Below, piece after piece: positions 1-33,104 of a stretch of 33,104 nt of DNA. The position numbers and the translations under genes were made by a program. The notes beneath the pieces were generated by a model. That model made no database searches, was not told the DNA's origin, and saw only the letters and a list, made by a program, of their open reading frames with translations. How positions within the stretch are numbered: position 1 is the stretch's first letter; every line of letters begins with the position of its first letter. The stretch comes from an uncultured Desulfuromonadales bacterium (GTDB lineage: Bacteria; Desulfobacterota; Desulfuromonadia; Geobacterales; CAIOGM01), in the NCBI GenBank assembly GCA_903929485.1, contig CAIYUY010000343.1, positions 1-33,104 on the forward strand, read 5' to 3'.

Positions 1-4
1 AAAA

Positions 5-526
5 GTGACAGGTAACGCGCAGCAGTTGATCATATCGGGGATCGGCGGTCAAGGGATCCTCTTCATTACCCGCCTTTTGGCCGAGACCGCCATTGCAATG
101 GGAATGGCGGTTCTCACCTCCGAGACCCACGGTATGGCCCAGCGGGGGGGGATCGTCGTCTCTCACCTGAAGATCGGCGACTTCACCAGTCCGCTGGTTC
201 GGCCGGGTCAGGCGGACGGACTCCTCTCCCTCAAAGGGGAAACGGTGCTGCTCCATAAACATTTTCTCCGACCGGAGGGGTGGAGCGTGGCCAATAGCCG
301 TAGTTCCCAGGCGGCGCGGTTTACGGTGGATGCGGATGCTGCGGCGCTTATCCTGGGTAACCCTCAGGCGGTGAACCTCATTGTCCTGGGGCGCGCCCTG
401 GCCAATTCGGGGCTTCTCTTCTGTCATCGGGAACAGGTGGAAGCGGCCTTGGTTACAAAACTGACCGCCAAGCCGAAGCTGCTGGAAGGGGCGCTGGCGG
501 CGCTGCACATCGGTATCACTGGTTAA
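5..526 (+). CDS. iorB: Indolepyruvate:ferredoxin oxidoreductase beta subunit
   Basis: Small subunit of the oxygen-sensitive enzyme that oxidatively decarboxylates aryl-2-oxoacids (from Trp, Phe, Tyr) to arylacetyl-CoA with reduction of ferredoxin in the cytoplasm. The 173-residue protein opens with the glycine-rich motif SGIGGQG (residues 11-17) and TSETHGMAQRGG, typical of the pyruvate/ketoisovalerate oxidoreductase gamma domain; the length fits IorB. The start used is a GTG four bases from the window edge, so the true start could lie further upstream. The alpha subunit (iorA) would be expected just outside the left edge. The downstream arylacetate-CoA ligase supports a role in aromatic amino-acid fermentation. 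Family assignment is firm; the exact 2-oxoacid is inferred. Confidence 0.8.
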   Translation: MTGNAQQLIISGIGGQGILFITRLLAETAIAMGMAVLTSETHGMAQRGGIVVSHLKIGDFTSPLVRPGQADGLLSLKGETVLLHKHFLRPEGWSVANSRSSQAARFTVDADAAALILGNPQAVNLIVLGRALANSGLLFCHREQVEAALVTKLTAKPKLLEGALAALHIGITG

Positions 527-595
527 ACAATTCACCACAGATGCGAATGCTTAGGGGATTCGCACCAAAGACGATACCTTGATAATTCCAAAAGT

Positions 596-667
596 TGTCA
601 ATCTGAGCGATAGAGAAGAATCTGCTTCTGTTTTAAGAGCAGTTCCTTCGCGTTGCTCAGGATGACA
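596..667. repeat. Dispersed inverted-repeat element in iorB-paaK gap
   Basis: The ends TGTCAATCTGAGC (596-608) and GCTCAGGATGACA (655-667) are an imperfect inverted repeat around a 46-bp centre. This end sequence is familiar as a dispersed intergenic repeat in many bacterial genomes. It fills most of the gap before paaK and is probably non-coding. Confidence 0.55.
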
Positions 668-772
668 GACGGTTGGTATGTTTTTTGTCTCAAATCACCT
701 TAGGGAAAGTCAAATGTACGGTTTTCTCCGTGCCTCCGTCTCCCCGTGGTAGAATTTACGGAGATTTCCTTC

Positions 773-2077
773 ATGCTGAAACGTTTTCCCCCCGTCGCCG
801 CCGATGCCGTGTCCCTGGCTGCTCACCAACTGGCTGGGTTACAGTGGACGGTGGCTCATGCGTATGAAAATTCTCCCTTCTATAAGGAACGTCTCACCGC
901 CTCCGGCATGGCTCCGTCGGAGATCCGTTCCCTTGATGATCTGGAGCGGCTTCCCTTCACCACGGCGGATGATCTGAGGGAAGAGTATCCTTTTCCGCTC
1001 CGCTGTGTCCCCTTTGAAAAACTGGTGCGGGTTCACTCCTCCACGGGCACCACCGGCAAGCGGAAGATGCTCTGTTATACGCAAAAGGACATCGACGACT
1101 GGGCGGAAATGTTCGGTCGCTGCTATGAGTTGGCGGGGCTTACGGCAGCGGATCGGGTGCAGATCTGCGTGGGGTACGGTCTTTGGACCGCGGGGATCGG
1201 CTTCCAGTTGGGGTGTGAACGGTTCGGCGCCCTGGCCATACCGGTTGGGCCGGGGAATCTGGAGATGCAGGCCGGATTTCTGGTGGATCTGCAGACCACG
1301 GTGGTTTGCTGCACCGCCTCCATGGGGCTTCTCCTGGCGGAAGAGGTGCAGAAACGGGGTTTAAGGGATAAGATCGCCGTGCGCAAGGTTATCCTGGGCG
1401 CCGAACGCTCCAGCGACGCCATGCTGACCAAGATCCGTGACGCCCTGGGGGCCGAGTCGGTTCATGATATCCCTGGACTCACGGAGCTCTACGGTCCCGG
1501 CATCGGCCTTTCTTGCGCTCATCCCGGGGCCGGCGGCGCAATCCACTACTGGGCCGACTACTACATCCTGGAGGTCATCAATCCCGAAACTCTCCTGCCG
1601 GTTTCACCCGGCCAGGTGGGGGAGATGGTGGTGACTTCGTTGTGCAAGGAAGGGGCGCCGTTGATCCGCTACCGTACCCGGGACCTGACCCGACTGATCC
1701 CGGGAGCATGCCCCTGTGGCTGCACCCTGCCGCGCCATGACCGGATTCTCGGCCGTTCCGATGATGTGGTCATCTTCCGGGGGGTCAACATCTACCCCGG
1801 TCAGATCGACGAGTTGCTGGCCACGGTTCCCGGTCTTGGGAGTGAATTCCAGGTGGTGTTGGATCATCGGCCCGACGGTAAGGATTACATGACCATCCGG
1901 ATCGAACGGGCCGAGGGTACTCCCTCCACCTGTGATTCTCCCATGACCAAGGCCATTTCTTCTGTTATTAAACACAAACTTATGGTCTCCTGCGAGACGG
2001 AGATCCTCTCCTATGGCGAACTTCCCCGTTCTGAACGGAAAACCAGGAGGATGTTCGACAATCGTCGGTTCGAGTGA
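773..2077 (+). CDS. paaK: Phenylacetate-CoA ligase family (AMP-forming)
   Basis: Cytoplasmic adenylate-forming enzyme that activates an arylacetate (phenylacetate or indoleacetate) to its CoA thioester with ATP, or makes ATP in the reverse direction. The 434-residue product is the usual PaaK size. Visible motifs are the phosphate loop SSTGTTGKRK (89-98), TELYGPG (about 237-243), the hinge region IRYRTRDLT (298-306), a Cys cluster CPCGC (313-317) and GRSDDVVIFRGVNIYP (327-342). ATG 773 is preferred to a GTG at 746 because GGAG lies nine bases upstream and the protein then begins in the family's usual way. It follows iorB after a repeat-containing gap, so the pair probably serves aromatic amino-acid breakdown with energy gain; which acid is used cannot be seen. 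Confidence 0.85.
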   Translation: MLKRFPPVAADAVSLAAHQLAGLQWTVAHAYENSPFYKERLTASGMAPSEIRSLDDLERLPFTTADDLREEYPFPLRCVPFEKLVRVHSSTGTTGKRKMLCYTQKDIDDWAEMFGRCYELAGLTAADRVQICVGYGLWTAGIGFQLGCERFGALAIPVGPGNLEMQAGFLVDLQTTVVCCTASMGLLLAEEVQKRGLRDKIAVRKVILGAERSSDAMLTKIRDALGAESVHDIPGLTELYGPGIGLSCAHPGAGGAIHYWADYYILEVINPETLLPVSPGQVGEMVVTSLCKEGAPLIRYRTRDLTRLIPGACPCGCTLPRHDRILGRSDDVVIFRGVNIYPGQIDELLATVPGLGSEFQVVLDHRPDGKDYMTIRIERAEGTPSTCDSPMTKAISSVIKHKLMVSCETEILSYGELPRSERKTRRMFDNRRFE

Positions 2078-2104
2078 AATTAAAAGTAGAAAAAGGATCA
2101 AGCC

Positions 2105-3460
2105 ATGGACACGAAGATTATTCTGGGTGAGGAACATATTCCCAAGCAGTGGTATAACATCATCCCCGACATGCCGGGGCCGCTGCATCCCATTATCAAT
2201 CCTCGGACCCTCCAGCCCGCGACGCCGGAGGATATGCTGGCCATCTTTCCCATGGCCATCATTCAGCAGGAGATGTCAACGGAGCGTTGGATCGACATTC
2301 CCCATGAGGTGCGGGAGATCTATCGCCTCTGGCGGCCGTCCCCCCTTTACCGGGCGCGGCGGCTGGAACTGGCTCTTCAGACTCCCGCCAAGATCTACTA
2401 CAAGTACGAAGGGGTGTCACCGGCCGGTTCCCACAAACCCAACTCCGCCATTCCCCAGGCATGGTATAACAAGCAGGCGGGGATCCGCCGTCTGGCCACC
2501 GAGACCGGCGCCGGACAATGGGGGAGTTCACTGGCGCTGGCATGCAGTATGTTCGGCCTGGAGTGCACCGTCTACATGGTCAAGGTTTCCTGTTCGCAGA
2601 AGCCGTACCGTAAGAGCATGATGCAGCTTTGGGGCGCCCGGGTCATTCCGTCACCTTCGGAATTCACCAACTCCGGCCGCTCCATTCTGGCCCACGATCC
2701 GGAGTGTCAGGGAAGTCTGGGGATCGCCATCTCCGAGGCGGTGGAGGATGCCGCCACCCATGCCGATACCAACTATGCCTTGGGGAGCGTCCTCAATCAT
2801 GTCTGTCTCCATCAGACCGTCATCGGCCTGGAGGCCAGGGAGCAGATGAAGATCGCCGGTGACTACCCCGACGTGGTCATCGCCTGCTGCGGAGGCGGTT
2901 CAAATTTCGCCGGTCTCTCCTTCCCCTTCATCGCCGATCGAGCCGCCGGTAAAAAGGTCCGCGCCCTGGCGGTGGAGCCGGCTTCCTGCCCGACCCTGAC
3001 CAAGGGGGTCTATGCCTTCGATTATGGCGATACCGCCAAGGTCGCCCCCATCGCCATGATGTACACTCTCGGTCATGACTTCATGCCTCCGGGTATTCAT
3101 GCCGGCGGCCTCCGCTACCATGGCGAGTCGCCGCTGATTTCCCAGCTTTACCATGCCGGAGAGATCGAGGCCAACTCCTACAAGCAGAATGCCTGTTTCG
3201 AGGGGGCCATTCTATTTTCACGGAGCGAGGGGATCGTCCCGGCGCCGGAGTCGTCCCACGCTGTTCGCGCCGCCATCGACGAGGCGATCCTGGCCAAGGA
3301 GGAGGGGAAGGAGAAAACCATCCTCTTTGGTCTCTCCGGTCACGGCCAGTTGGACATGGGGGCCTACGACGCCTATCTCTCCGGCAACCTGGAGGATTAC
3401 GAATATCCCGAGGCCAAGATCAAGGAGGCCCTGGAGCGTCTGCCCCGAATCGTTCTTTAA
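2105..3460 (+). CDS. trpB2: TrpB2-type PLP enzyme, tryptophan synthase beta-like
   Basis: Pyridoxal-phosphate enzyme of the TrpB2 class, which makes tryptophan from indole and serine or phosphoserine without needing the TrpA partner in the way TrpB1 does. It has 451 residues, longer than classical TrpB, with an N-terminal extension. The PLP lysine is in [10 protein letters not shown] (Lys111), the catalytic Glu in TETGAGQWG (Glu133), and the phosphate-binding loop is CCGGGSN (261-267). It starts 27 bp after paaK and is followed by trpF and classical trpB, so all are probably co-transcribed. Beside IorB and PaaK it may recycle indole; that role is inference. The family call is strong because the extension and the loops differ from the TrpB encoded 0.7 kb downstream. 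Confidence 0.87.
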
Positions 3461-3493
3461 TTCATGGTTCTCTGTCCCAGGGTGGATTTACTT

Positions 3494-4105
3494 ATGATTC
3501 GAGTCAAAATTTGCGGTATCACCTCCAAGGACGATGCTCTCATGGCCGTGGCGGCCGGCGCCGACGCCCTCGGTTTCGTCTTTTTCGAGAAGTCGCCCCG
3601 CGCCGTCTCCCCGCAGAAAGCCGCGGCTATCATCAGGGATCTTCCTCCTTTCATTCAGAGCGTGGGACTGTTCGTGGATGAAGACGCGGAGCTAGTAAAC
3701 TGGAGCGCGGAGTTCTGCGGCCTGGATCTGGTCCAATTGCATGGCGAGGAGGAGCCGGACTATTGTCAGGAGATCACTCGTCGGGTTATCAAAGCCTTTC
3801 GCGTCAAGGATGCCGCCAGCTTGGCCGGGGTCCATCGCTATAAGGTCGCCGGGTATCTTCTGGACGCTTGGTCGCCGTTGGCTGTTGGCGGCACTGGGCA
3901 GACCTTTGATTGGGAGCTGGCCAGGGGGGGCGGCATTGCTCCCAAGCTCATCCTTGCCGGAGGCCTCACTCCGGAAAGCGTGGCCGAGGCGGTCCGAATC
4001 GTTGTTCCCTATGCCGTTGATGTCTCCAGCGGTGTTGAGTCCCTGCCGGGACGCAAGGACCCGGACAAGGTCAGGGCATTCATCCGGCAAGCCAAAGGGC
4101 TCTGA
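3494..4105 (+). CDS. trpF: Phosphoribosylanthranilate isomerase
   Basis: Catalyses the Amadori rearrangement of N-(5-phosphoribosyl)anthranilate to CdRP, the third step of tryptophan synthesis, as a cytoplasmic TIM barrel. The 203-residue product has the expected length and motifs: VKICGIT at the N terminus (catalytic Cys7), [16 protein letters not shown], the phosphate-binding [10 protein letters not shown] and AVDVSSGVE with the catalytic Asp near the C terminus. ATG 3494 is chosen over one 30 bases upstream because the protein then begins directly at the first beta strand and an AGGGTGG site lies upstream. It sits 33 bp after trpB2 and 58 bp before trpB. Confidence 0.94.
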
Positions 4106-4163
4106 CCGGTGGCGTCACTCATTTCATCTTCGGTTTCGAGTACCTTACAACTTTGGAGTTCAT

Positions 4164-5354
4164 ATGCGGTTTCCCGATAAGAATGGTCATTTCGGCGAGT
4201 TCGGAGGCAGGTACGTGCCTGAGACTCTCATGCCTGCCCTCCTGGAACTGGAGCAGGTCTACCAACAGTTCCGGCGGGATCGGGAATTCAAGCAGGAGTT
4301 TGACTACTATCTCCGCCAGTACGTGGGACGTCCCAATCCACTCTACTTCGCCGAAAAACTGACCAGCAAGCTGGGAGGGGCGAAGGTTTACCTCAAACGT
4401 GAAGATTTGAATCATACCGGCGCGCACAAGATCAACAACACCATCGGCCAGGGACTTCTTGCCAAGAGGATGGGAAAAAAGAGGGTCATTGCCGAGACCG
4501 GCGCAGGTCAGCACGGGGTGGCAACCGCGACCATTGCCGCTCTCATGGGAATGGAGTGCGAAGTTTTCATGGGGGAGGAGGATATTCAGCGCCAGTCCCT
4601 CAATGTCTTCAGGATGAAGCTCCTGGGCGCCACTGTCACCCCGGTCAGTTCCGGCACCGCCACCCTCAAGGACGCCATGAACGAGGCCATGCGCAACTGG
4701 GTCACCCATGTCGCCTCCACCTTTTATGTCATCGGCACCGTGGCCGGTCCGCATCCGTATCCTCTGATGGTGCGAGATTTTCAATCGGTCATCGGCAAGG
4801 AGGTTCGGACCCAGCACAAAAAGGTAGAGGGACGTCTCCCTGACATTCTTGTGGCGGCTGTGGGGGGGGGGAGTAATGCCATGGGGCTCTTCTATCCCTT
4901 TCTCAATGACCGGGAAGTTAAACTGGTGGGTGTGGAGGCAGCCGGTTACGGTATTGATTCGGGCAAGCATGCCGCACCGCTCTGCGCGGGAAGCGTGGGG
5001 GTTCTTCACGGAAACAAGACCTATCTCCTTCAGGACCGGTTCGGCCAGATTGCCCATGCCCATTCCATCTCCGCCGGGCTGGACTATCCTGGTGTGGGTC
5101 CTGAACATGCATGGCTCAAGGATACCGGGCGGGCCGAATATGTCTCCGTCACCGACGATGAGGCGCTGGCGGCGTTTACCATTCTCACGAGGGAGGAGGG
5201 GATCATGCCGGCCCTGGAGTCTGCCCATGCCATTGCCCATGTCATCAGGCTGGCCCCGACCCTTTCACCGGATACTACGATTGTAGCTTGTCTCTCCGGA
5301 CGGGGTGACAAGGATATTCATACGGTTGCTGAAATAATGGGTGTGAAATTGTAG
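4164..5354 (+). CDS. trpB: Tryptophan synthase beta chain (TrpB1)
   Basis: Condenses indole and serine to tryptophan with PLP; normally in an alpha2-beta2 complex with TrpA. It has 396 residues, the normal length, beginning at ATG 4164, which has GGAG five bases upstream; an open frame extends far upstream through trpF but is not coding. Key residues are Lys89 in NHTGAHKIN (Schiff base), Glu111 in ETGAGQHG and the PLP phosphate loop GGGSN (234-238). It is the last trp gene here: no trpA follows, the next gene being an envelope lipoprotein. trpA must be elsewhere, or the enzyme works with external indole. Identity is not in doubt. Confidence 0.97.
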
Positions 5355-5456
5355 AATTATTCCGCATGGTTCAGTTTTTTCACATGAACAGTTGACATTG
5401 AAAGTTTTGTGGTGTAGGGTGCGTTTCATCACGTAGGAATCCTCCATCGGAAAACT

Positions 5457-6101
5457 ATGAAAATGATCGCCATCCCTATCCTTGCCTGTATGCTGATCCT
5501 GATGTCATGTGACCAGACGCATGTTCAGCAGGCTCAGATCCCCATAAAGGCTGCGGAATCCGAGCTGGACAGAGAGATTCGGCAGGTGATGGAGAAAGGG
5601 ATCGACCTGGAGGAACGTAAACGCCAGGTCCCTGCCATAGCGGAAGTCTTTGGTCGACGCGCCGATAAGAAGCGGGCGCGCTGGCTGGCGGCGCTCTGTT
5701 ACTTCAAGAGCCTGGGAACCTCTCTCATGCCCATTGACTTGGCCGAGATAGCCCTGGCTGAAACCGGTTCCTACGGATTATCCGCGGATCTGGTCTCCAA
5801 ATCCGGAGCCCTGGGTGTCTGGCAGCTGATGCCGCTGAGGGCAAGAAGCCATGGCTATACCCCGCAAGATATGGAGAATGACGAAAAATGCGCCGAGGCG
5901 GCCGTGCGGGAGCTGATGAACAAGCTGATCATGACCCATGGTGATCTTGAGAAGGCCAAGAAATACTACTGCGGTGTCGGTCCCCAGGCGAATGCCTACG
6001 AGGTGAAACGTCGGGAATTCCGGAGGGAGATTCTTGAGGGGGTGGAACGGCAGATGCCGAACAGCGAGGCCAAGCGGCGGGGTCTCTTCAGCAGATCCTG
6101 A
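5457..6101 (+). CDS. Lipoprotein lytic transglycosylase (SLT family)
   Basis: Predicted periplasmic, membrane-anchored muramidase-like enzyme that cleaves peptidoglycan with formation of 1,6-anhydro-muropeptides. The 214-residue protein has a short hydrophobic signal ending in the lipobox LMSC (Cys18), a linker to about residue 85, then a compact transglycosylase domain: ALAETGSYG with the presumed catalytic Glu102, SKSGALGVWQLMP (the usual GxxGLMQLMP region) and a late YYCGVG in place of the common YNxG. Asp follows the lipidated Cys, which in enterobacteria favours inner-membrane retention. It stands alone between trpB and a repeat-rich region, preceded by about 100 bp with no clear promoter. 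Confidence 0.8.
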   Translation: MKMIAIPILACMLILMSCDQTHVQQAQIPIKAAESELDREIRQVMEKGIDLEERKRQVPAIAEVFGRRADKKRARWLAALCYFKSLGTSLMPIDLAEIALAETGSYGLSADLVSKSGALGVWQLMPLRARSHGYTPQDMENDEKCAEAAVRELMNKLIMTHGDLEKAKKYYCGVGPQANAYEVKRREFRREILEGVERQMPNSEAKRRGLFSRS

Positions 6102-6183
6102 ACTGTCCTTGTCAAACAGGTTCGGAGTTTAATTGCCTGAATCTGCACATGAATCAGTCACACAGGGACGAAAATGGTCGGAG

Positions 6184-6387
6184 AAGGGGCCGTGAAGGGA
6201 AGGAGTGAGCCAACCGATGAGGATGGCTCATTATTCGTTTCTGCACGGTTTTTTCCGGATAAACCCGAAAGTTCGGCGCGCCGAACAAAGTGAGCTAACT
6301 GCTCGGAGATATACAAAAAAAAATGGCAAAAAACGTGAAAAAACGAAGCATTTCATCTGTCGGTTTTTTCATATTCTAATAATTGCC
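6184..6387. repeat. 204-bp dispersed repeat, copy A
   Basis: Matches 18192-18395 end to end in the same orientation, at roughly 80-90 percent by eye, with a few A-tract length changes. It contains a hairpin GAGCCA...TGGCTC, a perfect 16-bp palindrome GTTCGGCGCGCCGAAC (6271-6286) and A-rich tracts. Copy B abuts a transposase remnant, so this is probably the end region of an IS element left as a solo copy. A GTG-started frame runs through both copies but shifts in the A tracts, which argues against a protein. Confidence 0.8.
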
Positions 6388-6426
6388 ACAGGGTGCGATG
6401 AGAGGCGGCGCCGCAGTGAAGAGAGC

Positions 6427-6509
6427 AAGTGAGATGGGGACGAGAAGTGAGATGGGGACGTTCATGCAATTATGCGTTTCGTATGAAACGCATAATTGCA
6501 TGAACGTCC
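6427..6509. repeat. Perfect 25-bp inverted repeat with flanking tandem repeat
   Basis: Arms 6456-6480 and 6485-6509 are exact reverse complements around the loop GTAT, giving a very strong hairpin with core GCAATTATGCGTTTC. The left side carries AAGTGAGATGGGGACG twice (6427-6442, 6445-6460) with an 18-bp period; the right side carries CTCCTATCCCC twice. Beside a REP-associated transposase stub this is best read as a REP/BIME-like element. Confidence 0.75.
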
Positions 6510-6542
6510 GTCCTCCTATCCCCCCGTCCCTCCTATCCCCTA

Positions 6543-6839
6543 CAACCGGACCGGAGCGTTCCCGCAATAAAAAAACTTTCGGGTCGACCTGGGGTAGATA
6601 AGATTGTAGAGACGGTCAAAGGGGCGATTGGAGAGGAAGACAGCCTGTGGAAGAAAGTAAGCATCTATTTCTGCCACAGACACGGAGGGATGAAGCTTAA
6701 AGAGATCGGCGGGATATTCAGAATGGGCGATGCGGCGGTATCGGTGACGAGCAAGAGGCTGCTTGAGCGGGCGAAAAAGGACCGAAAGGTAAGTGCGGCT
6801 TTGGAGCAGGTCAGGGATTTGTTGATTGTTGAGCCCTGA
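6543..6839 (+). pseudogene. C-terminal remnant of REP-associated Y1 transposase
   Basis: An open frame without a usable start ends at TGA 6837-6839. Its product contains IYFCHRHGGMKLKEIGGIF, then GDAAVSVTSKRLLERAKKD, the helix-turn-helix tail found at the C terminus of many REP-associated tyrosine transposases (RAYT). The N-terminal two thirds, with the HUH and catalytic Tyr motifs, are absent; the frame fades into the inverted repeat at 6456-6509. The active enzyme would nick single-stranded REP hairpins. As it stands this is a dead fragment. Confidence rests on the tail pattern alone, so another HTH protein tail is possible. Confidence 0.6.
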
Positions 6840-6852
6840 CTCCTCGAGGGTG

Positions 6853-6884
6853 TATTTTAGGAGGGGTCGGGGGTGGTAAGGTTT
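6853..6884. repeat. 32-bp direct repeat, left copy
   Basis: Starts TATTTTAGGAGGGGTCGGGG and matches 7721-7752 with one mismatch in 32. The two copies lie on either side of the toxin-antitoxin pair. Confidence 0.75.
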
Positions 6885-6892
6885 TCTCTCTT

Positions 6893-7234
6893 CTAACCGT
6901 AAGCAGCTTCACCCGGCTCGTTTATCAACCCAGCAGTTGGTTTCTGACCGGCAAACCCGGCTTCCCTGCTGTGCTTTACGGCGACAATATAAGCGGTATC
7001 ACCTTGGATTCGATAACGAAGCACATACCCGGAAGAACCGAACGGAATGAAAATGTCATGGTAATCCGGAAGTTCTTCCACCGGTTTACCAATGCGCGGA
7101 TTCAATGCAAGGGGAGAAACTGCGATCTGAATCGTTCTGACGGCACGCCTTGCAGCGTCTACATTGTAAGGAAGGATGAAATCCCTGAGCCGTTGCAGGT
7201 CATGAATAGCTGAATCAAGCCACTCTATTTGCAT
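6893..7234 (-). CDS. ParE/RelE-family toxin
   Basis: Predicted toxin of a type II toxin-antitoxin pair; ParE members poison gyrase and RelE members cleave mRNA on the ribosome, and the sequence does not settle which. The 113-residue protein starts IEWLDSAIHDLQRLRDFI and continues with NPRIGKPVEELPDYHDIFIP, then YVLRYRIQGDTAYIVAVKHS, the helix-helix-sheet order of this fold, ending in a KHSRE segment typical of ParE. It starts within the end of the antitoxin gene (10-bp overlap), so the two are translationally coupled. The C-terminal tail after residue 95 is longer than usual. Confidence 0.82.
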   Translation of the reverse strand: MQIEWLDSAIHDLQRLRDFILPYNVDAARRAVRTIQIAVSPLALNPRIGKPVEELPDYHDIFIPFGSSGYVLRYRIQGDTAYIVAVKHSREAGFAGQKPTAGLINEPGEAAYG

Positions 7235-7509
7235 CGGGGCGGCTCAAGCTCGTTATTGGTCCCCCAGGATTCAAGCCACTTCATAACTGCATCATGGGGA
7301 ACGGATTTTCCGGTATGGCAGAACTCTTCCCAGCAGGCTACGGTTTCTTGTCGAAACTGTTCGGCGACTTCTTCCCTGTCGAGATATTGGCTAATGGCTT
7401 CCTTGGCCAACCAGTGTGGAGACCGTTTCCTGGCTTCACCCAGTTTCTGGAGACGCTCTCTTTCTTGTTGAGGCAGTTTGATTGCCATGGGTTTTATTGT
7501 CGTCTGCAT
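7225..7509 (-). CDS. RHH (CopG-like) antitoxin
   Basis: Predicted DNA-binding antitoxin that neutralises the following ParE-like toxin and represses the shared promoter. It has 94 residues. The N-terminal part MAIKLPQQERERLQKLGEA with KRSPHWLAKEAISQYLD is the strand-helix-helix pattern of ribbon-helix-helix proteins; the acidic C-terminal half would wrap the toxin. The start at 7509 is chosen over one 63 bases upstream because GGAGG precedes it by six bases. First gene of the two-gene operon. Confidence 0.8.
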   Translation of the reverse strand: MQTTIKPMAIKLPQQERERLQKLGEARKRSPHWLAKEAISQYLDREEVAEQFRQETVACWEEFCHTGKSVPHDAVMKWLESWGTNNELEPPRCK

Positions 7510-7682
7510 ATACGTTGCCTCCAGGTAGTGCTTGGTAGTGATGAGTATTACTTTTTCAGGAGGGTCTGTCAATCACTCATCTCTTTACACCCGCGTACAT
7601 CCGAACCAACCACCCTTTTGTGCACTTTTCGAACCACCCCCTAATCCCCTCCTGTTTGCCACTTGCTTGTTTTTCGAACCAC

Positions 7683-7752
7683 CCCCCTCCTTGTCCAAGG
7701 AGGGGGAGTCTCCCCCCTCCTATTTTAGGAGGGGCCGGGGGTGGTAAGGTTT
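7683..7752. repeat. Palindromic G/C-rich repeat and right 32-bp direct repeat
   Basis: Two adjacent hairpins: CCCCCTCCTTG/CAAGGAGGGGG (7683-7693 and 7696-7706, 2-base loop) and CCCCTCCTA/TAGGAGGGG (7714-7722 and 7726-7734). The second overlaps the 32-bp repeat shared with 6853-6884. Upstream, TTTTCGAACCACCCCC-like units occur twice (around 7625 and 7672). This is the style of dispersed intergenic repeats; no gene is seen in 7573-7750. Confidence 0.7.
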
Positions 7753-7915
7753 ACGCCTCCACCTCCGCGCCCATCTCTTCCAGTATCCCCTGCAACTCAT
7801 TCATGGCCGCTTCCAGTTCTCCTAATGCTTCTTGGGCCGGCAAGGCAGGTTCCGGCAGATCTTCCGTCGCAGTGGCGCTGTCATCCTTGAGCCAGGAGAT
7901 GTCGAGGCTGTCTCC
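7751..7915 (-). pseudogene. C-terminal fragment of type I methylase HsdM
   Basis: Read leftwards, the frame gives DSLDISWLKDDSATATEDL, then LPEPALPAQEALGELEAAMN and ends ILEEMGAEVEA-stop. The WLKDDS...LPEP pattern followed by an amphipathic helix is what many HsdM N6-adenine methylase subunits carry at their C terminus. An in-frame stop precedes it at 7916-7918 and no methylase motifs remain. It is a decayed stub, joined directly to a fragment of the restriction subunit. Identified from memory of the family only. Confidence 0.5.
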
Positions 7916-7928
7916 TCAGGGGCTTACG

Positions 7929-8090
7929 TCAAAGGAGCCTCTTCATCATCCCCTGGATGGTGGCAATGTGCAGACGGGTGTTTGCATCGGGGTGGACGTC
8001 CCCCAGCTCCTTCACATCGTAGATGTCAGGGAATTTTTGCAGCCCCTCCAAGCGGATCTCGCCCCTTGATTCCGTCCCTTGGTTCCCGTA
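7929..8090 (-). pseudogene. Internal fragment of type I restriction subunit HsdR
   Basis: The frame reads FPDIYDVKELGDVHPDANTR then LHIATIQGMMKRLL before a stop. IYDVKELGD...TRLHIATIQGM is a conserved stretch in the helicase part of HsdR, just ahead of the DEAD-type Walker B segment, which is missing. The homology stops at TGA 7929-7931 and HsdM-like sequence begins a few bases on, so one deletion appears to have fused the two genes. Upstream of about 8090 the frame is low-complexity and probably not coding. Confidence 0.55.
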
Positions 8091-8106
8091 TTCAGCTTGA
8101 AATTTA

Positions 8107-8567
8107 AAATTAGAAACAAACAAATCTGTCTCGGTTTTCGAACAAAACTGTTGCGGTTTTCGCTCGTCCCCCGGTCGAATTTTTGGGCGGAGCGGCGTGC
8201 AACCGGCTGGTTGAAATTTCACTCATTTTCCATATTCAAGGGCTGACCCCACTCCCCTATGAATAAAAGTATGCACGCAAAAAACGGTATTTCGATTGAC
8301 AGTTGTTACGGCCAAGTATTTTAAAAAAATAGTCCTTGTAATGTTCCATGAAAATTGTTAAAGATGTTTATAAAATTATTTTAAATTATTTGTTTTTTTT
8401 GACAGCAGTACCTGGACGACAGACTGATGGAAAAGCACCATCTTCGCGGAGACAGAGGGGGTGCTGAAGTGACTGGACGATTCTATGCCTGCCTCAATTT
8501 CTCCATGTACTGATCAATCTAACCGTAATTAGCTATTATTGCACCGAAATGCCCAAAGGAGGAGACA
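8107..8567. other. AT-rich intergenic region before the FHA cluster
   Basis: About 460 bp with no convincing gene. The stretch 8280-8410 is very AT-rich with poly-A and poly-T runs, contrasting with the GC-rich repeats to the left, and marks the shift into the lower-GC signalling cluster. It probably holds the cluster promoter. A strong ribosome site AAGGAGGAGA lies just before ATG 8568. Confidence 0.5.
8296..8322 (+). promoter_or_regulatory. Candidate promoter of the FHA/kinase cluster
   Basis: A perfect -35 hexamer TTGACA (8296-8301) is followed 15 bases later by a weak TATTTT (8317-8322). The spacing is short and the leader would be about 240 nt, so this is tentative. Confidence 0.3.
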
Positions 8568-9131
8568 ATGGCCGCGAAAACGTGCAACCGAGGACACATA
8601 ATGGATTCGAGTTGGCCGGAATGCCCCTATTGCAAAGGAACAGATGGCCCCCTGTTTGTCCAGCAGGGTGATAACAGCGCGGAACAGTTCACTACGCAAG
8701 GTGGAACCGCTGAGATGAATATCATGAGAAATAAAACTGAGTTCATGGGCGAAGAAGGAAGTCATGGAACGACACGCGTCTGGGATGGCATTGCAGCTAA
8801 TACCCAGAATCTCCCCGTGTTCGGTTGGTTGGTGCAGACTGACGGCACCCCCGGCACGAACCTCGGCATCGCATTTACGGTTCGTGCCGGCGCCACCAGT
8901 ATTGGCCGTGACAGTAAATCAGCTGTTGTTCTAAGGGACGAATTGGTATCAACTCAGCACGCAAAGATTATTGTCATTGATTCACAGTGCTTTATTCGTG
9001 ATGCTGACTCAACCAACGGTGTTTTTGTAAACGAGTGCAGGGTTGAATTCGGAACGCAGTGCCTATTGAAAGATAATGATGTTATCCGCGTAGGTAGGAC
9101 TCTTTTTGTGTTCAAAGGGATGTACTTATAA
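8568..9131 (+). CDS. FHA-domain protein with N-terminal zinc-binding motif
   Basis: Cytoplasmic phosphothreonine reader, first gene of the phospho-signalling cluster. Of 187 residues, 1-25 hold a compact metal site CNRGH...CPYC (Cys6, His10, Cys19, Cys22). A flexible, Thr-rich linker (43-80; NKTEF, TTRVWD) follows, then a full FHA domain: SIGRDSKSAV (111-120), STQHAKI with Ser128 and His131, and DSTNGVFVN (147-155). The linker threonines could be kinase targets that the FHA domain or partner FHA proteins bind, as in GarA-type proteins; that is inference. No signal peptide or membrane segment. The start is fixed by AAGGAGGAGA. The metal-site plus FHA arrangement is known in other STPK loci. 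Confidence 0.88.
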   Translation: MAAKTCNRGHIMDSSWPECPYCKGTDGPLFVQQGDNSAEQFTTQGGTAEMNIMRNKTEFMGEEGSHGTTRVWDGIAANTQNLPVFGWLVQTDGTPGTNLGIAFTVRAGATSIGRDSKSAVVLRDELVSTQHAKIIVIDSQCFIRDADSTNGVFVNECRVEFGTQCLLKDNDVIRVGRTLFVFKGMYL

Positions 9132-9306
9132 GTATAAGATGTATGTCATGACTCATGTAACCATGTATCTAGTCGATCTAAATAACAATAAAAGTGCACA
9201 TGTTCCGTACATGAAAGGTAATAGTTTTATTATCATGGCGTCTATATGATAACCTTTGGCTGCTTATGGTGATAATGAAATAATGCTTGCCTGCTAAGGA
9301 GTAATC

Positions 9307-10608
9307 ATGGTCTCACTGGCTATTGGCAGTAGAACAGATACTGGCAAGCTCCGTTCCAATAATCAAGATTTTTGCTCAACCTTCAATACCCCTTTGGGGA
9401 TGCTTTTTGTCGTCTGTGATGGCATGGGAGGGCACAAGGGGGGCGAGATAGCCTCAAAGATGGCGGTAGAGGAGATCGGTTCCATAATGCGCTCAGCCAA
9501 GAGTTCTGTGCAGGCAAGCGTCGTCTTGAAAAAGGCCATAGAGAAGGCAAATGAGTCAGTCTACTGTAATAATTTATCTTATGATGCGCTTAGAGGGATG
9601 GGCACCACCGGCGTGCTGCTGTTGCTTGATGATGTGAATCATAGTTATCACCTTGCTCATGTTGGGGATAGCAGGATTTACCGTATATCCGGCGGTAAAA
9701 TTCAACAGATGACAAAAGATCACTCCTACGTGCAGATGCTGGTGGATAGTGGTCATATCTCCCCTGAAGAGGCAAAAAAACACCCAAACAAAAATCAGAT
9801 TACGCATTATATCGGCGAAGGCCCAAACATGGAATGTGTAGTCCGGGGACCACTGCGACTGCAGGGAAATGAAATATTCATTTTGTGCACTGACGGTCTT
9901 TCTGACCTTGTTGATGCAGATGAGTTCCTGGGGTTGACAGGCGGGCACCCCCAGGCGTCCTGCGAAGCCATGGTGGACTTGGCTTTGCAACGGGGCGGGC
10001 ATGACAATGTCACGGTTCAGGTCATCAGGCTGGGCCATATGCACGCAACAGATGCGAGTCGCGGTCAAGAGTGTAAAAGGTCACCGGTAATGTCGCCGCC
10101 GAAGAAAAAAAATACGACATTTCGCTTGCTCGTCGGTGGCAGTATTGCTGCGCTGATTTTAACGTTGTGGGTTTTTGCGTATTTGGCGAGAGGTACAGTT
10201 GATAAAGATGGACCGAACTATTTAATTACTACAGAACCTAAAGCTGTTGTCTCGGTTAATTCTTATGGTCAATCAACAAGTAACACGTCGGTTGTTGAAA
10301 TTGGATCATCAGCGGAACTGAGTAGATTAGCTGAATTCTGCGTGAGAAAGAAATACGTTGTAAACCAGCTGTACTTACTGAATATTTTGACTGGTAATGA
10401 CTATTATGATTTGACCCATGATGTTAATAATGTCAGAAATAGTACCGTCTCAGCTCCCGCCGACACTCTTTTGCCTCCCATTCCTACCAAAAGTTTACCT
10501 GGCGGTAGTAAAAATCTATTAACTCCATCTCCACCTACACCTGAACTTAAAAATCGTGAACAGCCCGAAATCAAGTCCGGTCCTCGACCTGGAAACGATA
10601 AAAAATAA
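9307..10608 (+). CDS. Membrane-anchored PP2C-family Ser/Thr phosphatase
   Basis: Mn/Mg-dependent phosphatase that would reverse the action of the two kinases encoded downstream. Of 433 residues, 1-245 form a complete PP2C domain with all metal ligands: RSNNQDF (Asp21), CDGMGG (38-42), VGDSRIYR (119-126), CTDGLSD (194-200) and GHDNVTV (231-237). A basic stretch PPKKKN precedes a single membrane helix (about 273-295), followed by a Ser/Thr/Pro-rich tail of some 135 residues outside the inner membrane. The phosphatase thus faces the cytoplasm with an external tail, as in PstP/PrpC-type enzymes. TAAGGAG precedes the start. A gap of 175 bp separates it from the FHA gene, with no clear promoter. 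Confidence 0.92.
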   Translation: MVSLAIGSRTDTGKLRSNNQDFCSTFNTPLGMLFVVCDGMGGHKGGEIASKMAVEEIGSIMRSAKSSVQASVVLKKAIEKANESVYCNNLSYDALRGMGTTGVLLLLDDVNHSYHLAHVGDSRIYRISGGKIQQMTKDHSYVQMLVDSGHISPEEAKKHPNKNQITHYIGEGPNMECVVRGPLRLQGNEIFILCTDGLSDLVDADEFLGLTGGHPQASCEAMVDLALQRGGHDNVTVQVIRLGHMHATDASRGQECKRSPVMSPPKKKNTTFRLLVGGSIAALILTLWVFAYLARGTVDKDGPNYLITTEPKAVVSVNSYGQSTSNTSVVEIGSSAELSRLAEFCVRKKYVVNQLYLLNILTGNDYYDLTHDVNNVRNSTVSAPADTLLPPIPTKSLPGGSKNLLTPSPPTPELKNREQPEIKSGPRPGNDKK

Positions 10609-10726
10609 ATTATCATGTAAGCCAATAGTATGAAAATAAAAAATTAAAAAAGAATAAAAAACAGGATGTTGAACGGCCTTCGTAAAAAACGGAAGTTAAA
10701 ATTTAAAATAACTAAATGGGGTTAAA

Positions 10727-12148
10727 ATGAAGTTTGCTCGACTCTTTGCTTTGATTTTTTTTAGTATAGTTTCCGCCTCCGGCATTGCAGCTACTCCGCC
10801 GGTGGAACAGCAACTGTCCATTGAAGCGGTACAGGTTGTTTCAATATCTAAGCAAGCTACGATTTTCTTCCGCGCCAAACTTGGAAGTAGACCAATTACG
10901 ACGTTGAGCGAAAATCAGGTGAAGGTCTTTGCCGGCAACACCGAAATGCCCCAGAAGAGCTTTGACGTACAGGCAAAATCACCGCTCTTCCATGCGATTC
11001 TGCTTGACCGCAGCGGCAGTGTTAAAGGCCTCCCGCTGCTGGAGGCTCAGAAGGCGGCTGAACTGTTGGTTAAAGCCATGCCCAATCAGGATCAGGTGGC
11101 GGTTTATGCTTTTTCCGACACCTTGCAACTTTTAGAACCGTTTACACCCAAGCGAGATCAGATTCTTACCGCAATCCGGAGTTTGAAGAGTGACGGTCGC
11201 CGCACTGAACTGAACTTTGCTGTCTATTCGCTGGTAGATCAGCTTGAAATTCAGCGTCCGGGACCGGTATCCATCATCATCCTCTCTGACGGCAAGGATG
11301 AAGGCACCTCATATACCCTTGACAATATCACCGATAAGGCCAGGGCCGCGTCCATCATCCTTTCGGGTGTGGGTAGCAGTCAGATTAATCGTAAATATCT
11401 CCTCTCCCTTGAAAAGCTGAGCCGCTTTACAGGCGGCTATTATACCGATGCCGCCAACGGTATCAGAAGTGAAGCTGATGCCGCCCGTTTGATAAAACAT
11501 TTTAGCAATCGGTCGGCAGTGACTATCTCGTTGGATAATATACCGGCCGGAACTGCTTCTCAAAATGCCACGCTCTCGCTAGTTCATGGCGAGACAGTCA
11601 CTGTGCCTCTAACCATTCGCCTGTTTACCCAAGGAGTGTCAGCCCCGCAACAGTGGTACTTGCGCGGTCAGTTTCTGGGTGTAATTGTTCTTGCTTTAGC
11701 TGGGTTACTTATTTTTGCCATCTATATTAAAAGACGGCGTGACGACTCTACATTTGACGGCTACCCCTGTTCGGTTTGCGGCACGGGACGTTCTGACTCT
11801 GAAGCTCCCTGCGTGAAATGTGCTCTTGAACAACCGCCGACTGAACATCACCAATGGGGTGTCCTTCAGGGAAACTGTCCTGAATTGGCCGGTTGGCAGT
11901 GTGCCTTGGGTAAAACCAGGTACAGTATCGGCAGCGCGGATAGTAACGATATAATTATTCCCATAGCCACGGTTTCGCGCACACATGCCAGCATTCATCT
12001 CAAGGACGGGCATGTTTATCTTGTCGATCTGAAATCTAAAAACGGCACTCGTAGTAACAATGAATTGGTGACAGATGTGGAACTTACCGACGGTTGCAGC
12101 ATCCAGCTTGGTTCCGCCAGGCTGACATTCTTTTTCAAAGGGAGGTAA
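10727..12148 (+). CDS. Exported VWA-domain protein with cytoplasmic zinc ribbon and FHA
   Basis: Likely transmembrane sensor. Order in 473 residues: Sec signal (1-21, cut after GIAA), extracytoplasmic von Willebrand A domain (about 85-265) with an intact MIDAS (Asp94-x-Ser96-x-Ser98 in LLDRSGSVK, Thr160, Asp188 in LSDGKDEG), a beta-rich linker, one membrane helix (about 315-334) closed by KRRR, a zinc ribbon (Cys348, 351, 362, 365) and a C-terminal FHA domain (IGSADSND, VSRTHASI, KSKNGTR). VWA domains bind protein ligands through the metal site; the FHA would dock a phosphorylated partner inside. Coupling an external VWA to an internal phosphopeptide reader is the cluster's most telling feature. 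No close named family is known to me. Ends 7 bp before the next gene. Confidence 0.9.
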   Translation: MKFARLFALIFFSIVSASGIAATPPVEQQLSIEAVQVVSISKQATIFFRAKLGSRPITTLSENQVKVFAGNTEMPQKSFDVQAKSPLFHAILLDRSGSVKGLPLLEAQKAAELLVKAMPNQDQVAVYAFSDTLQLLEPFTPKRDQILTAIRSLKSDGRRTELNFAVYSLVDQLEIQRPGPVSIIILSDGKDEGTSYTLDNITDKARAASIILSGVGSSQINRKYLLSLEKLSRFTGGYYTDAANGIRSEADAARLIKHFSNRSAVTISLDNIPAGTASQNATLSLVHGETVTVPLTIRLFTQGVSAPQQWYLRGQFLGVIVLALAGLLIFAIYIKRRRDDSTFDGYPCSVCGTGRSDSEAPCVKCALEQPPTEHHQWGVLQGNCPELAGWQCALGKTRYSIGSADSNDIIIPIATVSRTHASIHLKDGHVYLVDLKSKNGTRSNNELVTDVELTDGCSIQLGSARLTFFFKGR

Positions 12149-12155
12149 ACAGCGG

Positions 12156-12662
12156 ATGGCTAAATCTAATATTATTCAGGTGGGCAGAGATACGGAGTGT
12201 GACATCACCTTGTCTTCTCATAAGGTAACAAATCGGCACGCAATCATCTACGCTGAAGAAGGGGTCATTTATATCGAGGATAACCAAAGCCTTAACGGCA
12301 CCTTTGTAAACGGCAAGAAAGTAATCGGCAAGCAGGCCATCAGCCTCTCCGATACTGTAGTGGTTGCCGACACCAATCTTGATATGAATTTAGTACGCTC
12401 AAAAATAACGTACGATACGATCACACAGCCTACGGAAGAGGGTAAAATTTACTGCCGTCATTGTGGAGCTAAAAACCCACTCGACTCAATTGTTTGCTAC
12501 AAATGTGGCCAAGAAGTGAGCTCAATAATTCCCTTGCCTGAACCATTAGATTTTATTGTAAAGTACTTCAAAAAAATAATGCTGTTATTCAAAAATGGGC
12601 GTTGGATAGCTGGGATAATAGCTTTATTTGTACTATATAAATACTGCAGGTATTTATTTTGA
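12156..12662 (+). CDS. FHA / zinc-ribbon membrane protein
   Basis: Second small phosphothreonine reader. Of 168 residues, about 1-80 are an FHA domain beginning almost at the start (VGRDTECDI, TNRHAIIY, QSLNGTFVNG), then a zinc ribbon CRHCG...CYKCG (Cys100, 103, 114, 117) and a C-terminal membrane helix (about 148-164) ending in basic and aromatic residues. Topology should leave both FHA and ribbon in the cytoplasm as a tail-anchored protein. It starts 7 bp after the VWA/FHA gene and shares its FHA-ribbon pairing in reversed order, so the two may work as partners. The base composition turns AT-rich at the 3' end. Confidence 0.85.
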   Translation: MAKSNIIQVGRDTECDITLSSHKVTNRHAIIYAEEGVIYIEDNQSLNGTFVNGKKVIGKQAISLSDTVVVADTNLDMNLVRSKITYDTITQPTEEGKIYCRHCGAKNPLDSIVCYKCGQEVSSIIPLPEPLDFIVKYFKKIMLLFKNGRWIAGIIALFVLYKYCRYLF

Positions 12663-12800
12663 TAACCTGTCTTGCATTATTAGCTTAGATATGTTTGCTA
12701 TTGCAATGTAGTCGTATATTGCCAACTGTTGTCTCTATTCGGCATTTCAGAATATGGCTGAATATCTGAAATAATCATCGAAAGGTAAGGATCAACTGCT

Positions 12801-13766
12801 ATGTTTTGCATTTACTGTGGAACTTCTTTTGCTTCCGCTACCATGATATCCTGTTTCAAATGCGGGAAGACGTTGTATCGACCGACAACGGTAGATGCTC
12901 CTGCCGTGCGACAACAGTCAGAGTTTGTGTTGAAAAAGCAAGGCCAGGGAACCCCCGGAAATTTTGAAGCGGAGTTTGAGTTACTGGAAAGTCTTGGAGT
13001 CGGCGGGATGGCTGAGGTTTTTCGGGCCAGATACCGTCAGGCGCCGAATCTGGTTGTGGCGGTAAAACAGATGCATGACAGTTTGACCCAAGATATAAAC
13101 TTGCTTGAGCGATTTAAACGCGAGGCTCAGACCCACATGCGCCTTGAACACGCTAATATCGTGACGGTGTCACGTTACTATGAGTGTCCCAAGCTACGGA
13201 TAGTCATGGAGTTTGTTGAAAATGGAACAGTCGAGAGATTTCTCAAACGGCAGAACGTTCTCCCCCCCTCGGTTGTGGCATCCATATTGATGGATCTCGT
13301 TGACGCGCTTGAGTATTACTCTTACCGTCTCACTCCTTCTGTCGTGCATCGCGACATCAAACCCAGCAATATAATGCTGGATAGAAATTTGATGCCAAAG
13401 CTGGTTGATTTCGGCATTGCTCTTGCCTGTGGCGGCAAAAGGCTAACCCGCGGTGGCGTCATAGGGTCGTTGGCCTACATGGCGCCTGAGCAGATACTTG
13501 GACGGGAGATTGATGGGCGTAGCGATCAATTTGCTTTAGGTGTAACGGTATTTCAGATGCTTACGGGCGCCATGCCGCTGACCGCACGAGAAGAATATGA
13601 ACTACAGGATAAGATCCTCAAGATGCACCCACCGCCTCCTACTTCGCTGAACCGATTATTGCAACCGGCTTGGAATAATATCCTGGGAACAATGATGGCA
13701 AAAGAACCGGCAAACAGATATCAATCATTGGCCAAACTGAAAAATGAACTTCGGCCGTTACTGTAA
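12801..13766 (+). CDS. Soluble Ser/Thr protein kinase with N-terminal zinc ribbon
   Basis: Hanks-type kinase of 321 residues. A zinc ribbon occupies 1-25 (Cys3, Cys6, Cys18, Cys21), and the kinase domain spans about 58-320: glycine loop GVGGMAEVF (66-74), ATP lysine VAVK (Lys89), catalytic HRDIKPSN (Asp185), DFG (203-205), activation-segment end GSLAYMAPEQ (222-231) and GRSDQFALGV. All catalytic residues are present. There is no membrane segment, unlike the next kinase. The activation loop carries a Thr and a Ser that could be autophosphorylated. It is preceded by a 138-bp gap and followed 22 bp later by kinase 2. The ribbon resembles those of the FHA proteins and may be a shared docking or dimerising element. 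Confidence 0.93.
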   Translation: MFCIYCGTSFASATMISCFKCGKTLYRPTTVDAPAVRQQSEFVLKKQGQGTPGNFEAEFELLESLGVGGMAEVFRARYRQAPNLVVAVKQMHDSLTQDINLLERFKREAQTHMRLEHANIVTVSRYYECPKLRIVMEFVENGTVERFLKRQNVLPPSVVASILMDLVDALEYYSYRLTPSVVHRDIKPSNIMLDRNLMPKLVDFGIALACGGKRLTRGGVIGSLAYMAPEQILGREIDGRSDQFALGVTVFQMLTGAMPLTAREEYELQDKILKMHPPPPTSLNRLLQPAWNNILGTMMAKEPANRYQSLAKLKNELRPLL

Positions 13767-13788
13767 TTTTTAAAACAGGGAAAATCCT

Positions 13789-15300
13789 ATGCAGAAAAAA
13801 ATGGGCATTTATCAAATTATCGGCGATCTGCCAATCGGACAGGGGGGCATGGGGGCCGTCTGGACTGCTGAAGATACCGAGCTTAAGCGACTGGTTGCCA
13901 TTAAATTGCTTAATCCGGGTTATCTTGACAACGAGACCATATTGAAACGTTTCAGGTATGAGGCCAAGGCCATGGCTCGTCTCAACCATCCTGGTATCGT
14001 AACCGTATATGCCTTGATTGAGCATGAGGATACCTTCGGTATCGTCATGGAATTAATCAAGGGAGATACCTTGATTAGTCACATGCGGAAATGCGGAGGC
14101 AGGATCTTACCGGATGAGGCTCTGGAAATTTGCATCAAGGTGCTTGAGGCTCTCGACTACGCTCATCAGCAGGGTATTGTTCATCGCGACATCAAGCCGG
14201 CTAATATCATGTTGAGCGACTCCGGCCACGTAAAAGTGATGGATTTCGGCATCGCCATGCTGGTGGGCGAAACCCGACTGACACAATCGGGCAGCACATT
14301 CGGCACACCGCACTACATGAGTCCGGAGCAGATAATAAACCCGCAGGAGCTTGACCATCGTAGCGATGTTTACTCAGTCGGCGTCATTCTGTTTGAAATG
14401 CTGACGGGCGTAGTACCATTTGGTAATGCAAGCACGTCGGACTATGTTATCAAAAATGAACATCTGCAAAAACCGCTGCAGCCCATACGGCAGCTTCAGC
14501 CTGATGTTCCCGAATGGATAGAAACCGTCCTCAACAAAGCTTTGCAGAAAAACCCGGCAGACCGCTTCAGTGGTTGTGGAGAGTTTGCCGAAGCGTTGAG
14601 AAATAAATCTCCGGTGCTTGACTCAACTCCTCAAAGTCAAGCAGCCATCCAAACATCAAACAGAACCTCCGGCCCATCGCCACCACTCTTGCCATTTACG
14701 GATAATGCTTCGTCCGGGCTTATTTCTGCTCCTTTTTTCGCCGGCGGGATTGTTTTTCTGCTGGTGCTACTGATCTGTCTGGGAACGTGGCTCTTAAGAC
14801 GTAGTTATAAAACCGGAAGCTCTGTTGCTATGCCGGCTCCCGCAGCAGCAACGGATGCGGCACAGAGAAATAAAATGGGTAAGGAATCAGCCCGTATTGT
14901 AGCCCTCGACACGTTGCGGCGGGGGACGGACCTGTCGTTTACGATCAGCAAACTGCCCAAACTTGAAAAGGTTGTGGAGGCGGCCCAAAAGCTTGGAGAA
15001 ATCTCTCCTCGTTACCAGGAGCAGATCGATTCGGCTAAAAGCACACTCGTCTCCGCAAAAAAAGAACGGGACAAAAATCTCATGGTCTATGTTGGGAAAG
15101 TAGTTGAACTGAACCGTTATACCCTGGACCAATCAACCTACGCCATGAATGCCGTTAGAAATGGTGATCTTTCACTGCGGGAAAAAAGTGTCACGGAGTT
15201 AATCGAAAACCATCTGAATTCTTTGCGTCATGATTCCAAGGCGGATCCGGAAAAATTCCTCGCTGAGTTTACCCAACGGTTCGTCGATTTTGTTGATTGA
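13789..15300 (+). CDS. Transmembrane Ser/Thr protein kinase
   Basis: Hanks-type receptor-like kinase of 503 residues, with the kinase domain at about 7-270: GQGGMGAVW (18-26), VAIK (Lys39), HRDIKPAN (132-139, catalytic Asp134), DFG (152-154), a Thr/Ser-rich activation loop TRLTQSGSTFG and GTPHYMSPEQ. A Ser/Pro-rich juxtamembrane linker follows, then one membrane helix (about 315-336, stop-transfer RR) and an external helical tail of some 165 residues without PASTA repeats. It is probably the main signal-receiving kinase of the cluster. Next gene 28 bp downstream. It differs from kinase 1 in lacking the zinc ribbon, so the pair is not a recent duplication. Confidence 0.94.
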   Translation: MQKKMGIYQIIGDLPIGQGGMGAVWTAEDTELKRLVAIKLLNPGYLDNETILKRFRYEAKAMARLNHPGIVTVYALIEHEDTFGIVMELIKGDTLISHMRKCGGRILPDEALEICIKVLEALDYAHQQGIVHRDIKPANIMLSDSGHVKVMDFGIAMLVGETRLTQSGSTFGTPHYMSPEQIINPQELDHRSDVYSVGVILFEMLTGVVPFGNASTSDYVIKNEHLQKPLQPIRQLQPDVPEWIETVLNKALQKNPADRFSGCGEFAEALRNKSPVLDSTPQSQAAIQTSNRTSGPSPPLLPFTDNASSGLISAPFFAGGIVFLLVLLICLGTWLLRRSYKTGSSVAMPAPAAATDAAQRNKMGKESARIVALDTLRRGTDLSFTISKLPKLEKVVEAAQKLGEISPRYQEQIDSAKSTLVSAKKERDKNLMVYVGKVVELNRYTLDQSTYAMNAVRNGDLSLREKSVTELIENHLNSLRHDSKADPEKFLAEFTQRFVDFVD

Positions 15301-15328
15301 ACGGATGACCCCACAAAGGAGAAACTAC

Positions 15329-15997
15329 ATGAAACACTTAATGTTGAGACTGATGGCCTTGGGTGTTATTTTTTGTTTGGTTGCCGGATGCGCCACCTCC
15401 GATGCCGGTCGAACCAAAGCGGAGGGTACCGGCTTTGGAGCGTTGCTGGGAGCGGGTTTGGGGGCCGGTATCGGAGCGTTGGTTGGTGGTAAGAACGGCG
15501 CGGCGTTGGGGGCAGGAATCGGTGCGGCGGTGGGAGCAGGTGCGGGATACTATGCCGGAAGCAGTGTGGCGAAGCGCAAATCTCAATACGCCAGCAAAGA
15601 GGATCAACTTGATGGGGAAATTACGTATGTCGCCACGTATAACAGTGACCTGAAAAAGTATAATGAGCAGACTACCGCGAGTATCGCCGATTTGAATCAG
15701 CAGATTGCCGACCTTAAAGTTCGGATTAAAGATGGTGAATCAAGCGCAAGCGAACTTCGTTACAAGAAAAACGAAATTAAGGCGTTGAGCGATGAAGCGG
15801 CTAAAAAAATAAGTTTCTATAAAAGTGAGCTAACGCAGCTGGCCGAGTATCGAAAATCTTTGGATCGAACCCAGGATCAGGTGAAGGTAGCAACGCTAGA
15901 CAAGGAAGTATCCCTTCTTCGGCAAAATATCATAATGCTCGACCGGAGCAACAAGCAGATGGCCAAGCTTGCTGGTTCCTTTTCGGTGAGGAAATAA
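15329..15997 (+). CDS. Glycine-zipper lipoprotein with coiled-coil tail
   Basis: Predicted outer-membrane or periplasmic lipoprotein of 222 residues. The signal peptide ends in lipobox LVAGC (Cys21). Residues about 32-80 form a glycine zipper of repeated GxxxG units (GAGLGAGIGALVGG and GAGIGAAVGAGAGYYAG), a motif that inserts in or perforates membranes, then a charged helical coiled coil to the end. ATG 15329 with AAGGAG upstream is preferred to an in-frame start 99 bases upstream inside the kinase gene. It resembles SlyB/OmpA-like glycine-zipper lipoproteins only in its zipper. Two bases separate it from the next lipoprotein gene, so they are co-expressed. Confidence 0.85.
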   Translation: MKHLMLRLMALGVIFCLVAGCATSDAGRTKAEGTGFGALLGAGLGAGIGALVGGKNGAALGAGIGAAVGAGAGYYAGSSVAKRKSQYASKEDQLDGEITYVATYNSDLKKYNEQTTASIADLNQQIADLKVRIKDGESSASELRYKKNEIKALSDEAAKKISFYKSELTQLAEYRKSLDRTQDQVKVATLDKEVSLLRQNIIMLDRSNKQMAKLAGSFSVRK

Positions 15998-15999
15998 TC

Positions 16000-16545
16000 A
16001 TGTATTGTAAAATTATGCTTTTGATTGCATTGGCCGTGGTTGTGAGCGGATGCGCTACCTCCAACGATCCCCGCAAGGGAGGGTTTTTCGGCGGGCTGAG
16101 CGGGATTAATTCCGGCGCCTATGATGAACGGGTACAGCAGCGTCAGGAGGAATTCATTCGTCAACAGAAAATCAGCAGCGATTTGAAAACAACGTCACTC
16201 GGCTTGGAGCACGAGGCTCAAGCCCGGGGCGCCGAGTTGGATGCGGAACGGCAACGTCTTTCCGAGTTGGATGAAAACCTGGTGAAATTGAAGGCGGATG
16301 TGGAAAAGATAAAGGCAACGACGGCCAAGCAGAAAAGTGACTACGCGGCTCTTAAACAAAAAATCAACAATCAGATAAAGCTCGTACATGCTCAGCAGGG
16401 AGCCATGGATGAATTGAAAAGAGTCGGTGGAAGCGCTGCAGACCCCGCTCGCTATCGTGTCCTTAAAGAAGAGCGGGATCGTTTGGCTAAAGAGTATAAA
16501 AGGTTGTTGGAGTATTCGAAAGTTCTGAGCGATGCGGCAAAATAA
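16000..16545 (+). CDS. Coiled-coil lipoprotein
   Basis: Predicted lipoprotein of 181 residues with lipobox VVSGC (Cys18), a short Gly-rich stretch (GGFFGGLSGINSG) and then almost entirely alpha-helical, charged coiled coil (about 42-175) with heptad Leu/Ile. It has no enzymatic motif and no named family that I recognise. It pairs with the glycine-zipper lipoprotein just upstream (2-bp gap), whose coiled coil is of similar length, suggesting a heteromeric rod in the periplasm. GAGGAAATAATC precedes the start. The next gene overlaps its end by 14 bp. Confidence 0.8.
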   Translation: MYCKIMLLIALAVVVSGCATSNDPRKGGFFGGLSGINSGAYDERVQQRQEEFIRQQKISSDLKTTSLGLEHEAQARGAELDAERQRLSELDENLVKLKADVEKIKATTAKQKSDYAALKQKINNQIKLVHAQQGAMDELKRVGGSAADPARYRVLKEERDRLAKEYKRLLEYSKVLSDAAK

Positions 16546-17635
16546 ACGGGGTTTCCCCCTGCGAACTCTCTCCGTCATGATGGTGATCGTACTGGCGATG
16601 GCGGCTTCGGTGTCTGCTGCTCCTCCCTTGGATGAAATTCGCTCCGTCATTGCCAAGAGACTCCTGCGACCGACGACTGATACATTACTGGTTGCACTGG
16701 AAGGCGGACATCTGAATGACGGGTTGAGGGGAATCGATCCTTATGCCTTCTACGTGGAGCCTCGGTTTCTCACGAGTAAATCCCCTCCCGCTCGGCGTCT
16801 TGGTGTTGAACTCTTTATGGTTAAATCCCAAGTCTGGGCCAAACCGGACCATGGAGGTCCTGCGGAAAAGGTGGGGATGCCCGAAATCGCTGCATTATTG
16901 GCGATCAATGGCAAGAGCGTTCAGGGAGATACCTTGGACCGAATTTCCCGTCTACTTGATGCTGCCAATCAAAAGGATGTGGTGATTCTCACTGTTGCCT
17001 CTTGTCCAGGCGGCAACGGGAAGAGCTACAAGGTCAGGCCGACCGCGAGTATATCTTCCTCCATCGATTTGCGCCGCAGCGGTTCAGTCATTGTCGTGCG
17101 TATCAGTGAGTTTGTTTCCCACGATACCGCTCCCGGTTTTTCAGCCAGGTTTACGGAGTCGGTGCGGCCCGGAGATCATGTTGTTTTGGACCTGCGCGGT
17201 TGCACCGGTGGAGATTTGTTCGAGGCTCTCGAAATCGCCGGGATGTTCGTTCCGGAAGGCTTGCCTTTGATCAGTACTTATGATCGTTCGGGAGTAGAGC
17301 AACTCTACCGATCACCGCCAGGCCGCAAACTGCGCAGTCCATTATGGCTACTCATCGACCGCCAGACTGCCAGTGCCGGAGAAATTCTTACGGGAATTCT
17401 CCAGTATCATCACCTTGCATGGATAGTCGGTGAACGAAGCTATGGTAAATGTGTATCGCAGACCCTTATCCCTCTTTCAGACGGCGGAGGGCTCTGGTTG
17501 ACCACCCTGGGGATCAGGTTCCCTGATTTTACATCATGCGCCGGAAATGGGGTAACGCCAAACATTCCCTATCCCGACATCTCAGTTAAAAAATTGAAAG
17601 ATGTAATTAATAAGATAAGCAGTTTAGGCAGGTAG
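16532..17635 (+). CDS. Periplasmic S41 (C-terminal processing) family protease
   Basis: Serine protease of the CtpA/tail-specific family, 367 residues. It has an N-terminal signal peptide (1-30, VSAAP), a divergent PDZ-like region (about 85-170; GGPAEKVGMPEIAALLAING), then the S41 core with VVLDLRGCTGGD, the catalytic Ser in RQTASAGEI (Ser281) and the general-base Lys in ERSYGKCVSQT (Lys306). It is complete but short, lacking the long C-terminal part of Prc. Its start overlaps the upstream lipoprotein gene by 14 bp, so it is translationally coupled and the last gene of the cluster. It may clip a periplasmic partner, perhaps the lipoproteins or the kinase or phosphatase tails; this is inference. 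Confidence 0.87.
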   Translation: MRQNKRGFPLRTLSVMMVIVLAMAASVSAAPPLDEIRSVIAKRLLRPTTDTLLVALEGGHLNDGLRGIDPYAFYVEPRFLTSKSPPARRLGVELFMVKSQVWAKPDHGGPAEKVGMPEIAALLAINGKSVQGDTLDRISRLLDAANQKDVVILTVASCPGGNGKSYKVRPTASISSSIDLRRSGSVIVVRISEFVSHDTAPGFSARFTESVRPGDHVVLDLRGCTGGDLFEALEIAGMFVPEGLPLISTYDRSGVEQLYRSPPGRKLRSPLWLLIDRQTASAGEILTGILQYHHLAWIVGERSYGKCVSQTLIPLSDGGGLWLTTLGIRFPDFTSCAGNGVTPNIPYPDISVKKLKDVINKISSLGR

Positions 17636-17714
17636 CAATTCGGGAAAGCAGAGGGAAACCTGAGGAAAGCACGGTATATAAGATTATACGTTTCATGAAT
17701 ATAACTTTATAACC

Positions 17715-18190
17715 TTAATACCTCAACTTTCGCAGTTGCCGATCTGTAGACAGCTGACTGATATTACACAGTTTACTCGGTATGCTGTCGTAATTCGTCG
17801 CAGACGGCATGGAACATGGTCCCGAGAGTTCGAGGATCGTTGGTGGTTCGTCGGGCCCGTTCCTGTATGATATATCGGCAGCAGCCCACCGTTGAATGGG
17901 CGACCAGGCATCGAAGGAGCGACTCTGAAACTCCTTGGCTAAATTCAGAAACGATTTGGCCATCTTGAAGGAGGTCTCGATGTCCCAGCGACGTCCGTAC
18001 AGCGCGATAATTTCTTCAGCGGTCAAGGTAGTGTCGGTGGACAGCAGCGCCAGCCACTTTTTTGATCGGCGATCGCGAACGATGACGATTTTAGCGGGAA
18101 CCGGGACTCCTTGTTCGTCTGCACCGATGGTGACCATTACTTCGGCCAGCACCTTGGCTCGCCCACAGCATATGAATGGATAAAAATGGA
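17715..18190 (-). pseudogene. Broken IS4-type transposase
   Basis: Leftward reading gives a DDE transposase C-terminal part: KVLAEVMVTIGADEQG, KKWLALLSTDTTLTAEEI and YGRRWDIETSFKMAKSFLNL, the last holding the catalytic Glu region of IS4-family enzymes. After EFQSRSFDA the frame shifts: the continuation (VAHSTVGCCRYIIQERARRT, then GTMFHAVCDELRQHTE) lies in another frame and then meets stops. The N-terminal half, with the first two Asp residues, is deleted; homology jumps from the IS end repeat (18192-18395) into mid-gene. It is inactive in cis. It lies just after the S41 gene and may mark the edge of the cluster. Confidence 0.8.
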
Positions 18191-18191
18191 T

Positions 18192-18395
18192 AAGGGGCCG
18201 TGAAGGGAAGGGGTGAGCCAACCGATGAGGATGGCTCATTATTCGTTTTCGCGCAGTTTTTTCCGGATAAACCCAAAAGTTCGGCGCGCCGAACAAAGTA
18301 AGCTAACTATCCGTACATATTCAGAAAAAATGGCAAAAAACGTGAAAAAAACGAGGCGTTTCGGCTATCGCTTTTTTCACATTCTCATAATTGCC
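18192..18395. repeat. 204-bp dispersed repeat, copy B
   Basis: Same length and orientation as 6184-6387, including the 16-bp palindrome GTTCGGCGCGCCGAAC (18279-18294). It lies directly upstream (on the minus strand) of the transposase remnant, so it is probably the 5' end region of that IS. Terminal inverted repeats or target duplications could not be identified. Confidence 0.8.
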
Positions 18396-18466
18396 GTACT
18401 TCCCCTTGGTGGATAACCGTACGGGGAGTGAAACCTGTCGCGGACGCGGCATTGTGCGAACAAAAA

Positions 18467-18500
18467 AAAACCCGCTGAATAATCAGCGGGTTTTGTTTTT
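18467..18500. terminator. Bidirectional rho-independent terminator
   Basis: Perfect stem CCCGCTGA/TCAGCGGG (18471-18478 and 18483-18490) with loop ATAA, a T-rich run to the right and an A run to the left, so it can stop transcription in both directions. It separates the IS remnant from the prophage genes that run leftward toward it. Confidence 0.85.
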
Positions 18501-18646
18501 CCGGGTGGTGCGAAGGCGGGGATGGAGTGATTTTGTAACGTGCTGTGTTTTATGGTTATTTGGGAGGATTGAATTTTTCATGTGTTGTCGGCTGTGTTGT
18601 TGTAAGCAAACTCGTTAGCTTGCGCTACCGCGAAACACCTTCTTGC

Positions 18647-18880
18647 TCAATGGATTAGCTTGACTACTGTGGCGACTAGACCGACGGTCACGACAATCAT
18701 ACCGGCTAACTTGATAATTAGACGGTGCTCCATTTCTCGCAGATCGGACTTAGTGGCAACTTCGGCTTCTACATGGGCATCCCGAAAAGCTTCGGTAATG
18801 GCTATGGCTTGGCTTTCGTTTAAACCCGATTCTTTGAGCCGGGTAACAAACTTCAAAGTGTCAAATGTTATTGTTGCCAT
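18647..18880 (-). CDS. DUF1640-like coiled-coil membrane protein
   Basis: Small 77-residue protein: MATITFDTLKFVTRLKESG, a helical stretch rich in Ala and Glu, the ATKSDLREMEHRL segment, and a C-terminal membrane helix (about 57-75, MIVVTVGLVATVVKL). This order is that of DUF1640/CCDC90-like proteins, often found in mobile regions; their function is unknown. GAGGAG lies upstream of the start. Last gene of the leftward prophage group, reading into the bidirectional terminator. Confidence 0.75.
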   Translation of the reverse strand: MATITFDTLKFVTRLKESGLNESQAIAITEAFRDAHVEAEVATKSDLREMEHRLIIKLAGMIVVTVGLVATVVKLIH

Positions 18881-18952
18881 GGTAGTTCTCCTCTCTTTGC
18901 AGCTTCTGTATCACCCACTTCATCCTTATTATGTCGCCCATCTCATCTCGTT

Positions 18953-20413
18953 TCAACCTCCTGTATTTGTGGTGGAGCTTATAACTTGTACACCGTTAGT
19001 CTGCCCGGTCACTCCTGCCATAAATGCTACTGCTTCAGGATCTGTTATTATGTTATTCGGATAAAATGGCATAGCTAGTTTGAGCCCTGAAAGCGTCCGG
19101 CAACGACTCAAAGCAACATACGCTTGACCAGAGCTAAATGCTCCACCCTTAAAATCTACGTTAATTCTATCGAACGACAAACCTTGTGATTTGTGAATAG
19201 TCACCGCCCAGGCAAGAACTAGAGGGAATTGTTCAGCCTTACCCACCTCCTGCTCTTCGAGCTCTCCCGTACGCTCATTTATTCTATACCTGACATCTCC
19301 CCATACAACTCGACGAACGGTAACGGTGTCACCATGTAACTCTACCACTACACGATCATTATGCAGTTCAATTATTTTCCCTATTTCTCCGTTCATCCAA
19401 GCCTTACTATTTTTGTTAAACATAACTGGAACGCCAATCTTAAGCATAAGGTTGCGCTCGAAAGGAAGATTTTCTTCAACTGTAATTTTGGCGAAACTTC
19501 CTTCAAGTCGTGCAGAGTAACTGACAACATCTCCAGGATGATTATAAAGACTATTTGAGTTTATCGCAAAAGCTAGACTACAAAAACAAGTAACTGTAAT
19601 ATAAAAAGGGTTGTCTGATGTTTTGAATCCCTCGTCAACGCATGAATTGAGAGTTTCGATATCCGAATTGTTAATATTACCCTTGCGGATTCTTCCCAAA
19701 ATTTCACTAAAATCTATTTCAGCTTGGCGATACACGGTAGTTAGTTCAAAAACAACAGGAGCAGAATGTTGCCAGCCAGTACAGCCCCAAAAAAAGAATT
19801 GCTTGTAACCTATTTTTAGCATTAGTCTTTCATCGACCTTATTGACGACCGGAGGCAACTGGAGGGGATCCCCAACTAATATTATCTGCACTCCTCCAAA
19901 TGGTTTTTTAGGGTCTTTACCATTTCGCCTCATGAAATGATCTGTACCGCCGAGTAGATCGCAACGCACCATGGATATTTCGTCGATGATGATGATATCG
20001 CAGGCCTGCGCTTTACCTCTGTTTAACTTATTAGATTTGATATGTTTTTTAGTAATTACTTCTGGAGGGAATTGACAAAAGGAATGAATTGTTTGACCAC
20101 AAATATTCAGTGCAGCAATTCCGGTTGGTGCGAGCATAACAATTTTACGTGTAGTTAATCCCCGAAGATGTGAAATAAGTGTTGATTTGCCAGTGCCCGC
20201 CTGGCCGGTAATAAAAATATTTTCGCCTCGTTGAAAAGCGGCGATAATTGGAATCCACTCTTCTTTGATTTCATAAGTTGGTTTCGGTTCTGGTAGGGTT
20301 CGAACATTTCTGGTAATATTTTTTTCTACGGATTTAATGACAATAGGTGGCTCAAACAGCGTTGATTCCGCTGATTTAACTGGAACAAATAGGGTGCGCA
20401 ACCAACGTAACAT
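18953..20413 (-). CDS. Pif1-like ATP-dependent DNA helicase
   Basis: Superfamily 1B helicase of 486 residues. Motifs in order: Walker A GQAGTGKST (70-78), APTGIAALN (95-103), Walker B IIIDEISM (141-148), GDPLQLPPV (181-189), TVYRQ, a beta-rich insert (about 300-400) and the C-terminal SF1 motif TIHKSQGLSFDRINV (405-419) with GQAYVALSRCRTLSGL (429-444). The set is diagnostic of Pif1/RecD2-like enzymes, which unwind 5' to 3' and clear G-quadruplexes or hybrids. It carries an N-terminal extension and is AT-richer than flanking genes. It sits in the lysogeny direction just downstream of a CI-like repressor, an unusual place for a replication helicase, so it may act as a cargo or defence gene expressed from the prophage. 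GGAG lies upstream of the start. Confidence 0.88.
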   Translation of the reverse strand: MLRWLRTLFVPVKSAESTLFEPPIVIKSVEKNITRNVRTLPEPKPTYEIKEEWIPIIAAFQRGENIFITGQAGTGKSTLISHLRGLTTRKIVMLAPTGIAALNICGQTIHSFCQFPPEVITKKHIKSNKLNRGKAQACDIIIIDEISMVRCDLLGGTDHFMRRNGKDPKKPFGGVQIILVGDPLQLPPVVNKVDERLMLKIGYKQFFFWGCTGWQHSAPVVFELTTVYRQAEIDFSEILGRIRKGNINNSDIETLNSCVDEGFKTSDNPFYITVTCFCSLAFAINSNSLYNHPGDVVSYSARLEGSFAKITVEENLPFERNLMLKIGVPVMFNKNSKAWMNGEIGKIIELHNDRVVVELHGDTVTVRRVVWGDVRYRINERTGELEEQEVGKAEQFPLVLAWAVTIHKSQGLSFDRINVDFKGGAFSSGQAYVALSRCRTLSGLKLAMPFYPNNIITDPEAVAFMAGVTGQTNGVQVISSTTNTGG

Positions 20414-20450
20414 GTACTTACTCCAGAATGTACTTATCTATGCGATCCGC

Positions 20451-20882
20451 TTAAACTGCATCTTTTCCCTGCCTATCTTTTATCAACTCAAGGAATTGTT
20501 CCTCTTTCTGAACACCTCGCTGAATACCCTTCTTAGTGTCACCGTCCATATTCCTCATCATCTGCACTACAGATTTAATCTCAGAATTGTTCCGGAGCAC
20601 ATCCAGAAGATCTAACTCTTCATCGCTGAAACCAATTGCCTTTAATCTTAGATATATTTCACCTACTCCACTTATTACCCATTCGTAGTTAATTCCGCGA
20701 TCGACACATGAAAGCCTGATCTTTTCAAGTGGAAGCGTTCCCCTATTCTTCCGTACCGATAAAGCATCTTTTTTGTAACCTAAAATTTCGGCAACTTTCT
20801 GCTCACTGTCTACGCTGAAGGCAATCATCATCCTGTTTATAATTTCTTGGATACTTTCACGTGAAAGTTTTTCAGTTGACAT
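20451..20882 (-). CDS. CI-like phage repressor (HTH N-terminal domain)
   Basis: 143-residue regulator. Residues about 10-80 match the bacteriophage CI repressor HTH domain: EIINRMMIAFSVDSEQKVAE, LGYKKDALSVRKNRGTLPLE, then a CVDRGINYEWVISGVGEIY segment. The second half is charged and helical (ELDLLDVLRNNSEIKSVVQM) rather than a LexA-type peptidase, so it would not self-cleave on SOS; release from lysogeny would need another route. Transcribed leftward together with the helicase, 37 bp apart. It probably binds the short upstream region with the inverted repeat at 20920-20937. Confidence 0.8.
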   Translation of the reverse strand: MSTEKLSRESIQEIINRMMIAFSVDSEQKVAEILGYKKDALSVRKNRGTLPLEKIRLSCVDRGINYEWVISGVGEIYLRLKAIGFSDEELDLLDVLRNNSEIKSVVQMMRNMDGDTKKGIQRGVQKEEQFLELIKDRQGKDAV

Positions 20883-20937
20883 TTGAAAGCCACTCCGTTA
20901 ATGTGTATATCAGTGATGCAAGTTACAACTGCAACTT
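20883..20937. promoter_or_regulatory. Candidate divergent promoters and repressor operator
   Basis: Rightward: TTGAAA (20883-20888), 17-bp spacer, TATATC (20906-20911). Leftward: TTGCAG (complement of 20929-20934), 19-bp spacer, TATACA (complement of 20904-20909). The -10 regions overlap. An inverted repeat AAGTT-8-AACTT (20920-20937) overlaps the leftward -35 and could be the repressor's operator. This resembles a phage switch but is unproven. Confidence 0.45.
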
Positions 20938-20963
20938 ACCGGTGAGGGGAATAAGACATGAAA

Positions 20964-21344
20964 TTAACCGTCTCTATTATCGCTTTTCAGATGTGCCTCG
21001 TGGGCAGCGCCTACGGTCTCGCGGATGTTGGCCAGCACCCGAGTAAGCTCGTCACTACTCAGGTGCTTGTCGACAACGCTATCCATCAGCCTGACCAAGT
21101 GAAAAATGTAAAGATCGATAGCGGCGACCGCTTGGCTCTCACCACCGTTCCGGACGCATTGCAACGCGGCGGCACGATCCAGGGACCAACACTTAAAAGC
21201 GGTGCTGATAGCCAACTCGCGCCGGTGCCGCCGGTCCTCGCCGCGTCGGGTGATCCATTGGCCAAGAAGCATGACTGTGCCTGTGATACCTGCGCTCAGT
21301 ACCGAGATGACCGCAGGCTTATCAAGGAAAACTTCGAATATCAT
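20964..21344 (-). CDS. Small inner-membrane phage protein, function unknown
   Basis: 126 residues: one N-terminal membrane helix (about 10-30, PAVISVLSAGITGTVMLLG), a highly basic turn ITRRGEDRRHRREL, then a helical cytoplasmic domain with AIDLYIFHLVRLMDSVVD and SSDELTRVLANIRETV. The ELAI...DLYIFHL pattern recalls short membrane proteins of unknown function seen in prophages. Start 21344 is preferred because AAGGAAGG precedes it; an in-frame start lies 60 bases further out. A rightward frame (20958-21425) opens on the other strand, but codon choice here (CTG, ATC, GAG, CGG) favours the leftward gene. It would be co-transcribed with the repressor. Confidence 0.65.
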   Translation of the reverse strand: MIFEVFLDKPAVISVLSAGITGTVMLLGQWITRRGEDRRHRRELAISTAFKCWSLDRAAALQCVRNGGESQAVAAIDLYIFHLVRLMDSVVDKHLSSDELTRVLANIRETVGAAHEAHLKSDNRDG

Positions 21345-21483
21345 GAAACCTTCCTTACCTTTGGGGGTGTCGGCATGGTGATATTGGTGATGTTGCAAAT
21401 TCAAGACTGGATTTCAAGATATTAAAAAATAGCTTCCACCACCAAACCGCAAACGGAACCCAGTATAGCAGAAAAGGTGAATC

Positions 21484-21735
21484 ATGGAACTTAAAAACAC
21501 GCGCGCGTTAATGCGGGAAAAGTGCCTTGTTATCCGCCGTATCGCCTTGAAACATGGCTTCGTGCCGGGATCGTTCCAACGAGTGCTTACCGGAGCGTTT
21601 GAACCGCCACCCAACCCCAACGCGAAGTATTGGCGGATGGTCCGCGCTCTTCGTGATGAAGGTTTGCTGTGCGACGAGCTGGAGATACCTGAACCGATTG
21701 TTGTTATGGACGCCATGAAGCGGAGGAAACGGTGA
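21484..21735 (+). CDS. Small phage protein, possible HTH regulator
   Basis: 83 residues, rich in Arg and Lys, with KCLVIRRIALKHGFVPGSF followed by KYWRMVRALRDEGLL, a helix-turn-helix-like arrangement. It is the first gene of the rightward early operon after the switch, where a Cro-like protein would be expected; the family is not recognised. AAAGGTG precedes ATG 21484. The stop overlaps the start of the next gene by one base. Confidence 0.6.
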   Translation: MELKNTRALMREKCLVIRRIALKHGFVPGSFQRVLTGAFEPPPNPNAKYWRMVRALRDEGLLCDELEIPEPIVVMDAMKRRKR

Positions 21736-21974
21736 TGAAGGAACAAGACGCCAAGGAGCGGTTACCGGGGTTCGATGACAAACCCTGCCCGTTTTGCGGG
21801 AACAATGACAGTTATCTTGATGAAGATGTGCTGGGGGAAACCCTGACGGTTTATTTCGTCTGCTGTCCGATCTGCGAAGCGGAAGGGCCGCTGGGACTGA
21901 CGACGGATGAAGCGCTTTGGAGCTGGAACCGTCGGGACGATACGCACAACCGGTCACCCTGGAGAACGCCATGA
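21735..21974 (+). CDS. Lar-like zinc-finger protein
   Basis: 79 residues with KPCPFCGNNDSYLDED, then VYFVCCPICEAEGPLG and TTDEALWSWNRR. The CPFCG...CxxC...A...WNRR order is the Lar (restriction alleviation) family signature, small phage proteins that lessen type I restriction or modulate the methylase. ATG 21735 is preferred to an overlapping GTG at 21732 because GGAGG lies eight bases upstream. Part of a chain of overlapping early genes. That the host carries remnants of a type I system nearby is suggestive only. Confidence 0.75.
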   Translation: MKEQDAKERLPGFDDKPCPFCGNNDSYLDEDVLGETLTVYFVCCPICEAEGPLGLTTDEALWSWNRRDDTHNRSPWRTP

Positions 21975-22228
21975 TCTGCCCCCGCTGTGATTGCCACCAT
22001 GATGAGAGTTTTGACCTGTATGAGGGAAAAGATGAGTGGTGCACGGACTGCACCCGCGATTTTTCCACAGGGGTTATCATCGTCAACCGAAAAGTCGCGG
22101 AAGACGTGTTGCTGTATCTGAGCATCGGGGACGGGATGATGTTGACCCACCTGGACGATGCCTCCGATTTTGCCGCATCGGCGGCGGCGATCATCCTTAC
22201 CGCCGTGCGTGAAGGAAAATTATCATGA
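21971..22228 (+). CDS. Small zinc-ribbon phage protein
   Basis: 85 residues. The N-terminal part has CPRCDCHHDES and WCTDC, a probable zinc site, followed by TGVIIVNRKVAEDVLLYLS and an Ala-rich end (AASAAAIILTAV). Start ATG 21971 overlaps the previous stop (ATGA) and CTGGAG lies upstream. No family recognised. Position in the overlapping early operon supports it as a real gene. Confidence 0.65.
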   Translation: MICPRCDCHHDESFDLYEGKDEWCTDCTRDFSTGVIIVNRKVAEDVLLYLSIGDGMMLTHLDDASDFAASAAAIILTAVREGKLS

Positions 22229-22539
22229 TCCTCTCTTCCTCCGAGATTGCCGAGATTGCCGGAGCGTTGCGGGCGGAACTGTTGCCGCTGGTGCTGGAGC
22301 AGCTCCGCGTGGAGGGGGCCGAACAGATGACGAGGCAACTGCGCCAAGCATTGCACCGGACGAATGAACCGCGCCTGTTGCGCCTTCCGGAGGTCTGCGC
22401 TCGGGTGGGGTACAAATCAAGCAAGGTGTGGGAGCTGGCGAAACAGGGGCTCTTCCCCCAGGCGGTGAAGTTGGGGCCGAGAGTGTCGGCATGGCGGGAG
22501 CATGAAATCAGTGAATGGGTGAGAGAGCACGCGGCGTAA
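22225..22539 (+). CDS. AlpA-family helix-turn-helix regulator
   Basis: 104 residues. The C-terminal half holds LRLPEVCARVGYKSSKVWEL, then KQGLFPQAVKLGPRVSAWRE and EISEWVREHAA, the MerR-like winged helix of AlpA/excisionase proteins. The N-terminal helix pair (SEIAEIAGALRAELLP) is an added segment, probably for dimerisation. AlpA proteins activate or repress prophage and excision genes. It starts in an ATGA overlap with the previous gene. Which promoter it controls cannot be seen. Confidence 0.82.
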   Translation: MILSSSEIAEIAGALRAELLPLVLEQLRVEGAEQMTRQLRQALHRTNEPRLLRLPEVCARVGYKSSKVWELAKQGLFPQAVKLGPRVSAWREHEISEWVREHAA

Positions 22540-22561
22540 CAGCAACCGGAAGGGTGAGACT

Positions 22562-22732
22562 ATGGCAGAGGGACGGGTAAGAATCGGAGCGGTGGAGATG
22601 CCGGTGAGTTCGGCCAGGATCATCGTCATGGAAGCCAAGAAGCGCGGCGTGGCGGCAAGCGTGGTGGCGAGCGAATACGGAAAAGTGCGGGGATACCTGG
22701 ATAACAGGGGGAGTACTGTTCATGCGAGGTAA
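22562..22732 (+). CDS. 56-residue phage ORF
   Basis: Short frame with a good ribosome site (AAGGGTGAG, spacing about 4). The product is MAEGRVRIGAVEMPVSSARI, then basic and Ala/Val-rich, with SVVASEYGKVRGYLDN. Tight packing between AlpA and the next gene (11-bp overlap) supports it. Function unknown. Confidence 0.5.
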   Translation: MAEGRVRIGAVEMPVSSARIIVMEAKKRGVAASVVASEYGKVRGYLDNRGSTVHAR

Positions 22733-22985
22733 GGATCTTAGGACCAGTCGCACCGGCCACGTCTATATACTATATCTGCTGATAATTACCGTATCCCTGG
22801 CGACGGTGGCCATGGAAAACCACCATCGGGAACGATCTCTAGAACTGATGCAAAAGTACCGCCGCCACCCCAGCGCGGATCTGGTGCAACTGGCCAGTCA
22901 AGCCGATCCGCTGAACAAGGAATGGTCCGACGAACAAGAGCGGTTGATTTGCCGGGAATACGGCTGGATCAGGGGGGAAGAATGA
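22722..22985 (+). CDS. Small single-pass membrane protein
   Basis: 87 residues with one membrane helix (about 12-31, GHVYILYLLIITVSLATVAM) and a charged cytoplasmic or periplasmic tail (HHRERSLELMQKYRRHPSAD, then EERLICREYGWI-like segment). GGGGGAG precedes the start by eight bases. The next gene starts in an ATGA overlap. Family not recognised. Confidence 0.6.
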   Translation: MRGKDLRTSRTGHVYILYLLIITVSLATVAMENHHRERSLELMQKYRRHPSADLVQLASQADPLNKEWSDEQERLICREYGWIRGEE

Positions 22986-23554
22986 GCCCCGCAATTAAGA
23001 CACCACTCTGCCAGGTCTGCGGGAAGGAGATCCCGCGCGGTAAGGATGAAGATAACTGTCGATACCTATCTCGTGTCGCCTGTTCCTTGGCATGTGGCTG
23101 CACGATGAAGGGAGAGCGCCCCGCCGATCTGTTACCGAAACATTGTGAATGTTGCGGCAAGGATTTTACACGGGAACAAAACTTAAGACTGGACCGGTGG
23201 CGGCGGCAACGCTTTTGCTCTGTCGCCTGCGCCTCACAGGAGCGGGAGCGGGTGAAATTGGAACTGAAAAAAAAGAATCCCGAGCCGGTGAACCGGTGCG
23301 CGGTCTGTGGGGTGGAGTTCAGCCGACGCAAAACGGAACAACTGAACAATTACCGTCGACGCACGGCATGTACTCCTCAATGCGCCCTGACGACCATCAA
23401 GAACGCCCGCAAACTGGCCGATACCGGCCAGGAATGGCGAGTTCCGAGAGTATCAGCCATTGCCCAGGCGAACGAGGAGGCAATCCAGCGGGAAGCCATG
23501 ATGCTGAATCCGCTGTATCGACAACGGATGTTCCGAGGAGCGTTGGGGGTGTAA
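22982..23554 (+). CDS. Multi-zinc-finger phage protein
   Basis: 190 residues with three successive Cys-rich modules: CQVCGKEI...CSLAC (10-38), CECCGKDF...CSVAC (about 55-84) and CAVCGVEFSRR...CTPQC (about 109-136). Each has two Cys pairs about 24-29 residues apart, as in treble-clef or HNH-like fingers, but no HNH His-Asn pair is seen. The basic C-terminal part ends LYRQRMFRGALGV. Start ATG 22982 overlaps the previous stop, with AGGGGGGAAG upstream. Probably nucleic-acid binding; target unknown. Triple repetition suggests internal duplication. Confidence 0.72.
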   Translation: MSPAIKTPLCQVCGKEIPRGKDEDNCRYLSRVACSLACGCTMKGERPADLLPKHCECCGKDFTREQNLRLDRWRRQRFCSVACASQERERVKLELKKKNPEPVNRCAVCGVEFSRRKTEQLNNYRRRTACTPQCALTTIKNARKLADTGQEWRVPRVSAIAQANEEAIQREAMMLNPLYRQRMFRGALGV

Positions 23555-23597
23555 AACGTAGGGGCGCATAGTCATGTTCCCTTTGAAGGATGAAATC

Positions 23598-23795
23598 ATG
23601 ACGATTGAAGAGGCTCTTAACTACGCGGACCATGTGAAGTATCTGGGGCACGGCTATGAATCGGCCACGGCGGTGAATATGCTTGCGGATGAAGTGGGAC
23701 AGCTCCGGGAACTTAACCGGGAATTGGTGCTTCAAGCCGAGGCGCTGATAACGGAACTGGAAGTGTACCGCTCCGCGATCTGGAGTACTCCTTGA
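23598..23795 (+). CDS. Small helical phage protein
   Basis: 65 residues beginning MTIEEALNYADHVKYLGHGY, then a leucine-heptad helix (LADEVGQLRELNRELVLQAE). ATG 23598 with AAGGATG upstream is preferred to ATG 23574. Likely dimeric coiled coil; function unknown. It ends in the same bases where the next small frame begins. Confidence 0.55.
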   Translation: MTIEEALNYADHVKYLGHGYESATAVNMLADEVGQLRELNRELVLQAEALITELEVYRSAIWSTP

Positions 23796-23959
23796 GTCCT
23801 GTTGTCTGCCTGCATAAAAAACTCTGCTCCTACAAGAACAGAGTGCGCCGCAACGATGGACTGAAACAACGCCACTGCCCCGCCACGGGACTCTGTGAGT
23901 GGGCGCAATGGTTGATGAAGAATCATATCCAAGATTTTAAAAGCAAGAGTGAAGAGTGA
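23792..23959 (+). CDS. 55-residue Cys-rich phage ORF
   Basis: TTG-started frame overlapping the previous stop (TTGA). Four cysteines (Cys6, 12, 29, 35) and several Arg/Lys in CLHKKLCSYKNRVRR then QRHCPATGLCEWAQW could bind zinc. The stop falls inside the heptamer repeat at 23945, so the C terminus is repeat-derived. Below 60 codons; no family recognised. Confidence 0.45.
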   Translation: MSPVVCLHKKLCSYKNRVRRNDGLKQRHCPATGLCEWAQWLMKNHIQDFKSKSEE

Positions 23960-23979
23960 AGAGTGAAGAGTGAAGAGTG
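23945..23979. repeat. Heptamer tandem repeat (5 x AAGAGTG)
   Basis: Five perfect copies of AAGAGTG in tandem, followed by AA. Related GTGAAGG-type simple sequence occurs at 31464-31495 (complement) and 32655-32745 in other phage gaps. Confidence 0.85.
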
Positions 23980-24005
23980 AATTTTACGGACGACGGAGAG
24001 AACCC

Positions 24006-24218
24006 ATGAATCAGGTGGAAACGGTGATAGCGCGGATCAGGGAACGACAGCAACGGGTGGTGACGAATCATCCCCGTATTGACCCCGACGTTCGGGGCCG
24101 CCTGCTGATGGAGATCACCATCGATGAGGCGGTGATACTGGCCGACGCGCTGGAGACTCCCGAAGCCATTCAGGACGCTCTGCACTGTTGCCTGATGAGC
24201 GAGGGGGAAGGGATATGA
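24006..24218 (+). CDS. Small phage protein, unknown
   Basis: 70 residues, MNQVETVIARIRERQQRVVT, then RGRLLMEITIDEAVILADAL and DALHCCLMSEGEG. Mostly helical; the TIDEAVILADAL segment resembles short phage proteins of unknown role. ATG 24006 follows ACGGAGAG. After its stop the dense small-gene packing is interrupted by 400 bp. Confidence 0.55.
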   Translation: MNQVETVIARIRERQQRVVTNHPRIDPDVRGRLLMEITIDEAVILADALETPEAIQDALHCCLMSEGEGI

Positions 24219-24302
24219 ACCGGATCAGCGAAAACGGGCGGAATGGTGCAAATTTCTTTAATTTTGTCCTGTGGATAACCGTTCAAGTATCTGTTTTTTC
24301 CG

Positions 24303-24559
24303 GTGTCCAACTTATCGGACATAGATCTTTCCTTAAAGATAAGTATCCCACACGACGCCTTTCAACAGCCGGCGCCGACGTGTGGAAAAACCTTTATGGG
24401 TGCGCCCCGAAAGCGGCAATGGGAGCGCCGATAAGAACCCATCGGCACGCCCATTGCGAATCGGGACGAAGCTTGAAGTCGATCCCGACTGAAAAGCAAA
24501 GTCAGGCGGCTGACTACCACCCGGTAACGGCTTTATTCCCCCGGTTTGCCCTGTAGGCA
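24303..24559 (+). ncRNA. Candidate structured RNA (or hairpin-rich DNA) in early operon
   Basis: The 400-bp gap 24219-24617 has no convincing gene but at least eight local stems: 24304-24321 (TGTCC/GGACA), 24325-24340 (ATCTTT/AAAGAT), 24348-24385 (CCACACG/CGTGTGG), 24404-24417 (GCCCC-GAAA-GCGGC, a GNRA tetraloop with one C-C mismatch), 24417-24456 (CAATGGG...CCCATTG outside GCCGAT/ATCGGC), 24461-24488 (TCGGGA/TCCCGA), 24500-24515 (AGTCAG-GCGG-CTGACT) and 24547-24559 (TGCC/GGCA). The first loop, ACTTATC (24310-24316), is complementary to GATAAGT (24338-24344), a possible pseudoknot or switch. I recognise no known RNA family. A 113-codon frame from 24215 crosses it but looks non-native. Alternatives are a replication origin or unrecognised coding sequence. 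Confidence 0.5.
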
Positions 24560-24617
24560 GAGTCAAAGGAAGCTTTTAAGGAACATAACCTCCAGTCAGG
24601 CAACTTAAGGATTTATC

Positions 24618-25097
24618 ATGGCGCACTCTACCAATGTCATCTTCCAACCCAATTCAACCCAAATCAGCATCATGAAATTGGTGCACGGCTATATGAAAAA
24701 ATATAAAAAGCAGTGGAACATCATGGATCAGAAGTGGATTTTAAAGAGCCTGAAAGATTTCTACGGCCTGACCCTTTCCCGCTCCGCCCTGAACTATAAT
24801 CTGGCGATTTTGCGCGCGGAAGGAATTATTGAGACGGTGAAGCGCCACAAACGGGACGAAGTGACGGGAGCTTTCGTCTGTCGTCCGACACTGTACCGGA
24901 TGACCACGAAGTTGAAGAAGTTTTTTAACGACTTGGCGGTCTACTTCAAACGGTGCGGCTGGACACCCAGTCAGAAACAGATGGCGATGGGGATCGTGGG
25001 GACGGTGGGAGCGGTAACCAGTCGGGACGCGGCGCAACGGGCGGTGTTGGATGAGCGGAAGCGCCGCGCGGTCCAGGCCAGAAGGAGGATACGATGA
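24618..25097 (+). CDS. Winged-helix phage replication/regulatory protein
   Basis: 159 residues. Residues about 15-80 form a winged helix: SIMKLVHGYMKKYKKQWNIM, LTLSRSALNYNLAILRAEGI, then a wing with KRHKRDEVTGAF and CRPTLYRMT. The C-terminal part has a second basic stretch ending RRAVQARRRIR. It starts the replication pair: its stop overlaps the next gene's start (ATGA). By position it would be the replication initiator (lambda O-like role), recognising an origin perhaps in the hairpin-rich region just upstream; this role is inference. AAGGATTTATC precedes the start. Confidence 0.68.
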   Translation: MAHSTNVIFQPNSTQISIMKLVHGYMKKYKKQWNIMDQKWILKSLKDFYGLTLSRSALNYNLAILRAEGIIETVKRHKRDEVTGAFVCRPTLYRMTTKLKKFFNDLAVYFKRCGWTPSQKQMAMGIVGTVGAVTSRDAAQRAVLDERKRRAVQARRRIR

Positions 25098-25432
25098 CAC
25101 CCAGCGAGGGAATACACTTCGTTAAGTTACTGGAAAAGCATTACAAGCAGGATTTTCACTCGGAACTAGTAGATCTGGTCTGGCCGAGAATCATCATGTG
25201 CGAGATTAAGGCCCTGGCCATTGCCGTCAATATGGTAAAGAGGAAATACAAGATACTTCCGGAACCAGAGATATTGGCGCGAATCACGGAAGGTCAGCAT
25301 AAGCGGTTGGCGACGGAGCGGACAGAGGTGCTGAAACAGGAAGTGGCGGTTGCTACCAAGACTGATGTCGGGATGCCTGACTGGGTTAAAAAGAGAGCGT
25401 ATGAGTTGGGGCTGAGGAGTTCGCCGACATGA
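25094..25432 (+). CDS. Probable phage helicase-loader-like protein
   Basis: 112 residues. HFVKLLEKHYKQDFHSELVD, WPRIIMCEIKALAIAVNMVK and KRKYKILPEPEILARI follow the pattern of small G39P/DnaI-N-type loader proteins, in which four helices are followed by a conserved FPxxxEI-like turn (here ILPEPEI). It starts in ATGA overlap with the winged-helix gene, a normal initiator-loader pairing. The end GMPDWVKKRAYELGL is a short extra helix. Family is suggested by pattern, not certain. Confidence 0.5.
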   Translation: MTPSEGIHFVKLLEKHYKQDFHSELVDLVWPRIIMCEIKALAIAVNMVKRKYKILPEPEILARITEGQHKRLATERTEVLKQEVAVATKTDVGMPDWVKKRAYELGLRSSPT

Positions 25433-25632
25433 ATGATGCGCGGATTACTCCACATAATAAACCCAAAAGAGGACGTCCACCGATTAACGACCCGTTCGTT
25501 TATGTGACAGTTGGCTTGACTGCCGCCGACTGGAAATATGTTCAGACGTTCTGCCCTGGATCTTCTCCGTCAGGTGGATTGCGGGAACTAGTGGACCGGT
25601 CGAGGAGATTCAGACGAGGAAACAAGCAGTAA
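25429..25632 (+). CDS. Small basic AT-hook-like protein
   Basis: 67 residues with NKPKRGRPPINDPFVYVTV, an AT-hook core (KRGRPP) that binds the minor groove, then GLTAADWKYVQTFCPGSSPS and a basic end RSRRFRRGNKQ. Starts in a 4-bp overlap with the preceding gene. Possibly a DNA-binding regulator; function unknown. Confidence 0.6.
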   Translation: MNDARITPHNKPKRGRPPINDPFVYVTVGLTAADWKYVQTFCPGSSPSGGLRELVDRSRRFRRGNKQ

Positions 25633-25695
25633 AAACTAAAAAAGTACGGTATCCGTGTCTAATGTCGTAAAAAGTTCAGAACAAGGCGGTTTGCC

Positions 25696-25975
25696 ATGAT
25701 GTCTCATGAGTTGGTGGCGGCGAGGAAGAGTTTGAAACTTTCCCAGGTGGACCTTGCTGATATCCTGCTGACTCCGAAGCGGACACTTCAAGATTGGGAA
25801 GGGGGGGAAGTGTCGCTTGCCGGGAACCCTGGAGCTCTGCATGAGGTTTTTGGTGAGAGACAATGAACAGGCCATGATGCAGGTGCAGCGTCTGGTGGAG
25901 GATAACGCCATGATGGGGCTTATCAGAAGTGATGTTTCTGTAATGTCGAAAGAGCATGAAGGGGGTGAAGGGTGA
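25696..25975 (+). pseudogene. XRE-type HTH regulator with frameshift in a G7 run
   Basis: Frame one, from ATG 25696, gives MMSHELVAARKSLKLSQVDL then LTPKRTLQDWEGG, an HTH_3-like start as in NadS/HigA proteins, and stops at 25864-25866 after an unrelated tail. Skipping one base at the run of seven G (25801-25807) opens KCRLPGTLELCMRFLVRDNE, then QAMMQVQRLVEDNAMMG up to 25975, the expected continuation of such proteins (DWE...GT...L.MR). With six G the gene would be intact at about 92 residues. It may be a mutation, a base-call error, or slippage-controlled expression. It overlaps the next gene by four bases only if the second frame is used, which supports that frame as original. Confidence 0.6.
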
Positions 25976-26232
25976 CGAGGCATGGGGCGTTCTTGAGAGT
26001 AATGGAACGGGTGGCTGTGGAAATGGGGGGGGAAGCGTCCCGCGTGATGTTGGCCCTGTTTGTGGCGGAGTCGGGAGGGGAACGGCTGATGGTGCCCGAT
26101 GAGCATGATTTGTTTCTGGAGTGTCGTAACAAGAATATTCGCGACCGTTACCGGGGGCACAATGCGGAGGAACTGGCGCTGAGGTACTCGGTGAGTGTTA
26201 GCCAGGTAAAGCGGATTGTGGCGGGACAATAA
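25972..26232 (+). CDS. Mor-like transcription activator
   Basis: 86 residues. The C-terminal half RNKNIRDRYRGHNAEELALR then YSVSVSQVKRIVAGQ is the helix-turn-helix of the Mor/C family of Mu-like middle and late activators. The N-terminal part (FLRVMERVAVEMGGEASRVM) would be the dimerisation helix region, shorter than in Mu Mor. GTG start with AAGGGGGTGAAGG upstream. Placed last in the early operon, just before a terminator and the terminase genes, it is well placed to turn on late genes. Confidence 0.78.
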   Translation: MTRHGAFLRVMERVAVEMGGEASRVMLALFVAESGGERLMVPDEHDLFLECRNKNIRDRYRGHNAEELALRYSVSVSQVKRIVAGQ

Positions 26233-26236
26233 ATAA

Positions 26237-26294
26237 CCGGTCCAATGGGTGGTTGGGTTCTGATTCTAACCACCTATTGACCGGCCCCCCGGTC
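26237..26294. other. Large imperfect hairpin upstream of terminase genes
   Basis: Arms 26237-26254 and 26268-26284 (GGTGGTT/AACCACC core, flanked by CCGG) form a stem of about 17 pairs with one bulge. The right arm also pairs with the next bases as GACCGG-CCCC-CCGGTC (26279-26294), so two alternative folds exist. It could be a transcript end, a regulatory leader or a packaging site. Confidence 0.55.
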
Positions 26295-26341
26295 AACTCT
26301 CCAGATCGGGGGAATGGCCGGAAAAGCATAAACTGATCTAC

Positions 26342-26373
26342 AAAAAAACCGGTGATAACTCGCCGGTTTTTTT
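26342..26373. terminator. Terminator between early and late phage genes
   Basis: A stem ACCGGTGA/TCGCCGGT (26348-26355, 26360-26367; one G-U pair) with loop TAAC is extended by an A run on the left and a T run on the right, so it works in both directions. It lies about 110 bp after the Mor-like gene. Confidence 0.85.
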
Positions 26374-26438
26374 GTTCCCAAAAATAAAATTCGCTTCCTG
26401 CCACGAAGTGCACGGAACTCCATGATATACGGATATAT

Positions 26439-27089
26439 ATGAACAATATTTCAGGTCAAAGACTTTTGCCATTGGACAAGGAATCCGAGAATGCACCCGC
26501 CGTCCGGTTAAGCGTGAAACATGAGGCGTTCTGTCTGGAATTCGCCAAAACCGGCAATGCGACGAAAGCATATGCAAAAGTTTATCCTGACTCATCTTCC
26601 GATGCGGCACGACGCAATTCTTCGCGACTGATGACAAATGATAACATCAAGGCGCGTAATGCCGAGCTAAAACGGGCTATTAGGGTGGAATGCGAAGCGT
26701 TGCTCATGGATTTTTACAAGTCCACCCTGCTGTTTGATCCTGCCTCTTGCCTGACGATTAGGGGAGAGCGTAAGGAGATCAAGGACATTGACGAGGATCA
26801 CCGCAAGCTTATGGGACTGGAGACGAAGGTGATTGACGGCTCTACTCGCTATCTCCCCACGTTTCCCACGACCAGCGACAAGCATCGGAGCGCGGATAGC
26901 CTGGCTAAGATCATGGCGATGAATACGGACCAGCTGAAGGTTGACGATGTTAGAACCGAGTCTCTCACTGACCTCGAACGAGCTACACGAATTGAGCGGC
27001 TTCTTGCAGTCGCACGAACTCGCAGAGATGCTGCACTTGCTGCCGGATCAGTGGGCTCCGTTGCCGGGGCCGCAGAGCCAGGCGCTTGA
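26439..27089 (+). CDS. Phage terminase small subunit
   Basis: 216 residues, DNA-recognition subunit of the packaging motor. The N-terminal part contains LSVKHEAFCLEFAKTGNATK then AYAKVYPDSSSDAARRNSSR and LMTNDNIKARNAELK, the terminase_2 HTH pattern. A helical centre (RAIRVECEALLMDFYKS) follows; the tail is Ala/Gly-rich. The start has only a weak ribosome site. The large-subunit gene overlaps its end by about 140 bp in another frame, so part of the C-terminal tail may be unconserved. The terminator upstream suggests a separate late promoter, not identified. Confidence 0.82.
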   Translation: MNNISGQRLLPLDKESENAPAVRLSVKHEAFCLEFAKTGNATKAYAKVYPDSSSDAARRNSSRLMTNDNIKARNAELKRAIRVECEALLMDFYKSTLLFDPASCLTIRGERKEIKDIDEDHRKLMGLETKVIDGSTRYLPTFPTTSDKHRSADSLAKIMAMNTDQLKVDDVRTESLTDLERATRIERLLAVARTRRDAALAAGSVGSVAGAAEPGA

Positions 27090-28455
27090 TTCTCAAGCCG
27101 ATGTGCTTTTTTACGGCGGAGCCGCCGGTGGCGGCAAGTCTGACTTGCTCCTTGGCCTCGCGACTACGCAGCATTTGAAAAGCGTTTTGTACCGCAAGGT
27201 GGGGACGGAGCTGCAAGGGCTAGTGGACCGTTGCGAGGAGATGACAAGGGTGATGGTCCGGGGGAATCCGGCACGGTGGAAGCACGCCGCACGGCAGATT
27301 GATTTTGCTTCTCTTCCCAACCCTGGGGATGATCGGAAATATCAGGGACGGCCGCACGACCTGATAGGCTTTGACGAAATCACCAACTTCCTTGAACTGG
27401 AGTTCCGCTTTCTCACCGCCTGGAACCGGAACGCTTCACACCCGAACCAGCGGTGCCGCATCGTCTGCACGGGGAATCCTCCCATTGATGCAACTGGGGA
27501 CTGGGTAATCAACTTCTGGGGTCCATGGCTGAACAGGGATCATCCCAACCCGGCCAAACCGGGGGAGTTGCGATGGTTCACGACTCTGGACGGCAAGGAT
27601 TGCGAGGTTGACAAAACCCCATTCAAGCATCAGGGGAAAATCGTCAAGCCGGTGTCACGCACCTTCATCCCGTCCCGACTCTCGGATAACCCGTTTCTCT
27701 CCTCTACCGATTACGCCGCAACGCTGAACGCCCTTCCTGAACCGTTGAGAAGCAAGATGTTGCTGGGCGACTTCATGGCGGGGCGAGAGGATAGCACGTT
27801 TCAGACGATACCCACCGCATGGGTGGAAGCGGCTCAAGCGCGATGGAGACCGGACGGCAAGAAAGGCCCCATGGATTCGGTGGGTCTGGACGTGGCCCGA
27901 GGCGGCATCGATCAGACGGTGGTAGCCAGGCGGTACGGTAGTTGGTACGATGAATTAAAATGCTATCCCGGTTCCGCCACGCCTGACGGTGCGGCATCGG
28001 CGGGGGTAGCGGTGGCGGTGGTAAGGGATGGTGCTCCCATTCACGTTGACGTAATCGGGGTAGGCTCTTCTCCTTATGATCATCTTCGACAACTTGGAAT
28101 TCACTGCGTGGGTATATGCGGATCCGGAGCCGCCACGGGGTTGGATAAATCAGGACGAATCAGGTTCAGGAATCTTCGGGCTCAACTCTGGTGGCAGTTC
28201 CGCGAAGCTCTTGATCCGACAACCTCCACGGTGTCGCTCCCCCCCGGTCACGATCTGCGGGCCGACCTCATCGCCCCCCGGTGGAAGCTCACCCAGTCGG
28301 GTATCCAGATCGAGGGGAAGGAAGAGTTGATAAAGCGTTTGGGGAGAAGCCCCGACAAGGGGGACGCCATCATCTACGCCAGCGTCAACACTCATAAACG
28401 GCAGATGTTTGGCCCGGGAGAAAGCAACTACGAGAACAGTTACAATCCATGGTAG
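26947..28455 (+). CDS. Phage terminase large subunit
   Basis: 502-residue packaging ATPase/nuclease. ATPase: LFYGGAAGGGKSDLLLG with Walker A at about 57-65, Walker B DLIGFDEIT (138-146) and the coupling motif CTGNPP. Nuclease: VGLDVARGGIDQTVVARRYG with its first metal-binding Asp, then VDVIGVGSSPYDHLRQLG and SPDKGDAIIYA near the end with a late Asp. Start ATG 26947 follows GAAGG at good spacing; TTG 26941 or ATG 27028 are alternatives. Complete, and of usual size. It cuts and pumps DNA into the prohead through the portal encoded next but one. Confidence 0.92.
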   Translation: MLEPSLSLTSNELHELSGFLQSHELAEMLHLLPDQWAPLPGPQSQALDSQADVLFYGGAAGGGKSDLLLGLATTQHLKSVLYRKVGTELQGLVDRCEEMTRVMVRGNPARWKHAARQIDFASLPNPGDDRKYQGRPHDLIGFDEITNFLELEFRFLTAWNRNASHPNQRCRIVCTGNPPIDATGDWVINFWGPWLNRDHPNPAKPGELRWFTTLDGKDCEVDKTPFKHQGKIVKPVSRTFIPSRLSDNPFLSSTDYAATLNALPEPLRSKMLLGDFMAGREDSTFQTIPTAWVEAAQARWRPDGKKGPMDSVGLDVARGGIDQTVVARRYGSWYDELKCYPGSATPDGAASAGVAVAVVRDGAPIHVDVIGVGSSPYDHLRQLGIHCVGICGSGAATGLDKSGRIRFRNLRAQLWWQFREALDPTTSTVSLPPGHDLRADLIAPRWKLTQSGIQIEGKEELIKRLGRSPDKGDAIIYASVNTHKRQMFGPGESNYENSYNPW

Positions 28456-28462
28456 GGAAAAC

Positions 28463-28720
28463 GTGAAGAGTAATGGGTTAAGTATTAAAAGAGCAACTCT
28501 TAAAATTTTGCCGAGAGGGTACAACCTTCAAGTTATAGAAATACTTGAAAGCCTTCTATTTGATGCGAAAGAGGGAATCATTGATAGTATTGTATGTTGC
28601 TCACGAATTAATGGCGAATGGACTCATGATCACAGTGGTTGTAACAATCTTTTTGAAATTGTCGGAGTCATGGACCAAATGAAACACTTACAACTTAAAA
28701 GGATTAACGGGCATGAGTGA
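28463..28720 (+). CDS. AT-rich moron-like small protein
   Basis: 85 residues from GTG 28463, or 103 if started at ATG 28409 inside the terminase gene. RGYNLQVIEILESLLFDAKE, then GIIDSIVCCSRINGEWTHDH and SGCNNLFEIVGVMDQMK resemble small phage proteins with a GAxx...W.G..D.F.L.G pattern of unknown role. Base composition is clearly AT-richer than terminase and portal on both sides, while gene order would otherwise be contiguous, the mark of a moron. The end overlaps the portal start by 8 bp. Confidence 0.6.
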   Translation: MKSNGLSIKRATLKILPRGYNLQVIEILESLLFDAKEGIIDSIVCCSRINGEWTHDHSGCNNLFEIVGVMDQMKHLQLKRINGHE

Positions 28721-30449
28721 GAGTCTGAAGCCGCGACTGGACCGGTATCGAACGGAGTTGCAGACGGAACGAGGAAAGTATCATGCCGATTGGCAGGATA
28801 TTGACCGTTACCTATACCCTCGACCCATAAGCCGCTTATATTCCAAGCGTCCCACTTCCGCCAGAAATGATGCGTTCATTGTCAACGAAACCGCCACCTT
28901 TGCCCTTAATACCATTCGCTCCGGTCTCATGGCCGGCTACACCAATCCTTCACGCCCTTGGTTCAAGTTGGGGCTTGCCGATCCCGACCTTCAGGACGTT
29001 TACACCGTTAAGACGTGGCTGGCCGAGGTTGAGGAACGGTTGCGGACTGTGCTCATCAAGAGCAACTTTTATTACCAACTCCCCAACATCTATGGCGACT
29101 CGGCGGCCTTCGGCACGGCGGCGCTGGTGGCGCTGGAAGATGATCAACATATTGTTCGGTTTAATTGCATTCCCGTGGGTCAGTTCTCCCTGGCGCTGGA
29201 CGAGCGGGACCGCCCTGAATGCTGCATGCGTGAATTTACCATGACCGTGCGCCAGATCGTGGAGCAGTTCGGCCAGGATAACATCAGCGACCAAGTTAAA
29301 ACAGCGCTGGAGAAAGGGCGACTGGAACAGTCAATCAGCATCACCCATGCCATTCTTCCCCATAACGACGCCATGACAAAGATCCTGACGGGGGCGACGC
29401 TGCAGAAAGGAATGGACGGCGGAATAAAAAAGGTCATGCCGTGGCACTCAGTATATTACGAGAGTCACAACAGCGCCGACCAGATCCTCATGGAGAAAGG
29501 TTTCGAAGAGTTCCCCGTTTGTTGTCCCCGCTGGGACGCAATCAGCGGCGATGTCTACTCTACCCGTTGGCCGGGAATGACCGCGCTGGGAAGCGTGAAG
29601 CAGTTGCAGGCCACGGAACGGGTACGCTTTACCGTGCATGACCTGCAAGCACGCCCCCCAATGATAGCCGACTCCACCCTGAAGAGTGTTCGTCTGTCAT
29701 CCGTTCCCGGCGGCATCAGCTACATTGACAATCTGGCCATGACCCAACATTCCGCCTTCCGTCGCGCTTTCGAGGTTAATCCCGATACGCGGGGGATGGA
29801 CGCCGGAATCATGGAGATTGAAGGACGAATCAAGCGAGCCTTTCACGAGGATCTTATGCAGATGTTCGCCACGGGTGATTATCGGCAGATGACGGCGCGA
29901 GAGGTGGCGGAACGGAGCCAAGAAAAGATTTTTGTCCTTGGTCCGGTCATGCAGCATTTTGATACTGAGCTCTGCGATCCGGTGTTGTATCGAACGGTCA
30001 TGATTATGCTGCGCAACGGCCATCTTCCCCCGGTTCCCCAGGAGCTGGCGGGGCAGGATCTGAAGATTGAGTATATCAGCATCATGAGCCAAGCGTTAAA
30101 GATGATCGGGAGCAGCAACACGGAAACCTTTATGGCCGGTGTCGCCAACATGGAGAAAATCTTCGGTCCGTCGGTGTTGGACAACGTGGATGCCGACCAC
30201 GCCCTTATCGAGTACGGCCAGCAGCAGGGGGTTAGCCCGAAGATGTTAGTTCCCCAGGACCAGGTAAAGGCCAAGCGTGAAGCGCAAGCCAAGGCGCAAC
30301 AGGCGGCGCAACAGCAGGCGCAGCAGGCGGCGCAGCAACAGCAGATGATGCAGCAACAGGGACCGACAAATCAGGGGACGGGGAGTGGGGACCAGGCGAA
30401 CCAGGGAACGATGAACCCCATGACCGCCATGATGGAGGGGGGGCAATGA
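28713..30449 (+). CDS. Podovirus-type portal (head-tail connector)
   Basis: 578 residues, forms the dodecameric ring through which DNA enters and leaves the head. It has WQDIDRYLYPRPISRL, NDAFIVNETATFALNTIRSG, GLMAGYTNPSRPWFKLGLAD and GDSAAFGTAALVALEDD, the N-terminal pattern of the head-tail connector family of BPP-1/T7-like and related podoviruses. The C-terminal part (about 510-578) is Gln/Ala-rich (QQAAQQQAQQAAQQQQMM), a low-complexity tail that in such portals is flexible. Overlap with the next gene is 4 bp. Size and motifs leave little doubt. Confidence 0.93.
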   Translation: MSESLKPRLDRYRTELQTERGKYHADWQDIDRYLYPRPISRLYSKRPTSARNDAFIVNETATFALNTIRSGLMAGYTNPSRPWFKLGLADPDLQDVYTVKTWLAEVEERLRTVLIKSNFYYQLPNIYGDSAAFGTAALVALEDDQHIVRFNCIPVGQFSLALDERDRPECCMREFTMTVRQIVEQFGQDNISDQVKTALEKGRLEQSISITHAILPHNDAMTKILTGATLQKGMDGGIKKVMPWHSVYYESHNSADQILMEKGFEEFPVCCPRWDAISGDVYSTRWPGMTALGSVKQLQATERVRFTVHDLQARPPMIADSTLKSVRLSSVPGGISYIDNLAMTQHSAFRRAFEVNPDTRGMDAGIMEIEGRIKRAFHEDLMQMFATGDYRQMTAREVAERSQEKIFVLGPVMQHFDTELCDPVLYRTVMIMLRNGHLPPVPQELAGQDLKIEYISIMSQALKMIGSSNTETFMAGVANMEKIFGPSVLDNVDADHALIEYGQQQGVSPKMLVPQDQVKAKREAQAKAQQAAQQQAQQAAQQQQMMQQQGPTNQGTGSGDQANQGTMNPMTAMMEGGQ

Positions 30450-30760
30450 CCCACGACGAAGAGCAGGCCACCGAGCAGGAACGGGCGGTGAAGGAGCAAG
30501 AGCGGTGGATGGGGATCGTCCGTCGGGTCATGAAGAGAGATGAAGGGCGAGAGTTGGTTTATGTCCTCCTGGAGCGGTGCAAGGTGTTCGGATCTTCCAT
30601 GACGACTGGAGAGGTTGTCGGTATGGCCTTCAACGAGGGCCGCCGTTCCATCGGTCTGCAACTCATGGCTGAAGTTCTGGAATCGGCCCCTGAATCATAC
30701 ATGCAAACGATCATAACCATGAAGGAACGGAGTTCAGATAATGGAAAATATAACTACTGA
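30446..30760 (+). CDS. Bbp19-like phage protein
   Basis: 104 residues. The core RVMKRDEGRELVYVLLERCK then VFGSSMTTGEVVGMAFNEGR and SIGLQLMAEVLESAPESYMQ has the GR...LL..C.VF.S...AFNEGRR..GL.L pattern of Bbp19-like proteins of BPP-1-like podoviruses; function unknown, located between portal and scaffold as expected. Starts in an ATGA overlap with the portal and overlaps the scaffold gene by 20 bp. Confidence 0.82.
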   Translation: MTHDEEQATEQERAVKEQERWMGIVRRVMKRDEGRELVYVLLERCKVFGSSMTTGEVVGMAFNEGRRSIGLQLMAEVLESAPESYMQTIITMKERSSDNGKYNY

Positions 30761-31463
30761 GACAGCGGCAGCGGCAAACACCGTGCCGATCACGACGGAC
30801 CCGGAGGGGGAAACGACCACCCCGGCAGCGGCAACCACGGAACAGCCGGAGGTTCCGGCCAAACCGGAAATTACGAATCTGTTGACGGACGATCCCGACG
30901 AGACCACGGACGAACCAACGGATACACCCGCAGCGACCGCGCCGGAAGGAGTTCCGGAACAGTACACCTTCAGTACTCCCGAAGGTCAACCGGATCTGCA
31001 AACCGAGACCCTGACGCAGTTCACCGACCTTGCCCGACAGCTGGGACTTTCCAACGCCAAGGCCCAGGCGGCCCTTGATTGGTATCGGGAAAACATCCTC
31101 CTGGGGATCAACCGGCGGCAACAGGATCTTCAGCAAACCGTTACCCAGGGGTGGCAACAGGAGATTCGGGAAGACAGGGAGTTGGGAGGGGAGAAGATGA
31201 AACAGACCCTCAGAACGGCTCAGGGGCTCATCAAGGAGTATCCCCGTTCCGCCGAGTTCACGAAGATGCTCAACGAGACCGGCATCGGCAATCACCCGGA
31301 GATGGTGCGCTTTATTCACCACTGGGGGAAAGGATTACAGGAAGACCGGCAGCTGTTGGGCGGAAGAAACAGCGGAGGAAGAAGCATGACCCAGGAGCAG
31401 TTTCAAGCACTGCGTCCCCCCGAGCGCGCCAAGTATATCAATGGCGGCGGGATAGTAAGTTAA
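30741..31463 (+). CDS. Probable capsid scaffold protein
   Basis: 240 residues. The N-terminal 75 residues are acidic and Thr/Pro-rich (disordered); then EQYTFSTPEGQPDLQTETLT, FTDLARQLGLSNAKAQAALD and a long charged helix (RRQQDLQQTVTQGWQQEIRE). A C-terminal basic helix ends GGGIVS. This layout, directly before the coat gene, is that of scaffolding proteins of P22/BPP-1-like phages, whose C terminus binds the coat. No protease motif seen. Confidence 0.75.
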   Translation: MENITTETAAAANTVPITTDPEGETTTPAAATTEQPEVPAKPEITNLLTDDPDETTDEPTDTPAATAPEGVPEQYTFSTPEGQPDLQTETLTQFTDLARQLGLSNAKAQAALDWYRENILLGINRRQQDLQQTVTQGWQQEIREDRELGGEKMKQTLRTAQGLIKEYPRSAEFTKMLNETGIGNHPEMVRFIHHWGKGLQEDRQLLGGRNSGGRSMTQEQFQALRPPERAKYINGGGIVS

Positions 31464-31518
31464 CCTTTCACCCTTCACCATCCACCATTCACGTTTTTAA
31501 CATACAGGAGTTAACACC

Positions 31519-32649
31519 ATGGCTAACACCCTTACCGCACTGCAACCTATTCTCTTTTCCGCCGCTCAAACAGTTTCTAATGAACCGTTCGGAGTGGTCA
31601 ACAGTATCACTACCGACTTCGATGATAAGGGAGTCGCCAAGGGGGATAACGTCATAGTCCCCATCACCCCTACCCGCACCCCTACGGACTTTACCCCCGG
31701 CCCTACTTCCTCTTCCGGTGATGACGCCGTAGCCGCGAACGTCGTGGTGCAGATCACCCAGTCCAAAAAGGTGAGCTGGAACCTTACCGGCGAACAGGTC
31801 CGCTCCCTGGATAATGGCGGTGACTCGAAAGAGTGGATTCGCCAGATGGTGGCACAGGGTATGCGGGCATTGCGCAACCTGGCTGAAGCCGACGCCGCCT
31901 TACAAATCAAGCTGGGAGCGTCTCGCGCCTACGGCACCGCCGGAACGGTCCCCTTTGCTTCCGACCTCTCCCCCATCACCAACCTGTATAAGATGCTCAA
32001 GGACAACGGCGCACCCATGGCGGATCTTCAGCTTGTGGTGGATACATCGGCGGGACTTAACCTTCGTAACCTGGGGATCATTCAGCAGGCGTATCAGGCG
32101 GGAAGCGACGAAGAACGACGCAATGGAAAGTTACTGCGTCAGTTCGGATTTTCCATCGGGGAGTCAGCGGGAATCGTGGGACACATCAAGGGCACCGGAG
32201 CATCTTACGTCACCTCCGGTTCCACTGCTCCCGCCGTCAACTCTATTGCCCTGGTTACCGGTTCGGGTACCGTGGTTTCCGGTGACGTGGTGACCTTCGC
32301 GGCCGACACCGGCGATAAGTATGTCGTGGGGAGCGGAGTCTCCGCGCCGGGGACCATTATTCTAGGGAGGCCCGGCGCCCGCATGACCATTGCCACCGCC
32401 AACGCCTTGACCGTCGGCAATAACTACACGCCTCATCTGGCGTTCGAACGCTCCGCCGTTGTCGGGGTTTTCCGTCCCCCTATCATCCCCGAAAACCCCA
32501 CGATCCAACAGACCACCATCAGTGATGAATCAGGACTTACTTATCTGCTGCTGGATATCGCCCAGTATGGTCAGCGTACCTGGGAACTGCATCTGGCTTA
32601 CGGATCCAAGGTTGTACAGGGTGAACATGTCATGGTGCTCATGGGGTAA
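31519..32649 (+). CDS. Major capsid protein, P22 coat-like
   Basis: 376 residues. Features of the P22 coat family: NTLTALQPILFSAAQTVSNE at the N terminus, KKVSWNLTGEQVRSLDN, and an inserted beta-domain with SGDVVTFAADTGDKYVVGSG (about 254-273) like the P22 telokin-like insertion. The C-terminal part reads GLTYLLLDIAQYGQRTWELH with GSKVVQGEHVMVLMG. TACAGGAG precedes the start by nine bases. It builds the T=7 shell around the scaffold product of the gene just upstream. Confidence 0.88.
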   Translation: MANTLTALQPILFSAAQTVSNEPFGVVNSITTDFDDKGVAKGDNVIVPITPTRTPTDFTPGPTSSSGDDAVAANVVVQITQSKKVSWNLTGEQVRSLDNGGDSKEWIRQMVAQGMRALRNLAEADAALQIKLGASRAYGTAGTVPFASDLSPITNLYKMLKDNGAPMADLQLVVDTSAGLNLRNLGIIQQAYQAGSDEERRNGKLLRQFGFSIGESAGIVGHIKGTGASYVTSGSTAPAVNSIALVTGSGTVVSGDVVTFAADTGDKYVVGSGVSAPGTIILGRPGARMTIATANALTVGNNYTPHLAFERSAVVGVFRPPIIPENPTIQQTTISDESGLTYLLLDIAQYGQRTWELHLAYGSKVVQGEHVMVLMG

Positions 32650-32654
32650 AAAAC

Positions 32655-32745
32655 CGTGAAGGATGAAGGGTGAATAGTGGAAAGATCAAAAGATTTATCC
32701 ACTAAACACCCCTCACCCTTCACTCTTCACCTTTCACTCTTGCTT
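32655..32745. repeat. GTGAAGG-type simple-sequence inverted repeat
   Basis: GTGAAGGATGAAGGGTGAAT at the left is opposed by CCCTTCACTCTTCACC further right, around a hairpin AGTGGA/TCCACT. It is the same simple-sequence family as 23945-23979, here in both orientations. It fills the gap after the capsid gene and might serve as a weak terminator. Confidence 0.6.
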
Positions 32746-32760
32746 ACTCGGGGTATCAGA

Positions 32761-33104
32761 TGCGCATTGCCACGAAAAATGAAGTTTTGCTTATCATGGG
32801 ATCATGCGTCCCTTCCTTTGCGGCTTTCTGCACCTCTCCGCTAGGAGCCGCGACTAAATTCTTGTTCGATAACGCCACGTCATTTGACCTTGACTCGGAA
32901 CTGGTGCAGGGGATGACTGCTCAACTCAACGCGGCGGGGATCATTGATGCTGACTGTCTGGCGAGATTTACGGCGTTCGGGGTAGACGTCCCACCGCCCG
33001 CTCCTCGGACGTATCGTTATCGAGTCCCGGCAGGTCTACCGTACCCCGAAGGTTCAACCGGGGAACCTGACGCATCCATACCCGACTACTTTATCATTAC
33101 CACA
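32761..33104 (+). CDS. Phage structural protein, partial at right edge
   Basis: Open frame from ATG 32761 through the window end, at least 114 residues with no stop. It begins MRIATKNEVLLIMGSCVPSF, then TKFLFDNATSFDLDSELVQG and a Pro-rich stretch VDVPPPAPRTYRYRVP followed by DYFIITT. Position after the coat protein fits a head-completion or neck protein; sequence family not recognised. Start chosen as the first ATG after GGGGTATC. Confidence 0.55.

Follow-up and report, generated by a model that had tools for sequence, protein, structure and literature searches.

Gene content and setting of the cluster

Nine uninterrupted open reading frames on one strand occupy positions 8568-17635 of the window, by which we mean the whole 33,104-nucleotide stretch analysed, and encode an FHA protein, a PP2C phosphatase with a transmembrane segment (TM), a VWA-TM-FHA protein, an FHA-TM protein, two Ser/Thr kinases, two lipoproteins and an S41 protease (g1-g9; Table 1). 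Intergenic distances from g1 to g9 are, in order, 175, 118, 7, 138, 22, 28, 2 and -14 bp. An earlier note on this DNA had the gene count, strand, position and gap sizes right, as confirmed by nine intact frames and re-measured gaps, and its division of the products between the inside and outside of the cell agrees with hydropathy and motifs. The GC content of the cluster is 48% compared to 58% for the flanking trp region, and phage-type genes begin within about 3 kb downstream. Copies of a dispersed 208-bp repeat, with 14 matches genome-wide, lie to the left and right. Searches of three same-genus genomes yielded no match to g3, and a search for sigma-54 sites revealed no excess.

Table 1 Features of the cluster and its flanks, with positions in the window
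Feature	Position	Strand	Evidence
Dispersed 208-bp repeat, left copy, flanking the cluster	6180..6387		Repeat comparison
g1, Zn-ribbon-like N-terminus and FHA, cytoplasmic	8568..9131	+	Pfam FHA 3.6e-16; N-terminus CNRGHxMDSSWPECPYC
g2, Stp1/PppA-type PP2C phosphatase, TM, extracytoplasmic tail	9307..10608	+	PP2C_2 7.5e-16; NCBIfam Stp1 1.4e-68; TM 274-292
g3, signal peptide, extracytoplasmic VWA, TM, Zn-ribbon, cytoplasmic FHA	10727..12148	+	Pfam FHA and VWA; hydropathy
g4, FHA, Zn-ribbon, C-terminal TM	12156..12662	+	FHA 5.3e-16; Zn_Ribbon_1 8.7e-6
g5, Zn-ribbon and Ser/Thr kinase, soluble	12801..13766	+	Pkinase 3.2e-42; no TM by hydropathy
g6, Ser/Thr kinase, TM, periplasmic tail	13789..15300	+	Pkinase 5.4e-54; TM 311-329
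TagR-type tail domain of g6 (residues 351-503), helical	14839..15297	+	SUMF1 C-termini matches 1e-19 to 3e-16; AlphaFold2 pLDDT 94.7
g7, TagQ-like lipoprotein, glycine zipper and helices	15329..15997	+	Gly-zipper 3e-6; A5/A7 family; lipobox; structure model
g8, lipoprotein, DPRxGGFFGG...GAYxxR motif and coiled coil	16000..16545	+	Family A1; lipobox
g9, PDZ/S41 protease, exported	16532..17635	+	S41 8.7e-30; signal peptide; PDZ
Dispersed 208-bp repeat, right copy	18188..18395		Overlaps transposase remnant 17715-18296 (minus strand)

The phospho-signalling proteins retain their catalytic motifs. The phosphatase g2, of PppA type by its NCBIfam Stp1/IreP match, has a complete PP2C set (DGMGG...GDSR...DN), and both kinases are intact (HRDIKPSN/DFG in g5, HRDIKPAN/DFG in g6), with g6 conforming to the PpkA type in having a TM and a periplasmic domain. 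The VWA domain of g3 keeps DxSxS, and motifs and hydropathy place its TM at residues 316-334 in addition to the signal peptide, while its FHA domain carries GS in place of the phosphate-binding GR usual in such domains, the Arg being replaced by Ser. Scored against the TagH model TIGR03354, the FHA proteins of the cluster reach 38.5 bits, the cut-off being 120 bits.

The true start of g7 lies at about 15329 rather than 15230, and the lipobox VAGC follows from 15329. Its Gly-zipper Pfam score falls slightly below the gathering cut-off. It is a glycine-zipper lipoprotein with a homologue adjoining TagR in a type VI secretion system (T6SS) locus, and on these features is a candidate counterpart of TagQ. 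The second lipoprotein, g8, matches no Pfam family and had no relative in a viral scan; the lipoboxes of g7 and g8 both have Ala at +2. Alignment with CtpB and the D1 protease indicates that g9 keeps the Ser-Lys dyad, with the Ser in TASAGE and the Lys in GKC.

A TagR-type domain on the membrane kinase

Sequence similarity indicates that g6 and TagR-like SUMF1 proteins share a homologous domain, which forms the periplasmic tail of the former and the C-terminus of the latter, a link absent from the earlier note and new here. SUMF1 C-termini from loci L103, L074 and L120 match it at 1.4e-19, 1.9e-18 and 3.3e-16, respectively, and a Zn-ribbon-TM protein of locus L073 matches at 7e-52. No match was found between the tail and other kinase tails or the coiled coils of g7 and g8, and comparisons with the second-kinase tail of Paraburkholderia caribensis (1 of 200 shuffles reached its score) and with the C-termini of roseobacter caspases were not significant. 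A Foldseek search with the tail model returned nothing below E 0.08, and VIA-align gave Z scores of at most 8.5, within the chance range for helical bundles. The TagR-like proteins of L103 and L089 likewise had no match to a solved TagR structure.

A fusion of kinase and TagR-type tail was seen once. Because the tail resembles the TagR C-terminus and its carrier lies, in most relatives, directly upstream of g7-g8-S41, the arrangement suggests that in this fusion a kinase occupies the place of TagR between a TagQ-like lipoprotein and phosphorylation.

Gene order in other genomes

The cluster joins two conserved modules, one comprising VWA-FHA, FHA, PP2C and kinase genes (module 1) and the other g7, g8 and S41 (module 2). 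Module 1 is found by itself in other genera, and module 2 recurs in TagT-TagS-TagR-type ABC/SUMF1 operons and in tubulin-like operons. A tail carrier immediately precedes g7-g8(-S41) in the window, as it does in L073, L099, L074, L103, L120, L077, L100, L101, L105 and L098, and the order tail-g7-g8-S41 is conserved in most relatives. No tail carrier was recognised upstream of five lone g7-g8 loci (L092, L095, L096, L102, L104), and roseobacter g7-g8 pairs are preceded by a caspase gene instead. A held-out profile search of 395 genomes recovered two genomes outside the seed, one of which (G313) carries TagS-TagR(tail)-g7-g8-S41 and the other of which lacks that arrangement.

Homologues of g7-g8 as a pair also occur within T6SS loci or next to them, accompanied by genes of the PpkA and PppA types, and in a Thiodictyon T6SS locus TagS-TagR is followed by a g7 homologue. 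TagTSR-g7-g8-S41 operons occur in several genera with no T6SS genes in the stretch examined. Outside the phylum, the evidence comes from plasmid records together with a single scan covering 84,980 genomes. The closest counterpart of the whole cluster, near-complete in gene types, is in P. caribensis, where VWA-FHA, PP2C, Zn-ribbon FHA, kinase, g7-type lipoprotein, lipoprotein, S41 and kinase genes form one block adjoining an extracellular contractile injection system (eCIS; two sheath genes, Pvc16_N and DUF4280). The earlier note had named, as an outcome that would count against a single system, that the genes never occur together elsewhere; this does not hold, because P. caribensis carries the near-complete set in one block.

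Secretion and contractile machines in the genome

No T6SS genes were seen in the window, and the genome (99% complete) gave no match to VipB (sheath) or TssK, the two core families searched, so that the earlier statement that no T6SS gene is present stands. The sole sheath match genome-wide is phage-type and lies among phage-tail-like genes on a prophage-like contig (C17), separate from the contig of the window and unlinked to the cluster; no contractile injection sheath, tube or baseplate genes were found linked to the cluster. There is no TagR (SUMF1) or TagS/TagT ABC transporter gene in the cluster, and searching the genome with a TagS relative yielded weak C-terminal FtsX matches only. An injection machine of the usual type appears to be absent from this bacterium, and a T6SS is an unlikely output in this genome. 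The further proposal that the set is not a T6SS controller is sound for this genome but missed the kinship evident in the g7-g8 homologues at T6SS loci and in the contractile system of P. caribensis.

Proposed function and alternatives

We posit that the nine genes probably form one trans-envelope Ser/Thr phospho-signalling system resembling TagQRST-PpkA-PppA-Fha but otherwise wired, and that they are best read as envelope signalling of the TagQRST-PpkA type in a form that does without a T6SS. Gene content, motifs, hydropathy-based topology, homology of the tail and the order tail-g7-g8-S41 are observed, while the stimulus, the direction of signalling, the contact between tail and lipoproteins and the part played by the protease are inferred: the lipoproteins g7 and g8, predicted in the outer membrane, would sense envelope disturbance or contact and act on the TagR-type tail of g6, which would merge the roles of the TagR C-terminal domain and PpkA. 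Together with soluble g5, g6 would phosphorylate partners to be read by the FHA proteins g1 and g4, perhaps docking on g3 with its periplasm-facing VWA; the phosphatase g2 would reset the state, and g9 may trim or limit the receptor.

A remnant of a lost T6SS, namely a regulatory arm now functionless after deletion of the structural genes, would explain both the homologues at T6SS loci and the missing core, but it is unlikely given that all nine reading frames and catalytic motifs are intact, that the kinase-tail fusion and VWA-FHA protein are unusual as T6SS parts, and that TagTSR-g7-g8-S41 operons recur in several genera with no T6SS genes in the stretch examined. Also improbable, although P. 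caribensis suggests it, is that the cluster controls a contractile machine whose genes lie at another place in the genome (a prophage tail or eCIS-like); the eCIS neighbourhood of the equivalent set was seen in one genome only, and the single sheath gene available here, on C17, sits in a phage-tail context without linkage to the cluster.

It is very unlikely that g1-g5 and g6-g9 are unrelated operons side by side by chance, as the solitary occurrence of each half in other genomes might imply. The g5-g6 gap is 22 bp on a common strand, P. caribensis has the two halves side by side, G313 has both of them unlinked, and they co-occur above chance (2/395, p=0.005, uncorrected for shared ancestry). 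We give similarly little credence to a prophage-linked anti-phage or lysogeny module of the KKP (kinase-kinase-phosphatase) type that the adjoining prophage would carry as cargo. Two kinases, a PP2C and nearby phage-type genes would fit, and PD-T4-6 models match the kinases, but those matches reflect the common kinase domain, and g3 has no match in 50,697 phage records. KKP is moreover defined by contiguous PP2C-kinase-kinase genes with a cold-shock domain on PfkA and FHA on PfkB (PMC11341870), whereas g3 and g4 separate the PP2C from the kinases here, and Pfam detects neither domain on g5 or g6. KKP, TerY-P and anti-phage readings were set lower.

More tentatively, the tail domain, g7, g8 and S41 may constitute a general-purpose envelope receptor with an exchangeable output part, of which the T6SS is one client only; the output part could be the kinase in this cluster, a SUMF1/ABC unit in other operons and Zn-ribbon or tubulin-like partners in a third group. 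If so, the window shows that receptor plugged directly into a Ser/Thr kinase. In 'tit-for-tat' firing of the T6SS, a central event is the relay of an outer-membrane signal by TagQ/TagR to PpkA. A natural fusion of TagR-type tail and kinase points to the piece likely to contact the lipoproteins and predicts that this tail is sufficient for passing on the signal. That the lipoprotein-protease set recurs in operons with no T6SS genes nearby suggests other outputs for the sensor, to which g8 and the S41 protease add two undescribed parts.

Comparison with known systems

The earlier note proposed a single envelope-spanning phospho-signalling system with the TerY-P triad as nearest analogue. The former is supported by the P. 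caribensis block; the latter is not, as the envelope half (g6 tail, g7, g8, S41) goes with TagQ/TagR-type sensors. TerY-P shares the VWA, PP2C and kinase classes and a Zn-ribbon kinase, but in place of its stand-alone cytoplasmic VWA the cluster has g3, exported and membrane-anchored with signal peptide, TM and FHA, as well as lipoproteins and a protease; none of the 19 window proteins scanned gave a Ter match, whether of the TerD family or otherwise. The KKP module likewise combines a pair of kinases with a single PP2C close to a prophage, and differs in order, domains and envelope parts.

Closer are the VWA-TagT-TagS-TagR-g7-g8-S41 operons (L074, L103, L120, L076, L077, L100, L105 and others), which share the tail domain, g7, g8 and S41 in mostly the same order but have an ABC transporter and SUMF1 where the cluster has kinases, phosphatase and FHA proteins. 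The tagQ/ppkA/tagRST neighbourhood of host-associated Deltaproteobacteria likewise combines TPP-type sensing genes with genomes mostly lacking a T6SS (PMC3608642); it carries srfABC where the window has FHA, PP2C and VWA-FHA genes, and the window lacks tagRST.

Since a TagR-type tail appears to stand in the place of TagR upstream of g7-g8-S41, the nearest analogue is the T6SS threonine phosphorylation pathway, in which TagQ, a lipoprotein of the outer membrane likened to the 17-kDa antigen of rickettsiae, recruits TagR and activates PpkA, with PppA acting as the antagonist (PMC6657622, PMC3608642). The cluster is not a member of that pathway, because the genome has no T6SS sheath or TssK match and the cluster lacks TagS, TagT and the part of TagR that is SUMF1. 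Common to both are a membrane Ser/Thr kinase with a periplasmic part, a PP2C, FHA proteins as putative readers, a glycine-zipper lipoprotein that is a candidate TagQ counterpart, and a periplasmic TagR-type domain, which in the cluster is fused to the kinase and accompanied by a VWA on an FHA protein, an extra lipoprotein (g8) and an S41 protease.

Gene content and genomic setting

The nine-gene cluster is a real, coherent system. Its nine ORFs are genuine, uninterrupted and all on one strand, with gap sizes as the earlier note gave, and the domains assigned there to g1–g9 match the domain search (g1 FHA, g2 PP2C-TM, g3 VWA-TM-FHA, g4 FHA-TM, g5 and g6 Ser/Thr kinases, g7 and g8 lipoproteins, g9 S41 protease); the start of g7 was reassigned to 15329. 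Hydropathy and motif scans agree with the proposed topology, which placed the kinases, phosphatase catalytic part and FHA inside and the VWA, tails, lipoproteins and protease outside. Catalytic motifs are intact in the kinases, PP2C, VWA and S41 (motif scan and alignment of the cluster proteins). In the g3 FHA domain, Ser replaces the usual phosphate-contacting Arg, so phosphothreonine binding by this domain may not follow the standard mode.

The cluster lies between trp genes with a lytic transglycosylase-like gene on the left and, on the right, genes for a Dda/Pif1-like helicase and a CI-like repressor, followed from about 22 kb by podovirus-like prophage genes. Its GC content of 48% (versus 58% in the left flank), a flanking 208-bp repeat (14 matches across the genome) whose right copy overlaps a DDE transposase remnant, and the lack of a g3 match in three same-genus genomes are together consistent with acquisition by horizontal transfer.

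Coordinates of features in the window and at related loci
Feature	Location	Position	Strand	Remark
trpB2, trpF, trpB	window	2105-5354		TrpF gene between two different TrpB-like PALP genes
208-bp repeat, copies either side of cluster	window	6180-6387 and 18188-18395		repeat search
Perfect inverted repeat	window	6456-6509		25 bp, loop 4 bp, non-coding DNA: GGACGTTCATGCAATTATGCGTTTC
ParE-type toxin (1.3e-15) and ribbon-helix-helix antitoxin-like pair	window	6893-7572	(-)	gap left of cluster
Strong hairpin, bidirectional terminator-like	window	18467-18494		downstream of cluster and transposase remnant
Podovirus-like prophage	window	20451-33104		CI-like repressor, excisionase-like, HNH-like, terminases, head-tail adaptor, protease, major head protein; continues past contig end; no integrase recognised among proteins scanned
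eCIS-type cluster with VWA-FHA/PP2C/FHA/kinase/lipoprotein/S41 block	P. caribensis, L108	3434-37743		
Tail-type domain on 553-aa lipoprotein-like protein	genome G425, L168	5757-7418		g7/g8 absent nearby
Caspase-family gene directly upstream of g7-g8 region, near T6SS locus	two roseobacter plasmids, L091 and L093	15803-18390 (L091); 12720-15378 (L093)		

Distribution of the two modules

Module 1 comprises VWA-TM-FHA, FHA and PP2C, plus a kinase in most loci, and occurs without adjoining module 2 (g7, g8, S41) at loci L079, L080, L081, L082 and L157 and on an Azospirillum lipoferum plasmid. Six of the 395 genomes sampled from the phylum carry full-length VWA-FHA. Module 2 is likewise rare in this set (g8 gives seven strong matches and one weak true match, in G313), and among g8-positive genomes only the window's own has its gene order around g8.

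Group A loci combine VWA, a TagT-like ATPase, a TagS-like FtsX permease and a TagR-like SUMF1 protein with g7, g8 and S41, and no T6SS genes were recognised within the stretch examined. Group B joins a VWA-like protein, a Tubulin_2/GYF protein and a Zn-ribbon-TM protein to g7 and g8, with S41 too in L099. In the group B operons L073 and L099 the Tubulin_2/GYF protein has 1229-1259 aa and the Zn-ribbon-TM protein carries the tail domain of g6; these operons appear to form a tubulin-like envelope system, of which no published description was found. Group C consists of T6SS loci (Thiodictyon plasmid, Rhodobacteraceae SC52, Ruegeria conchae), group D of g7-g8 pairs standing alone, and group E is the window.

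Paraburkholderia caribensis MBA4 also joins both modules, as VWA-FHA, PP2C, FHA, kinase, g7-type, g8-type, S41, kinase and DUF4280. Its g7-type protein scored 5e-21 against a profile built without the P. caribensis sequence, and its g8-type protein 1e-9, with coiled-coil bias possible. The block adjoins two sheath genes, Pvc16_N, an AAA ATPase and a baseplate-hub-like protein, which we read as an extracellular contractile injection system (eCIS) rather than a T6SS.

A domain shared by kinase and TagR-like proteins

In single-sequence searches the periplasmic tail of g6 (residues 351-503) matches TagR-like SUMF1 proteins over their C-terminal part, and group B Zn-ribbon-TM proteins over their extracytoplasmic parts. 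Iteration picks up the remaining group A TagR-like proteins, and the Thiodictyon T6SS-locus TagR-like protein matched the profile weakly before inclusion (1.2e-5). The tail matched neither the tails of other kinases nor the g7/g8 coiled coils, and Pfam and NCBIfam list no family for the region. AlphaFold2 predicts a confident helical domain (pLDDT 94.7); fold comparison of the model was uninformative.

The gene immediately upstream of g7 carries the tail domain in the window and at 10 or more further loci. The tail occurs in 7 of 395 genomes, six of them also with g8 (hypergeometric p=4e-11); five of the seven were seeds of the profile, and the fair test of the link is therefore the two non-seed genomes, of which G313 encodes TagS-TagR(tail)-g7-g8-S41 and G425 has the tail without g7/g8. 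A domain that keeps the same neighbours while its N-terminal half varies usually signals contact with those partners. The tail stays beside g7/g8 in this way, and we infer that it contacts g7/g8-type partners.

Proposed mechanism and relation to known systems

In Pseudomonas aeruginosa, TagR recruited by TagQ activates the PpkA pathway, TagS/T play an accessory role in baseplate foci, and PppA resets the pathway (PMC6657622). By analogy, g7 and g8 would act as sensors and the g6 tail as receiver of their signal; g6 and g5 would phosphorylate targets read by the FHA proteins, and g2 would reset the phosphorylated state. The VWA ligand state may be reported across the membrane by g3, and g9 plausibly trims the receptor.

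The cluster lacks features that define KKP, the kinase-kinase-phosphatase prophage module, and features that define TerY-P. As to a T6SS, VipB and TssK have no match in the source genome, whose one prophage-type sheath lies away from the cluster. Host-associated Deltaproteobacteria, mostly without T6SS, carry tagQ, ppkA and tagRST beside srfABC (PMC3608642), so genes of the T6SS threonine phosphorylation pathway without T6SS were already known. Text searches, with most subscription papers outside their scope, found no description of the fusion of kinase and tail, of g8 and S41 as components, of the tubulin-like group, of the adjoining eCIS or of the union with VWA-FHA. The cluster is best read as a variant form of TagQRST-PpkA-type signalling, for which T6SS membership was not borne out when tested.

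Follow-up and report, generated by a model that had tools for sequence, protein, structure and literature searches.

The origin of phage lambda is described as containing inverted-repeat sites together with an AT-rich tract; its iterons are inverted repeats, the hairpin potential of which is discussed in the sections available of the same source (PMC7466680). In phage SPP1 the loader gene directly follows the gene for the origin-binding protein, and an AT-rich unwinding element is present (PMC6316719, excerpts). In the iteron plasmids P1, RK2, F and pSC101, DnaA boxes for the host protein occur together with a DUE, and the initiator, Rep, is of the winged-helix type (excerpts of PMC4980987). 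Finally, DnaA bound to a hairpin with a DnaA box loads DnaB at the A-site of the ABC primosome (PMC6127211, available sections).

We studied a non-coding gap of 399 nt that, according to the ORF list, separates an ORF ending at 24218 from an ORF starting at 24618. The window (i.e. the whole stretch of DNA analysed, 33,104 nucleotides) contains a prophage. The gap lies in its early operon, with a CI-type repressor gene at 20451-20882 on the minus strand and the terminase and head genes further to the right. A preliminary description had called the operon gap-free except at this place, which is roughly right, the smaller neighbouring gaps having been judged by eye only.

24219-24617, unstranded: whole intergenic element, putative origin region plus initiator-gene leader; found at this position in six loci
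24618-25097, plus strand: winged-helix protein, proposed origin-binding initiator (would work like lambda O or SPP1 G38P); model pLDDT 71.6
25094-25432, plus strand: small helical protein, proposed helicase loader (would work like lambda P or SPP1 G39P); model pLDDT 80.7

The element is probably the DNA replication origin of a temperate phage family found in Geobacterales and in metagenomes, which would rely on the DnaA of the host together with an initiator resembling O and a loader of the P/G39P kind. The most likely account, as far as our analysis goes, would be a lambda-like module in which the origin is located 5' of the initiator gene and uses the DnaA of the host. What is directly seen is a layout that is conserved and includes DnaA boxes, a rise in A+T, arms of the main hairpin H3 that change in a compensatory way, and the two genes that accompany the element. 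We infer from this DnaA binding, initiator binding, unwinding, helicase loading and origin activity.

Comparison with the described systems

The module resembles that of lambda in that repressor and CII-like genes are followed by those for initiator and loader (as seen at locus L009, which reads integrase, repressor-like, CII-like, element, winged helix, loader-like). The model of the proposed loader resembles lambda P at a middling Z, and inverted-repeat sites plus an AT-richer tract occur in lambda ori, as far as the available account describes it, and in the element. Unlike in lambda, the origin would lie upstream of the initiator gene and not within it, DnaA boxes are present, an iteron array was not seen, and the initiator has no Pfam match. 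With SPP1 oriL/oriR and the proteins G38P and G39P the locus shares, on the excerpted description, the order of an origin-binding gene and, directly after it, a small loader gene (both putative here) and an AT-rich unwinding element (here a candidate); the model of the proposed loader matches G39P (1no1) over 63/67 residues. In contrast, SPP1 has a helicase gene of its own and direct repeats in its origins, and the excerpts mention no DnaA boxes. The iteron plasmid origins, as excerpted, share the host DnaA boxes, the DUE and the winged-helix initiator, whereas here no iterons were found and the initiator is a different, small protein without Pfam match. A search for iterons gave only short repeats of two or three copies, with one dyad H1 per locus, from which the initiator sites are guessed.

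Two integrase-like genes, 1469-2629 (minus strand) and 10691-11740 (plus strand), flank the early region on the single contig of L009.

Relatives of the locus

Five further loci encode the flanking winged-helix protein, at 37-50% identity to that of the window, and in 5/5 of them the element is found at the same place. Profile searches located these close homologs in Oryzomonas japonica, at L007 and at several loci that duplicate it, and in the four IMG/VR contigs of L009, L150, L151 and L153. The comparison rests on six distinct loci: the window, L151, L153, L007, L009 and L150. The contig of L150 was found first, as L145, by the spacing pattern of the element, and afterwards again by the protein. 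Measured from the position of the second box to the start codon, the leader spans 260-350 nt in the six distinct loci and has the same core. The close winged-helix family is present in 2 of 141 genomes of the order and in 2 of 277 of the class, one of the two being the window's own genome.

At the DNA level the element had no match in 50,697 phage records, and in 293 related genomes the sole full-length match was the window itself; four partial matches of 25-45 nt, in three of these 293 genomes, are taken as chance. No homolog of the winged-helix protein was found in the phage records, nor did the first, one-sequence scans of viral_contigs and genome_contigs yield any. Distant winged-helix matches occur in G412, G000:C315, G549 and G539. 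Of the distant loci, L019-L022 were searched with model R1 and lack the element (no match with E of 1 or less); L018, which encodes the L019 protein a second time, was outside this search. R1 comprises the H1 pairs only. As the six loci served to build it, their high scores follow by construction. It was searched against 133 sequences, those left out being mostly family duplicates or chance hits. The pattern hits L143 and L147 were discarded as unrelated phages, and L156 (G169, E 0.041) was rejected because its context does not match. The literature searched, of partial coverage, held no description of the element, and a limited search found no study of Geobacterales phage origins.

The distant relative in G412 is present in two copies with the same score (L019, 8492-8977, and L018, 4504-4989), one of which lies, by eye, directly 3' of an HNH-like gene.

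DnaA boxes, A+T-richer segment and dyad

Read with the genes, the core consists of minus-strand DnaA boxes, an A+T-richer stretch, the dyad H1, an AGAT motif, ATCC/ATCT and the hairpin H3, in this order.

24270-24278, minus strand: DnaA box TTATCCACA, exact consensus; position kept in 6/6 loci
24268-24344, unstranded: A+T-richer segment, candidate unwinding element; 61% AT versus 46% both upstream and downstream of it
24304-24321, unstranded: dyad H1, 18 bp, TGTCCAACTTATCGGACA; candidate initiator-binding site
24323-24348, plus strand: AGATC motif to ATCC, near-constant spacing; this spacing pattern found L145
24325-24340, unstranded: small hairpin ATCTTT-CCTT-AAAGAT; as such not kept in all relatives
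24348-24385, unstranded: main hairpin H3, outer stem CCACACG/CGTGTGG, inner stem CGCC/GGCG, loop of 11 nt, 3'-side bulge
24381-24389, minus strand: DnaA box TTTTCCACA, perfect in the window; overlaps the 3' arm of H3

Boxes of the form TTWTNCACA are found at least once in 6/6 loci (11 perfect ones in total), all on the minus strand. In the 33 kb window TTWTCCACA occurs four times versus 0.59 expected, two of the four falling within the 399-nt gap. At the conserved place the boxes form a perfect pair, 12 nt apart, in L007, L009 and L150, the second copy is degenerate in L151 and L153, and the window has a single box. The box at the 3' arm of H3 has one-mismatch versions in L151 and L007 and none in L153, L009 and L150. 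At the host DnaA locus, TTATCCACA and TTATGCACA lie immediately outside the part that encodes the C-terminal domain of DnaA, and therefore the host uses the same DnaA-box consensus.

The DnaA boxes at L009 5683-5706, L150 4319-4342, L151 4693-4715 and L153 4703-4726 lie within the frame of the upstream ORF or at its C-terminal end, where they translate as VENPV- or VDK-like residues. Because the boxes are translated within that frame, it appears from the sequences that the DNA site dictates the tail of the upstream protein.

The A+T-richer stretch measures 67-78 nt and ends at the hairpin. Its AT content is 55-64% in 6/6 loci versus 37-46% in the upstream flanks, a moderate rise. H1 reads TGTCCAA...TTGGACA or TCTCCAA...TTGGAGA and is clear in four of the six loci, partial or poor in L009 and L150. 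The AGAT motif is AGATTAG in four relatives and AGATC in the window and L151. GC skew does not switch at the element, which counts against an origin.

The word GCCAA(C/G), which by eye resembles half of H1, is found at or shortly 5' of the initiator start codon in L007, L153, L150, L009 and L151, and is possibly a candidate second initiator site.

If the element is an origin, host DnaA would bind the minus-strand DnaA boxes and the winged-helix initiator encoded directly downstream would bind the neighbouring dyad(s). Jointly they would open the A+T-richer segment, the P/G39P-like loader would deliver the host replicative helicase, and theta replication by host enzymes would ensue. The inverted repeats would in that case act as DNA, i.e. 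as dyad sites and/or extruded hairpins. Such a compact lambda-like replication module (origin, initiator and loader) for Geobacterales phages could seed small replicons, and its dependence on host DnaA would be directly testable.

The main hairpin

H3 occupies the same slot in 6/6 loci with arms that differ in sequence and keep their complementarity:

window: CCACACG/CGTGTGG
L151: CAGGGGGCGG/CCGCCCCCTG
L153: AGGCGGGCG/CACCCGCCT, one A-C
L007: CAGGCG/CGCCTG
L009: CACCAGGCG/CGCCTGGTG
L150: CAACTAGGCG/CGCCTAGTTG

An inverted repeat starts in this slot, which was picked post hoc, in 6/6 loci versus 0.04-0.09 per locus by chance. The inner stem CGCC/GGCG of the window can be read by eye as GGCG/CGCC in L007 and L153, their minimum-energy folds differing in detail. 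When arms were cross-paired, the own arms gave -21.7 versus -16.1 kcal/mol on average for the others, with some foreign GC-rich arms pairing equally well. Taken alone, the H3 fold of L007 does not exceed chance (z -0.94). From the MAFFT alignment, in which H3 is by eye misaligned, RNAalifold derived a weak consensus with a covariation term of +1.47. The covariation that had been proposed as a check for RNA is present in H3, but it would equally be expected of a DNA hairpin or of a dyad that serves as a binding site.

The overlap of a perfect DnaA box with the H3 arm in the window recalls the A-site hairpin, from which the locus differs in that the overlap is partial and kept in only 3/6 loci, one mismatch allowed. 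It is a rather doubtful proposal that H3 with the box at its foot forms an extruded DNA hairpin at which host DnaA and the phage loader would place the helicase, i.e. an ABC-primosome-like A-site in the origin of a dsDNA phage whose initiator and loader families lie outside the curated libraries. The motif (A/G)AGCGG belongs to PriA-type assembly sites, a point that our literature search did not confirm; by eye it is present in the window and L009 and not in all loci, and it was dropped.

Folding strength and pairing

The preliminary description had seen the gap as rich in stems, and this was borne out by z-scores of about -3.3 on both strands. The plus strand of 24219-24617 folds at -134.1 kcal/mol versus -114.7 for shuffles (z -3.30, 0/100 shuffles as good), the minus strand at -144.2 (z -3.43, 1/100 as good). 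Among 14 coding stretches of 300 nt from the neighbourhood, one likewise gave a z of -3.12. The leaders gave the following z-scores (plus strand, minus strand):

window: -3.48, -5.73
L151: -2.89, -2.15
L153: -3.27, -1.70
L007: -2.82, -4.33
L009: -0.71, -1.49
L150: -1.90, -1.16

The whole-leader value for the plus strand is weak in L009 and L150, and the mean excess over the six loci is about equal on the two strands. The six leaders contain 27 inverted repeats versus 10.1 +/- 2.6 in 100 shuffles (maximum 17), and six that score at least 8 versus 1.0 in shuffles. Two hairpins lie downstream of the core:

24416-24457, unstranded: long hairpin with imperfect arms of 17 nt that form 15 Watson-Crick pairs; sequence and position not conserved
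24500-24515, unstranded: hairpin AGTCAG-GCGG-CTGACT, 5' of the initiator gene; sequence not conserved

The long hairpin is present as described earlier (arms 88% complementary). The loop complementarity that had been reported extends to 8 nt in the window, between CTTATCGG (24311-24318) and CCGATAAG (24428-24435), and no such 8-nt complementarity exists in the other 5/5 loci.

In a conserved plus-strand RNA, stems are expected to gather G-U rather than A-C pairs. The 25 inverted repeats of the six loci contain 208 Watson-Crick, 4 G-T and 8 A-C pairs. Since the folding excess is found on both strands and pairing is nearly pure Watson-Crick without G-U excess, these small numbers lean towards inverted repeats that would act at the DNA level rather than as coding-strand RNA; an antisense RNA is conceivable. 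As a caution, strong folding within a gap of an operon can come from DNA-level inverted repeats, and comparing the two strands and counting G-U versus A-C pairs helps to tell such repeats from RNA.

An Rfam scan of the gap at gathering and relaxed thresholds gave no family (best sub-threshold hit 20.1 bits versus 70 needed), in agreement with the earlier statement that no known family was recognised, and a tRNA/tmRNA search of the region gave none. For the open frame 24188-24556, the other five loci yielded no relative with E < 0.48, compared with 1e-35 to 1e-51 for the flanking gene, and for this reason we regard the gap as not a conserved gene. The conserved protein in the gap frame that would have spoken against a non-coding element was thus looked for in five relatives and not found. 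Promoters and terminators in the region are at chance level: no plus-strand promoter exceeds chance, and one promoter was predicted on the minus strand versus 0.8 expected.

Alternative explanations

The preliminary description had left the choice between a structured ncRNA, a cis-regulator of replication genes and an origin. The origin has since gained evidence from the DnaA boxes, the A+T segment, the dyads and the adjacent initiator- and loader-like genes, while the "RNA-like" framing gained none. An RNA from the operon transcript, either a 5' leader or a processed ncRNA, might control translation of the initiator and loader or act in trans, which would suit the coding-strand z of -3.3, the compensatory change of the H3 arms and the position within the operon directly 5' of the initiator gene. 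We consider it unlikely, given the equal folding excess of the antisense strand, the stems with 4 G-T versus 8 A-C pairs, the lack of an Rfam match and the long-range loop pairing of the window that is missing in 5/5 relatives; it also leaves the DnaA boxes and their strand bias unexplained.

A comparably small chance is given to an operator bound by DnaA and the initiator, which would regulate transcription of the replication genes (by autoregulation or DnaA titration), the origin being located elsewhere. H1 is operator-like, the winged-helix fold of the neighbour resembles PadR/RTP, and many phage intergenic regions carry DnaA boxes. However, the region lacks an above-chance plus-strand promoter, and an operator would need neither the length nor the complexity of this layout. 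It is very improbable that the boxes and hairpins do not act together and are remnants or drifting sequence between genes: although the downstream hairpins are not conserved in sequence, the order and spacing of the core are kept in six loci whose winged-helix proteins are only 37-50% identical to that of the window.

Proteins encoded downstream

The guesses made earlier for the two downstream genes are supported by structure prediction. The product of 24618-25097, the model of which was built from a six-row alignment, models as a winged-helix DNA binder. It matches winged-helix proteins with Foldseek E from 1.9e-3 and VIA Z up to 10.6, the best match being the replication terminator protein of B. 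subtilis (E 1.9e-3), followed by PadR-like regulators and others. Among curated families, including the known phage initiators (O, G38P, DnaD-like), it has no Pfam match, and the best PHROG (E 0.053) is not an initiator family.

The loader-like protein, which models as a helix bundle, has five relatives at 16-22% identity. Its model ranks lambda P on DnaB first (Z 6.1, 70 residues, 3.1 A) and SPP1 G39P second (Z 6.0, 63/67 residues, 2.3 A), at Foldseek E-values above 1 and with Z values of about 6 that, being below 8 for a helical protein, lie in the range where common arrangements are warned of. PCH-2, which is not a replication-initiation protein, is third and a DnaD model fourth. The top structural rows being mostly replication-initiation proteins is suggestive of a P/G39P-like loader. 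Searches of loader families gave no Pfam match for 6/6 members at E up to 5, and none in PHROGs for the two members scanned.

Tandem DnaA boxes in other viral contigs

At least 120 viral stretches (viral_contigs, L023-L142) carry tandem DnaA boxes with a spacing of 12 nt, in many cases as part of longer arrays. Among the matches listed, 83/103 distinct tandem-box contexts lie outside same-strand ORFs of at least 70 aa and 20/103 inside an ORF of at least 70 aa, and five near its end. The 56 proteins scanned downstream of tandem boxes, again among the matches listed, are a mixture (terminase, SSB-like, tail, one replication initiator). Tandem boxes by themselves were ruled out as a general mark of phage origins, as the downstream ORFs have no general link to replication genes. 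Boxes alone prove little, because they are common in viral contigs and have no such link.

Other observations in the window

A PIF1/Dda-like helicase gene (18953-20413, minus strand), which may belong to the phage or to the host, adjoins the prophage repressor. Between the early operon and the terminase genes, 25972-26232 encodes a regulator that matches PHROG late transcriptional activators. A perfect GAGTGAA tandem repeat of four units at 23947-23974 overlaps the start of the ORF at 23970.
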